Source: Tubiluchus corallicola (taxonomy: Eukaryota > Priapulida > Priapulimorpha > Priapulimorphida > Tubiluchidae). Taken from it: a stretch of 64,000 nt of DNA. This document shows positions 1-64,000 of the stretch, piece by piece (positions within the stretch are counted from its first letter, which is position 1; every line of letters begins with the position of its first letter). Made by a program: the position numbers and the translations under genes. The notes beneath the pieces are model-generated. The model was not told the DNA's origin, ran no database searches, and saw only the letters and a list, made by a program, of their open reading frames with translations. The stretch spans positions 1-64,000 of the forward strand of contig JAQGDQ010000662.1 in assembly GCA_030141605.1 (NCBI GenBank). Direction: 5' to 3'.

Positions 1-744
1 ATACTTTCCTGTAACGTTCAGTACGCATTTTTTGGAGAAGAAACTGCATTTCTCTTCTGCTGGTTGTTCTCGTGGGTGGTAATAGAGGACAGTCATTCTT
101 AACAGTTTATTGAGATATTTAAGATACTGAGATAATGAGATATTGAAATGAAACCTTGAAACATCAAAATAAATAATATTAAGTCTAGTAGAAATATATC
201 TGGCGCTCGTATCATATGAAAAGTTAAACAGCTTCCGTGTTGATACATTATATGCAACCTTGAGTTTGCTAAGATTGTAAGAATAAAAATGTCTCCAAGT
301 GAACATAGAATAAAAAGTAGCGCAGTAAGTAGTGATGTATATGTATGGCTGGCTGACTGAATGACTGACGTACTTACTCGCGGGTTTACTTGTGGAAATT
401 TCGAAAAGTTTAGACATTTTTTAAAGACGCATTTACTCATGCAAGCGTACAGGTGAATATATTTTGAGATCTGTAAGCAAATTGAGTTTTATTCTTATTA
501 CTGTGACTGAAATACGTGGATTTTCTGTAATTCTTATATCTCTAAGTGCAATCTGGTGTAATATAAACTATTTTTCCTATCTGCTTCATAAATCATTTTG
601 AAATACAATAAGTTTTTTCGATATTTTTATTTTAATTTTATTAAACTTTTTTTTTACTAAACTTACTATGTGCCTTATTATTTATCTTCCATTTTGGTAT
701 TACTTTTACGTATTTTTGTGATGCATTCATGTACATATATAAAT

Positions 745-821
745 GGATTTTACACTATACAAAAATAAATAAACTTAAACTTAAAGGATTTTACACTATA
801 CAAAAATAAATAAACTTAAAC
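745..821. repeat. 36-bp direct repeat, two units
   Basis: GGATTTTACACTATACAAAA plus AATAAATAAACTTAAAC occurs at 745-780 and 786-821. It may be the end of a retroelement with an AAACTT-type tail, but no coding part is nearby. Confidence 0.6.
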
Positions 822-1242
822 ATAAACTGAACTACCGACGGACTGAAAGAATGAACGAACGAAAGATTAAAGGAAGAACGAATGAATAAATGAGTGAATT
901 ACAGAGCTTATCGCAAAGTATCGTCACATGGCGTATGAAGGTTTATTTTAATAGGCTGGAAGCTCCCATATACCATGAACCTAATTAAGGAATGAGCAGT
1001 AAAATAATGTGGCTTCGTGGCTAATGTGGCTTCATGGCTTTTGATATAAACGCATTTTGCACAAACGACCATAAAACCAATTTTTATCTCTTTCGCTTGA
1101 AACTGTCACGACTCCGTAAAAAGATAATTCGATTTACGGCCTGATACAGTTTTATTCATGCCCTTTTGAAGTGTTTGTTTCAAATTCTGTAAAGAGTAGT
1201 TTGTTCATTATTCTCGTTAACTCACTCCTCAATTTCTTTACT

Positions 1243-1770
1243 GGCGCACTCACAAGGTTTATCATAGAAAACTGTGGCGCACTCACAAGGTTTATCATAG
1301 AAAACTGTGGCGCACTCACAAGGTTTATCATAGAAAACTGTGGCGCACTCACAAGGTTTATCATAGAAAACTGTGACGCGCTCACAAGGTTTATCGTAGA
1401 AAACTGTGGCGCACTCACAAGGTTTATCATAGAAAACTGTGGCGCACTCACAAGGTTTATCATAGAAAACTGTGGCGCACTCACAAGGTTTATCATAGAA
1501 AACTGTGGCGCGCTCACAAGGTTTATCATAGAAAACCGTGGCGCACTCACAAGGTTTATCATAGAAAACTGTGGCGCGCTCACAAGGTTTATCATAGAAA
1601 ACTGTGGCGCGCTCACAAGGTTTATCATAGAAAACTGTGGCGCACTCACAAGGTTTATCATAGAAAACTGTGGCGCACTCACAAGGTTTATCATAGAAAA
1701 CTGTGACGCACTCACAAGGTTTATCATAGAAAACTGTGACGCGCTCACAAGGTTTATCATAGAAAACTGT
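1243..1770. repeat. 33-bp minisatellite, 16 units
   Basis: Sixteen head-to-tail units of exactly 33 bp starting GGCGCACTCACAAGGTTTAT. Units differ at only a few sites (GGCGC or GACGC, CACTC or CGCTC). Since 33 is a multiple of three and the unit lacks stops in one frame of each strand, both strands show long open frames; I do not regard them as genes. Degenerate GGTTTATCATAA-like half-units trail to about 1,940. Confidence 0.95.
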
Positions 1771-2964
1771 TTACTAGAGTACACTGACATGAGGGGTTTA
1801 TTAACTCGGCTTTTTAGGACATTTAAAGGAAATTCTCTTATTTTTTGAGATATTTGACATCACGCTGAAATGGTTTATTCGAACGTGTTCATTAAGACGG
1901 TTTATACCAATATGGTTTATCATAACTGTTTATAGTCACGTTTCACAAGACCAGAAGTTGTTCCTATTATCACGTGGTCTATCAGAACGTTTTGTATGGT
2001 ATTTCAGCAGCAAAATGAAGCAGCTGTTATGGAGATGCCTCATAGGCACAGACAGAGATAAAAGAGATAGACAACTCGTTAAAATTTAATGCCTTCATCT
2101 TTATAACGTAAGACACCATCAACCAAATAACCATGATGTTGAGAAACAATAAACTGCCTCCATATTTATTGATATTTTTCTGAATCTTGTCTCCTCAGCA
2201 GCCCAAACATAAACTTTTATGTAAAAGTTTTGACAGTTGAGAAAGATTAGTACATAATGATAAATTTTCCACATGCAAGAGGAAAGTTGTTACTTTCTGA
2301 TTGCCTTCCTATCCCAGTCGCTTGCTGTCCGTTGTGTGGAAGTTGGAATTGTACATTGTAGTTAGGTGCTGCCATCTATGTGCTAATCCTGTTACATTCT
2401 ACCAGCTGACTTACCTTCAGTATAATTGTATGGTCCAATGAATACACACTGGTCCTCTCCCTATTTATGGTTGTTGTGAAGCCTGTGCAACTCTGCATAG
2501 GTCAAGTTCTATACCTGTATACTGGCTGTGAAACAGGTTCTACTGACTGTTTTTGATTTCTAGGTTTTGCTCAATGTTTAGTGCAGCAGTTTTGCTACTC
2601 ATGTTTTCTGTAGTTCAATAAATACTTTTCTGTTGTGTGCAGTGCAAATATTTATTATAGATTTTTGGTTACTATCCATACTTCTCTGTGTCTAAACTCA
2701 ATCATAACAAAGTGATTGAACAACAACTTCAAAAATGACTTCACATATTGTATCTACATCATGTTCGAAGTCTATGTAGTTAAACTTGTGCTTTCTATCA
2801 ATTCTAGCGAATCTAAATCAAAATCACAGAGTAGACCTAGTCAAAACTGAGTGCTGTTGTAACCCAGTGTTTTAAAAATGCTGAAAACTAATTAAAGATA
2901 GAGAAATTTTAGTGCACGTTACTCAACAAGTGCAAAAAGTTCTACCATTAACTTTAGTTACATT

Positions 2965-3144
2965 CATCTAGCCTGGGTCACTTATGTGAGTTACGTAAAT
3001 CAAAACTATTACATCAAAAACTGTCATCTCGCCTGGGTCTCTTATGTGAGTTACGTAAATCAAAACTATTACATCAAAAACTGTCATCTCGCCTGGCTCT
3101 CTTATGTGAGTTACGTAAATCAAAACTATTACATCAAAAACTGT
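2965..3144. repeat. 60-bp minisatellite, three units
   Basis: Three almost identical 60-bp units beginning CATCTCGCCTGGGTCTCTTA, plus a partial fourth. Confidence 0.95.
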
Positions 3145-3193
3145 CATCTCGTCCAGTGTAGAACTATTCATTAAAATAATACTAAATAATAAG

Positions 3194-3195
<2 letters not shown>

Positions 3196-3239
<44 letters not shown>
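3196..3239. repeat. (AT)n microsatellite
   Basis: Twenty-two uninterrupted AT dinucleotides just after the 60-bp array. Confidence 0.98.
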
Positions 3240-3243
<4 letters not shown>

Positions 3244-3623
3244 GCACATATGTAGACTTGACACTTATTGTACTAGTGCGTACATTTAGTAATACAAAGA
3301 ACACCTGATTAAGAAAAAAACTACTTTCGTCTCAATTGACCGTTCACCCTTTAGTAAACTATCCTGCAATAGAATCGTGTTGACCTACTTAATAGGTAGA
3401 TGACCTACGTAATGACCTATGTAAAATTTATCACATATGTGACAAGAGAATTATTTGTACTAATAACGACAGAGTTGGCAGGAACATTTGAACATATAAA
3501 CTGACAATGATCAGGACATCTATAAATGATATTAACATGAACAAATATGTATAATATAGAAAATTATTGCCAAAAAATGGACGGAATGCAAATGAAAATC
3601 AATGCATCAGGAAACTTCAACCG

Positions 3624-4769
3624 TGCACGATCTATCACTTGATAGGCTGAGCAAACAAGTGCACAGTAAGCATGGCACCATCTATCACTTGATATGCTGA
3701 GTAAACAAGTGAACAGTAAGCATGGCACCATCTATCACTTGTATGCTGAGCAAACAAGTGAACAGTAAGCGTGGCACCATCTATCACTTGATATGCTGAG
3801 TAATTAAGTGAACAGTAAGCATGGCACCATGTATCACTTGATATGCTGAGCAAACAAGTGAACAGTAAGCATGGCACCATCTATCACTTGATATGCTGAG
3901 TAAACAAGTGAACAGTAAGCGTGGCACCATCTATCACTTGATATGCTGAGCAAACAAGTGAACAGTAAGCATAGGATCATCTATCACTTGTATGCTGAGC
4001 AAACAAGTGAACAGTAAGCGTGGCACCATCTATCACTTGTATGCTGAGTAAACAAGTGAACAGTAAGCGTGGCACCATCTATCACTTGATATGCTGAGTA
4101 ATTAAGTGAACAGTAAGCGTGGCACCATCTATCACTTGATATGCTGAGTAATTAAGTGAACAGTAAGCGTGGCACCATCTATCACTTGATATGCTGAGCA
4201 AACAAGTGAACAGTAAGCGTGGCACCACCTATCACTTGATATGCTGAGCAAACAAGTGAACAGTAAGCATAGCACCATCTATCACTTGTATGCTGAGCAA
4301 ACAAGTGAACAGTAAGCGTGGCACCATCTATCACTTGATATGCTGAGCAAACAAGTGAACAGTAAGCATGGCACCATCTATCACTTGTATGCTGAGCAAA
4401 CAAGTGAACAGTAAGCGTGGCACCATCTGTCACTTGATATGCTGCGTAAACAAGTGAACAGTAAGTGTGGCACCATCTATCACTTGATATGCTGCGTAAA
4501 CAAGTGAACAGTAAGCATGGCACCATCTATCACTTGATATGCTGAGTAATTAAGTGAACAGTAAGCATGGCACCATCTATCACTTGATATGCTGAGCAAA
4601 CAAGTGAACAGTAAGCGTGGCACCATCTATCACTTGATATGCTGAGCAAACAAGTGAACAGTAAGCATAGGATCATCTATCACTTGATATACGGAGTGAA
4701 TAGTAACCATGCCACCATCTATTATTTGATATGCTGAGTAAACAAATGAACAGTAAGCATGGCACCATC
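3624..4769. repeat. 50-bp minisatellite, about 23 units
   Basis: Unit GGCACCATCTATCACTTGAT plus 30 bp ending AGTGAACAGTAAGCAT. Some units lack two bases (48 bp). Variants such as AGGATCATC recur, suggesting higher-order duplication. Open frames over it are by-products. Confidence 0.95.
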
Positions 4770-7700
4770 AAGCAGACATAATCATCAATTCCTTGTAACT
4801 TAACATTTTCTTTAAAACTTCATGTTGCACTAACATTGTAATAAGTGCGAAAATGCACTCAAGGAACAACTAACAAACAAAAGATAATAATAAACAATCA
4901 TGGTAAACACTTCCAATAAAGTTTTTTAAATTCTTTATAACAAGAACAATATCCACTTCATAACGGCCCACTATGTAATCAATTGTATCAAATTTTTATT
5001 GGAAAAATTCAACGTTTATTTGACTATCCACATCAGAGAAACTAACAACAGTTTTGATTTTAATAGAATAAATTAAATTTTACATCCAGCTAGAAATATC
5101 ATTAAAAGCATTTTACTGTCTAAATATACTGTTTTTTTTTAATTAATCAATAATGATTGATTGCATTTTTCTTATTGTATCCGCTATGATTATTGTTTCT
5201 ATAGATGTTCGTTATGATTGTCATAATTAGAGGCTGAAGCTGAGTCAGTTGCTACTACATCAGCTGACTCACACAGTAAATCAGCTAATTCGGTTGAGGT
5301 TGACTGACTTTTCAGCTGAGTTGGCTTAAAGAAAAAAATCAGCTAAGTCAGCTAAAGCTGCGATTTTTTTAGCTAAATAAATGACAAATTGTTAGTTAAC
5401 TGTTAAATTATGAAGACAAATTTTTTAAATAATTTGTGTTGCTTATACACAGAAAAACGCTGATGTACAAATTTAAATAATGCACTTAGAGATCATCACG
5501 ACTCGTAATGTTTTTGTTGTTGTTTTGAATTTAAAAGTATTCTTTATATTTTTCCAGCTGCTAGTGTACAATAAAAGTGTTGAATTTTTCTAAAAGAAAC
5601 TGAATAAAATTAATTATACAGTTGACTGTTTATGAAACTTCCAATAAAACTTGTACAATCAAAAGTGACCATTGAGCAAAAACATGATGCAGTTTATCTC
5701 ACAGCCGATAACTAATATAAACAACGAAAAAAACAAATTACATTTGAATAAAATAGTAGCACCAAGCATCAGAAACATGAGGTATTTGTGTTTTTTTTCA
5801 TTAAACTTATGCATCCAGAAATGGAATGATGAGAATTCAGTAAAATACACAACAACCAATTGACACTGATGTTCTAAATTCATGTACAAATAATGAATTA
5901 ACTACATTCAGGTGAAGGTTCAGACCTCTCAACTCTTAAAATTTTACCACGAGTCTCAGATTTTTACCTCGTTTCTTACAATCTAGTGGTTGGCATTAGC
6001 TTTCTCAAGGCAAACAAAAACACGAAACTTTTCTTCTGCAAACCACTTTGGAACGCTGCCAACCACGTCCAAACAGACCCATTAATAAGATAATTTTGCA
6101 TGGAAAACAATCAGGACCAGCCACCAAATTTATCAACGTATTGAATTAGCGAAGTTACTATGAAGTTGTTTAACATTTAATTACATCTTTTCGACAAAAA
6201 GTTTTGCACATAGAGATCACAACCTGGTTTTACATTTGCCATTTAAATTTCCGGGTTTGAATGAAGACTCTCCTGCTTTCCACAGCTTTTTTGTTAATCT
6301 CCAGATTTGCTGTCTTCTCTCATTGAGAGGTCTGAAACTTTGAACTTGTTCTCGATAACCTAACTGTGACATTTGCAGCAAAATGAAGAAAACATAAAAG
6401 AAGAGAAAACTCTTTCTTAAAAAAAGTTTTTGGTTGAGCATGTAGCTAAAGAAATCCTTGGCTAAATGAAGTATGTGCACGTGCTGCCATCTAGGACAAA
6501 AGTTGCAAAGCTAAGGCGATGGTGATGGCATTACATACAAACCTTAAACATGCAATTTTTTGTTGTTCTTCAAACACTGAAACATTAACTTAAAAAAAAA
6601 ACGGACAATTGTGTAAACATTTGTTCAGAATAAAGAATGCTCTAAAATATTGAAAACTATAATAGCTTATTTTAAATCAAAGCTTAGATTAAATAATAAT
6701 TACCTCGGATACTCAAATGTCATTAAACTTTCAAAGCTACGCACGACTGAGTGAATCTACTAGGCGTCTTTTTGTCACATGTGTGTGGCCGACAAATAGA
6801 AGGCGGTACCGTGATAACCATGATCATGAACTGCAGTGTTAGTTCTGATGTCATATGATGTAGAATCCATTTTCGTGATATCACGCGTTTAGAGAAACAG
6901 TAACACTTACGCAAACATGCTTGAAGTGCAAAGGAAGATGCCTGCCATTGCACAAACTGTAGTTAGTTTCTGGCATAAGCAATAGCAGTGTTCAGTTGCC
7001 GTTAATTAACGTTCTAAACCAATTATTCAAATATAAAGAACAATTGTTAACTTTTATAGGCAAGAAAATGTATATTTTAGGACAGTAAATTAAAATGAGA
7101 TTGAGTGTAAACAATTGTCCGGTCTTCCTTTAAGAGCTAAAAGACTGCTGTAAGCAATGATTCAGTGTTTAGTTACAAGCCAAAAGCCAGCCTACGTAAT
7201 GTCTCGTTGATTGTAAATCAATATTGACAGGTGAAAATTAATCAGATCTCGTATAACCTGAGGCCGCCACCAAATTTTTCCTCATCATCGACTCGTTCAG
7301 CCTGGACAAAACTTAGAACAATGATGTCCTTCAACATACAAGCAGCTACGAGTGCAACGTTCATCCTTCGTAGCATGCATCCGTCTTTGCGCTCGTGTCG
7401 GCCGCAGACGGACCACTAACAAATGGCCGAACTTGACAGTCGCCCTCCTCTAGCGAGGCATATGCAGCGACATCTCTGAGGCTGAAAGAGCAGAAAAGTG
7501 TGTTAGGGGCGTCAAAGCAGCTTCCTTAACTCAGCATTGCAGCCACACAAAATTTCCTGGATAATGCATTCGAAATGTAGAATTTATGCAGTCAAAAGTA
7601 AAGACCCATAGTTACTGAAGGTCGGTAATGAAATCATTTAGTGAGAATGACCAATGGCCATCGTTACAGTCGTTATTAGTGAAGAAAGCAAAACATCTCG

Positions 7701-9314
7701 CCAGCTGCTTTAACACCCCTCGACGCTTGTCTGCTCCACCAGGAGGTTAAAATCAACACAAATTATCGTACAGCTACGCACAATTGAGCAAAATACAGGC
7801 AGGTGTGCGAGTTAGCACAGTAACTAATTAGTACTAACTACTAACTAACTAACTACTCAGTACTAACTAGCCACTATTTGCACCTGTTGAATGTATTCGT
7901 GCTAAGTGATTTCAGCTAAAGCTACCAAAAAATAATATTAATTTTGCATAGAGATAATATCTTAAAAAGGATCAACATATGATTTAGACGCGTATCATTG
8001 TGACTGAAATGTTAGTACGTTATGATTGACCAATGGTAAATAAATACAAATCTTCTTAGAATACATTACCCTGCTCATAGCATCTTCCAAAATGAATAAT
8101 TCTGGTACAAAAACCTATTTACAGACTGCTATGGCTAACGTTTTTTTACACAACAATGTACCTCTAACATGCACACATCTACAAATTCAAAGCGGAAAAA
8201 AGGAAATTGAACTTCATAAATCTAGTTTAACTGGATACGGTGAAGTTCAACAATTTCCTCCATAACTCGTTAGCCAGAGACAGACCGGGCCAATTTCTTT
8301 GTATCCATCAAAATTTTTAAAGTTTTTTTTTTCATGTAAACGATAATTATTACATACAATTTCTATAACTACTACAGATTTCTAAATACTGTAGTGCCCT
8401 AGAATTGAAGAAGAGCGGAGTGCTATTCGAATGCATTACCCAACTGCTGTTTACAACGATCAATGAAAAAATAATCTAAATTAGTTTCGTTTGCTACTGA
8501 TTTATTACAGATAATGGTGAGAAAAAACTAGCATAGCATCCTCAACGGATGAATTCATACTGGAAAGTAGACCTTCTCAAGAGAAAGCAATTCTTGCGAA
8601 TAAAAGAACGTGATGAGCACCATCAAAGCAAATGGGAAATGATTTTTCTAAGCGAAGAGATGCTTGTAAAATTAACAGGAAATACTTTGCCAGCCCCGAT
8701 TCTTAGAAAAGAAATAAATGTGACGATCATGCATCTCCATTTGCATTAACTATCTACAGAAAATAGTCATGGAAGATTTCTTGTAACAGTCACTAAACTT
8801 AAACAAAGTTCTCACAGAACACTTTCTGAAAAGGCCGACTTCCCATTACAAGTATCTTCTACAAGTCTGGTTTATACATCGTCTGTTTGTTTTCTTCTGC
8901 AAACACGCATGTGCAATGCACTTCAACAGTGGCAATTGTAAACTTTTCCCAGGAATCTCATCCAAGAAAAATCTGTGTTACAATGCACATCTCACTTGTG
9001 CGTCTTTCGCGTGAACGCTGGGCATGTCGGCCCGATTAAAATTCAAAACCAGACGAAGTACAAACCGGACCTGAGTGAATATCTATCCTTGGATGACCAG
9101 TTACATTCATTTTTCTATGAAATACTATGCAGATATGAATGGGTCAACTGTCACTGGGTGGTTTTCGTTCAAATACAAATATTTCAGCACCCATCACAAG
9201 AACTCTCAACCAGCATTATTAATGTAAACAGTCATTTCGAACTTTAGAATTTACATTTAAATTAGACTATTAGTGATCATCTTTTAAACTGTCAGAGTGA
9301 CCTTAAATATTCTC
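4770..9314. other. No recognised gene
   Basis: AT-rich sequence. Small open frames occur on both strands, the longest being 87-90 codons at 6,217-6,480 (minus) and 8,975-9,247 (plus). None shows a known motif or a matching splice context. Part may be the 3' UTR or downstream sequence of the receptor cyclase. Confidence 0.5.
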
Positions 9315-9562
9315 TAATGGTGTGTTCACACTAGCAAGTAACTTGCAAGCATGTTCAGACTAGAGAATAAAACTTGCTGCAAGTTACACTCTGCCAGCAA
9401 GAGTGAGCTGACACTCACTTCACTATTCACTGCAAGAAGTGTCAATCGTAACTTCCCTAGGCGTTCACACTAAATAATAACTTGCAGCAACTGTCGGAGA
9501 GTTTGCAATAACTTGCCGACAGTAACTCACGACAAAAACTTGCTAGTGTGAACATGCCATTA
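9315..9562. mobile_element. MITE with 23-25 bp terminal inverted repeats
   Basis: 248 bp. Left end TAATGGTGTGTTCACACTAG, right end CTAGTGTGAACATGCCATTA, two mismatches over 25 bp. Borders end in TA, so a TA duplication is possible. The GTTCACACTA word also recurs inside. No coding capacity. Confidence 0.75.
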
Positions 9563-10281
9563 GTGCTAGCGGTGGTTCATTTAGTTTATTCCAGTTACTA
9601 CATCATAATAATTAAATGTTAATTGGGTTAAACTGAATATTTGCTAAAATTTAGTTCCATAGACCAGACTAAGCCAATTTTTATTCTCTTTGTATAGTCT
9701 ATTGCCATTGCCACTCTAAAGGTTTTAATTTTAAATTCTAAAGTTTTAAATTATAGTTTGCATTAATTACATTCATGAGGGCTCCCGTAAACAGGTGAGG
9801 AAATATTTCGTATTTGAATAAAAACTATCCGTTGACACATTCATATCTGGTTAGTACTAAGCAAAAGTTTCAAATTTATATTGCATTTCTGTTCCATTGT
9901 TCGTCATCGCCGCATTGTTTTCGGCTTTTACTTAATAGTCAGTTCTACATCATTGTTGACAGTAAGCCTTTGTTTCAAATTGCATTATTTTCTAAGACTA
10001 TCAGCATTACATTGTTCTATGTTTTCTATCATTGTTCATCATCATTACATTGTTCTGCGTCATTTACTACTGTTCATTGACAGGTATAATTATCCTCTCA
10101 TGGTCAATCATAGCTGCAAATGAAGAGACGCAAGTCGTAATCAACAGAAGTAGAATGAGCATCAACAATGATAAAGAAAATTCATCACTAAAAAATCTAA
10201 TGTTTTTTAAATTAATAATAAAAGTCGTTAGGAAATTATAGGCGAAAACAATGTATTGTTCGGGGACATGAAAATTACCAC
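9563..10281. other. Probable 3' UTR of receptor GC and flank
   Basis: Directly downstream of the last coding exon on the minus strand. Contains TTATTC/TTTATT words that on the minus strand resemble weak polyadenylation signals, but no clear one. A CATTGTTC-rich imperfect repeat lies at about 9,890-10,080. Confidence 0.3.
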
Positions 10282-10356
10282 TTACTCGTCGTAACGGGGT
10301 AGCGGCTTATTGTAACCTCTTTTCCCATATAGCCAGTAGGTATTGACGATTTTACC
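10282..10356 (-). CDS. Receptor GC exon 24 (last recognised coding exon)
   Basis: Residues about 1115-1138, [20 protein letters not shown] then RYDE and TAA. T-Y-W-L-x-G is the conserved final strand of the family, so the protein is complete here. The stop overlaps a good donor (GA|GTAAGT), so a further exon with another tail is possible. I found no convincing one below 10,282. Acceptor TTTTCAG. Confidence 0.85.
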   Translation of the reverse strand, partial: GKIVNTYWLYGKRGYNKPLPRYDE

Positions 10357-13300
10357 CTGAAAAAGAAACATTACAATCTTTACAACAATACAGCTTTACA
10401 ATGGGTGGAGGTTTTTTGCCCGAAATAGTCTAACCGAGGTTGTGAATCAGTGTTGCTATGCTGGTTTTCGTCATTCACTGGGATGAGATAATTTAATTTT
10501 CTTTTCAAGATAGTAAAAGAACATTTCATTACACGGGAGAGACTTAGGCAACATGACCACAGTGACAAACAGATGAAAAACAAGTAAGCCTTTTCACAGT
10601 TTTGTTGTGCTCACGCGGAGTTGTTGTAGCTCAAAGGTTAAGTGTACCACAGCAACAAGTGTTAACTAACAAACCCCATGTAGCATGCGGGTAAAGCAAA
10701 GTCATCTGCCGCATCAGTTCAGTAACTTCTGTTGTTTTACGTGAGCTTTACTTAATTATGCATAAGTCTGCGCGTACAGTGATCTACTAGCAGGATCTTG
10801 CTTGGGAACAGCTGTTAAAATTGTTACTATTACAATAGCTCGGGCTGCGAGGCGCTGTCAAGTGTACACAAATATGTTGTCTGGTACACCTAACCTTTGA
10901 CCTTTTCACCAACACCGTCAATCGCTCGAACTGTGAAAAGGCTTACTAACAAGGTAGGTTCATTTTGAGATGATATTACGGCAATAGAATATATGTTTCA
11001 GGAGATATAGCACTTATTCCTGTGAAACATACCCGAAGCTTATCAACATTAACACAGTAGGCGCCGCTTTATAAACTCACTTTGGTGCCGCCGTGTTTTG
11101 ACCCTATTAACCAACTGAACCTATTAACCAATGGGTGTAGTACTACTGGCACAGAAGTATAAGTCACCAGTTTACTATGCACTGCAAAGGTGTTTAATCA
11201 ATTTTAGAAACGAACTAATGCCTAAGTTCCTTTGTGCAGTTAAAAATTAGAAAAAATATTTTAAAATATTAATTTATGTAAGTGAATTAGCAATAAGTTA
11301 AAAAGTATACTTTTCTAAATCACAGATTTTTCTAAGTCTGAAATTACAAAAATTACAAAAATTCCTACAAGGTCGGCTGCTTTATTTTCTCACAAAGAAA
11401 TTGGCCCACAAAGTTCTCGTAATTATAAAAATGTTGAAAATCTGTTGTTGTGCATGACAAAAACAGTTCTGAATCGTCTGCTCACTTACTCTGCTCTTAT
11501 TTGATGTTTACTCTTGTAAGTCACAAGGAATACCGGCTGATTACTGTACCTGCATCTTTGACTGTTAACTCATTAAGCCTGAAAGCGTGATTTGCAACGA
11601 GAGCATCAAAAGGAAACCGCTAGGGAAGTGATTAAATGTTTAGCTTCCAGAAATTCTTTGGGTAACAGTGGGCAACAGATTCAAAGCAAAACCGCTACCC
11701 TAGCGTATTAGTGCATGATAAACGTACCTGTTTATAAACAAAATGGTACTTAACATAATTGTTTCTACATATATAATGCACAAAAGGGAAGTAAAGATGA
11801 CATAAAAGTAGGAAAGGCTCTTTGGTGACATACAAATATCTTATTTTAAGTAGGTGAATGAAAAATATTGAGTCAATTAAGCTGAATTATTTAAGTCAAT
11901 TACCGATAGTTTTTATGTATATTTGAATAGAAGCGTTTTTGAGTCAATAAAGCAATTGAGCCTATTAACCTAAAGTCCATTAAGCAGCGCCTACTGTAGT
12001 AAAAAAGTATTAATTTTCCCATACCTTCGTCATGTCACCATTCTCAGTACTCTTTAGCGGACGCTAAAGAGAAAGAAATATTTTCAAAAATATTATATCA
12101 ATCAAAATTTAAAATTTTGACCAAATTTGGATCTACCATCATTTTAAGATCGGTCGGGTCTTAGTGACTTTTTTCGGTTCTGGAACTAAATTGAATCAAA
12201 ATAAACTCAAGCCGATGTTGATAAGCTGGAGCCAAAGTGGACTCGTCTGGAATGCCAGACAGCTTGATCAAAATGCTTAAATTACAAAAAAGATCACCTA
12301 TCCAGCTACCCATTAAAATCAGTGCTGTTTCAATTTCAGAATGATGTAATGTAAAGATATGTCAAGAAAACATAAATAAAAATGTAAAAACTGCTGTCGT
12401 CATCATCATTATCATCATCACCACCGCCGCCGCCACCACCACCACCACCAGCACCACCCCCACCGCCACCTCGATCATCGACCGCTGTCATGATGGATCA
12501 CCATCACCACCACCATCATCGACCGCTGTCATGATGGCCACAGCCAATGTCAATAGCATCATCACTGTCATTGTCGTCATTATCAGTGCTAACAACTCCA
12601 GCATTTTCGTCGTCGTCGTCATTGCCAGCAATGCCACCATCAACACCAACAACATCATTATCGCTGCCGTCATCACCAACATCATCACCATAAACACCGT
12701 ACCTTGATACTCATCTCCCCACGCTTGTTCATTTCGTAACCTTCATTTGAGCATCTTAAACCTTTGAAGAAATGTTCGCTGATCTGAATGCGATTTGCTG
12801 CAAAAACAAAAAAAACAACTTCATCAGAAGTCCACGTTAAAAACAGCCTTACACCTATATTTAAAAAAATATAACAACAAAGCTATTACAATGGGTTGAC
12901 TCTTGCAGGACCGTATAAGCAATTGCTGCATTTTGCATGGGTTCATGAAAAACTGCTCCCACTAAGCAGCGATTACATTATACTTGACAATTTCTCTAGG
13001 TTTCTACTCCTCACACAATGGATTTTCTTGCAAAATTATATATGAAATGCATTTGCTTACATTAGACAAATTAAAAATCGTTTTTAACTGAAAAATTGAA
13101 AAAAGGCTTTCAGTAACTACGCTATTTGCACTGCAACAAAGTACAGTATCACTTGTGTGCAATCGGCTAATGCAGAAAATTTCAACTATCACGCAAGTGT
13201 ACGCCAGACCAAGTTACTTGATAAGCAAAGCTGGAGTGCCTGAAAAGGGCGTGCTTTTCTTAATTTTGTACTATTAGTTTGCCTTTCCAGAAACTTTCAA

Positions 13301-16300
13301 ATGGACTATAATTTATACACAAACGATTATCTAGCAGTACGGAATAAGAAATTTCACATTCTTGGGACTGACATGCCTAAATGAAAAAAATAGAACTTAG
13401 TTAACAGTGTACGCTCACGGCTGATCAAGCATTTTCCGGGTAAACATCCAAGAAATACCTAATGGTAAAAATTGGATCAACCGTGAATCGAACACATCCT
13501 ACAGACCGATTCCCATATTGCATAATACGAATGGCTTCTATACTCCTGTTAGCTACAATGTCAACGCTTAGAGGTCATAGTAACAGAAATGCCGACAAAA
13601 CATTGATAAAACTTTGTGTTACTACAGCGGAAGAGAGTTACTAGTACATACGTCTACTTGTAGCCTCCATTTTGCCTGCGAAGCTAATGGAGTCACCAAA
13701 CAGACAATAACGTGGCATCGTCAACCCGACTACGCCAGCCACGCACGAGCCCGTATGAAGACCTAAAGTGTAAAATATAAAACATTTATTTGTTTATCTG
13801 TCTAATTAGATGTTTGTTTCTTTCTTTCTCTTTCTTTCTTTTTTCTTTGACAATTTCATTATTTGTTTGTATATAATAAAATGTTTATTTACTTGCTTGT
13901 CTAATTAGCTGTTTGTTTATTTGTTTGTTTATTTATTTCATTCTTTCTTTCTTTTGCTTTGCTTTCTTTTTTCTTCTTTTTCTCTTTCACAATTTCATTA
14001 TTTGTTTCTATATAATTAAAATGTTTATTTATTTGCTTGTATAATTAGCTGTTTGTTTATTGCTTGTTAGTTCATTTGCTTGTTTGTTTGTTTCCTTCTT
14101 TCTCTCTTTTGTTTTCATTTCTTTTTTTTCTTTTTTTATCTTTGATTATTTTATAATTTATTCATTCACTCACTCATTCATTCATTCTCCTACATATCCA
14201 ATGATTGATTGATTTATTCTGTCATTCATTCAAGCACTCACTCTTTCGTCCGTGTTTTCAAAGCACAGAGATTTTTAAGTTGACTGTAACTGCCACCAGG
14301 GACAAATCATCCACTTGCAAATCCTGAAAAAGATTTCTGATTTTCTGCTTATAACCAACAACAATCCTACAAGCAATTCTTCAAAAGCTTCAAGTAAAAG
14401 TTATGAACTGTTTTCTCAAACAATACAGCCGTCATGATGAAACTGATACTTCTACACGGCGAAATAACACAGTTGCTAAAATCAGTTCAGAAATATCGCA
14501 GCTGCAAAAGAGGACTCACATTACCTATGTGCAACTGAAGTCTTTTTCCTGCTTTGTGTCGAATTTTGAAGTCCACAGTGGCACTTAACAAGTCGAGCGC
14601 ACAGTTTGCTATCTCACACAAATGCCTATTACCATTCCTGACTGGCAAACCGCTAACGACCATGTATGCATCACCTATCGTCTCTATCTGTAATTTTAAA
14701 AAATGCAATTGCAAAGAGATTATATAGGCACAACTTTAGAGATGCTCCCTCCCCATTTACAGCGTGTTTTATTTTAAAAAGATCAGAACTGCACCTATTA
14801 TTTTTGTAGCCATCCTTCTTTCACATACAGGGTATTTCTTAGTTCCCATACAGGGCCTTCGTTAGTTACCATAAGGGCCCATAAGGACCTTTCTTAGTTC
14901 CAACGCAGGGCATTTCCTAGTTACCATACAGAGCCTTTCTTAGTTCCCATACAGAGCCTTTCTTAGTTCCCATACAGGGCTTTTCTTAGTTCCCACAGAG
15001 GGCCTTTCTTAGTTCTCATACAAGCCTTTCTTAGTTCCCATACAAGCCTTTCTTAGTTCCCATACAAGCCTTTCTTAGTTCCCATACCGGCCTTTCTTAG
15101 TTGCCATACAAGCCTTTCTTAGTTGCCATACAAGCCTTTCATAGTTGCCATACAAGCCTTTCATAGTTGCCATACAAGCCTTTCTTAGTTGCCATTCTTG
15201 GCCTTTCTTTGTTCCCATTCAGGGCATTTCCTAAGTTGCCTTTTTTAAATCGGTAAGCCACCATTAACAGCACTTCAATCTGGACGCAAAGTGAACATAA
15301 ATCCGCATTATTATAGTATGCGGAGGTCAAAATACAGCAAGTCCTCGCTTAACGACGCCCCACTTAAAGACGTTTCATTTTAGCGAAGCTATTCTTTTGA
15401 CACCTCTTTTCATTAAATGCGCATTTTTCGTTTGGCGACATTCCGTCTGACGATGGATTTTGTTGGGAACACATTAGCAACGTTAAGCGAAGACTTACTT
15501 ACAATGTTTCACTACATGCAACTAACAACCAATATGTGTAGCAAATATAATAATAAAATGACAGGTGAAATCTATGTCCAGATACATCACACAAAGTTTT
15601 GATTGCTAGCAAGGCAAAGTTACTGGTAGAAAATTCTCACTTTACCTTATACACATCGTGCACTTCAACGATTTCATCGAAAACCCCGTACACGTCGTTT
15701 AAGAAATCGACAATCTGCAAGAAAAATCGGAAAGAGCGTTAAACACAGCGTGCTTTAACTCCATCAGGACTGTAAGCGATTGCTGCATTTTGCATGGGTT
15801 CATGAAAAACTCCTCTCACTAAGCAGTGACTACGTTATATTTGACAATTTTTCTAGGATTCTACTCCTCACACAATGAATTTTCATGCAAAATTATATAT
15901 GAAATGCATTTGCTTACCTTAGACAAATTAAAACTCGATTTTTGACATATAAATTGAAAAAAGCTTTCAGTAACTGCAGTGTTCGCACTGTAACAATGTA
16001 CATTATCGCTTGTGTGCAATCGGCTAATGCAGAAAATTTCAACTATCCAGACACAACAGCATGATACACTTTGGCCAGAAACTTATTGTATTTTTAAAGA
16101 GAAATTCTTGTTAAAAGATGAAACGACCTTAATTTCTCATTGCTGATCGGTTGGCTTTTCCTGGAATAACATAACCGCATAACGCTGGACAGTTTGGACT
16201 GTAGCAAGCAGGCAATCAATAAAATAGTGTGTATGATCACACAAGTATACACCACACTAAGCTACACAGGCTAAATTGGAGTGCCTGAAAAGGGCATGTT

Positions 16301-19300
16301 TTTCTTAATTTTATCCAATTAAATCACTGATAAATGTTTCAACAATTAACATGATTGAATAGCCGCAATTCTCCTCAATCGAACAGTGCCTAATTAGTAA
16401 TCATTTAGTTAAGTCTGTGTTTATACAGTAACAGAAAACTCACAAGTCATATAAGACCCATTTTGAATGGTGCAGTCCTGAAAGAGTTAATTAAAACAAG
16501 CATTGTACAAGACGCATGCAGCATTACTACCATGTTATACTGCATACGGGATTGCTTCCGACAACGAAGCCAGAGTTGAGACACTAGCTGCATTTTCATG
16601 ATCGATTAAACCATCCGATAATCGTTTATAATCGATGAATGCAGACAAAAACCACGTGTTTGCGCTTATGAGAAACCGCCACATCTAAGTGGCAATATCA
16701 GCATGCCAAGTTTCTGCACAAATGCAAAGCCACATTGCTTGACTTTACTGCAGTGATGGCTGAAAGTATCGTGCAATTTTTGTGAACTTTTATGAAATTG
16801 ACACTAGAAGGCAGTAAATTTGCATCGGCAACTGAAAAATATCGGAAATAAAAACTATTCGGTCCCGCATTTAAGTAAGCGAAAAAACGTTGTGTTTACT
16901 CAAAACTGAGGCACATAACCAAAATATATGGCTGCTACAGAACCACATACCATAAGCATGTATAACTGTGCTAGTGAGAGAGACATTAAAAAAAATGTCG
17001 CTAGAATTTTTTTGAAAAATTATGGTAACCAACAGGGTCAACTTTAATCACTTGTATCATCGCAATGTCACAGCCCGTATCAGAAAATACCTTATCATTA
17101 TCCAAATTTACCCCACTTATGAATCAACAAGGTTTTTCAAAAGCCGCGCTTTCACAGGCTTCTCGACTTCACCAACTATCTGAAAATTTTTAAGTCCAAC
17201 AATTGCCAAACATGTGCCAAAAGTTTGCCAAACAGTGTTCACCATTGTTGCTAAAGTGTCGTTAGAAAAAATTTTAAGATGAATAAAACGCCAAACTTGC
17301 TACCGCGCTAAACTGTCATAAAGTTGTCGTAACATGCGATAAAACGTTCGCAACAATTTCAGAACTCACGAGATTTTGTCGAACATTTTGCGACGCTTTT
17401 GAGAAGGTTGAGACGACTTTTGTGATTATTTTTCCACATTTTTGCAAACCTCAGTTGTCCCTCACTTCTTTCTGTGAAACTGTCAAGAAATGATCGCGAA
17501 GTACTAACACGAGTGTCATGTAACATTTGTTTTGCAGCATAAATATCGATGAAATTGCAACGTCGTGCGAATTTCGTGCTTTATTCTTCCGATTTTCGCC
17601 TCAGAAAAAAGCCCAGAATTTGCAAAACTGCGGCAAAAGTCACACGAAAGACAAAACACAGTTGCTGGAAAAATTTGGCCACTGTTGGAAAACTTTTGAC
17701 TGTCACAAAAATGGCAAGTCCACGAGCAATCCTGACTTAAAACATCTAACATTGTCACACGCAAGAAAACTCAAACAGAATTAGGAATAAAACAGTTGAA
17801 TTTACACTTTACATCTCGGTAAAAATGCTAACCTGCATCGGGCTGCTATCAGAAGAGAGTTCTGAGAAGCCAACAATGTCAGAAAAGTAGATAGACACGG
17901 CTTCGTAATGTTCCGGCGGAACGGGCTTTCCCAGCTTCAGTGATTCGGCCACGGAGCTGTAAAAAACGTACGCGTTAATTCATTAAGAATCGGTACTTGA
18001 AAAACAGGTCGCTACGTCCATGAACAAAAGCATTGAGACACGAAAGAGCCATCCTCCAGGAATCATTATTATTATTAATCTACTGACTATTCAAATTTAG
18101 ATAAAATATACAACGGTTTATATGCTGTTTATTGAGTGCAGACGATCGGTTCGACAAGAAATATTATTATCAATGCTCGAAATTAAGCCAAAAGAAATAA
18201 TAAGTACATTTATAACAGTGCAATTAGTAATCCACATTTTATACTCTTCTGAGTTTATGATTTTTCGTTCCTCGGTAATAAGCCTTTTTCACAGTTCCAC
18301 GGAGCAATGATGATGATCGTGAAAAGGTCAAAGGTCAAGTGAAAGTGAACCTAATAATGTTATCTGAACCAAACAACGCATTTGTTTACACTTTACAACG
18401 CCCCACAGTCCACGCTGTTGTCATAGTAACAGTTTTTGGCATTAATTTTTGCTTCATTTATTCCATTTTACATGGATTGCTGTTGCTATTTTGCTAGCTG
18501 TTTTCGGATAAGAATAACATGTTAGTTTAAAACTATATACGTGTAATATATACTAAAAATAACCACGTTCTTCACCCATTTCACCTACATGTAGTTATGT
18601 GCATAAGATCATGCGACTATTATAATTAAAGGACAAGAAAAAGGGCAACTGAAGTAGGTTTCAGAAAGATCGCCTTAAAAAATTGACACCACTAAAACAC
18701 GTAAATCAGGGGAAGAAAAGGCAATGTTAAATTAAACCCAAAAAACTTTCCGTGCAAATCTATATTACTTAGCATTTCACTTACCCGCTGAAAAGACTTA
18801 CATAACTAGACTAATAATTTCAAATGTTTGTGCCAGTTGGTAAAATGTCACTGACTCACCCTCCAAGGTGCGCCACTCACTAGCCAAAAACGTATTGACA
18901 AGATACAGTAATTTAAAATTTTACTTAGTTAGTGACTTGTGCGCTACGAATGCTCTGATTATTTTTTCAAATTTTACTCAATGTTATCAGAACTTGTTTC
19001 AAACGACCTACCATTAAAATGGCTGTGCCTAACAGTCATTGCGGGAGTTTAAATTTACATGCTTTATACAGCCGATGCAAACCATGCATACGAAAAGGTA
19101 GTAGGTAAGTGGTATAAAACTTCGAGACGAATTTTTTAAGCTTTATGTAAGTGGAGGGTTTACTTGTGCTTTAAGTAAGACGTGCTGGGTTCACTTAACC
19201 TCTGACCTACAACAACTGTGCATGTGCATAGCGAAAATGTGAAAAGGCTTATTATTTTTTTATGCAGTGTTAGAAACATACTGATTATTTCTTTTGGCTT

Positions 19301-22300
19301 AATTTCTAGCAAAAATAAGGACATTTGTGTCGAAACAATCGTCTGCACTCAACACACAGCATGTTGAAAAGCATTAAGAATGAATGAAAAGCGTTAAGAA
19401 TGCATGAAAGTGTTAAGAATGCGTGAAAACATTAAGAATGCGTGAAAAGTTACAATATGGCAGATACAACATAAGAAAGTAAACTGCTTACAGGCACCAA
19501 AAGAATACAAATAATGCACAAAAGGCCAGTTGTATAACTTCCCTTACAAGTGATAATTTCAAACACGGGAAGTTTTCAGCAACCAAACTTCCACTCAAAG
19601 TCCCGAAGGTCATCATATGTCAAGAAAGAAAAGAACCGTAATCTGCACTAATATGCAACTACTTGAACTAGAAACCTACACTGGTAACAGTCGGTAAAGC
19701 AAGCGGTCAGTCTTCTGTTTTTCTTCAACGATCTGATTGGTGCGTTCCTCGACGACTTGCTCCAACTTCTTGTTAAAGTTTTCCATTGTCTCCATAATTG
19801 TGCCCATTAAATCAATCCTAAATGAGAACAATGCGGGTCATTTTTATTATTACTTTTATTACTTTCTGTTACTGCACAGATTCGTTGTTAATTACAATAA
19901 TTACTTATGATTTTGTGTCATACTAATTAGCATGTGCAATGACATACACAGCGAATGCATGACACGTTTTCATCCTTGACAACATTTAAAAACTGTGCTT
20001 AACGCAAAACCGGACCCAATCTTAAACTGCACGTCAAAACAATCTACTCTTTAAAATATAAAACACTATTTTTTAAAGAACGACTTATGTGAAAGAATTA
20101 TTACCACACAAACACAATTTTGCATTCGCGACACTAGTTCTTCGCTGTTATGTGCACTTTGCCATTCGCTAGTTAGATGAGCACTAGCGCCTACATTTGG
20201 TAAATGCATTGCACAAAAAACAGGTGCTGTACCACTCGGTTCAGACGTGTTAGTTTGTGACAAACTGCACACGTTCGACAGCTCATGCATGAGCACAGAG
20301 ATAAATTTGAAATTTGAATTTTTATCTGAAAACTTGCCTAGTTTTAGTATACCACACTGAATTCCTTACAGTAGCACTGTTCTTTAATTTTCACTTTCGC
20401 AAACAGGTGCAACACACTCGTGGAACATTTTTGCTGTTGAAAATGATGTTAGTTGGGCTCATTAATAAAGATTTCAATCTATTGCTTAACTATCAGAAAC
20501 GCTTCTGCAGTATTAATTGTGTTAAAATGTATACTTTTTATCGGACTTGAAAATGGGATAGTGTATGAAAAATCATTAAGTCTCTTGATATTTGAACCCC
20601 ATTTTTCACACTAGTTTCATTACTTGGGGCTACTTATCACCATTAACCATCTTCCTTGACATTCTCTGATGCTCCTTGACACTTTTTGATGCTCCTCGAT
20701 ACTCACTGATGATCCTTGATACTTTTTAACACTCTCTTACAGCTCTTGATACTAATTAGCATAAGCTACAACAATAAGTATGTGAGTAAAATTTTGTTAA
20801 ATTCTACACACAAGGATCATCATTGGACAGTGACCACTTACTGCCGCATTATTGAAGACACGGACAGAATTCATACTACCACAGTACTTTAATCACCATC
20901 CATTCATGTAGCAAAATATTTAAAGAAATTTGTAAACTACTTAACATGTTGGTTTTTTTTCTATGCTTAAAAACTAAACCTAGAAAAATATAACAAAGAA
21001 ACTTGCAAAAAACTGTCTATAAAGCATAAATTTAATTTATACTACCGCTGTATTGAAATTTTCAGGCACGGTGGCAAATGCCTTTCACTTGAAAATTATG
21101 ACGTAAAAGATGGATTTCGTGGCTTTTCGTAAGTGCGTCGTGGCTTTCCGTAAGCGCGCGCTGCTTAAACTAATTTAAACTTCTGTTGCTTACCTATTGT
21201 TCCTGCAAAAATAGAACAAAATCTGCTGTTTAATTTTTTTGTAAAACTTATTATACTTTGAAAAAAATTAACGTTGTTTTTCTTCAGTCGATGAACGATG
21301 TCACTGGTGGAAGAATGGGCGTTCAAAATGGAAGCACCCAAGCGTGAAATGATCGCTACTTTAAAGTCCTTTTACTAATTACAAGAGGCACTTATCACGC
21401 CTTTATTACTAAATCCTTATAACATTTTTGCGAACATTAAAATAAGCATAACCTATTTTAAAAAGGACATAACTTTCCCTTAAAGTACAAGAAAATGGCC
21501 AACCAAAGTAAGCCTCAGAAAATTCACAATGAAAAATTATTTCACCTAAGTATAATCTTAAGCAAATAAAATACTCACATTTTCGCATTTACTCCAATTT
21601 TTGTAAAATATTTCTACCGCTGCAGTAAACGTTGGCACAGACATGTTTCATTTAGCCCGCCAATTGAAAAGCCAGCATGTGACTGATCACGTGGCATGAC
21701 ATCACTCGAACACAGTCGCAGTGAGTTCTGAGCACGTGTCCTATAGAGATTTGCGTTGTGGTTCTGTGGCGCCATCTAACATGGCGCCGCTGTGACAGTC
21801 TCGCGGGAGTATTTAAAATGAAAACAAACAGGAAATTCTTTAACGTGAGTAGGATAAATGCTTAAGATTGCCTCTAATTCTTTAGCGAAAATTTTCTGAT
21901 ACTTGCTTTAACTAGACCTTTTCTTGTCCTTTAAAAAGGACATGCATTAGAAAGCATATAAAAAGATTCAATGAAAAAACAAAAGAAAAATTCATGGTGT
22001 AAATAACAATTCTTGACTTGAATAATACACGAATTCAAATTAATCTGTATGGTTTGGAAGTGCAGTATTAAATACGTCACTTTCTGAAAAGATCGCAAAG
22101 CTATCATTGTGAAGGATTTTACGTTATTTTATTACCTCAGTGTTCTCTCATTCTGTAAACCCCCTATACTGTCCTCTTTAACTGCATTCGTATGTATGTC
22201 TTGACTTGGCTTCTTTCTGTCGTGCTCTACCGACAGAGCTAGTTTATCTGGCTAGTTGGCAGTCTGTTCTTGGCTAAGAGAGTTGTTGTTGTTGTTGTTT

Positions 22301-25300
22301 GTCTCAGTTAAACCATTTATTTGTCAAGAGTAGTAAAGCCATGATGTAAGTTTATTTTGATTATTCAGTCTCACTTTATTATTAACTTCTTTGTTTCTTT
22401 TTTGGCTCAAATTAGTTTGTTATATTTTGTTATAATTTTTCTTACAGATATAAGCTTCAACAGTCCTGGAGTAACGCCCTTGAAATTGAATAATTACCAA
22501 AAGTAAAATATACTGGAATATCTGTGATTGTTTCTGTGTTTGTTTACAATACGACGGCAATACGATATGTTTAACTAACTGTCAATTTCCCCAAGAAATG
22601 AAAATGAGAGTGTTTGCAATGTGATTGCTAGGATAAGTTTTGTTCACTACACATTATGCTGATCATTTGTAGTAATCAACTCTATGCATATTGGTATCCA
22701 ATTCACATGCACCTAAGCTGAATAGAATGGAATGGCTCTCCTTGAATCTTTAAAATTTTAGTCTGTATAATTAATTTCGGAGGTTTCTGGATATATATAT
22801 ATATATATATATAAAATTCGAGGCAACAGCTACCAGGACGGCACCATTTTCTGCGATCTATATATCAAACAAAAAGTCTCGATCTAGTGTCGCCTCATTA
22901 AGGGTTTATTTTTTTAATCAGGCCCACCGGGCGAAATCCTCCAAAAATGGCCATTTTTCCGCTGTTTTTTGCAAAAATTTAACCTGTTATTCTGGAGAAC
23001 GGGAATGGACCGGAGGTGGTGCCGGTAATAGTTATTTAGCCCGTTTAACGGCTGGTGTAGTAGGCATATTTAGTGTTCATAGGAGGGCCACGGTATCCTG
23101 TAACGGACGTTTTCCCGGTCCCAATTCCCGATTTTTCCGAAATTTTGGCCTAACAGCCTGCAGAAAAACATTCTAACGATGGTTTGGAAGATTCTCGAAA
23201 GGAGATACATAGCTCTTTAGAAAGAGAAGGAACAGGGCTACACAATGATGTGGGTTACATTTTGGGATTCGCCCACCAAAAGGAGCTGCGACGAGTTGAT
23301 TGGAGGTTCCATTTTCGGCAATTCTTGTTTGGAAAACTGCTGACGTGTTGCATTGTTCTGACGTCATTCCATTATACTCTGCCTGTAATTTTGCTTCAGT
23401 AAAAGTTGCTGCTGACTTTGTGTTATAAATAAGGACTAGGTAGATGTTTGCATATTATTGATTATAAATGTATTTATATGCAAAATTTTTTGCGGGGCAT
23501 TAGCTAGTCTAACATTATTTTTTGTGCAATGTACAGCTGATGCCATAGCCTTTACTGCAAATAAATCTTACTACAAGTTTTCTTTCATTTCAAAAGTTGA
23601 CATTTCATTTTGCAGTTCAGTATTGTTTTAATTCTGAATTAGACAAAAAACCATTTTTTTAATGTTTAGGGCTCTTGAGGTGTTAAAGTGGCCCTGAGCT
23701 TCTATTCTGAAGCTTCTTCTATGTGTTCTTTTACAGCTGTAGTGAGTCATTAGCAGTGAAAGAAAACAGGAAGACACACTTTACTAGATAATAAAAGAGG
23801 AAGAATATTACTCACTTTCCGCCAGACATGTGTCGCAGTTCTTTCCGGATGTTGGCGAACGTCGGCCGCACATCCGGTTTTTCGTCCCAGCATAACTTGA
23901 TCAGTGAGATGATTCGAGGGCCCATGTCGGTGGAGTCGCTCAGCGTCGGCCGGAAGGGATTGGCCTCCCCATTCCGGACTCGATTGATGGCGTCTAAAAT
24001 GCACGAAAAAAGATGATGCTTCTTATTGTGTAATGCATTTTCTATACACGTTATGGCAACCATGACAGTAAATTATTTGTAATATATCCTATCAAAAAGT
24101 TGAAAAAATAAACACACAAAGAGAGAAATACAGTCTACGCGTTAGACTGACACGTTTTCCTCTGAGCAAAACAGAGATCTCAACTGACTGTTTTAAAATA
24201 TGCTAAAAATAAAAACATTATGCTATTACAAAAAATCAAACTATGTCAGGTAGAGTGTGATGCAAATGACAGTATGTGCTAGCCTTAATCTGTGTTGGTT
24301 TCTGTTACAATATTTTGATCTGTTATATTTTTGACATTGTGTGATGGTGTAATGTTTTTAATTGTATTATATTTTGAAACAGCCAGTCAAGTCACTGTTT
24401 TGATGTGTGTGAAAATTTGGCCATAAACCATCTACAAGTTTTGAATCTTTGTTGTGTGTTTTTACTTTTTAAATATATAGTGAAGTACTACAGATCAGCA
24501 CTTGAAGGCGTTATATCTCAAAAATTATGAAGTATAATTTGTGTGCTTGCGAAGCAAAAACATCCGCAAATCGACAATTAAGCTTTTTATCTGCATATCC
24601 TGAATCTCTATTTCATGAGGATCATTTTGATACCAAGTTTATCGCTCCATGTTATTTGTAAGCTGAGATAATCCATGTTGAAATTGAAGTGCAGGCTACG
24701 CACTGAAAAACGTATTCTTGAGAAAATTGCTGTTAAAGTCAGCCATTGTTTTTTGTCGTAACAAAACATAGCAACCGTATGAAAGTGTGGCTGCTCTGGA
24801 GTTTGCAAGAAAACATTGAAGTTACGTTTAAATCCTGTACCACATGAAGTTCTGGGTATGGCAATGGAAAAACCGCAAACAAAATTATTCCTTCCGTGAG
24901 CTGCCATCGGAGTTTGAAAATACAATTTCTGACAAGAACTCAATACTAGCTTTTAGGCAGAGAATTGGGTAAGGAGTCATAAAATCAAATTTTCAGTATT
25001 TTCTGAAGTATTTAGATTTAGTAGTATTTACAATCAACGTTGGTTTTTGCAAAAAAAAAATTGATACTTGACCAAATTTTCGATGCATTTTACTTTGAAG
25101 CAGCATAACGTAGTTTTAACTATGTCGACTTTTGGACGGTTTTGGTTTGCAAGCATGCAACTATCTTACACTACAAAAAAATCGCTTGACATTTTCCTAA
25201 TGCCTAGATGATAGCATTCTTCTCTTTTGATATCGTGTTTTTAAAATGTCTTCTTGTTAGTTAAGCAGCAACATTGGTTAAATTAGAAAAGAAACCTTAT

Positions 25301-28300
25301 ATGTAATTTACTTCAGAAAGAGAAAAGAACTCCAGTGACCTCCGGCTAAAACTATCAAGAACTAGTCTCGTAGAACTTGATAGTTCTAAATACCTCTAGA
25401 ACCATCTAGAACTATCAAGAACTATCAAGAACTAAAGTCTCACATCTGCTAGTTTCTTTAGGTTCAGAACCCTTACTCAATTTCCTTTGAGAACACTAAG
25501 TGCTGATAAAGTGTTAATTGCGTTGCTTTTTTCCAAGATTTGTGAAATGTAAATAACTCCAAAGCTTTTTGTACTAAAACTATTTGAAAATCTACTTTGG
25601 TGTCAGCACGTTCTTAAAATTATCATTTTAACCAGGAATCTTCAAAAATGGGTCACCATATTAGCACACGGCTTAAGACGAGACCCTCTTAAATCACTAA
25701 AACAGCAAAAATGGCAATCTTTTACCTCTAGGTGTAACACTGTCAAAGTTATACGGGGGACACCGATAGACCAGCTCATAAGCAACGACGGCAAAACTGA
25801 AGACGTCTCCTTTCTGGGTGCCTTTCGGGGGTGGAAAGTTCTCTCGGAGAATCTCCGGCGCGGTCCATTGCTTGTATGTGAAGATCCGGTTAGTCAAGTA
25901 TTCATTGATGTTGTCCGCCTTGCGGTGATACTTCCCTGTCTTCTGTTGACTTACTATTAAAAATAATATAATATTCATGCCTTCATAATGAAGTTTCAGA
26001 ACTAAATAATTAAACTGCTTCATCGTTTTGCTTTAGCCACTTTTTACAGCGTCTCGTCTTTTTAGAATACGCCACAATATTGTGTTCTAAATTTTTTGAC
26101 AAAATAGATTCTACAGCCACTTGTGGTTTACCAGGCCGTCACGACTATCCAAAATCTTCAAACTATAAAAAATGGCGAATCACAAGAGTTGAAAAATTCA
26201 TGGCCATTGTTCTGGAACACAACCTGCTATGACCTTAGTCTGGCGCAGCAAAACATATCGTGTACATCTGAGATGAGGCGGTTTAGACTGCTGTTATACA
26301 GCCTAGTTTTCACGAGGGTTTCACACCTTCAAACAGCCGTGCTTTCACAATCCAGTACAAATCTTTCAAAGTTCTTAAACCTTAGTGTTATTAAACTTTA
26401 AGCTACAATGTTATTTTATCGTGAACTTGTTTTTATCAACTGTGGGCACCTCATTTCATAAGAGCTATTTGGTTTCTCCTCTTTAAGCGACAGAGATGAC
26501 ATCTTGTTCACTACGCATGAATTCGTTATGTGAATTTACGAAAGCAAGGTTGCCCAACACATTATCCCTTTCTTACTTGTTAATGTTCTCTTTATTATTT
26601 CTCTTTTGAATAAACAAATTTATAACATGAAGCAATTAGTGAAAACATTTGTGTCCACAACAAATACAATAGTACCGAATTTATGTAATTCTAATGAGAC
26701 GAATTTAGTGGAAAATTTATAAAATCGTAGTCAAAACTTCATTAAATCTCTTTTGGTCGGTGGTCTGGTATTTTTGCTCTGCAAAAATTGTCGCTAAAGT
26801 TATTACTTTGAACAACTAACAAGTTATACTGTGTGTGTAAATTTTAATAAACCACGACTTTTTGGCTGAAAGAAAAAAGAGCAAAACAAGCTTCCCCCTT
26901 GATCTGCAGACCTGTGATCTCCCATGTTATTAAGCTACGATTGTATTTCTTATTTTAGCAACTACAAAAATCATGGGCTCAAGGGAAATCACCTGTTGCC
27001 CACAGTTCAAAAGGGAGACTTGCACTTGTGAAAAAAGTATCTCAGTACTTTGAAATTCTTCATTCTCTTGAGCGCCCTCTTTCCTGTTTTGTCCAGACAG
27101 CACGCTCGGCAGGCCGTAATCCGTTACTTTAAGTACCCATCGATGATCGATCAAACAGTTTGTTGACTGGAAGAAAAATCAATTTCTTTGCAATGACTCT
27201 AACAATAATAACTGCATTATAAGGAGGAGAAGTTAGAGAGTGGTCGTGAAGTGCACGCTTAGTGACCACAGTTAAAGAACACCTAGCCTATACAGTAAAT
27301 GGATGGGTGACCTCCTAGAAAACTACTTCTACATGATTTCTCCTGTCAGGTTAACAAGTTTTCTAGCGATGACTATATCGCTTTTGTCCGTTTCCATCTT
27401 AGGCTTAGTCGACTACCCCTGATAATGGGCAAACTTTTGGCCCAAACACAATTGATTTACGCACTGTGTTGAGTGCCGGACCGAGCGCTGAACTTTATAA
27501 AAAAAACATTATAGCCAAAATTGTACAACTATTGCTCACACATTGTCGGCTTTTAGATAAAGGTATAGCTATTTAAATTTAAATGAGAAAAGACAATTTT
27601 TAAGTGTCTCAAAAAACTTTCCATACAAAGCTATGTTACTTTTGCATTTAGCTTACCTGCTTGAAAGACTTGTGCTAGAAGAGAATTAAGAATTCAAAAT
27701 TTTCGCATCAGCTGGTAACATGTGACCGTTGCACTATCTCAGTGCGCATCAAAAAGCGTCATTGGTTCATAGAAAAACATACAGTACTTTGTCTGTAGTT
27801 TTGCCTAAGCTCCCGCTTGCTATTGTGACGTGCTTACTGTACACTACCTGCATCCTTGGCATAACAGCAACATCTAACTGATTAAACTTACTGGCAAAGA
27901 CAGCCAGAGCTTCAAAAGCAATGGCTAAGCAAGTGATTAAATGTTTAACTTCCAGGAATTCTTGGGTAAGGAGGTTAATTGCAGTAGACGGGCAGGTCGA
28001 AGCAAACCGTTAGGCTAGCATATTAGCACGTGATAAATGTTCCTGCTTACAAACAAAATGGTACTTAACATGATTGTTTCTATGTATGTTATAGGAAAAA
28101 AACAAACTAAAATGATATAAAAGTCATAAAACCTTATTAGTCACAGGAAAGTGTCTTACTGAAACATGTCAGGCAAAAACATTGAGTCAATTATGCAGAG
28201 TTATTTGAGTCTATTACCATTACATTTGAATAGAAGCGGCCCGTTCCAGGCGTTTTTTAGTCAATTAAGCGATTGAGTCTATTAACCGTGAGTCTATTAA

Positions 28301-31300
28301 GCGGCGCCTACTGTATTATTAATCTTACCGACAAGAAAAAGTAATTAAAGCTTTTGCATGGTCTCATTATATTTCAAACTTTTCGTAACATTACCTAATC
28401 TTGTTTCAAATGACTTACCATTAATATGGCTGCACCTAACGGTCATCGCAGGAGTTTAAATTTACAAGTTTTATATACCATTACTACTAGCCCAAGGCCT
28501 GTATGCAATAAGACAGCACATCAGTGATATAAAATTCCAAGACAAATTTTTAAACTTTCATTCATGAAGACTGTCTTCCTGTGGTCAGTGGTCAGTAGCA
28601 ACAGTAAGCATCAATGTAATAAAAACATACTGATTCCTACCTTAAGGTTGCCATGGGAACCAATTCCATGGATTTTTGTAATGGCCTCCATACCGCACGC
28701 CAGATCCATGAGCAGGCTATACTTGAACACCGGAGTTAACGTTATACCTTCATTCTCAATCACATCCTTCAAGTCACAAAGTTTAACGGCATTAATTTTA
28801 CTAAAACAGACTCAAGTTTCAGACCATAACTCAAACTGATCTACAACCTAAAATATTGAAAACACAATGCTAAGAATAACTTACATTAAAGAATTACTAC
28901 TTTGCATGTTTAACTTTGCTAGTTTTCCACCGTTGCACAGTCTTAGCCACACATGCTTAGATGGGCAACTATGCCTACATTTCAAATACAAAAAATATGC
29001 AACATACGGGGGTTGACATCAGTAAAAAATGACTAACTACACAATCCCAGTCATTCCATCATCATAGCCTCGTCAAATCACAAGCTAGCTTAGTAAAAAA
29101 TTTAAATATGAAATTCTGAGCTTGAATTTTTTTCCACTTTGTCTGTATCACTGTCAGTATCATTCATCAACACTGTATTCCAGTCTTTGTTTTGCTTCCA
29201 AAGATTTCTGCCATTTCTAATTTTTATCTGCAGTGACATTATGACCATTTCATCAATGGAATTTAATATTCACAGTCAGACCTTCATAGTTTAACACTAG
29301 CATCACTCACTTACCACAAGACTGCCCTTCTTACAATATTCCCAAACGAGACAGATGTTTGGAGGGTCGATGACGGCTCCGATGAACACATTAAGATTTT
29401 CGTGCATCACCTCTTTCACCTAAACAATAGAACAGCCATGTGTTTAGTTTGTTGGATTTACTATATCTGTTCACTATATTTTGTTAACTATTTACTTGTT
29501 TACTATAATCCAAATTTACTTTGCTGGATTTCGTTTTCTATAGAGGCTAGTGGGGTGTTACAGAAGCACACAATCCAAATTTACTTTGTACAAAAAATCA
29601 CAAAAAAAATTTTTTTATTTTAGCACATTAGGAAAATTGGATTTTTGGTCTTATTTTATGATATCCATAATCTTATGCAGCCTGGTCATAAGCAACGAAT
29701 CAGTATAACAGAATGAACTGATGAATTGTAATTTAGAAAACAGCTGAAATCCAGTAGATGGCTCTTGCAAAGGACGAGCTGGGCTTGAAAATAGAAAAAA
29801 CGGCAAAAATGATTGCTTCCCAGAACAACTAATTGAGTTTGAAAATACAAGATTTTCACGATAACTGCAAGACCAGTTTTTAGGCAGGGTAGCATGTAAC
29901 TAGTTTAACATTAAATTTTCACTATTTTTTGAACATTTTAAAGACGACTTGATGGTAGAATATAAAAGTGTAATATATTTAGTGTTTGTTTTTATAAAAA
30001 ACAAATAATAGATATTTGAGAGAATTTTTGATGCATTTTACTTTGAAGTATCACAACGTAGTCTTAACTATGCTGAATTATGAATGATTTTATATACATA
30101 AACTTTATACATAAATTTTATATACATAACTTTATATATACATATAAATATAACTCTGTATATAAATATATGTATGTATATTTAAATCTTATTTTGTATG
30201 CCTCGCTCAAGGTAAAGCCCTCGTATTTTCCTCATTTGTCTTGTGGGCGTAACTACACTTCTGAGACCCTGCAACTTGTGGGGGGGGGGGCAAGATTGCG
30301 TAATTACCAAAGATCTTACCGAAACTGAAATTTAAGAAACACGGGAAACCGATATCGAAACAAAAGCGAACCGAAATTATTTTTGCAAAACCGACTACTA
30401 TCACAACTTAAAAAAATTCTGATATAAATAAAACACTTCGTTTTTGCTTGTTTGCTTATATTTGCTCTGATGCAAGTTTATAGAAGTAGTTAGGCAAAAA
30501 ACTTAATCAAAAAAGTAAAACAATGTTTACGGTTAAAGAACATGGAGTTTAAAAAAAACTGACAAATTTCATTTTCTAAATATTTTGTTGTCTATATTTC
30601 ATAAACTATAAAATTAAATTTGGTTTTATTCAAATTAGGTTTTGATATTTCGATTGATTGAGTCTGGAGACTTTAAAGCTTTACAGTCATCAGCACTGAA
30701 GATATACCGCATTGCAGTAAAATGCATGCTACAAATGGTACAAAAACTACGAAACTTAATTTTCGATAAAAACAAAACTCACCGGAAAGTATGAAATTTT
30801 CATTTCAGTAACATCCCTGGAAGCTATGCCACTGGACAGACACAATAAACAACTTTTTCTCTAGTGATCAAAGGCAAACAAACATCAAAAAATTATAAAA
30901 AATAAATACCGTATTGAATTCCGTCAGCACGTTCTTCGTCAAAGTTATGTGCTGTTTATTCACATATTTTATCGCCACCATCTTTTCGTTAAAGTAACCG
31001 ACGTTTGTAAAAATCTGTTGTCCTCGAAGGTCGCCCAAGCCGCTCTTTCCGCCCGTGTAGCTTGAGTAACCACTAGAGGACGCTTTGCCAATTGACGGCT
31101 CTGACACAGCGCCTTCTTTTAAAGATCGGGAACCAGTAGAAATACTACCCTGTCAAATCACAACAGGAGATGTTGAAAGTGGCACGTGGTGAAATAAAAG
31201 TTAATGCTTGTAAGCGTTAAAGTCCAAAAACGTGAGATAAAAACTATATCCAAAAATTAATTTTTAATTTATTCATCAAAATTAATAGACTTGTTTACTA

Positions 31301-34300
31301 CATACAATTACAGTACAATAAAAGAGCAAGTATCAGTTAAGTCAGTTTTTTTACATTAACCACATATCAACAGTGGTAACTAGCGGAGTAAACTATAGTC
31401 CTAATCGATGTTTGTATCATTAAATAAAAATACGCTGTGTGAAGGAGTAGTGCTGTGTAAGCGCATTTACAAATTAACGAAAATTCGAAAAAATCGAAAT
31501 ATGAAATTTGAAAATAAAATTTGAACTTTCAACACTCTAATGAAAAACTACAATTACTCAACAAGAGGTAATTTCAATTTTTCAAAGTTCTTGTCTTGTA
31601 AAGGGTTAACGTACTTGACTTCCCGATCCAGTAGACGATGCAGCCGTTGACTTCTGTACCTTCCTTATGTCATCCCAGGAGAGACGCCACGCCATGAGCA
31701 ACATGCTCGCCTCTTTTTTTGAACGCCTGTAAAAGTTTTGCATAAAAGATGCGAGAACAAAACAGCAACGCAACGTTAAACAGCTGCATTTCCAGACAAT
31801 CCGCCAGTGCCAGGGTTTGGGTTCATGACAGTCTTACCAAGCTGTATATTGATGTTGAATACAAGCAATTCTGAATACACCAAATCAGAACTATACTGAT
31901 TGCGGAATTAGAAAATTGTAGGAAAAACAGCAGAACTGCACTTTCACACACGTTACTAACAGAAGCAAAATTCAGAGCAATAAGCCTTTTCACAGTTCCA
32001 GCAATTGATGGTGATCGTGAAAAGGTCAATGGTCAAACGTACCAAACAACGCATTTGTGTACAATTGCAATGCCTCGGAGCCCATGCTATTCTACTACTA
32101 ACAGTTTCAACAATTAGCTAGAACCTTACCTATTTCATTTTTTCTTGTTCCCAAGTAACATCTGCTAGTAAATCATTCTTACCTACAGACTAATGCATAA
32201 TTAAGTAAAGTCTACGTAAAACAACTGTAGTTACTGAACTGATGCACCAGAGGCTTTGCTTTACCCACACGTCACGTGATGGTTGTTGCTAGGACACGTT
32301 GCTGTGGTACACTTAATCTTTGACTTACAGCAAGTGCGCATGCGTACAACTAAACTATGAAAAGGCTTATTATTTTAATGTGACATTACTCTGCAACTAT
32401 CAATAAACTCATATAGACATGAATTTTAAATGTACAGGTTGAACTTTGGTGTACAAATAAGGCTACTTTCCACTGCATTTAATAATGGGTGCATAAAACC
32501 TTCAATGAAAATGAAAACTACATCACTATTACAGCAGTGGTGCTGCCACGCAATGTTTCAGAATAATTATATAATCATATTGTTTTATAGTCTGTCTTGT
32601 TAATCTGTCTGTGGCCTCAATGTTGCCTGAGAAATCTGCTCACAAATCACATGGCAATTACAAAAAAGTTAACTCTTTCAAGTTCCAAGTTTTTAGAAGT
32701 AAAATGAAGTTACTCAAGTGTACATTACGCTTCACCAGAATGAACTTTATTTCTATTTATTTCTTATTGTTTTTAATGTACGAGAAAAAAGGCAGGAGAG
32801 CTAGACTGGTGAATATTATCTCAAAGTTGCCGACCCGAATATGATTCGTGAAGTCGTTTGTGTTAAAGCATCTGTATAATTTGAAAGTCAAGAAATTTAT
32901 ATTGTAGATAGCTGGGGGAGGGTCCTTGAAGATAGTGTGGCGAACGGTGACATCAGTGAAACGGTCAAGGACAATGGACATTGGTCAATTTTTCGACTGT
33001 TATTCAACTTTACACAAGGTTTTAGGTTGAATTCAATTTTTTTCATAAGTATCGAGGAACTGTAGGGTAAATGTGTACCTGGGCCTTTAAAGAGGTGGAA
33101 TTCTTTAAAGGCCCAAAGAACCGAAATGAATAACAATGAACAACTCTAAAACTATGGTAACTAGACTCATGAAAGTTACAAGACCCTTGGGGCAGGGGTT
33201 CCGGCCACCGTATGGTTAGAAAACTTGGAACTCATTCAGGGTAGCAGGCAATATGTAAAAATCAGGGTATTGACATTTAATTCATGTTAGCTTGCAAATG
33301 TAGAAGGCTGGAGTCATGAAAATTAGTAGATACCTTGGCCTCAAAAAATAGTAGGGTGGACAGTGACCTCAATCGAAGGGCCAAGGTCGTTAGATATCAG
33401 TCAGTTTTTTGGCTGTCGTTGAACTACTCCCAAATCTTTGAGTTCAGTTAATTTTTTTTGGTAAGTATTAGGTACAGTGGATTAATAATCTACAACAAGC
33501 TCAACCAGGTACAGTCAGGTGTAAACACGGTAACAGCGTTATGATTGCGGATACAGATCTGATTTCGTACAGTCCTGCTGTTTAAGTACATAGTTTAGTA
33601 CAAGTAAAAATAAAAAAAAACCTGTACATAAGGACTCCAAATATCACGCATCCAGCAACGAACAAACTTGAAGCTACAGTAGCAATGATAATGATGAGTG
33701 TATCTAAAAACAAAAAATGACTGATCATTGTTCGGCAAATACCTTGATAAGACAATTAACAGGTATAATTCCCAAAAAAGTATTCCTCCAAGTTCAAGTT
33801 CCGATTAGCTTTATCTGCTATTCGGTTTCGCAAGGAAGCATACAGAGTGTCAGGAAATGATAGACCTCGCTATACTAAAAAGTATCACAGGTAGATTGAA
33901 AATATATTTTTTAATATTTTAATCGTAATATTTCTTACTTAAAAAATACATACCAAAAGTTTAACATGTTTTTAGAAAACAAGTACTGATGCTTATATGT
34001 TTTCAAAAAACACATACCGAAGCTTAATATGTTAAAAAAACACGTAGTTTAATGTGTTTTTAAAAAACACATACCAAAGTTTAATGTGTTTCAAAAAAAC
34101 ACAGATGGAAGTTTAATGTGTTTTTAAAAAACACGTACCAAAGTTTAATGTGTATTTAAAAAAACATGTACCAAAGTTTAATGTGTTTTTAAAAAACATG
34201 TACTGGAGTTTAATGTGTTTTCAAGAGACATGTACCGAAATTTACTATGTCTTAAAAATCACGTACCGAAGTTTAATGTGTTTTTAAAAAAACACGTACC

Positions 34301-37300
34301 GAAGTTTAATGTGTTTTTAAAAAACATGTACTGAAGTTTAATGTGCTTTTAAAAAACACGTACCAAAGTTTAATGTGTTTTGAAAAAACATGTACTGAAG
34401 TTTAATGTGTTTTCAAAAACATATACAGAAGTTTAACATGGTTTCAAAAAAGTGTGACGAAGTTTGATCATTTGGAATCACTTGAAAATTACCACACTGA
34501 TGTTACAGATTCTTGCGTGTAAACACCACACATTTTGATCATATCCTTAGGTTTTTCGAACGATAAAGAAGTTTTAAAACAGCAAGACAAAATAATAACT
34601 GCCAGCGAAACTTTTCACCATTTTCAAAAGTTATGACATTGCTCTACATGTCCACCATTTGCACTGCAAACTAGACAGAGACATTTCTTCAAACAACCGA
34701 TGCAGGTTTTTAACTTCTTTAAGGGGTATTTACTCTCAGCACCCAACAACTTTTACCTTTAGTTCCTCTTCATCAAATGGCTCTATGTGGCAGTCATACA
34801 TTTTCTCTCCAGGTACAGCAATCCATAGGATTAAGTCCCATTTTATTCTTGGTAACAAATCCTTGAAAGTGCTTATCATTTTGTGCAGTAGGTCATGATG
34901 TAAACTGGTTGATTTCTTTATTGTTTTGCTGCCATATATTGACTGTTTCATACGCTAATGTGGCTGTTTTTCGATTAATGATAACTGCATTGTTCCAGCA
35001 CTTAATTTTTTAACATGCAAAAGCTTTTTAGCTATAATTTAAAAACCACTAAAAGTATAAACTTGTAACTTTCACAGCAAAAAGTTAATCTATCATATTA
35101 TCAAGCTGCAAAATTTCAAGTTAGTACTGCTCTTGCTTCTAATATTACTATAGTCTAAATTTCTGCCTGTTTTGCTGCCATATATTGACTGTTTCATACG
35201 CTAATGTGGCTGTTTTTCGATTAATGATAACTGCATTGTTCCAGCACTTAATTTTTTAACATGCAAAAGCTTTTTAGCTATAACTTAAAAACCACTAAAA
35301 GTATAAACTTGTAACTTTCACAGCAAAAAGTTAATCTATCATATTATCAAGCTGCAAAATTTCAAGTTAGTACTGCTCTTGCTTCTAATATTACTATAGT
35401 CTAAATTTCGGTGCATTTTTTCTGCACGACCTGCACTACTTACAGTAGCCTGCACCTACTTACGTAATTTAATTAGTCATAATTACATACCGGACTCTTC
35501 AGGGCACAGTTCATTACTAAACCCACACGGAGGTTTGTCAGGAGGTGCAAATTGATGTCCAACCAATCCGCCGGGCCATTGAGGTTCGATCAGCTGCCTA
35601 AATACCTGAAATTGTTTGATAAATTAGCAACCAAAACAGCGCTAAAAACGTAAATTTCATCTAAGTAGAGATTACACATTAAGCAATAATGCTATAGAAT
35701 TGCAGAAATTACAGGTCATTATCCGAGGCCAAAAATTAGGCCGCAACACTACCTCCGTGCCGTTATACTCTCACCCACTACGTCGCTGATATACCTTCCC
35801 CAGTGTCTCCTTGCTTTCCTGCTCCATACTTTCAAGCTACAAGAGCAACTAGTAAGCCTTTTCACACTTCCAGCAATTGATGGTGATCGTGAAAAAGTCA
35901 AAGGTTAAGAGTACCAGACAACGTTTTTATGTACACTTGACAACGCCTCGCAGCCCATGCTGTTCTAATAGTAACAGTTTTAACAGATAGCTAAAACCTT
36001 GCCTAGTTCATTTTTTTTGTTCCCAAGCAAGATCCTGCTGGTAAATCACTCTATGCACAGACTAATGCATAATTAAGTAAAGTCCACGTAAGACAAGTGA
36101 ATTTACTGAACTGATCCGGCAGACGGCTTTGCTTTACACACATCACATGATGGATGTAGTTAAGACATGTTGCTGTGGTACACTTAACCTTTGACCTACA
36201 GTAAGTGCTCGTGCACACAACAAAACTGTGAAAAGGCTTGTTAAAAGAACATGACTGTGCAAACGACAGAAAATCAAATCCACAATGCATCATCATAACT
36301 AGCAACAATTTCTTTCACAAAAGCTGGTAAATTATTTTGAATTAGTTCAGAGTGAATGTTGGTGGCGGGGCTGGTATCTACCTCATTACTAAGGCTAATT
36401 ATCCAAAATATGACATTGAAAAGACAGAAGTATCTCAAGTCACACTAAAATGCGAATACATCATCCCTCAACAAGGTAAGCAGCTAGAATCAGAACGGTA
36501 AACAAAAACTACCCAGAGTGAGTATCGAATCCTCGTTAACCAGCCACAGCATAGCTTAATTTCGGTCACTAAGCACACACTGCATCCAGCCCACCAATAC
36601 CAAAATGCATGCAGTATCATATCACACCGGCTAAGTTTAGTTTAAATATAATTTATAGGATTGAGCAAACACTTTGATAGAATTGCAATATAATTACAAT
36701 TACAACTACAGAACATTAAGAAGACAATTATACAGCCACTGCTACTCAATATTAAAACCATTAAATTATCCTAATAAAGATCGTAAATTATTTCGAATTA
36801 GTTGCGGTGCAAATTTAAACTTAGTAGAAATTCTTTATTGGCATGAAAGATGTCCAAGACTGAATATGAAAAAAAACACAGAGTTTAAGAGTTTGAAGAT
36901 GCAACGATCAAAGCTACTGAATCGTCAATTGATTACTAAGGTTACGTAACAGCGATAAAACTGACAAACGTCAGATTAAAGTAACACATTTACTGCAGAC
37001 GAAAGAAAGCAGGGCAAAATACAATCCACGATGAAGCGAGCACAAAATGCCATCATCACTAATTGATAACGATACCTAGAATCTTTTGGCAGGCAATAAG
37101 CCTTTTCACACTTTTGTTGTGTGCACGAGCAGTTGCTGTATGTCAAACGTTAAGAGTATCACAGCAACGCGTCTTAACTACAACCGTCACGTGACGTGTG
37201 GGTAAAGCAAAGCTGTCTGCCACTCTGAACAAAAAAAAGTAGGTAAGGTTCTAGGTAGCTGTTAAAATTGTTAATAGTACAACAGCCTGGGCTGTGAGGT

Positions 37301-38063
37301 GTTGTCAAGTGTACACAAATGCTTTGTCTCGTACACTTAACCTTTAACCTTGTCACGATCATCATCAATAGCTGGCACTGTGAAAAGGCTTAACACTAGT
37401 CAGAAGAGTAATTGAGAACTAAGTGTGATTAAGCGACATCATACAACAATGTTTTGGGACATTAATGCACTTAGGAGCGTCAAAATTCTGGCACAACTAG
37501 CCAAAATAAGAAAGAGTTAACACCTCGTTTGAAAAACAGAATGAAGAAAACAATGTCTTTTACACGTTGCTTTGTACTTGCCTTAATGCTTAAAACAAAG
37601 CCACATCATTTCAAAACAAAAACCAATAAAAAATTGATATCGAGCACCTACCCGTGTTCCATCCTCCAAATTTACCACCTCCGCAAACTTCTGAAAGACT
37701 CCATCCTGATCCATGTCAGTGATCCAATAATCGGGTTCTCGATCACCCGCCTGATCCATTAGAAGATTTCCGCTCATTCCTAATTAAAGGAGCAACGAGA
37801 AACACGTCTTAACATGATGCACATCATCAATAAGTTCAATTTCTCGCCTAAATAAACGCGCAGCGGTAAAAAACTAAAAGAAAAATCAATAAGGGTAAAT
37901 GACAATGTTTATTCAACAATGCTTTGCGTATCTATCACCTTCCTAGTAAAACAATGTGATCGCATCTTAATGGATGTTCAAATTGTGTGCTTCTGTTTAA
38001 ATGTTTCTACGCACCCCACATACATGTTAAACATCCAACTTTGTAATTTAATGTTTCTATTCA

Positions 38064-38147
<84 letters not shown>

Positions 38148-41100
38148 AATTGTACCACTTTGAATTAACACATACCCCTCTGTGGTAGACATAAACGCAA
38201 ACCTACCCCCAACCCCCGACTATGCACACTATTCACTGGCACTGAACTTTTCACCTGAGACCAAAAGGTCACCTGGCCCGGTCTAGCTTGTTGCCGCTAG
38301 TTTGCACACTTCGCTTATTAGGTTACAATTAACAGATCAACAAACTATTTTGAGAAAGATACTGATTGCAACATAATGATCTATGCGCAAAAATAAAAAA
38401 AGCACAATGAATCGATGATTGCTTTACAAATCATCCGATATAAAACAAAATGATACGTAACCCATCTTACCAAATTGATGTAAAAATGGCAAATTTGGCC
38501 TCAGTCAACAATATTTCTAGCTTATTTAGGATTAGACTTAAAATTAAGATTACTTGAATATGATCAGCAATAGGATCATCATGAACAAAAGTTTCAAGGA
38601 TATATTGACGGGTTTTTTTTTTAATTAGTTTGGTTTGCAGTTGAAAAATGCATTTACCATGTAAACTCCATTTTATAGGATGGGCAACATAAGTGTATAC
38701 TTAGCTGTATTGATGCTGCAGCCTTTGTACATCTTTTTTTTACTACAGCCACTTAAAAACATTTATAGTTAAAACACCACAACTTTATTTAAACTTTAAA
38801 TTGACATAGTTAAAAAAATCTGTCAAACATTTCGACAGAGCTACTGCTGTCATTATCAGTGGTAGATTTTTACAAACATACAACTAGTTTATTGAGGCAG
38901 AGTTTACAGTATAAAACATTATGCATTAATTATGTATTTAACAGAAGCCAAATAGGTAAAGATTAAGCAGACCTGAAGAAAAGAAATTGATACAGTAACA
39001 AATAACTAAGTCTTTAGAATAAAGTTAAAGGAAATGAACTGCTTTGTGCATTAAGAGAAGGCTTATTAGGGTACATAGATAAATTTTCTTTTGTTAATAA
39101 GTCGCAGTTATTAGTAGCTGTGGTCACAACGCTGAAATTGTTAAAATCAGCTTTGTGGCCAGAGGCACAAATATGGTCATTAATGCTAGATTGAGAAGAA
39201 TTTTTAATTTCTAGCTAGTTCTAGACAAAATACCCAAATATTCACAAATTCTTACTTTAAAGTGCCTTGATGTTTTGTCATGGTAAGCAGCATTACAGCT
39301 GCTGCACTGAAATCTATGTAATATCTGACTGTAAGCATGCGAGTATTTTGTCTTTAAATGGGAACAAAGAACCTAAATTACTGCCAGATTTTAACACAAT
39401 ACGTAGATGAATACGGTGGTACAGCTGTTTCACAATATGACAGATTTTGTTTTTCACATGCAAAGACTGAGGCCCGAAAAAGTGTAGGGGTAAACACACT
39501 AGTTTTTCAGAAACAGACTGTATGACGATTTTTTTCGAAAAAAACTTTATCAAGAAATTTTTTGATGGTTAAGTCAATTAACCACATTGGAACCCTTTTA
39601 GAAATTCAAAAAACTTTTTATAGCATTGATTTCCTCATGAAATTTGTGATAGGTTGTTGATAAAATACAAAATGCTTTATGTACTAGAGTTTTTAAGGTT
39701 TTTAAGATCACATTTGAACTGTTTGCAAGTGAAAGATTCAAAATCAGCATACAGAAGCAGTAAATGTGTTCTTTCTAAAAACAGAAGTAGACAAACTATC
39801 CAGATCATGATGAAGCAGCATGTCTAGAAAGGATAAAAAACCATTATTTTCAGTATCACAAGTAAATTTGGTGAAGTGATGACATGAGTTTAAATGATCT
39901 AAAAACAAAGGTACATGATTCATAGATTTGAACGGCTTATTTATAAAACAAAGTTTACCAATGTACCCTAATAAGCCTTCTCTTAATGTACCTAGCAGTT
40001 CAATTCGTTTAACTTTATCAATTTCTTTTCTACAGGTCTGCATAATCATTACTTCTTTGGCTTTTTGCAAATACATAATTAGTGCACAGTTTACTGTATC
40101 AATTTCTTTTCTACAGGTTATTCATTACCTATGTGGCTTCTGTTAAATACATAATTAGTGCATAATGTTCTATACTATAGGCTCTGCCTATACAAACTGG
40201 TTGTATGTTTGTGAAATTTATCACTGATGATGACAGCAGTAGCTCTGTCAAAACGTTTGATAAGACTTTTTAACTGTGTAAATAAAAAGTTTTAATAAAG
40301 TTGTGCTGTTTAACTATAAACATCTTTTTTATTGTAAATTGTACTATGTCTATTTTGTTGCATATTTAATATCAATTTAGGAAATTGTCGCTAAACCACA
40401 GCAAGAGAATTGTTGTTATTAGCATGTTAAGTCTTTAGTAAAACTAATACTGTAACATGCTAGTTTTTCAATTTATTTGATAACAAATCATAATCAAAAC
40501 ATCTAATGTTGTGCGTAAACATACTTTTCCACAATCAGTCGTCTATTGACTTGGTAAAGTGTACTATTTTTTATAAAAATCTGTATATTTTAATTACAAA
40601 TGAAATGGAAAAAACCAAGATTTTTAGCAGTCTTTCATCTGTAGTGAAAGACCGGTGGCAGCTGTAATGTGTGGTCAACAATATCATTCGTATTCTTCTA
40701 TGTATGTTTGATGTTTTTCTTGTTTTAAAAAACTTTATTCTTTTTTCTGAAACAGAGCCAGTCTAAAAGTAATTTGGTACAGCCAACCGATTGTGTAGAA
40801 CTGAGTGACAAAGGCCGAATCTAGATAAAGACGTTTTCCGTGTAGCCTCTGATAATGACCCAGTGGTCATTTGCAATGCACAAACAAAATACCTTTTGTG
40901 TGGTCAGATTTCAAAAAATTTAAAAAATGTACATTTTGTCTGCCTCCATTTCAATAGTTTTTAAAAGATTTTTGCTCAGCTGTTAAGGAAACAGTTTCCA
41001 AACTGGCTGACACTGCCTGCAAAACTGAGAGACAGGACCAAGTCGGGACGATGCTGGAGTAACGGTGAGTCGGTCCAAATCCCATGCAAACGTTAGACTT

Positions 41101-44100
41101 AAAGGAGAAAAAAGTAATTTAAACTTTGTCTCTGAAAACTTTCTCACAAAATTATACTACTTAGCATTATGCTTACTTATTTAAAACACTTAGTCTATGA
41201 TTAAAAGAGAAAATTCTCAATATATCAAAATGTTCATGACAACTCGGTAAAACGGCACGGCAAGCGATAAAAAATGACTGGACGAATTTTTAAGATTTTT
41301 CACTAAGAGTGTTTTCTTGTCCTTTAAGTGAAAGAAAAAACAGATTGCTTAAGCTTTTAATGACGTGCACCATTGACACCACAACAGAAATGCTCGATAT
41401 AAAATGTAGAAGAAATAAAAGCGAATATACATTTAATTAAAAGCTTAATACAAACAACATTTTAAAGCACAAGAAAACCTTTTACTTACACAAAGCTAGA
41501 AAAATTTGCCTAAAAAATCACCTACACACTGCCTTATTGTGCACAGAGCTTGTATTAGTAGTAATGCTGTATAAAACTTGTAAATCTAAACTCCCGCGAT
41601 GACCGTTAGGCACAGCCATATTAACAGTAAGTCGTTTGAAACATGTTTAGCTAACATTGCACAAAGTTCGAAAAAAATAATCAGACATACCATAGTATAC
41701 CATTACTTTAAATGATTACAAATTTTCTTTTTTGATTACATAAATCTTTTAAGCAGGTAAACGTAATGCTAAATAATATAATTTCCTACAGAAAGTTTAA
41801 TGCAATATACTTTCTTTCCCTTTAAATATCTTTCATTGTGTAGCAGTTGCTCACATTGTGTGTTAATCTTTTAAAACAATTCAACCCACTAGGCTCCCCA
41901 ATGGAAGGAGTGATCCACCATCCAGCTTGTTCACTGTAGGATACTGTGGCAAAATCGGCAGCTAATTTATTATAACGGAAAGTTCTCTAGAATGGTACAC
42001 TAATCAGCAAAAGTTGTGAATTGGGATTTAGTTGCAAACCCATAACAACCAGAACGAATCTTTTGTTTAATTACATTATATTCGTAGTGTTAAGATGATT
42101 TACACACACATGACTAATCAAATTTTGACACCAAACCAGAAAGACAGGAAAAATGAAAAAGTGACAAGGACATAGCATGGATTTGAACCAGGGCCTTTCT
42201 GATCACATTTGCAGAACACCTTAGATCACCAAGCCACAACGGAAATGCTGAATCTGGTTGGGCAATTATAAGGGAAGAACTTTGGATTGCCTTGGTTACT
42301 GGAGAGTACGATGACTTAGTGGATTCTCTCGTTTGTTGACCACACATGTAGTTTGTGAGAACTTGCGTAAACCACCGAAAAAGTTTGATATTAATAGAGC
42401 AAAATGCGCCACATACCTTTAACAAACACCCCGCGCATGTTCTTGGCGACCTGAAGACCATCACGAGCATTTTGGTTCCCCGACAGTGTACTGTTGAGCG
42501 CGTGAGCGTACAACAACACGGCGTCATGAAGGAAAGCGGCGTATCTGTCTCCCTGGTAAAAAATCCACAAGCAAACGTATCTAATTTTCAATGAATACTT
42601 GAGTTTATAAAAAGTAAATCGTGCGTAATACCTTTAAAAAACATCCCACGCATGTTCTTTGCCACTTCTAGGCCATCACGTGGGTTTGAAGTCTTCAACA
42701 TGGTATAGTTGAGCGCGTGTGCGTACAAGAACACAGAGTCGTGCAGGAACGCAGAATAGCGGTCACCCTGGCAAAAAATTCACAAGCAAAAACAGTAGAC
42801 CTAACGAAATGCATAACGCTAGCATTGTGGCATAGATTGTACCTTTAAAGAAAATTCCTCGCATGTTTTTTGCTACATCGAGACCATCACGTGGATCTCG
42901 GCTCTGAGACATAGTATAATTGAGTGCCAGAGAGTACAGGAACACAGCGTCATGTAGAAAAGCTGCATACCTGTCACCCTACGTAAAAAATGCACAAGCG
43001 TTCCTGTAGTCAACAAGTATCTATGCTTAACGATGCAAATGCCAACGTGATGAGTACATTATATCACAAACTAAAACTGTGTTTAACATTGTAGTTGAGC
43101 AAGTCAAACACAAGGAAAATTGAGTTAGCTGACCAAGGTCAAGACTAAATAAGACATGTAAATAACTGGGGTTTTCACTGGGAAGTATCTCCAATTATGC
43201 AGCTGAAAAAACATTCGCTAATCCACCACAAATACTTTAATAATTTAGCAAATAACGGTAGACGGTCTTGCCCAAATGCCTAGAACTATTGCGCAAATGT
43301 CAAAATCAAAAGTGCTAGAAAAAAATTAAGTTATATGACCATCTGCTTGTAGCCAAAAGGTGCCTTCCCTTAGAACAAAAATGAATAAATTAGAAATGAA
43401 AAACACAAAAAAATGAAAATTTGAAAGAAAATGAAAAAACAAAAGTTGCGCGAACTTGACAGGATAACTAACTGTTCAGAAACAAGCTCAAGCATAAACA
43501 AAATAATTTTAAGAGTGAAGGCATAAAAAAATAAAACTGTCATAAAATGAAGTGCTTGGCACATACAAAGTACTTAACTACCAGTAACCAATAGTTTGTA
43601 CCTGTGTACAAATAAAGCGTACGTTCATCCGTACTAATATTAATACATACAGTTACACCTATACGAAGACAAAACACAAAGTGAGAATGGAGATTAAATA
43701 AACTCTCATAACAATTTCGCTATGCACTTTATCATGATCCAAGAAACTTTAATTTTTTTAAAACCTGAAACTGCACAACTATGTTAAACGAGTGCGCAGC
43801 GCTCCAAACATTACTATTTTATACTGAGTTCATTTAAACATACGGCAACCGATATGAATCAATTTAATTTTATATTGTTGCAATATTTTTGAATATTACG
43901 CAGCTGCCCTTCAATACTATAGCTCAGCAAGAAATTCCAGGCCTACAAGCTATGCAGAGGGGGTCTAAATTAACTATACTTGCCACTTACATAAATATTC
44001 AGCAGATCGAGTCCCAAGCCTTTAGGTATATACTGCTTCCACGGCGGCTTTCTCATTCTGTTAGCAACATCAATTCTGAATGCATCAACCTCGGGTCCAG

Positions 44101-47100
44101 TTAGCGCAGCCAAGCCCACCTGCAAATGTACAAGATGGCAATAAATTCGTCCTAGAAGTTTAACGTTTGACTTTTCGGAAGAAATACATGCACAGATGTA
44201 AAATTAAATTAATCAAATGTCCAGTAGGTAGCAGCAGAAAAGCACGTGCTTAGATGTTAAATTAAATGAACTAAATGTCCAGGAGATGGCAGCATAAAAA
44301 CACGTGCTTAGATGTTAAATTAAATGAATTAAATGTCCAGCAGATAGCAGCACAAAAGCATGTGCTTAGATATTAAATTAAATGAAGTAAATGTCCAGTA
44401 GATAGCAGCACAAAAGCATGTGCTTAGATGTTAAATTAAATGAACTAAATGTCCAGCAGATGGCAGCATAAAAACACGTGCTTAGATGTTAAATTAAATG
44501 TCCAGCAGATAGCAGCACAAAAGCATGAGCTTAGATATTAAATTAAATGAACCAAATGTCCAGTAGATAGCAGCACAAAAGCATGTGCTTAGATGATAAA
44601 TTAAATGAACTAAATGTCCAGCAGATGGCAGCATAAAAACGCGTGCTTAGATGTTAAATTAAATGAATTAAATGTCCAGCAGATAGCAGCACAAAAGCAT
44701 ATGCTTAGATATTAAATTAAATGAACTAAATGTCCAGTAGATAGCAGCACAAAAGCATGTGATGAAACCCCCAACAGTGTAAAAAATTCACTGGCCAGAT
44801 GTAAATTAAATAAGATCTTGTGCACGTACATGAAATACGCTTTCAAAGGCTTGCTTGGCTTCTTGGTTACGTTGGTCATTCGAATACCAGGTCTCCGTTG
44901 CATCTACTACATCGTCGTCAGGTAGGATATCCATTGTGTAGAACACATAGTCCCCGTTCGTCATGCCCAGATCATACGCTCGAATCATGAAGTTACGACG
45001 ATCCTTTGCAGGAGCTACTAGCATAACAACTGAAAATACACATCGACAATATTGCAAGCACATATAAATGCACAACTGTAAACACATATATGCAGCATAG
45101 CAAACACACATAAACTCACAACTGAAAACATATGTACACAACATAACAAGCACATACAAACTCGCAACTGAAAACTAACGTACACAAACATAGCAAACAT
45201 ATATAAATTCACAACTAAAAACATATGCACATAACATAGCAAGCATGTATAAACTCACAAGAGCTTACTCAAATAAGCTATTAATAGGACAAGAGAAATA
45301 AACTGCACATTAGTTATTTCAGTACCTCAATGCACTATACTGAAATGCACATTTGCTAGTGTTGAGACCGATTAAAGAATAACAATCAATTTGGGTTTAA
45401 CTCCTGATCTCAGATATTTTTTCAGCTGCTGATGCATGGATTGTATTAATACTATTTTAACTTATTTAAAAAAAAAACAGAAAATTCCACCACAAATGAA
45501 AATCACACAAAATATCACTATCTTTATGCAGTAACTTAATACATCGGCATCTCTGCTTAGACGCAAAGGTTTCTCATAGCACGAATGTGTGCTTTTAATC
45601 CATGCCTGCCTCTTTGTAAAATATATTCAATTAGATTTTCCTTATGATCATCGACATAATTATCGAATCGGTTTCATATCCAACTGATTATGAAGATCCA
45701 TCTGATTTTCCACCATTAATAATTACAGCAAAAAGAAATCATTTACAAACCTGACCTAATGAAGAGGCCCTAACTAGTACAAACAATCTACATTTCTGAC
45801 CAATCTAGCCATTTTACCCTTTCTGTTTTATGTTTCTTGCGCTAAACTACAAGTAAAAGAAAAACTTCTGCAATTAATGACTGCCTGGAATGAATTACTT
45901 CTGGTTTCTTTCTTAATTTCAGTGAGCATTTTCTTCATCTTGCGATCCGTAGGGTTATCCTCGTATTTGAGATGAGACGTAACGGTGATGTTCCTCTCGT
46001 TAAATGCATAAGCAACAGCTTTTGCAGCATCTCCCCACAACAACCTGAGAAACAGTAAAACAAAGGTTTGTACTTAGAATACTATTATTCACTTAAAAAA
46101 GACAATTACCGAAGATAAGCTCAATGGGCCCCTAAATTCCAATAAGAATTTATAGTGGCATCTGTGATATGAAATTTAAAATGGATCAGGAATGTTACAG
46201 TGAAACAATACAAATTTAAATATGGTACTTTTCTTCCAAGGACAGACGACGTGATATGAAAATCAATAACCTGCAAATGCAATACTCATTAAAAGACATT
46301 TCATTTGTTGTTAGAAGTTTTAGGTTGCAATACTATGCAGATGGGTACACAATTTTGAAATTTGTTGCTAAATTATGCTACAATTACAGTAATTGTACGT
46401 CTATGCTATACTATAGCCTGCATCTAAGTAAAGTGAAGAGAATAAGTTTGTATTTTGCAATTTGACTTGACAAATACTAACAGAACTCAGAACAATCCTG
46501 AACGTAGCATGGTTTTATTGCTCTCTGCTAAATATTCTCGTAGATTTCCAGACTCACGCACATCATGCTCAAGCATGACCGCTTGTACGTCACTACGTGT
46601 TGCACTTGTAATTGTCTATACCAACCGGTATTTCATGGTTGCTACAGACAAGCGATTTTTCGTGGTCAACTTCTGGTTAATTGCCATATAGAATAGTAAC
46701 GCCAGAAAGCTACTGAAGCCTCAATTTTATACTATGAATCTTTAAAATTTAATAGACTTTTTACAAAGCACGCAGCAATAACGCTCTTGAAAAGAAGCAG
46801 CCATTGGGAAAATGAGTAATCTTTGGATTACAAACAATGAAGTGTCTCTTGCAGTTTATTTTTTACGACTCATACATTGTGAAAGTGGGCTTTTAATTGG
46901 TGCATTTTTATTGCCTATATCTAGAACAGTGTTGAATTCTGTTCTGCTGAACAAACCGGAATTAAAGAGTAATGCACAACTAAAGCGAATTCAATTAATT
47001 TGCAACACGGTGTAGTTGATATACTATGAAACAAAAATATGTATTTAATTTGAGTATTATAAAAAGTTTAAGCATAACCGTATTACATTCTCTTGTATCA

Positions 47101-49672
47101 CTAATGATGAACTATCTATAGTGATTTTTTTCTTTTGACAGTACATACTAGTGTGCATTATAATTATACGTCTGGTATAATTATTGTTTTCTTTCAATTT
47201 TTACATACGTAGATGTCAACAATAATATTCCAAACTAATATTATGGTCGCATCGTTACAGTGTTACCAGCTGTTAAATAAAAAAATCAGAGCAAAACAAC
47301 TAGTGAGTTCAGGCAAGGTGTATCTTCTGTCATATGCTCCCACAGCAGCAGATACGATATAGTGTATGTTGTCAATAGATTCAAATAGGCAGACACATAG
47401 ACATCGCGATGCATGAAAAAAGAATCAAAAGCAATGGATAATAACAGAATTTCCACTGGTAGATGTGACCAAAGCACACAAAAGGCAAAACAACAGCAAA
47501 TTTGCGATATGCATGGATATCCACAGACTATGTTATATATTACACCGTTTTTATTTGTGAAAATCTTTCACAAACTAGAGCAAACATCGCGATAATTTAA
47601 AAAAAAGGAACAGTAGGCTGAAAAGGGACAAATCCTGATCGAAAAACAAGTCTAGTAAGCCTGCAAGTTAATCCACTTGGGACTAAATTAAGACATGTCA
47701 TTTAATCACAAGGACGTGGACGTGGCGCTACACTAAGAATTTATGTTAGAATAATACTTAAGCATACTAGCGTAACTGGTTCAAACTCAGCCAGATAACT
47801 GGTCTAAACTCAGTCCCCAATCCTGACTCCTTCGTGCTTACTTAGTTTTATAGAAAAGTAATGCGTTTCAGAAATTTCGTAAAATCTAAATTAACAACGT
47901 AATTGTGTCCTACAAGCGTGTACTATTTTCCATTAAAATAATTCTATTAGTATGTTTACCAGTTTGAAGAAATAATTCCAATACGTTTCCATCCGTAGTA
48001 ATCAAATATGTTGATTAAGAAAGCACCCAGCTTGTCAAAAGAGCCGAGCGTGCGACCCATAGTAGGATAGACAGCTTTGTCATTGAATTCTACATCAGTG
48101 GTAACCCACGTGATGAGAGGAAGATTCCAGAATGCAGCCAGTTGTCCAACTACTCTTGCAGCTAGCCACAAAACAATTAAGATAATATTGGTAACAATAA
48201 TATAATTTTCATTGTAAACAATATTAATTTTTATGAAATAAAGTAAGCAACACAATTTACAAAATTTGATGAAGTAAAAAGATGGACTTCATCATCAGGT
48301 TCATTGTGACCTGTACATCATCTACTTTTAATGGCTTACGCTTAAGCACGTTTGCTTGCAAGAAAAGTTGTTTTAGATCAGATTATCGCTCGAAAACCAA
48401 AATTAAAAAATATCATTTTTTCACAGTTAAAAGATACAGGTTTGTTCTAATAAAACCGTGATAAACTTCTTTGTAACGCGATTGTTTTTTAAAAAGTTAC
48501 AATTGCTTACAATTGTGGTTGTCATTATTGTCATTGTTACTGTCACTGGTATTTTTATTGTCGCAATCATTATCATTGTTGTTAGTCACTTTCTTGTTAC
48601 ATATTTAGAAGAGGTAACGATATTTTGTATGAATTCATGATTACCATCAGAACAGGCAGGTCCAAAGAAAACATCAATGCGTTCATTGATGTACATTTCA
48701 GCTGCATTGCCAGATGCTAGTTTACTATCACAGCTGGTATCTCTGGTTATAACCCTGAAATATTGAATCAGCAACTAAACAAAGGCTAAATTAAAACAAG
48801 GAGTGGCAATTAATTGACTCTATGGCTGACCGACCAACTGACTGACTAACTGACTGTCGACTGACTGACTATTCCTACACGGTTAAAACCCAGAAATGTT
48901 GAGTTAGTGGCAAAATATAAAAATAAATATAACTGATTAAAAACAATGAGTAACGATCAGTAGACTTTCTGCTGACTCGTTGATTGATTTACTAATTGGC
49001 CAGTGAAGAACTCATGACTGACTGACTGGCTGATTGAACGACTGTCCACCCATCGAACAACCTGCCAAGCTTCTGACTGACTGATTAATTGAAAACGTGA
49101 ACATAATTAATGAATGAGTAACTATGTGAATGTATGTAAAATAAACAAGTAAAATTAAAAAATGGAAAAGAATAAAGAAATAGCTGAACTAATGAATGAA
49201 TGATCGAATAACTGAAAAAAACAATGGATGGATGAATGAGTAACTTCATCTTTCTCTTGTCAGTCATTCGTCTGCTTTTACATTTGCTCGTTGGATTCAT
49301 TTGCTCATTTTTTCTCAAATTGATTCATTCGTTTATTTAGTTATTTCATTAAATCTTATATTCAGTCATTCATTAAGAAACTTACTTTAATCGAAAAGGA
49401 AAACCAGGATTGGCATGAACTTTCTCAATAGCTATAGACACAGCACTGGCACTGGTCACTCCACTAAAATACTCAAAATTAGCCACCCAGGGAATAAGTA
49501 GCCCAATAAGGAATTGCGGTAAACCAGATCCGTCTTCATCCAACTTTCTTACTTCTGACTTGAACGTGCCACTAGAATTTGTGAAAGTGTTGCTATTGGC
49601 TGACGTCTGTTTCAGCCCCAACACTAGTACTACCAACACCAGGAGAGCCTTCGTCTTCATTGGCTGCGACAT
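10282..49672 (-). CDS. Receptor guanylate cyclase, natriuretic-peptide-receptor type (whole gene, 24 coding exons)
   Basis: Single-pass membrane receptor predicted to convert GTP to cGMP, or to take part in that, on ligand binding. I joined 24 exons at GT-AG sites; all phases agree and the coding length is 3,417 nt, about 1,138 residues, normal for the family. Domain order: signal peptide about 1-25; ANF-receptor ligand-binding domain about 50-450; transmembrane helix about 486-510; Ser/Gly-rich juxtamembrane stretch; kinase homology domain about 590-860 with VAIK lysine 610, SHGNLK in place of HRD, and DYGL at 722; coiled coil about 885-925; cyclase domain about 940-1115. Metal-binding Asp 953 (FSDIVGF) and Asp 997 (ETIGDAY) are present. 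The catalytic Asn and Arg positions are Ser 1072 and Lys 1076, which is unusual. Exon 7 exists in three tandem versions. Introns run from 75 bp to over 4 kb and are full of repeats. The family is certain; the ligand and the closest subfamily are not. Confidence 0.93.
10587..10943. mobile_element. MITE family A, copy 1
   Basis: 357 bp between TA dinucleotides, ends AGCCTTTTCACAGTT and AACTGTGAAAAGGCT, opposite orientation to copies 3 and 4. In the intron between exons 23 and 24. Confidence 0.85.
11054..11997. mobile_element. TIR element family C, copy 1
   Basis: 944 bp, ends ACAGTAGGCGCCGCTTTA and TTAAGCAGCGCCTACTGT as inverted repeats. Subterminal sequence repeats CCTATTAACC and GAGTCAATTAAGC-like words at both ends. 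No open frame of note. In the intron between exons 23 and 24. Confidence 0.7.
12395..12690. repeat. Trinucleotide-rich tract (ATC/ACC/GCC)
   Basis: Imperfect CAT, CAC and CGC triplets over about 300 bp, with a duplicated ATCGACCGCTGTCATGATGG block. In the intron between exons 23 and 24, 13 bp from exon 23. Confidence 0.9.
12703..12797 (-). CDS. Receptor GC exon 23 (end of cyclase domain)
   Basis: Residues about 1083-1114: [15 protein letters not shown] then [12 protein letters not shown]. Matches R-I-H-V-S ... F-E-L-x-x-R-G-x-x-x-x-K-G at the end of the catalytic domain. Acceptor TTGCAG, donor GTACGG, phases 1 to 0. A trinucleotide-repeat tract follows directly in the intron. Confidence 0.9.
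12897..13270. mobile_element. TIR element family F, copy 1 (right end lost)
   Basis: Starts TTGACTCTTGCAGGACCG and follows 15,755 onward closely (TGCATTTTGCATGGGTTCAT, AATTATATATGAAATGCATT), with a gap of about 190 bp. Similarity fades after GAAAAGGGCGTGCTTTTC. Intron between exons 22 and 23. Confidence 0.65.
13652..13762 (-). CDS. Receptor GC exon 22 (cyclase domain, altered catalytic motif)
   Basis: Residues about 1046-1082. [20 protein letters not shown] then [16 protein letters not shown]. Cys 1065 (guanine recognition) is present. The family motif V-N-T-A-S-R-M-E-S reads I-S-F-A-G-K-M-E-A, so the transition-state Asn is Ser 1072 and the phosphate-binding Arg is Lys 1076. The reading frame is clean on both sides, so this is not sequence decay. 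Acceptor CTTTAG, donor GTATGT, phase 1. Confidence 0.94.
13770..14150. repeat. Pyrimidine-rich tandem array, about 120-bp period
   Basis: Three diverged units, each with GTCTAATTAGCTGTTTG-like sequence, a TTTCTTTC tract and ACAATTTCATTATTTGTTT. Intron between exons 21 and 22. Confidence 0.75.
14525..14687 (-). CDS. Receptor GC exon 21 (cyclase domain)
   Basis: Residues about 992-1045. Begins [20 protein letters not shown]. Glu 993 is the guanine-recognition residue and Asp 997 the second metal ligand; both are present. The later half, including [16 protein letters not shown], is ordinary. Acceptor TTACAG, donor GTAATG, phases 0 to 1. Confidence 0.95.
14824..15237. repeat. About 24-bp minisatellite
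   Basis: Roughly 17 units of CATACAAGCCTTTCTTAGTT plus a few bases, variable at the left, more uniform at the right. Intron between exons 20 and 21. Confidence 0.92.
15646..15714 (-). CDS. Receptor GC exon 20 (cyclase domain)
   Basis: 69 bp, 23 codons: [20 protein letters not shown] then VYK. LLND-x-Y-x-x-F-D is a conserved helix of class III cyclases. Acceptor TTGCAG, donor GTAAAG, phase 0. Confidence 0.93.
15755..16490. mobile_element. TIR element family F, TTAA-flanked, copy 2
   Basis: 736 bp from TTAACTCCATCAGGACTG to CAGTCCTGAAAGAGTTAA. The ends are inverted repeats, and TTAA sits at both borders, as after TTAA-targeted insertion. That fits a piggyBac-like non-autonomous element, but the TIR bases are not enough to prove it. 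Intron between exons 19 and 20. Confidence 0.65.
17833..17956 (-). CDS. Receptor GC exon 19 (start of cyclase domain)
   Basis: Residues about 927-968. [20 protein letters not shown] then [15 protein letters not shown]. Asp 953 of FSDIVGF is the first metal-binding residue. Acceptor TTACAG, donor GTTAGC, phases 2 to 0. Confidence 0.95.
18281..19249. mobile_element. MITE family A, copy 2, split by a family B insertion
   Basis: The left 340 bp or so begins AGCCTTTTTCACAGTT and follows copy 3; the right end is TGTGAAAAGGCT followed by TA. The middle (18,626-19,174) is a family B element, which explains the 969-bp length. The whole lies inside an older inverted-repeat element. Confidence 0.75.
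18626..19174. mobile_element. TIR element family B, copy 1 (nested)
   Basis: Begins TTAAAGGACAAGAAAA and ends TTTACTTGTGCTTTAA, an imperfect inverted repeat. The interior matches 27,580-28,566 in several blocks, such as AAAAAACTTTCC, TTGTTTCAAAnGA and GGAGTTTAAATTTACA. No protein. Confidence 0.7.
19370..19450. repeat. Short tandem repeat, about 20-bp unit
   Basis: Four to five units of TTAAGAATGCGTGAAAA type, in the intron between exons 18 and 17. Confidence 0.8.
19680..19817 (-). CDS. Receptor GC exon 18 (dimerisation coiled coil)
   Basis: Residues about 881-926, the signalling helix. [19 protein letters not shown] then [15 protein letters not shown] closely follows the family pattern L-E-x-x-V-x-E-R-T-x-x-L-x-x-E-K. 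The first GT after LLP would give the wrong phase; the next one, GTAGGT, fits exon 19, so the exon ends at 19,680. Acceptor CATTTAG, phase 2 on both sides. Confidence 0.92.
19818..21479. other. Intron sequence, nothing recognised
   Basis: Part of the 4-kb intron between exons 17 and 18. A degenerate TGATGCTCCTTGACACT-like tandem repeat is visible at about 20,660-20,760; otherwise I see nothing. Confidence 0.6.
21480..21940. mobile_element. TIR element, probably family B-related
   Basis: Begins CCTTAAAGTACAAGAAAA and ends TTTTCTTGTCCTTTAA. The interior is unlike the other B copies and includes a GC-richer part with GGCGCCATCTAACATGGCGCC. Possibly a different element that shares termini. Confidence 0.5.
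22814..23400. other. Unassigned GC-richer block in an intron
   Basis: After an (AT)n run the base composition changes for about 600 bp. It contains several GC-rich words (CCACCGGGCGAAATCC, GGACCGGAGGTGGTGCCGG, GTCCCAATTCCCG). No open frame I recognise, no terminal repeats found. Probably a foreign element. Intron between exons 17 and 18. Confidence 0.4.
23816..23993 (-). CDS. Receptor GC exon 17 (end of kinase homology domain)
   Basis: Residues about 822-880, [14 protein letters not shown], then [22 protein letters not shown]-x-E-x-P-x-x-R-P-x-F is the conserved last helix of kinase-like domains. Acceptor TTTTAG, donor GTGAGT, phases 1 to 2. The exon is clearly richer in GC than the flanking introns. 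Confidence 0.93.
24480..25135. repeat. Dispersed repeat family I, copy 1
   Basis: Matches 29,640-30,080 in several blocks in the same order: GAGTTTGAAAATACAA, CTTTTAGGCAG/TTTTTAGGCAG, ATGCATTTTACTTTGAAG and AACGTAGTTTTAACTATG. No ends or coding capacity recognised. Intron between exons 16 and 17. Confidence 0.55.
25726..25953 (-). CDS. Receptor GC exon 16 (kinase homology domain C-lobe)
   Basis: Residues about 746-821. Contains [37 protein letters not shown] and CPPYNF, the WTAPE and GD-x-FSF signatures. Acceptor AATAG at 25,954-25,955, or CAACAG giving a start at 25,942, depending on the donor of exon 15. Donor GTAAAA, phase 1. Confidence 0.88.
27049..27166 (-). CDS. Receptor GC exon 15 (kinase homology domain; 3' end uncertain)
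   Basis: Residues about 707-745, [19 protein letters not shown] then a charged loop. DYGL replaces DFG. Acceptor CTTCCAG. Two donors are possible: GTACTG after 27,049 (phase 1), or the stronger-looking CAG|GTGATT after 26,993 (phase 0). Each pairs with a different acceptor of exon 16, and both keep the frame open. The second would add a 15-residue loop. Confidence 0.8.
27580..28566. mobile_element. TIR element family B, copy 2, interrupted by family C
   Basis: The left part (about 27,580-27,827) and right part (about 28,316-28,566) match the two halves of the B copy at 18.6-19.2 kb. The block between them is a family C element. The ends are diverged and the limits are approximate. Confidence 0.6.
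27828..28315. mobile_element. TIR element family C, copy 2 (truncated)
   Basis: The right end GCGGCGCCTACTGTA and about 450 bp of interior match 11,540-11,997, including AAGTGATTAAATGTTTA and AACAAAATGGTACTTAACAT. The left part is missing. Inserted in a family B element. Confidence 0.6.
28641..28766 (-). CDS. Receptor GC exon 14 (kinase homology domain)
   Basis: Residues about 665-706, [19 protein letters not shown] then GMEAI and [15 protein letters not shown] replaces the HRD catalytic loop, as in all receptor cyclases. Acceptor TTGAAG (poor pyrimidine tract), donor GTAGGA, phase 0. Confidence 0.88.
29315..29419 (-). CDS. Receptor GC exon 13 (kinase homology domain)
   Basis: Residues about 630-664, [20 protein letters not shown] and then [14 protein letters not shown]-x-N-L-x-x-F-x-G and E-Y-C-x-x-G-S-L are hallmark pseudokinase motifs of receptor cyclases. 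Acceptor GTTTAG, donor GTAAGT, phase 0. Confidence 0.92.
29640..30080. repeat. Dispersed repeat family I, copy 2
   Basis: Counterpart of 24,480-25,135 with blocks GAGTTTGAAAATACAAG, GATGCATTTTACTTTGAAG and AACGTAGTCTTAACTATG. Intron between exons 12 and 13. Confidence 0.55.
30910..31149 (-). CDS. Receptor GC exon 12 (Ser-rich linker, N-lobe of kinase homology domain)
   Basis: Residues about 550-629. A long Ser/Gly-rich stretch ([11 protein letters not shown] and others) precedes [20 protein letters not shown]. The VAIK lysine is residue 610. In vertebrate natriuretic receptors this region holds the clustered Ser/Thr phosphorylation sites that set sensitivity, and the composition here fits that role. 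Acceptor TGACAG, donor GTATTT, phase 0. Confidence 0.9.
31615..31726 (-). CDS. Receptor GC exon 11 (cytoplasmic juxtamembrane)
   Basis: Residues about 512-549. Begins [20 protein letters not shown], matching the basic stop-transfer and W-x-x-D-I motif of the family, then becomes Ser/Thr-rich. Acceptor TTACAG, donor GTACGT, phases 2 to 0. Confidence 0.88.
31983..32367. mobile_element. MITE family A, copy 3
   Basis: 385 bp with terminal inverted repeats AGCCTTTTCACAGTT and AACTATGAAAAGGCT flanked by TA on both sides, so a TA target duplication is likely. No coding capacity. It lies in the intron between exons 10 and 11 of the receptor cyclase, in the same orientation as copy 4. Confidence 0.85.
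33080..33115. repeat. 14-bp inverted repeat with 8-nt loop
   Basis: TGGGCCTTTAAAGA and TCTTTAAAGGCCCA flank GGTGGAAT. In the intron between exons 10 and 11. No function evident. Confidence 0.7.
33622..33703 (-). CDS. Receptor GC exon 10 (transmembrane helix)
   Basis: Residues about 485-511, encoding one hydrophobic helix from [13 protein letters not shown] to GVLMY and ending in Arg. This is the only membrane segment besides the signal peptide. Acceptor TTTTTAG, donor GTTTTT (weaker than the others), phases 1 to 2. Confidence 0.85.
33940..34455. repeat. About 37-bp minisatellite with internal inverted symmetry
   Basis: About 13 units of the type ACCAAAGTTTAATGTGTTTT followed by an A-run and ACACGT. 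TGTGTTTTT and AAAAACACA within each unit are complementary, so each unit can form a small hairpin. Intron between exons 9 and 10. Confidence 0.9.
34922..35409. repeat. Recent 246-bp tandem duplication
   Basis: 34,922-35,167 and 35,168-35,409 are almost identical. I see one clear internal difference (GCTATAATTT and GCTATAACTT). Ends 82 bp from exon 9, in the intron. Confidence 0.93.
35491..35605 (-). CDS. Receptor GC exon 9 (extracellular juxtamembrane)
   Basis: Residues about 447-484. Has WPGG, then [18 protein letters not shown]. PPDxPPCGF and a second Cys just outside the membrane are typical of natriuretic-peptide-type receptors. Acceptor TTTCAG, donor GTATGT, phases 0 to 1. Confidence 0.9.
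35855..36238. mobile_element. MITE family A, copy 4
   Basis: 384 bp with terminal repeats AGCCTTTTCACACTT and AACTGTGAAAAGGCT. The interior closely follows copy 3 (for example GACTAATGCATAATTAAGTA). Intron between exons 8 and 9. Confidence 0.85.
36512..36592 (-). repeat. tRNA-like SINE head (weak)
   Basis: The minus strand reads TGCTTAGTGACCG and then AGGATTCGATACTC at suitable distance, resembling A and B boxes. Only a suggestion. Confidence 0.3.
37099..37390. mobile_element. MITE family A, copy 5 (internally deleted)
   Basis: 292 bp in the opposite orientation to copies 3 and 4. Both ends and the GTACACTTAACCTTT-type subterminal parts are kept, but about 90 bp of the middle is missing. 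TA on both sides. Confidence 0.8.
37652..37779 (-). CDS. Receptor GC exon 8 (end of ligand-binding domain)
   Basis: Residues about 404-446. Begins [20 protein letters not shown] and continues with a strand ending LEDGTR. G-x-x-G-x-x-x-x-D-x-x-G-D-R-x-x-D-Y is the family's calcium-loop-like motif near the membrane. Acceptor AATTAG, donor GTAGGT, phases 1 to 0. Confidence 0.92.
38068..38146. repeat. (CT)n microsatellite
   Basis: About 39 uninterrupted CT dinucleotides in the intron before exon 8, about 290 bp upstream of that exon's acceptor on the minus strand. Confidence 0.98.
38755..40320 (-). mobile_element. Penelope-like element with inverted terminal arms (decayed)
   Basis: The two ends, about 38,755-39,100 and 39,957-40,320, are inverted copies of each other; each carries the 3' end of the coding region and the terminal sequence. 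On the minus strand between them run reverse transcriptase and GIY-YIG nuclease remnants in the order expected for Penelope elements. Inverted repeats made of the element's own sequence (pseudo-LTRs) are a known feature of this class. The right arm also holds an internal tandem duplication of about 75 bp (around 40,020-40,150). It sits in the intron before exon 8 of the receptor cyclase, in the same orientation as the gene. Confidence 0.8.
39050..40076 (-). pseudogene. Penelope-like reverse transcriptase and GIY-YIG nuclease remnant
   Basis: Reading the minus strand: [15 protein letters not shown] then [10 protein letters not shown] and [12 protein letters not shown] (end of the Penelope RT; compare F-L-D ... 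S-V-Y-R-K-x-T-x-T). After frame changes, [13 protein letters not shown] and [16 protein letters not shown], then [20 protein letters not shown] and RICEYLG (nuclease; the usual YIG is YHD here), then [20 protein letters not shown] and a tail running into the left arm. Several frameshifts and stops make it non-functional. Confidence 0.8.
41098..41332. mobile_element. TIR element family B, copy 3 (short)
   Basis: About 235 bp. Starts CTTAAAGGAGAAAAAAG, ends TTTTCTTGTCCTTTAAG, with the ACTTAGCATTATGCTTAC block of the family inside. An internally deleted copy. Confidence 0.65.
41520..41825. mobile_element. TIR element family B, copy 4 (partial, inverted)
   Basis: Opposite orientation to copy 3. 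It carries GACCGTTAGGCACAGCC, AAGTCGTTTGAAACA and GCAGGTAAACGTAATGCTAA, which are reversed family blocks. No clear left end. Confidence 0.55.
42168..42260 (-). repeat. tRNA-like SINE head
   Basis: The minus strand has an A-box-like TGGCTTGGTGATCTAAGG and a B box GGTTCAAATCC about 45 nt later, with a possible anticodon stem TTCTG/CAGAA with an oversized loop. Not a functional tRNA. Next to exon 7 copy a. Confidence 0.45.
42417..42552 (-). CDS. Receptor GC exon 7, copy a (alternative, last in transcript order)
   Basis: 136 bp with the same phases. Begins [15 protein letters not shown] and ends [11 protein letters not shown], with the centre [14 protein letters not shown]. About 32 of 45 residues match copy b. 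The intron between a and b is 79 bp. Acceptor ACCAG, donor GTATGT. The glycosylation sequon is NST here. It is the copy nearest the downstream constitutive exon, which lies 4.6 kb away. Confidence 0.9.
42632..42767 (-). CDS. Receptor GC exon 7, copy b (alternative)
   Basis: 136 bp with the same phases and boundaries as copy c. Begins [15 protein letters not shown] and ends [11 protein letters not shown], with the centre [14 protein letters not shown]. About 34 of 45 residues match copy c. The intron between b and c is only 75 bp. Acceptor TGCCAG, donor GTATTA. No stop or frameshift. Confidence 0.9.
42843..42978 (-). CDS. Receptor GC exon 7, copy c (alternative, first in transcript order)
   Basis: 136 bp, enters in phase 0 and leaves in phase 1. 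Begins [15 protein letters not shown] and ends [11 protein letters not shown], with the variable centre [14 protein letters not shown]. Acceptor ACGTAG, donor GTACAA. It matches the DGLLLY...TDG...F-x-G segment of natriuretic-peptide receptors, close to the membrane in the ligand-binding domain. The NYT glycosylation sequon is kept. Confidence 0.9.
43991..44119 (-). CDS. Receptor GC exon 6 (ligand-binding domain)
   Basis: Residues about 316-358, 129 bp, exactly 43 codons. It reads [18 protein letters not shown] and then LGLDLLNIY. Acceptor TTGCAG, donor GTAAGT, phase 0 on both sides. It is the common partner that must join one of the three exon 7 copies. Confidence 0.9.
44195..44760. repeat. 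57-58 bp minisatellite, about ten units
   Basis: Unit with AAATGTCCAGCAGATAGCAG, AAAAGCATGTGCTTAGAT and TTAAATTAAATGAA. Two alternating variants (ATAGCAGCACAAAAGCATG and ATGGCAGCATAAAAACACG) suggest a dimeric unit. Lies 70 bp from exon 5 and 75 bp from exon 6. Confidence 0.93.
44830..45029 (-). CDS. Receptor GC exon 5 (ligand-binding domain)
   Basis: Residues about 249-315. Motifs are [20 protein letters not shown] and [14 protein letters not shown], the usual second-lobe strand, helix and strand of natriuretic-peptide-type receptors. Acceptor TTTTCAG, donor GTACGT, phases 1 to 0. A minisatellite begins directly upstream, just outside the acceptor. Confidence 0.9.
45030..45245. repeat. About 43-bp minisatellite abutting exon 5
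   Basis: About five diverged units of ACAACTGAAAACATATG and ACATAACAAGCACATA type. It starts right at the acceptor of exon 5, so it supplies that exon's branch-point region. Confidence 0.8.
45899..46044 (-). CDS. Receptor GC exon 4 (ligand-binding domain)
   Basis: Residues about 200-248, [20 protein letters not shown] followed by a charged helix ending KKETR. Acceptor CTCAG, donor GTAATT, phases 2 to 1. It corresponds to the linker and the start of the second lobe. Confidence 0.88.
46045..47959. other. Intron between exons 3 and 4, nothing recognised
   Basis: AT-rich, free of obvious repeats, with scattered short open frames that lack motifs. The cleanest long intron of the gene. Confidence 0.6.
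47960..48161 (-). CDS. Receptor GC exon 3 (ligand-binding domain)
   Basis: Residues about 133-199. Reads [16 protein letters not shown] then [15 protein letters not shown] and [10 protein letters not shown], the typical centre of the ANF-receptor fold: chloride-site region, R-T-x-x-S motif, and W-x-x-I strand. Acceptor GGCTAG, donor GTAAAC, phases 1 to 2. Confidence 0.92.
48645..48754 (-). CDS. Receptor GC exon 2 (ligand-binding domain)
   Basis: Residues about 96-132, acceptor TTTCAG, donor GTAATC, phases 2 to 1. It carries the family motif [13 protein letters not shown] and then FFGPACSDG. The two Cys flank the stretch that forms the first conserved disulphide of ANF-receptor domains. Confidence 0.9.
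48755..49385. other. Intron 1 with imperfect tetranucleotide tracts
   Basis: Long stretches of degenerate GACT and then ATGA-type repeats on the plus strand (about 48,820-49,360). No gene. Confidence 0.7.
49386..49672 (-). CDS. Receptor GC exon 1 (signal peptide, start of ligand-binding domain)
   Basis: Residues 1-95. The Met at 49,672 opens a classic secretion signal: a basic MKTK, then a hydrophobic [11 protein letters not shown] core, then a small-residue cleavage region near TSA. A second in-frame Met four codons on would also give a good signal peptide. N-glycosylation sequons (NSS and others) follow. The matureregion around [18 protein letters not shown] is the start of the ANF-receptor fold. 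The exon ends at a GTAAGT donor in phase 2. An acceptor (TTTTTTAG) lies at 49,688-49,694, so the exon begins at 49,687 and at least one non-coding exon must lie upstream. Confidence 0.92.
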
Positions 49673-49674
49673 AG

Positions 49675-49680
49675 TTACAT
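49675..49680 (-). promoter_or_regulatory. Minimal start-stop upstream ORF (ATG TAA)
   Basis: Between the acceptor of exon 1 and the main start codon the transcript reads ATG TAA CT ATG. The first ATG is followed at once by a stop, 2 nt before the real start. Start-stop elements of this kind are known to hold up initiating ribosomes and lower translation of the main frame. That effect here is inference. The sequence itself is plain, provided the exon starts at the predicted acceptor. Confidence 0.6.
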
Positions 49681-50078
49681 CTTCAGCCTAAAAAAGGAAA
49701 ATTAACAATGGGAGCACTTTTTACAATTTTAACTTGCACGAAAATAGGCTTACAGTGAGCGATAAAACTAATGTACTTCCCGACTCCACTTTCTATCCTT
49801 ATATTCACGCGCTTAGAATAATTAATTAAACCAAATAACCGTGCCTATACTACTCCACGTATTTTCAATTTATTTCAATTTTTTACAAGAATCATACACA
49901 CGTAAACGCATTCAAAAAGACTGAGGAAACGAAAAAGCACAGCGTTTTAGTCCATCATGGTGATTTATCTTGAGGCAAAGGGGAAAAAGTGAAACTGGAT
50001 TAGCAGAAGCCCACAATACACATGTACTCAATGAACAAAGACGGAGCCTTTTTATACCTAGAGTTGCTGTACGTTACT

Positions 50079-50505
50079 CATTGTTTCACCTTGTAGTCAT
50101 CTTTGGAATTTCACCTTGTAGTCAGGAATTATTTCCAGTCATATTGTAGAAATCGTAATTTTGCAAATACGTGCACAGAAAATGTTTAAAGACAATGTTA
50201 TCCAAGATGAAGACAATATTTTCTACAAATATTTTACAAAAACTGGTGATGATATTTGCGATAATATTTTGAGTGCTTTGAAAATACATGGTCAGAAAGC
50301 ATTTAAAGAACGTACTATGCCAATATGGAGACAATGTTCGAAGTTTTTCAACATGTTGTCTGACTGTGGTTTGCCAATATTGTGTAGATATCGTACCACT
50401 TTGCGCCAATATTTTTATCAATATGTGCGAACCACGTGTTTCTAATATTGGATGACAGTATCGGTATAAATATACGCAATCTTGTCGTACAAGGTGGAAC
50501 CAATG
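50079..50505. mobile_element. Possible MITE with imperfect terminal repeats
   Basis: Left CATTGTTTCACCTTGTAG, right (inverted) CATTGGTTCCACCTTGTAC. The interior is rich in ACAATATTTT-like words and is open in frames on both strands, which I take as chance. Upstream of the receptor cyclase start. Confidence 0.4.
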
Positions 50506-50843
50506 TTGGAGAAAAATATTTTATCAAGATATATGGTACCTTTGTTTTCGGGCTCTTCCTTAAGGCCTAAACCTTGTTCTGCCTATACATTAGCACACTA
50601 ACGAGAGAATGATTTCACTTGTACAAAAATGAGCTGGCTTTTCACTGGTGTTTACATATATGTGTTCCTGAGATGATGTAGAGATCTGTCTATTTTTCCT
50701 TTAAAACATTTTACGGTTTTAGCATTTAAGATCTCGGCGAGTCCGTGACTATTTGGTGACAAGATTGTGTATAGGCTATCTAGGGTTCATCAGTCTTTAT
50801 TAATTATAAAAAATGTAAGCATAATTTTAAAACTTTTACTTAC

Positions 50844-50960
50844 CTTACTATATTAGCGACGCGTGCAAAACAAATCAGCTTAACTTTTCCGAAGTACTGA
50901 ACAACACAAGGTTTGCGAGTCAAATGAATCCTCGCAGCTTAGTTCCTTATCAAAAATAAT
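50844..50960 (-). other. Candidate 5' non-coding exon of the receptor GC gene
   Basis: Exon 1 has an acceptor just upstream of its start codon, so a leader exon is needed. The nearest strong minus-strand donor is AAG|GTAAGT with the exon ending at 50,844, which would leave an intron of about 1.16 kb. The left edge given is arbitrary because I see no clear core promoter. Inference only. Confidence 0.35.
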
Positions 50961-52396
50961 GAGCGCATCTTTACTGATCAGATTTATAATGATCCCCCTA
51001 GGCAACTTCGATACTCCTAATTATGATCTAATTACTACTCATTTCAGCAAATAATCGATAACTATTGATTTCAAATGCAAGTTCTGCTTTCAGTTATTTA
51101 CACAACGTTTGTGTTTCCCAGTACAATAGAGCTTAAGCCAATTAATGATGATAATATGGCCTATGAAATGTAAACAGAGTATTTTGCTAACAGCAAGCAT
51201 GCACTGGCTGCATCGTGACTTATAATTAAAGTAATCACCCTGGAACGTGATTGCTTACAGGAATATGTTTATAATAATTATTGCTTTAATTTAGAATCTC
51301 AGTTCCTGATGCAAAATATTCCTGCATATTTTGTGAACCTGAAAATTATATAGCTGTGGTATGCAATTTGTCAGTGATGGTGGGACGAACTTGTCTACTT
51401 CCTTCACTTTGTTTGCACTAGGCTGTTTGTAGTTAACACATTAAAATAAGAGTATTGTTCCCAGAAATATTACACAGTACACTGTATAGTGATAGAGATC
51501 ATGAGTACGAGGTCGCGATACAGTGCTACATATGTATGGTTATGAGTGCAGGTAATGCGCAGCACACATTATACAAAACAGATCTTACATCTATGTGCCC
51601 AGTTATTGCATGCGTGCTGCTTTGTGCATGTTATTCGACAGTTCATGATAGGTACATCATTCATTTATAATACAGAGTTATACTCTAACCAGTTATCAAT
51701 AAGGCTCGCCCATTCCTCGAAATGCCGATTACTGAGCTGCTCCAAGTCGGTCCAGGTCAACCGCCTAGGAAGTAGAAAGTGAAGCGAAGTCGCTGGTTTA
51801 GAAAAGATTAGTTCACTTTCTGTTTTGTAGAGGGCGAGGCTATCACAACAGTTACAGTTTGTAGAATGGCGTGTGGGTTGTGGATTGGATTGTAGTGGTT
51901 TGTGATGTATGGTATCACTCTTTTTCAATAAGATTAATTTTCGCTATTACTTTCTTTAATTCGACTTTTTACGGTTGCGGAGCGATCTTCTAGCCTTTGA
52001 CCACTTAAGCAAGAGAGTACTAAAGTGCAAATCAAGAGAGCATTATTTTTCAGTTCATACTTGCCGGCTACCAGAATTTCTAAAAAGCAAATTTGTAGCT
52101 TTCCCGAACCTGGCTTGGATCTGCGGCAAATTTCCGCCAATTACAAAATAAGTCTTATAAAAATATAAGACAGTGGACAGTGGTGTTCCCAAATAGCTTA
52201 ACCAAAATTATCGCATTCATGACTCAGATATTTAGTAGAACATTACACAAAATGTATTTATTTGCCCAGCTTATCTTGAAAATGAATAATAAATAGAATG
52301 CACATTGTCTTGCCATACATGGTTCTCGGCTGAGGTGTTCTCAGTTTTCACTGTTAGTATACTTTGAATATTGAAAATTCTTATTTATAGATAGTT
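50961..52396. other. Intergenic, nothing firmly recognised
   Basis: Includes 51,665-51,928, where the minus strand is open for 87 codons (LPRRLTWTDLEQLSNRHFEE), which looks protein-like but matches no family I know and has no clear splice partner. The rest is AT-rich. Confidence 0.4.
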
Positions 52397-52999
52397 ATAG
52401 GCATATTTATAGATAGTAGAATTACTCAGAAAACACATGTACAGCATATAGTCAACAAAATTAGCAAATTAAGTGGTGTATTAGCTAGAATACGACACTA
52501 CATAAATGTAGATGCACTACGGCTCTTATATTCTTCTCTTGTCATGCCATATCTGAGTTATGGCATTCTCGCCTGGGGTAGTGCTTCAGCATCGGTTTTA
52601 AAATCATTGGTTTCTAAACAAAACAAGATTATCAAACTTATAACATTTACTAATAAAAGGGAACATGTAACACCTTTGTATTTGCAATTAAATCTACTAA
52701 AAGTATATGATCTGTATAAATTAAAATTGCTCAAGTTTGTATATAAATTCAAAAATAATTCACTTCCGGATCTCTTCAGCAATTATTATACTTTAGCATG
52801 TCACATGCATCACCATTCTACTAGGTTTGCTACCACCCAATCTTATTTTATTGAAAGATTTAACTCATCTAAAGGCCAGAATTCTTTAAAACACCAAGGA
52901 ACTTTGCTGTGGAATTCATTATCAGACCAGTTAAAGTCAAGTAATTACAAAAAGTTAATTCTAAATTATAAAAAACAACTTATTGCAGGATACAAATGA
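52397..52999 (+). pseudogene. LINE reverse transcriptase C-terminal fragment
   Basis: An open frame from about 52,397 through the ATG at 52,544 to TGA after GYK. It reads YLSYGILAWGSA, HHHSTRFATTQSYF and LKHQGTLLWNSLSDQLK, each with a counterpart in the copy ending at 60,983 (INYCILSWGTA, YSTRAATKQNYF, LKHNGTILWNTLSDDLK). No catalytic motif remains, so it cannot be functional. Confidence 0.85.
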
Positions 53000-53444
53000 A
53001 TGAGATATTTTACTTATGTACTTGTAATACCTATACATATTTTTTTCATTGTTACGACACTTTATGTTTTTGTTTAAGTTTTTGGTATATTTTGATTTCA
53101 TTTTGTCTGATTTACAGTTGATATAGTTTTCGATGGTTTAATTTATTATATTTTCTTTCTCGACACCTTTGGTTGATCACTGTTCTACTGTTTTTTTTGC
53201 CGTATTTTTTAGTTAATGCTCAAATTATGCATTTTCTGTTATGTTAAAAACTCTAAGTCATTTTTATTGTGTTTGCTTTGCATGATTAACAGTGTTTTAG
53301 AATTGTAAATCTTTCGTTATTTAAATTATTATGTTCTACAGTATTATGATATCCATCATTTAACTGCCAATTATACACATCAACCGGATACAAATTTATA
53401 TTGAGAACAATGGCATAATTAATTTTATTTAATCATAGCTATTT

Positions 53445-53487
53445 AAGGGTGGCTGACTAGATAACCTACGGGTTCTTCGCTGCCCTT
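53445..53487 (+). ncRNA. LINE 3' UTR two-stem RNA structure (truncated copy)
   Basis: Outer stem AAGGGTGGC with GCTGCCCTT pairs fully if two G-U pairs are allowed. The linker TGACTAGAT is identical to the other copy. The inner stem is AACC-TACG-GGTT, where the outermost G-C pair of the other copy has become A-T on both sides. Confidence 0.75.
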
Positions 53488-54480
53488 CTCCTTTGCTTCG
53501 AAATATTGCATGTAGTCCTGATACTGTATTTTGATCATTCTTGCGGAGTCAATAAATAAATTGAATTGAAATTGAATTGACTTGAATAAGTCCGTAGATA
53601 CAAAAGCCCGGAGGCACATAGATTCCTGCATCTGCATCCTGCATTTTGAACCACCCTTCCCTGAAAACTTTTGCAAAAGTAACTGTGTATCAGTTCATGA
53701 GAGTTTTCAAAAGAACTCTGTATTTTTTTACAAAGAGTAAACTTAAAATCTTTAATTAACGGTTACTTTTTGAAAAATTATGGAGTTTCTATGAGTGTGC
53801 TCACTTAACACTTAATTCGTGACATTACAACAGTGCAACAGTTACAGTGTGGGTTGTTTATAGAAAGAGCTCTGCCATTGTGGATGAGAACAGCTTAGTT
53901 CCAAACTTTATTTCTAGAAATTTTTGCTAGAGAAGAACTATAGGCAATACTGCCTTTCTTACCTCATAAATTATATGTAATCCTATTTGCTGCATAATAG
54001 CTTTTTTGTTGGCCTTTCATTTGTAAGTATATAGACCTTCTCGTCACTTAGCATCATTAAAGCAGAGGAAATAAGAGACTATGTGCAATGTTTGTGAATT
54101 ATTGATTATATGTGCCTAAAGTGGTTTTGTAATGCTTTCACTTTCAAATGTAGCCTGATTTTTGATACACGGCCCCAGTCAGAGTTTGCCGATAATTGCA
54201 GTTTCAGTTTCATTCCGTTTTCGTCGAAATTTAGAAAATTTCCTAGCCGAAACTTTAAAAGTAATTTTACGTATCATTATTCCAATGTTTTAGTAGTATT
54301 TTCCAGTTTGCCCCTTCTTTTTTCATAAATAATAAAAACTGCTAAAAAATCTTGGCTAAAATAGCTTATATAAAACAAAAAAATCATGTAGTGTGTATGT
54401 TTTTATGGCAATGTGGTATGAATCTTTAGTGCTATCTGTAGATTATGAAGCTTTAAGGACTGGAGGCACAATCAACTGAA

Positions 54481-54554
54481 ATATTAAACCAGGGTTTTGC
54501 CTCCAATTACACTGCATTGAAAGTGTAATTGGAGGCAAAACCCTGGTTTAATAT
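54481..54554. repeat. Perfect 33-bp inverted repeat with 8-nt loop
   Basis: Arms 54,481-54,513 and 54,522-54,554 are exactly complementary; the loop is GCATTGAA. The arms contain CCAGGGTTTTGCCTCC. No similar sequence elsewhere in the window. If transcribed from either strand it would form a 33-bp duplex. Confidence 0.9.
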
Positions 54555-55379
54555 AATAATTCATGAAATATACTCGGCAACAAAGCATTTACAAATAAAT
54601 AAAGGTTTTTTGCTTGGTTGGTTTTTCAATTTTAATAGTAGCTGGTTTTGCAAAAATTATATTGATTCGGTTTTGTTTTGGTATTGGCTGCAGTTGTCGT
54701 ATTCTGCAAACGTTTTACACGCTCTTGCCATTGTGCACTAGTTTTCTTTTTGTGTTCATCTAGATGACATTTCTAAATTTGGACTGCAGTTTTTTATATT
54801 TTGTACCAAATCCTTAAAGGTGCCAACTGGACAGTAACATTGCCAACTAGGTAACGTGGCGGCGTTACGTGTAGTTAATTATTTGAACTACATGCACAGT
54901 TATGAGACTCACCTACAAATCTAATGCTTCACGTTCATTGCAAGCCCATTTTCTACTTTCCTCAAAAATTACCAGGTCACAGTTTGCAGTAAATGGCTGT
55001 GAACAAGTTATTGTGTACTCAAAAGCACTTTAGCTTTAGCACTTTTTGCTCTACATTCTTCCAGTGATTCGTAGTTCTTTCACATACTGGTACCTCAGCT
55101 GTGCATTTATTTTTCAGTAAACAGAATGCCTTGTTTTATCCGCATATGTCGACATGGTGTGCATTCTATTTATCGTCATTTTCTCCACATGTCATATAGG
55201 CAGAATAAATGCATGCCGTTAAGTGTTCCATAATTTATGTAAATATCTGCTGAACCATACGACAATGTAGCTAAAATTGCCCAGCTAGAAATACATCCCA
55301 CATCCTGAATTCAGTGAGATTTGACCTACAAGCTAGCCGTCTGTCTTTCTTATACATGTGCCTTCGCGGCTTTGTAAAT

Positions 55380-55885
55380 CAGAGTCTCTTTTAACGTATT
55401 GCCTGGGTACCAAGTTTGGTACACAGTGAAGAAATCTTGGTACCCAGTGATGCTTAAATCAGACCAGTAGGTACCGAGATACATTGTTTCAAGGAAAAAT
55501 AAATGTTGCCCCTTTCATTGGTATGTACTACTAGTGATCCTGGCCTGGCCCTGTAAGAAATGCAGTTGGTTTATGTTCACTCCAGCATTGAAGAACTATA
55601 GGTTCCTAGTGGTTGTTCATCTGACACCTGGTGTGATGAACATGAATGGCTATACGGAACAGTACAGCTCATTACTGGCCATATAGCGACATGCACACTC
55701 AGCATATGTCATGATGTGATGACTCATTAGCTGACTGGGCTGGCTAGAGCGCTCAGAATAGGCCAGAAATAGCTGTTTCTGAAAGAAAAATTCAAAATAT
55801 TCCCCGAACCCTCCTCGCCAATCTGCGGAGAGAGAACCCCAGGGACCCTCTGGTACCCGGTCATTGTACCTTAAAAGAGGCTCTG
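55380..55885. mobile_element. hAT-type MITE with 8-bp target duplication
   Basis: 506 bp. Ends CAGAGTCTCTTTTAACGTA and (inverted) CAGAGCCTCTTTTAAGGTA, with GGTACC further in on both sides. Flanks TTGTAAAT at 55,372-55,379 and TCGTAAAT at 55,886-55,893 are an 8-bp duplication with one mismatch. CAGnG ends and 8-bp duplications are diagnostic of hAT transposition. No transposase. Confidence 0.8.
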
Positions 55886-55892
55886 TCGTAAA

Positions 55893-56003
55893 TAAGCATC
55901 TATTTTAGCCTCTGTGAAGTGTTTTTCAGTGTGCGTCACAGATGGGCACATCTATTTTAACCTCCGTGAAGTGTTTTTTGACGTGCGTCACCCATGGGCA
56001 CAA
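55893..56003. repeat. Two-unit tandem duplication, about 57 bp
   Basis: CATCTATTTTAGCCTCTGTG and CATCTATTTTAACCTCCGTG, each followed by AAGTGTTTTT and GTGCGTCAC. Next to the hAT MITE. Confidence 0.85.
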
Positions 56004-57008
56004 GTAACCAGCTGCTACTGTTCTCGCCATCAAAGTACGGCTGTGCTGCTTCAGTAAACTGGACAATTTAGGGAGTGCATTTTTCCCTGGGCCATTCACA
56101 AGATCTGAGGCCTTTCAGTTGTGCACCCGTCTGTATCGCATCTGTCCAACATTATCAATTTTTCGTACAAATTATCCCAGCCAAGGTCGATGACCTTCCA
56201 AGTTGAAGAACAGTATGTACTGTTTAAAGTACTATTTCGCCTACTTGTCAAATCGTGCAAAAAAGTGTCTAGAGAACTTTAACACAATGGTACTGCCTCT
56301 GACAGACTATGAGCCTTGTCCTAGCTCTAATATTTCGTTTGAGTGTTTTAAGTTTTTGTGACTAACTTCTGTGTTTACATCTTATTTATAAAAAAAATCT
56401 TGAATTAGCTGTTGTTTAAACACCAAGAAGTTTGTGTAAAATGGCTCAATTTTCAGTAGGCATTATGACGGGTCTTTTCCCGCAATGTTCAGCCCAGCTC
56501 GTATAAAACAACAGGCTTAGAATTCACATCCTGTATGAGCCACAATAGTCATAATCCAAAGTAAATTATTTGTAGCTGTGTTATATTTCCCTGTATAGAT
56601 TTGGGTTGACCCCCAGTCATTACATAATGCCAAAATGTGATAAATTCTCATGAATGTTGAAGTAGCTTGATGTTTGAATTGTTTTATTTAAACGCGACGC
56701 GTCTGCAACATTGAAAATGAATAGCTCTATATATTAATCTACTGGCAGATGCTAAATGTCATTGATTCATATCACTGTTAGCTTATTAATGCCACCAACA
56801 TGGTTGTGTTTAAGTTGACTCTTGAGTTGTTACTAAGTTTTTTATTGATCTATTTTTCTCTCTTGGAGACGTGCATGTGCTGTATGGTGTATTTAGTATA
56901 ACAGCATATCTTGTGCATAGAGTTTCACACTGAATGGATATGAATCCCGAGCTTTAAGATGCACTAATGTTTCTAAGGCGGTATTTAGATTGTGTGCTGT
57001 TGTTCATG

Positions 57009-57312
57009 CCTGCTGGGAATTGGGATGTAGGTTTTTTTAGTACTTTCTTTGATGTTGTTGTTGTCGTTGTCACTGTTGTTGTTGTTGTTGTTGTTGTTAC
57101 TGTTACTGTTGTTGTTGTCGCTGTTGCTGTTGCCTTTGCTGTCACTCTTGCTGTCACTGTCCTTGATGTTGCTGTTGTTGTAACACTGTTCTTGCCTGGT
57201 GTGAAATGGGATATAGGTTTCTCAGTACTTTCTTTGATTTTGTTGTTGTTGTTGCTGCTGCTGCTGTGTTGTTACTGTTATGGTTGTTGCTGCTGTCGTC
57301 GTCACTGCCGCT
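57009..57312. repeat. (GTT)n-rich tract with a duplicated block
   Basis: Imperfect GTT/GCT triplets. The sequence TAGTACTTTCTTTGATGTTG recurs about 190 bp later as CAGTACTTTCTTTGATTTTG, so the tract arose partly by duplication. Just upstream of the LINE. Confidence 0.85.
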
Positions 57313-57443
57313 TTTGCTGATTGTCACGATGCGATTACTAAAAGGATAAACAAATTACATGACATTGATTCCAGTGAGGCACAGTATGCATTGAGGCAGT
57401 CAGCAAACTGGTCAGCTAAAGCATAACAGTCTTTGCTGATTGG

Positions 57444-57626
57444 GTGGATCTTGTACACAGTACAATACGTAGACGTGTATTACTTAACAAATGTCTCGAA
57501 CTAAAAAGAAACAAAGTAATCTTGTATGTTTGGACTAAAAATGGCCAGATTTTCATCAGGAAAACTGAATCATCTGAACCCTTCCCTGTAAACAATTTTG
57601 ATGATGTAGATAAATTAAAACACTAA
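57444..57626 (+). pseudogene. LINE ORF1, C-terminal fragment (FP25K-like region)
   Basis: About 60 codons ending LYVWTKNGQIFIRKTESSEP then NFDDVDKLKH and a stop. W-T-K-N-G-x-I-F-x-R-K is the conserved end of the FP-like ORF1 found in many invertebrate LINEs. The frame has no Met and opens abruptly, so the ORF1 start is missing through 5' truncation or an earlier break. Confidence 0.6.
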
Positions 57627-57663
57627 TCCCTTCTTCACTCGTTTGAATCAATTTCTCATTGTA

Positions 57664-59007
57664 ATGGTTAGCTTTAATTGTACTAAGTGTAATAAAACTT
57701 GCAAAGCAAATCAAAACTCAATTCAATGTGATGTGTGTTCCCTCTGGACACATCTAAAGTGTACAAAGTTGTCTCATCATGAATTTGTAAATTTAGCAAA
57801 TTCTAATGACAGTTACTTCTGCCAGCAATGCATTAATGATGTGCTTCCTTTGCAGTTCATTGATGATGATGAATTTATGGAAATGACTAATCACTATCAA
57901 TTTTCTAATTTTGTAAAAGATTTATCTTGCTTTTCATCAATTTATGACTCTTCTTCGCTAGTCCACTGTAATAGAGATGATACAGACATCGACAATTATA
58001 GACTTCAGTATGACAGCAAATACATTAATCTTGCAAATCTGAGTAGTGATAAATCCACAGATAAAGCAAACAATGACACATTTATAATACACTTTAACAC
58101 ATCAAGTTTGAGGAAATACTATTCAGACATGACTGATACATTAACACAATTTCAAAAAATGCCTGAGTTAATAGCGATCTCGGAAACCAGAATTCACGAA
58201 TCTGACACTTTTTTATGTAACATTCCAGGATATTCTTTCTTACACTATGATTCCAATACAGCTGCTGGTGGCGTAGGTGTGTATGTAAAATCTAGTCTCA
58301 ATTTTAAAATTAAACCTGAATACAAAATAAGAACTTGTAAAAATGTTATTGTTAATGGGATTAGTACAACTAGTAGACTAGCACTTGAGGACCTGTGGCT
58401 CGAAATTGCTTCCACCGATAACAAAAAATCTTTCATATTTGGAGTAATATATAGGCATCCAAACACCCCAGTCGAACATTTTCATGACGAATTAGAATCA
58501 GTTCTTTGCACTATCAACTCCACAGGCAAACCAGCTTATATATGTGGAGACATTAATATAGATTTATATCAACATGATAACAAGCCATTTATTAATAAGT
58601 ATCTCAACATGCTCTTCTCAAATCAATTTACACCAATTATCACGCGACCAACTAGAATTACTCCAACGTCACACACCTTAATTGATCATATTTATACTAA
58701 TAATCTTTCTACACCCATCACATCTGGCATCATTACTAACCCCATTGCGGACCACTTGCCAATATTTGCCATTATAAGAAATACTAATCTCCTGCACAAC
58801 AAGATTAAAAAATCAGTCAGATGTACGAGATCATTCAATCAAGGTAACTTTTTAAGCGAGCTTCAAGTTAATATAAGTAACCTAACACTGAATGATGGCG
58901 AAGCAGACATACACTCTTACTGCTCACAATTCATGGACTCGTTTAAAACATTACTTGATAAACATGCCCCACTCAAAACGTTATCAAGGAAAAACTCAAA
59001 ACTATAG
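57664..59007 (+). CDS. LINE ORF2, first part: PHD-like zinc finger and AP endonuclease
   Basis: The first ATG is at 57,664. Residues 1-60 hold Cys pairs (CTKC, CDVC) with WTHLKC and FCQQC, a PHD-type finger. The endonuclease follows with all usual landmarks: HFNTSSL (Asn), ISETRI (Glu), GVIYRHP, GDINIDL (Asp and Asn), LIDHIY and ADHLPIF (Asp-His pair). This enzyme nicks the target for reverse transcription. The frame stops at TAG 59,005-59,007, but the next codons in another frame continue the protein (KPWITPGIL). A single-base loss in the A-run near 58,989 explains this. Confidence 0.88.
   Translation: MVSFNCTKCNKTCKANQNSIQCDVCSLWTHLKCTKLSHHEFVNLANSNDSYFCQQCINDVLPLQFIDDDEFMEMTNHYQFSNFVKDLSCFSSIYDSSSLVHCNRDDTDIDNYRLQYDSKYINLANLSSDKSTDKANNDTFIIHFNTSSLRKYYSDMTDTLTQFQKMPELIAISETRIHESDTFLCNIPGYSFLHYDSNTAAGGVGVYVKSSLNFKIKPEYKIRTCKNVIVNGISTTSRLALEDLWLEIASTDNKKSFIFGVIYRHPNTPVEHFHDELESVLCTINSTGKPAYICGDINIDLYQHDNKPFINKYLNMLFSNQFTPIITRPTRITPTSHTLIDHIYTNNLSTPITSGIITNPIADHLPIFAIIRNTNLLHNKIKKSVRCTRSFNQGNFLSELQVNISNLTLNDGEADIHSYCSQFMDSFKTLLDKHAPLKTLSRKNSKL
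58986..58994 (+). other. Frameshift site in LINE ORF2
   Basis: In the run AAGGAAAAACTC the frame ending at TAG 59,005 and the frame continuing KPWITPGIL meet. One missing base restores a single polyprotein of roughly 1,110 codons. Confidence 0.7.
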
Positions 59008-59060
59008 CTAAACCATGGATCACTCCCGGCATTCTTAATTCTATTAAAACAAGAAGCCGT

Positions 59061-60983
59061 ATGTATACAACACACAAGTTATCCAACTCGCTGTATAAGC
59101 AAAATTTATATAAAACATATTCTAACAAACTTAATCACATCAAACATGCATCCAAAAAGAAGTATTACTCCCAGATCTTGGTTGCAAACAAAAATAACAT
59201 GAAACAAACTTGGAGCACTATCAATGAACTTCTCAAAATTAAAAAAAGGACAGCTAGTATAATGCCAACTAAAGTTCGTTACCAAGGCACAACCTCGTGT
59301 GACCCGCACCATAAAGCTAATGCTTTTAACAGTTTTTTTGCAAACATTGGTATATCACTGGCATCACGCATAACACAACCCGAAAACTGTAAGTATACAG
59401 ACTATTTAATGCATCCCCAAGAAAATTCTTTCTATATCACACCAGTTAGCGAAATCGAGATTTCCCAAGCTATTGATAGACTAGATCCCAATAAAGCAAA
59501 AGGCCCTTATGACATCCCAATTACATATTTTAAAATGTCTAAAAACATAATTTTAGCTCCGCTTACAAATCTGTTTAATGCGTCAATTCTGACTGGGACA
59601 TTCCCCGACACTTTAAAACTGGCAAAAGTAATCCCCATATATAAAAAAGATGATCCAAATGAGCTGAACAACTACCGACCTATCTCACTCATATCACCCA
59701 TTGCCAAAATTTTTGAGTCAATTTTATATAAACGCCTGATGACATATTTAATCAAAAATGATACAATATCATGTTTTCAATTCGGTTTCCGCAAAAATCA
59801 TTCCACAATATTAGCAACTGCTGAAATCATAGACAATCTTCTGACAAACCTAGACAATAAATTACTTACCTGCGGCATTTTTCTTGATTTAACAAAAGCT
59901 TTTGACACCGTTCAACACGACATTTTACTCAACAAAATGGACTATTATGGTATCCGTGGAATCACGCAAAAACTATTCCAGTCATATCTTACAAACAGAC
60001 ACCAGTTTACGGTTGTTGACAATTTTGCCTCTGACCGATGCTCAATTCAGTGTGGTGTACCTCAAGGAACCACCTTGGGTCCACTTCTTTTCCTGATATA
60101 TATAAATGACCTCCCTCTTTGTACTAACATGCAAGCACGACTTTTTGCTGATGACACTAACCTCTTCTTAGCAGACAAAGATACGCAAAATCTTGAGCTT
60201 AGAAGTAATGAAGAATTGATCAAAATTAACACATGGATGCGTACAAATAAGTTAACAGTAAACTATAATAAAACAAAATTTATGATCATAAGAAATAAAT
60301 TTGAAAACAATGAAAACTCCATTATAACAGTATCCATGCAAGACTGTTTATTAGAACAAGTATCAGACATAAAATATCTGGGCGTCTACATAGATGACAC
60401 CCTTAATTGGTCAACACACATAAAAAATATTACCTACAAAGTAAGCAAAGTTACAGGTATATTTTTTAAATTGAGGCATTACTTGAGCACGGATATACTA
60501 AAAATGATTTACTTTGCCATTGTGTACCCACACATTAACTATTGTATCTTATCGTGGGGCACAGCAAAAAAATCTGTTTTGAAACCTCTTACATCAGCAC
60601 ATAACAAAATTATCAAAACAATGACTTTTGCTGGGTTCCGAGATCATGCTACCCCTTCCTATTATGCTTTGCAATTATTAAAAATTAATGAAATTTATAA
60701 GCTTGAGTTAGCGAAATTCATGTTCAAGTATAAAAAGTGCATTCTACCTAAATTATATGGCAATTATTTCAAAAAGATTAGTGACGTTCACCAGTATTCT
60801 ACGAGAGCAGCTACCAAACAAAACTATTTTCAGGAAAGATTTAACACAACAAAAGGTCTACAAACTTTAAAACATAATGGTACAATTCTATGGAATACTC
60901 TTTCAGATGATCTTAAGCAATCGACTAGTATCTATCAGTTAAGTAAATTATATAAATGTCAACTCTTGCAAACTTATTATTGA
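59061..60983 (+). CDS. LINE ORF2, second part: reverse transcriptase
   Basis: 640 codons from the first Met; the true frame begins upstream at about 58,990 after the frameshift. RT motifs in order: NKAKGPYDIPITYFK, KVIPIYKKDDP, NYRPISLISPIAKIFE, QFGFRKNHST, GIFLDLTKAFDTV, GVPQGTTLGPLLFLIYINDL, LFADDTNLF (the catalytic Asp pair), NKLTVNYNKTKFM and KYLGVYIDD. The C-terminal region, with HINYCILSWG and LKHNGTILWN, is shared with the shorter copy at 52.4 kb. No internal stops, so the copy is young. Confidence 0.92.
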   Translation: MYTTHKLSNSLYKQNLYKTYSNKLNHIKHASKKKYYSQILVANKNNMKQTWSTINELLKIKKRTASIMPTKVRYQGTTSCDPHHKANAFNSFFANIGISLASRITQPENCKYTDYLMHPQENSFYITPVSEIEISQAIDRLDPNKAKGPYDIPITYFKMSKNIILAPLTNLFNASILTGTFPDTLKLAKVIPIYKKDDPNELNNYRPISLISPIAKIFESILYKRLMTYLIKNDTISCFQFGFRKNHSTILATAEIIDNLLTNLDNKLLTCGIFLDLTKAFDTVQHDILLNKMDYYGIRGITQKLFQSYLTNRHQFTVVDNFASDRCSIQCGVPQGTTLGPLLFLIYINDLPLCTNMQARLFADDTNLFLADKDTQNLELRSNEELIKINTWMRTNKLTVNYNKTKFMIIRNKFENNENSIITVSMQDCLLEQVSDIKYLGVYIDDTLNWSTHIKNITYKVSKVTGIFFKLRHYLSTDILKMIYFAIVYPHINYCILSWGTAKKSVLKPLTSAHNKIIKTMTFAGFRDHATPSYYALQLLKINEIYKLELAKFMFKYKKCILPKLYGNYFKKISDVHQYSTRAATKQNYFQERFNTTKGLQTLKHNGTILWNTLSDDLKQSTSIYQLSKLYKCQLLQTYY

Positions 60984-61330
60984 GATAAGCGTACAGTATT
61001 TTGCCTATCTATCTGCCTCTTCATTTTACATCAGATCATCAAAACTCGCTCTGTATTTATTTATTTTTTTTTACATTATGCTTGTGTTATAAAGTAAATT
61101 TCAGTTACCATTGTTATTATGTTTCTGATGTCAGATTTTTATTTCAGTCCTTATTTCAGTTATGTTCAGTTTGATTTTTTTTTATTATTATTACTGTGTA
61201 TGAATTGTACTAACACATTATAAGCATATCATTATCAATTTTATGTCATTCGTAACACTTTATTTATTATAAGCAGTACTAACACTAATACACTAGCATA
61301 GCGCCTATAAAAAATGTTCATCACTAACCA

Positions 61331-61373
61331 AAGGGCAGCTGACTAGATGACCAATTGGTCTTTCGCTGCCCTT
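61331..61373 (+). ncRNA. LINE 3' UTR two-stem RNA structure (full copy)
   Basis: Outer stem AAGGGCAGC with GCTGCCCTT, 9 perfect pairs. Inside, linker TGACTAGAT and then an inner stem GACC-AATT-GGTC. It lies about 65-85 nt before the (ATT)n tail. The copy at 53,445-53,487 has the same layout with base changes that keep pairing, which supports it as the RT recognition element of this LINE family. Confidence 0.75.
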
Positions 61374-61599
61374 TCTTCACATTTTTGTTGCTAAATTAAT
61401 TGTATTGTAACTGTGCGTGTGTTAAAAGATAAATAAAAGATTATTATTATTATTATTAGTACAGTGTTAGCGTTATATTTTTAAGCTCAGCAACTTATTT
61501 TATAAATCACTAGCAGTTTATGCACAAGAGAACACTTAATTCATGAAAAATTTGGGTATCTGCTGATATTTAACCAGCACTCATTGATGCCACCTAGTA

Positions 61600-61695
61600 A
61601 TACTGTTGTGGCAGGGTTGGAACCTAGCCCGTTAGAGTCTTCTAAGATCAAGCACTAAACCAGCAGAGCCTTAATAGCCTCATTCATACGTTTTT
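61600..61695 (-). repeat. tRNA-like SINE head
   Basis: The minus strand has TGGTTTAGTGCTTGATC (A-box-like) and GGTTCCAACCC (B-box-like) at tRNA-like spacing. No cloverleaf good enough for a real tRNA. Just right of the LINE. Confidence 0.4.
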
Positions 61696-62660
61696 CCTGA
61701 CTGCAAGGAAGTATGTTGAATAACGAGATAAAATACCTTATTTTTTTTTAATTGAAGTGAGGAATAAGTAACCTTTAATTGCATGTTTACAACAGGTAAA
61801 GCAACAAATTTCGAAAGGTACCAACAATACTTAGAAATAAAATCTTGCTGAATTAAGTTTTAACCTTCATGATGTGTTTATCCAGTAATTCCACTCAGGG
61901 GGAGGTATCTTCAGTCTCAACAAAGCTAATTCATTGTACAAACTTTGTAAAGCATGGATACGTGTATATATACATTTACTGAGATACATAGCTGAAATAT
62001 AAACTGCATAACCGTGATCTAGACTCCATGTAATTGCAATAAGCAGCATTACGATGTTGGAAAAATGATTAATGGTTGTTATTCTTTATTGCTACTATAA
62101 ATATTGCCTCTGGGCATTTTTGTTTATTAATGTTATAAAATAAACTATTTCAATCCCAGTTTATTACCAACAGTTTATTCTATAATGGCTTGTGGTTATT
62201 TGATGTATGCTTGCAATACGAACACTTAAAATGTTGCTGCTAGAAAACTTATTTTCTTTTAACTTTGTGCCCATTTGCAAAATTTTTCTGCATGTGTACT
62301 GAGAGGTGAAGTATATAGCTGAGTGGTCATAGTATTGCACTTGGTGACGCAAGTAAAAGTTTATGAATGGTGCTGAGGACGGTCAATTACTGGATGGGTG
62401 AAGTGGTTCGTACTCGCTCTGGACGGTTTATTCGCCATGCTGATTCTAGTTGTTAACTTCATAGAGAGACAATGTTCATACATTCGAATATGGCTGAGAC
62501 ACTTCTTATGGTTCAGTGGCTCATCTTAGATACATTCTTGATATTAAGCCCGGTTCCTGTCTTGCCCTAAACATCGGTGTTGAGTAAGCTCTGCCAATAA
62601 ATGCTGGATTCCGGTCGAATTGTATCAAAGATATTTAGAAATATATTTTCATAGAAATTC

Positions 62661-62890
62661 TTAAAGGACAAGAAAACACTCTTCATAAATCAGTCTTAAA
62701 AAATTCATCTTGATGCATTCGTCTTATTGCAAAAATTCGTCTTATTGCACACAGATTTTATATGAACAGTGGTATAAAACTTGCATAAAATTGTCAATTT
62801 AATATCTTGCCATGACCGTTAGGTGCAGCCATTTTAATGGTAAATCATTTAAACCAGTTTAAATAACATTTAAGTCTCTTCTACTTTTTC
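62661..62890. mobile_element. TIR element family B, copy 5 (partial)
   Basis: Starts CTTAAAGGACAAGAAAA and keeps ATGACCGTTAGGTGCAGCC and TTTTAATGGTAAATCATTT. The distal part is missing. Upstream of the PACSIN exon. Confidence 0.6.
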
Positions 62891-63564
62891 TAGATTGGGT
62901 TGGAAGATATCTGATTTAAAAAAAAGTCGAAAAATAGAATTTTTGGCAAAACGTTGACATCGTCTTCTTCTCATCTGATGCAATTTGATTGGACACGTTA
63001 TTTTTGAAGCCAACAAAATTCTTACACAAAGCCAGCGATTAAGCATCGTATTTCAAATCAGCAACCTTTCATCTGAAACCGTGACAAAAGCGTCATCGCT
63101 AAACTTGGCAATCTCTCATTTCAATCCTTAACTGAAATCACCGTCAAATCTTGAGATTGGATACATCTAGAGCTTACGCGGTTTTGGAAAGTTTTTCGTA
63201 CCATTACTGGTTCTGCTTCTGTGAGCCAGTGATAGTGTCCTCTCGACGATCTTGTGCTGAAATTTGTCATCAGCTGTTTGCATTCCTACATCAATGGTGG
63301 AATTTTTCTAAGATCATATAAACTACACGATCTCACGCTGCCCGATCTGCTGGAATTCGTTGTTTCGTATCAGTAATTCGTTTTATGCCTACGGTCAGCA
63401 GCATCTATTGAGTTGCTGTGAATCTGTGGTAGATTTTTGCATAATGCAGGCAGCGATATTAGTGTCCAAATAGAAGTTCAGTATCCATATATGGCTATTT
63501 AACAGCTGCGACTGGAATTTTACCTGTTCATTAAGTGATTTCGCACCGCTACCTCCAATCAATC

Positions 63565-63793
63565 ATGTCGTCTAACGCGTCTAAGGAGACCCTCCAGGAC
63601 GACGTCTTGGTCGTCGATTCGGGCTCGTTCTGGGAACCTGGTCAGTATCGTCGGACAGTAAGACGAGTGGACGACGGCTACTCTATGTGCAAAGAATTGG
63701 TGAACATGATTAGAGATAGGTGTGAGATTGAGGCAAAGTATGCTCAGGCCCTCAAGAAGCATGCAGAGGACTGGCATAAGAAGATAGAACATA
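63565..63793 (+). CDS. PACSIN: Syndapin/PACSIN F-BAR protein, first coding exon (gene continues beyond window)
   Basis: Peripheral membrane protein that senses and bends membrane in endocytosis, linking dynamin and N-WASP through a C-terminal SH3 domain (family knowledge; that part is outside the window). The 76 visible codons hold SGSFWEPGQYRRTVRRVDDG, then CKELVNMIRDRCEIEAKYAQ and ALKKHAEDWHKKIE. These are the N-terminus and first helix of the PACSIN F-BAR domain, with the family's F-W-E-x-G-x-Y-x-R-T-V-x-R pattern. The first ATG in frame at 63,565 is chosen because the codons upstream have no ATG. The exon ends at CATA|GTAAGT in phase 1. It is separated from the cyclase gene by about 14 kb of repeat-rich DNA and points away from it. 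Confidence 0.93.
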
Positions 63794-64000
63794 GTAAGTG
63801 TCCTAATCACTCACATTTTCTCGTTTGTTTCTAAAAGGCTACCATTTTTTCTCTGCGTCACTTGGAATAAAAACACTCGGAATATATTTGAATACGTCTT
63901 AGCTTCTTATTATTGTGTCCATTTTTTATAAAACACAATGTGCTTTATTAAATGAAAATTATTTTTACGCATGTTTAAATATTAGGTTCCAGAATTTAAA

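What the first reader, a model, noticed from the sequence alone, without database searches (positions are those of the whole stretch)
42417..42978. Triplicated, apparently mutually exclusive exon 7 in the ligand-binding domain of a receptor guanylate cyclase
Seen: three intact exons in tandem, all exactly 136 bp, all entering in phase 0 and leaving in phase 1, separated by introns of only 79 and 75 bp in a gene whose other introns are mostly kilobase-sized. Because 136 is not a multiple of three, using two copies shifts the frame: joining copy c to b gives GGG TGA, an immediate stop, and joining b to a reaches a TGA within ten codons. Skipping all copies also shifts the frame. Both frame and short introns (steric block) would enforce one-of-three choice. 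The copies share their ends (GDRY...FLHD and VAKNMRG) but differ most in a central loop after the N-glycosylation site. Inference: three receptor isoforms with different membrane-proximal surfaces, perhaps altering ligand choice or dimer partner. I know of no described natriuretic-type receptor with this arrangement, but could not search.
Basis: partly seen in the sequence, partly recalled or inferred. Interest (0 to 1): 0.88.

Follow-up and report, generated by a model that had tools for sequence, protein, structure and literature searches.

The report
Triplicated exon in receptor guanylate cyclase
One exon of a hormone-receptor-type enzyme gene exists in three side-by-side versions of which only one at a time gives a readable protein, so the animal can probably make three versions of the same receptor; no transcripts were available to prove it.

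Summary
On the minus strand, exons c (42978-42843), b (42767-42632) and a (42552-42417) are each 136 bp, phase 0 in, phase 1 out, with AG/GT ends and introns of 75 and 79 bp. They sit in a predicted 24-exon receptor guanylate cyclase of 1138 residues (C-terminal end not settled). Each single copy gives an open protein; the five other forward-order choices (none, cb, ca, ba, cba) hit a stop 1-54 codons into the region. The 18 paralogous loci found in this genome each show one copy. Exons are 72-74% identical while the DNA just downstream is mostly unalignable; dN/dS is 0.10-0.16, but constraint on copy a alone is not shown. A 17-base element occurs in the window only beside these three acceptors. 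Best reading: a three-way mutually exclusive exon cluster, enforced mainly by frame; steric block cannot forbid c+a. Use and ligand effects are untested. Nine paper searches listed no parallel in receptor cyclases. In passing: other receptor cyclases here show tandem first exons before one shared body, possibly more unusual.

The parts
42843..42978 (-). exon 7 copy c (first in transcript order), 136 bp, phase 0 to 1
42632..42767 (-). exon 7 copy b (middle), 136 bp, phase 0 to 1
42417..42552 (-). exon 7 copy a (last), 136 bp, phase 0 to 1; highest-scoring donor of the three
42768..42842 (-). 75-bp intron c-b
42553..42631 (-). 79-bp intron b-a
42983..42999 (-). acceptor-side element GCTTGTGNATTTTTTNC upstream of copy c
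   Evidence: 3 matches in the window, all without mismatch; 0.04 expected at up to 1 mismatch
42771..42787 (-). same element upstream of copy b
42556..42572 (-). same element upstream of copy a
49386..49672 (-). E1: predicted start, signal-peptide-like N-terminus, start of ligand-binding domain
48645..48754 (-). E2, ligand-binding domain
47960..48161 (-). E3, ligand-binding domain
45899..46044 (-). E4, ligand-binding domain
44830..45029 (-). E5, ligand-binding domain
43991..44119 (-). E6, shared exon upstream of the cluster, ends in phase 0
37652..37779 (-). E8, shared exon downstream of the cluster, entered in phase 1
35491..35605 (-). E9, juxtamembrane part with CGFSNELCP
33622..33703 (-). 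E10, apparent transmembrane helix (seen by eye)
23816..31726 (-). E11-E17: juxtamembrane and kinase-homology exons (31726-31615, 31149-30910, 29419-29315, 28766-28641, 27166-27049, 25953-25726, 23993-23816); the E15/E16 joint is the least certain, as it adds residues that the paralog matches do not show
10283..19817 (-). E18-E24: linker and guanylate cyclase domain (19817-19680, 17956-17833, 15714-15646, 14687-14525, 13762-13652, 12797-12703, 10356-10283); the last exon runs into a TAA that overlaps a donor-like GTAAGT, so the C-terminal end is not settled

Best explanation
A three-member cluster of mutually exclusive exons, made by tandem duplication within one receptor guanylate cyclase gene. 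Each transcript keeps one of c, b or a. Shown by sequence: 136 is 1 mod 3, so exactly one copy restores the frame, and 0, 2 or 3 copies give an early stop; three is the largest number for which frame alone can police every combination. Inferred: transcripts with the wrong number are decayed or useless; the choice among copies is made by splice-site competition and probably by a factor reading the element GCTTGTG-N-ATTTTTT shared just upstream of the three acceptors; the product is three receptor isoforms that differ in 16 of 45 residues, mainly a loop beside a conserved N-glycosylation site, tuning ligand affinity, dimer coupling or glycan environment.
For: Three 136-bp exons with intact AG/GT ends and identical phases inside a GT-AG gene model; 3 of 3 single-copy choices open through 1138 codons, 5 of 5 other forward-order choices stopped. 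18 of 18 paralogous loci found have one recognisable copy. Exons 72-74% identical; of the 54 bases downstream, c-b and c-a are no more alike than shuffles (234 and 168 of 300 as good), b-a weakly alike (10 of 300); the 32 bases upstream are alike (0 of 300 for each pair). Pairwise dN/dS 0.10-0.16 with dS 1.2-1.5. Acceptor scores of the copies (4.0-7.1; the other 22 range 0.6-11.9) and donor scores (5.5-9.9; the other 22 range 4.1-9.1) are ordinary or better. The 17-base acceptor-side element occurs 3 times in the window, each beside one of these exons, 0.04 expected; its core GCTTGTG is in the last 40 bases before none of the other 22 acceptors (one, E5, has TGCTT). Variable residues cluster in one run (P 0.0076).
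Against: No transcript data: use of any copy is unproven. Constraint per copy is uneven: private changes nonsynonymous to synonymous are 4:9 for c (P 0.001), 5:6 for b (P 0.024), 9:5 for a (P 0.24); by codon position the P values are 0.0088, 0.12 and 0.31; in a codon model, omega = 1 is disfavoured by 2dlnL 3.10 for c and 4.05 for b, while copy a has omega 1.33 and 0.00. No docking-selector pairing above shuffles (5, 19, 5 and 14 of 30 shuffles as good), and no exact complement of the element's core in the introns on either side of the cluster. The core also occurs once elsewhere on the minus strand, at 29079. The 75/79-bp introns show no clear branch point. No second species could be compared.
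Confidence: 0.75

Rival explanations
1. One copy is the working exon and the others are poison exons: joining two shifts the frame and switches the receptor off by mRNA decay.
For: Double inclusion gives a stop within 54 codons, and copy a is not visibly constrained on its own branch.
Against: Poison exons need no protein-level conservation, but all three copies keep the frame, the N-x-T site and the core motif, and pairwise dN/dS is 0.10-0.16.
Confidence: 0.1
2. Relics of tandem duplication: only one copy is used and the others are decaying.
For: Copy a has branch omega not different from 1; an open frame of 45 codons would survive this much random change in 28-40% of simulations.
Against: dS above 1 means an old duplication, yet exons are 72-74% identical where the downstream intron DNA is not; all six splice sites and all three lengths are intact; copy a has the highest donor score.
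Confidence: 0.1
3. Assembly artefact (collapsed or stitched haplotypes).
For: The assembly seems to carry some duplicate contigs, for example C1338 and C1677 with identical match scores.
Against: The copies differ at 35-38 of 135 coding bases, far beyond usual allelic difference, and the exon searches found no second copy of this locus.
Confidence: 0.03

Closest known systems
AMPA receptor flip/flop exons (recalled)
   Same: Tandem homologous exons of one length, used one at a time, altering a small part of a ligand-binding region.
   Different: Two exons, in an ion channel; here three, in a receptor guanylate cyclase, and use is unproven.
Insect Dscam, Mhc, CadN, MRP mutually exclusive exon clusters (named in PMC9013439 section 3; PMC6071210 section 3)
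   Same: Tandem-duplicated exons, one-of-n use, similar length and sequence.
   Different: Those are documented as spliced so and, in several, guided by docking-selector RNA pairing; no such pairing was detected here.
Natriuretic peptide receptors NPR-A and NPR-C (1dp4, 1jdn)
   Same: Same ligand-binding domain: E 5e-31 and 1.8e-30.
   Different: No mutually exclusive exon described for them in what I saw of the paper searches; cyclase motif [12 protein letters not shown] here against GDTVNTASRMES in a paralog of the same genome.
UGT1A alternative first exons (PMC9013439 section 6)
   Same: Comparable to the first-exon arrays seen in other receptor cyclases of this genome.
   Different: Concerns other loci, not the window's exon 7.

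Membership tests
mutually exclusive exon cluster from tandem duplication | adjacent homologous exons of equal length and phase with intact splice sites | tested here: met
mutually exclusive exon cluster from tandem duplication | only single inclusion keeps the reading frame | tested here: met
   3 of 3 single choices open, 5 of 5 other forward-order choices stopped
mutually exclusive exon cluster from tandem duplication | every copy under protein-level constraint | tested here: inconclusive
   pairwise dN/dS 0.10-0.16; c and b supported to differing degrees, a not shown
mutually exclusive exon cluster from tandem duplication | transcripts contain exactly one copy | not testable with these tools
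   no RNA data
docking-selector class of such clusters | competing complementary intron sequences | tested here: not met
   one species, intron 6 and the first 2 kb of the downstream intron only; not filed in this class
natriuretic-type receptor guanylate cyclase | ANF_receptor domain, kinase-homology domain and cyclase domain in one protein | tested here: met
   on the predicted spliced protein: E 1.1e-56, 2.9e-34 and 9.7e-58
natriuretic-type receptor guanylate cyclase | single transmembrane helix and signal peptide | not tested
   both visible by eye in the translation; no predictor run
natriuretic-type receptor guanylate cyclase | consensus catalytic Asn and Arg of the cyclase (their roles recalled) | tested here: not met
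   [12 protein letters not shown] against GDTVNTASRMES in paralog C1743; bears on activity rather than on family membership, which rests on the domain order
alternative first-exon array, UGT1A-like (other loci) | several homologous first exons with own start before one shared body | tested here: inconclusive
   arrangement seen at C1911, C1060 and C1465; own promoters and transcripts not tested

The most novel reading that the evidence does not exclude
This animal builds a receptor guanylate cyclase repertoire by exon duplication at two points of the ligand-binding domain: one-of-three exon 7 in the window gene, and, in other loci, arrays of two to six alternative first exons (start codon, signal-peptide-like stretch and the N-terminal half of the ligand-binding domain) spliced to one shared signalling body, as UGT1A does for its enzymes. 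That would be a combinatorial sensor family of a kind I found described nowhere for guanylate cyclases.
Probability: 0.45. Interest if true: 0.8.

Novelty: new member of a known kind. Interest (0 to 1): 0.58.

Why it matters
If the three exons are used, one receptor gene yields three ligand-binding surfaces on the same enzyme, a natural experiment on how a small change in this domain alters hormone sensing or dimer coupling. It also gives a compact case, at the three-copy limit, in which reading frame alone can enforce one-of-n splicing, with a candidate shared splice element to test.

Tried and rejected
Docking-selector RNA pairing: 30-base pieces of intron 6 and of the first 2 kb of the downstream intron were scanned against two sets of three intron pieces around the copies; nothing beyond shuffles. 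Steric exclusion as the full explanation: rejected for c+a. The region around C1743 looked like tandem cyclase exons; one search reads it as two successive exons. COX1 to name the animal: no match in the assembly. Homeobox reading suggests a lophotrochozoan, from recalled signatures (labial, Hox2-5, Lox5-like, Antp, Post2-like); 20 of the 118 listed places were fetched and 18 of the 20 gave a readable homeobox; the species stays unknown. The first splice assembly had most donors one base off and was redone. Intron lengths elsewhere were only read by eye from myosin exon matches, the shortest about 90-100 bp.

Papers: nine searches, of which searches listed only part of the papers counted (25 of 30, 25 of 62, 12 of 130, 10 of 17). 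Seen beyond listings: PMC9013439 outline and sections 3 and 6; PMC6071210 outline (with abstract) and section 3; passages of PMC1435932, PMC4584282 and PMC3493385. Nothing seen describes mutually exclusive or alternative first exons in a receptor guanylate cyclase.

Full report
What is there. Reading the minus strand, three 136-bp exons stand in tandem: c 42978-42843, b 42767-42632, a 42552-42417, separated by 75 and 79 bp, all with AG and GT ends. Their 45 full codons are 71-76% identical in protein.

The gene. Using two paralogs of the same genome as guides and splice-site listings, I built a 24-exon model from 49672 to 10283. Every intron is GT-AG, phases agree throughout, and each of the three isoforms translates to 1138 residues without a stop. 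The E15/E16 joint and the C-terminal end are the least certain parts: the last exon runs into a TAA that overlaps a donor-like GTAAGT. Pfam finds ANF_receptor, kinase and Guanylate_cyc in the spliced protein; the ligand-binding domain is closest to NPR-A among solved structures, E 5e-31. The model rests on homology and splice rules, not on transcripts.

Frame logic. With one copy the protein is open. With none, cb, ca, ba or cba, the stop comes 1, 46, 54, 54 and 46 codons into the region. The steric argument is weaker: it can concern c-b and b-a only, and PMC6071210 (section 3) restricts it to two-exon clusters, and frame-based decay to clusters of at most three. This cluster sits exactly at that limit.

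Is it more than chance or decay? Synonymous divergence is 1.2-1.5 and dN/dS 0.10-0.16 between copies. Exon identity of 72-74% (0 of 300 shuffles as good) contrasts with the 54 bases downstream, where shuffles do as well in 234 of 300 (c-b), 168 of 300 (c-a) and 10 of 300 (b-a). Splice-site scores lie within or above those of the other 22 sites. Against this, private changes give constraint for c (4 nonsynonymous to 9 synonymous, P 0.001) and b (5 to 6, P 0.024) but not a (9 to 5, P 0.24); by codon position only c stands out (P 0.0088; b 0.12; a 0.31); and a four-sequence codon model gives copy a a branch omega of 1.33, not different from 1, with 2dlnL against omega = 1 of 3.10 for c and 4.05 for b. 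With 45 codons this has little power; copy a may be relaxed or diversifying.

The copies in context. Two exon-peptide searches found 18 further places in the genome. All 18 were fetched with about 1.5 kb on each side (one, C1982, is cut by the contig end to about 0.8 kb upstream) and each holds one recognisable copy; other hits in them are short chance matches. A strongly diverged duplicate would be missed, and receptor cyclase loci that the two searches did not reach were not looked at.

A shared element. GCTTGTGNATTTTTTNC lies directly before the acceptor of each copy and nowhere else in the window, with 0.04 matches expected at up to one mismatch. The T run is ordinary for an acceptor; the GCTTGTG core is found within 40 bases of none of the other 22 acceptors, and once more on that strand, at 29079. 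It has no exact complement in the introns on either side of the cluster, so a bound factor or a branch-site role is more likely than pairing; this is inference.

What differs between isoforms. Sixteen of 45 residues vary, seven in a row just after the N-x-T site. The segment aligns to NPR-A chain residues of about 319-352 (weak alone). Its place in the fold is recalled, not computed.

In passing. Elsewhere in this genome the counterpart of E1-E4 is one large exon (open frames of 227-276 codons: start, signal-peptide-like stretch, N-terminal half of the ligand-binding domain). At C1060 three such exons precede one E5-like exon in 20 kb read in full; at C1465 two precede one in 7 kb, the rest of the body not followed; at C1911 five (one with a stop) precede one E5-like pair and one E7-like exon in 26 kb read in full, with a sixth at 509 kb whose surroundings were not read. 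Ten of ten first exons examined have a donor in phase 1, and the further C1911 members show a GT at the same place. Among four C1911 siblings dN/dS is 0.17-0.23 for the three pairs without the stop-bearing copy, and 0.31, 0.37 and one saturated value with it. Alternative first exons are the simplest reading; tandem gene remnants remain possible.

Verdict.

Noticed in passing
G000 C1911 466001-492000 and 507900-509700 (L035-L038); C1060 126001-146000 (L026, L027); C1465 13001-20000 (L028): Tandem arrays of two to six large first exons (start plus N-terminal half of the ligand-binding domain) upstream of one shared receptor cyclase body, resembling alternative first-exon arrays.
   Followed up: partly
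G000 C460 117599-118426 and 158503-159270 (L029, L030); C2205 about 68-94 kb: Further pairs or triples of similar first exons; the stretches between them were not read.
   Followed up: no
window 13762-13652: The cyclase motif reads [12 protein letters not shown] instead of GDTVNTASRMES, and paralog C21 reads GSTIMDAARMEA; these cyclases may be weak or inactive.
   Followed up: partly
window 57619-60983, + strand: Two long reading frames with endonuclease and reverse transcriptase domains: a LINE-like retroelement.
   Followed up: partly
G000 C1338 and C1677: Identical match scores and frames on two contigs, probably both haplotypes of one locus.
   Followed up: no
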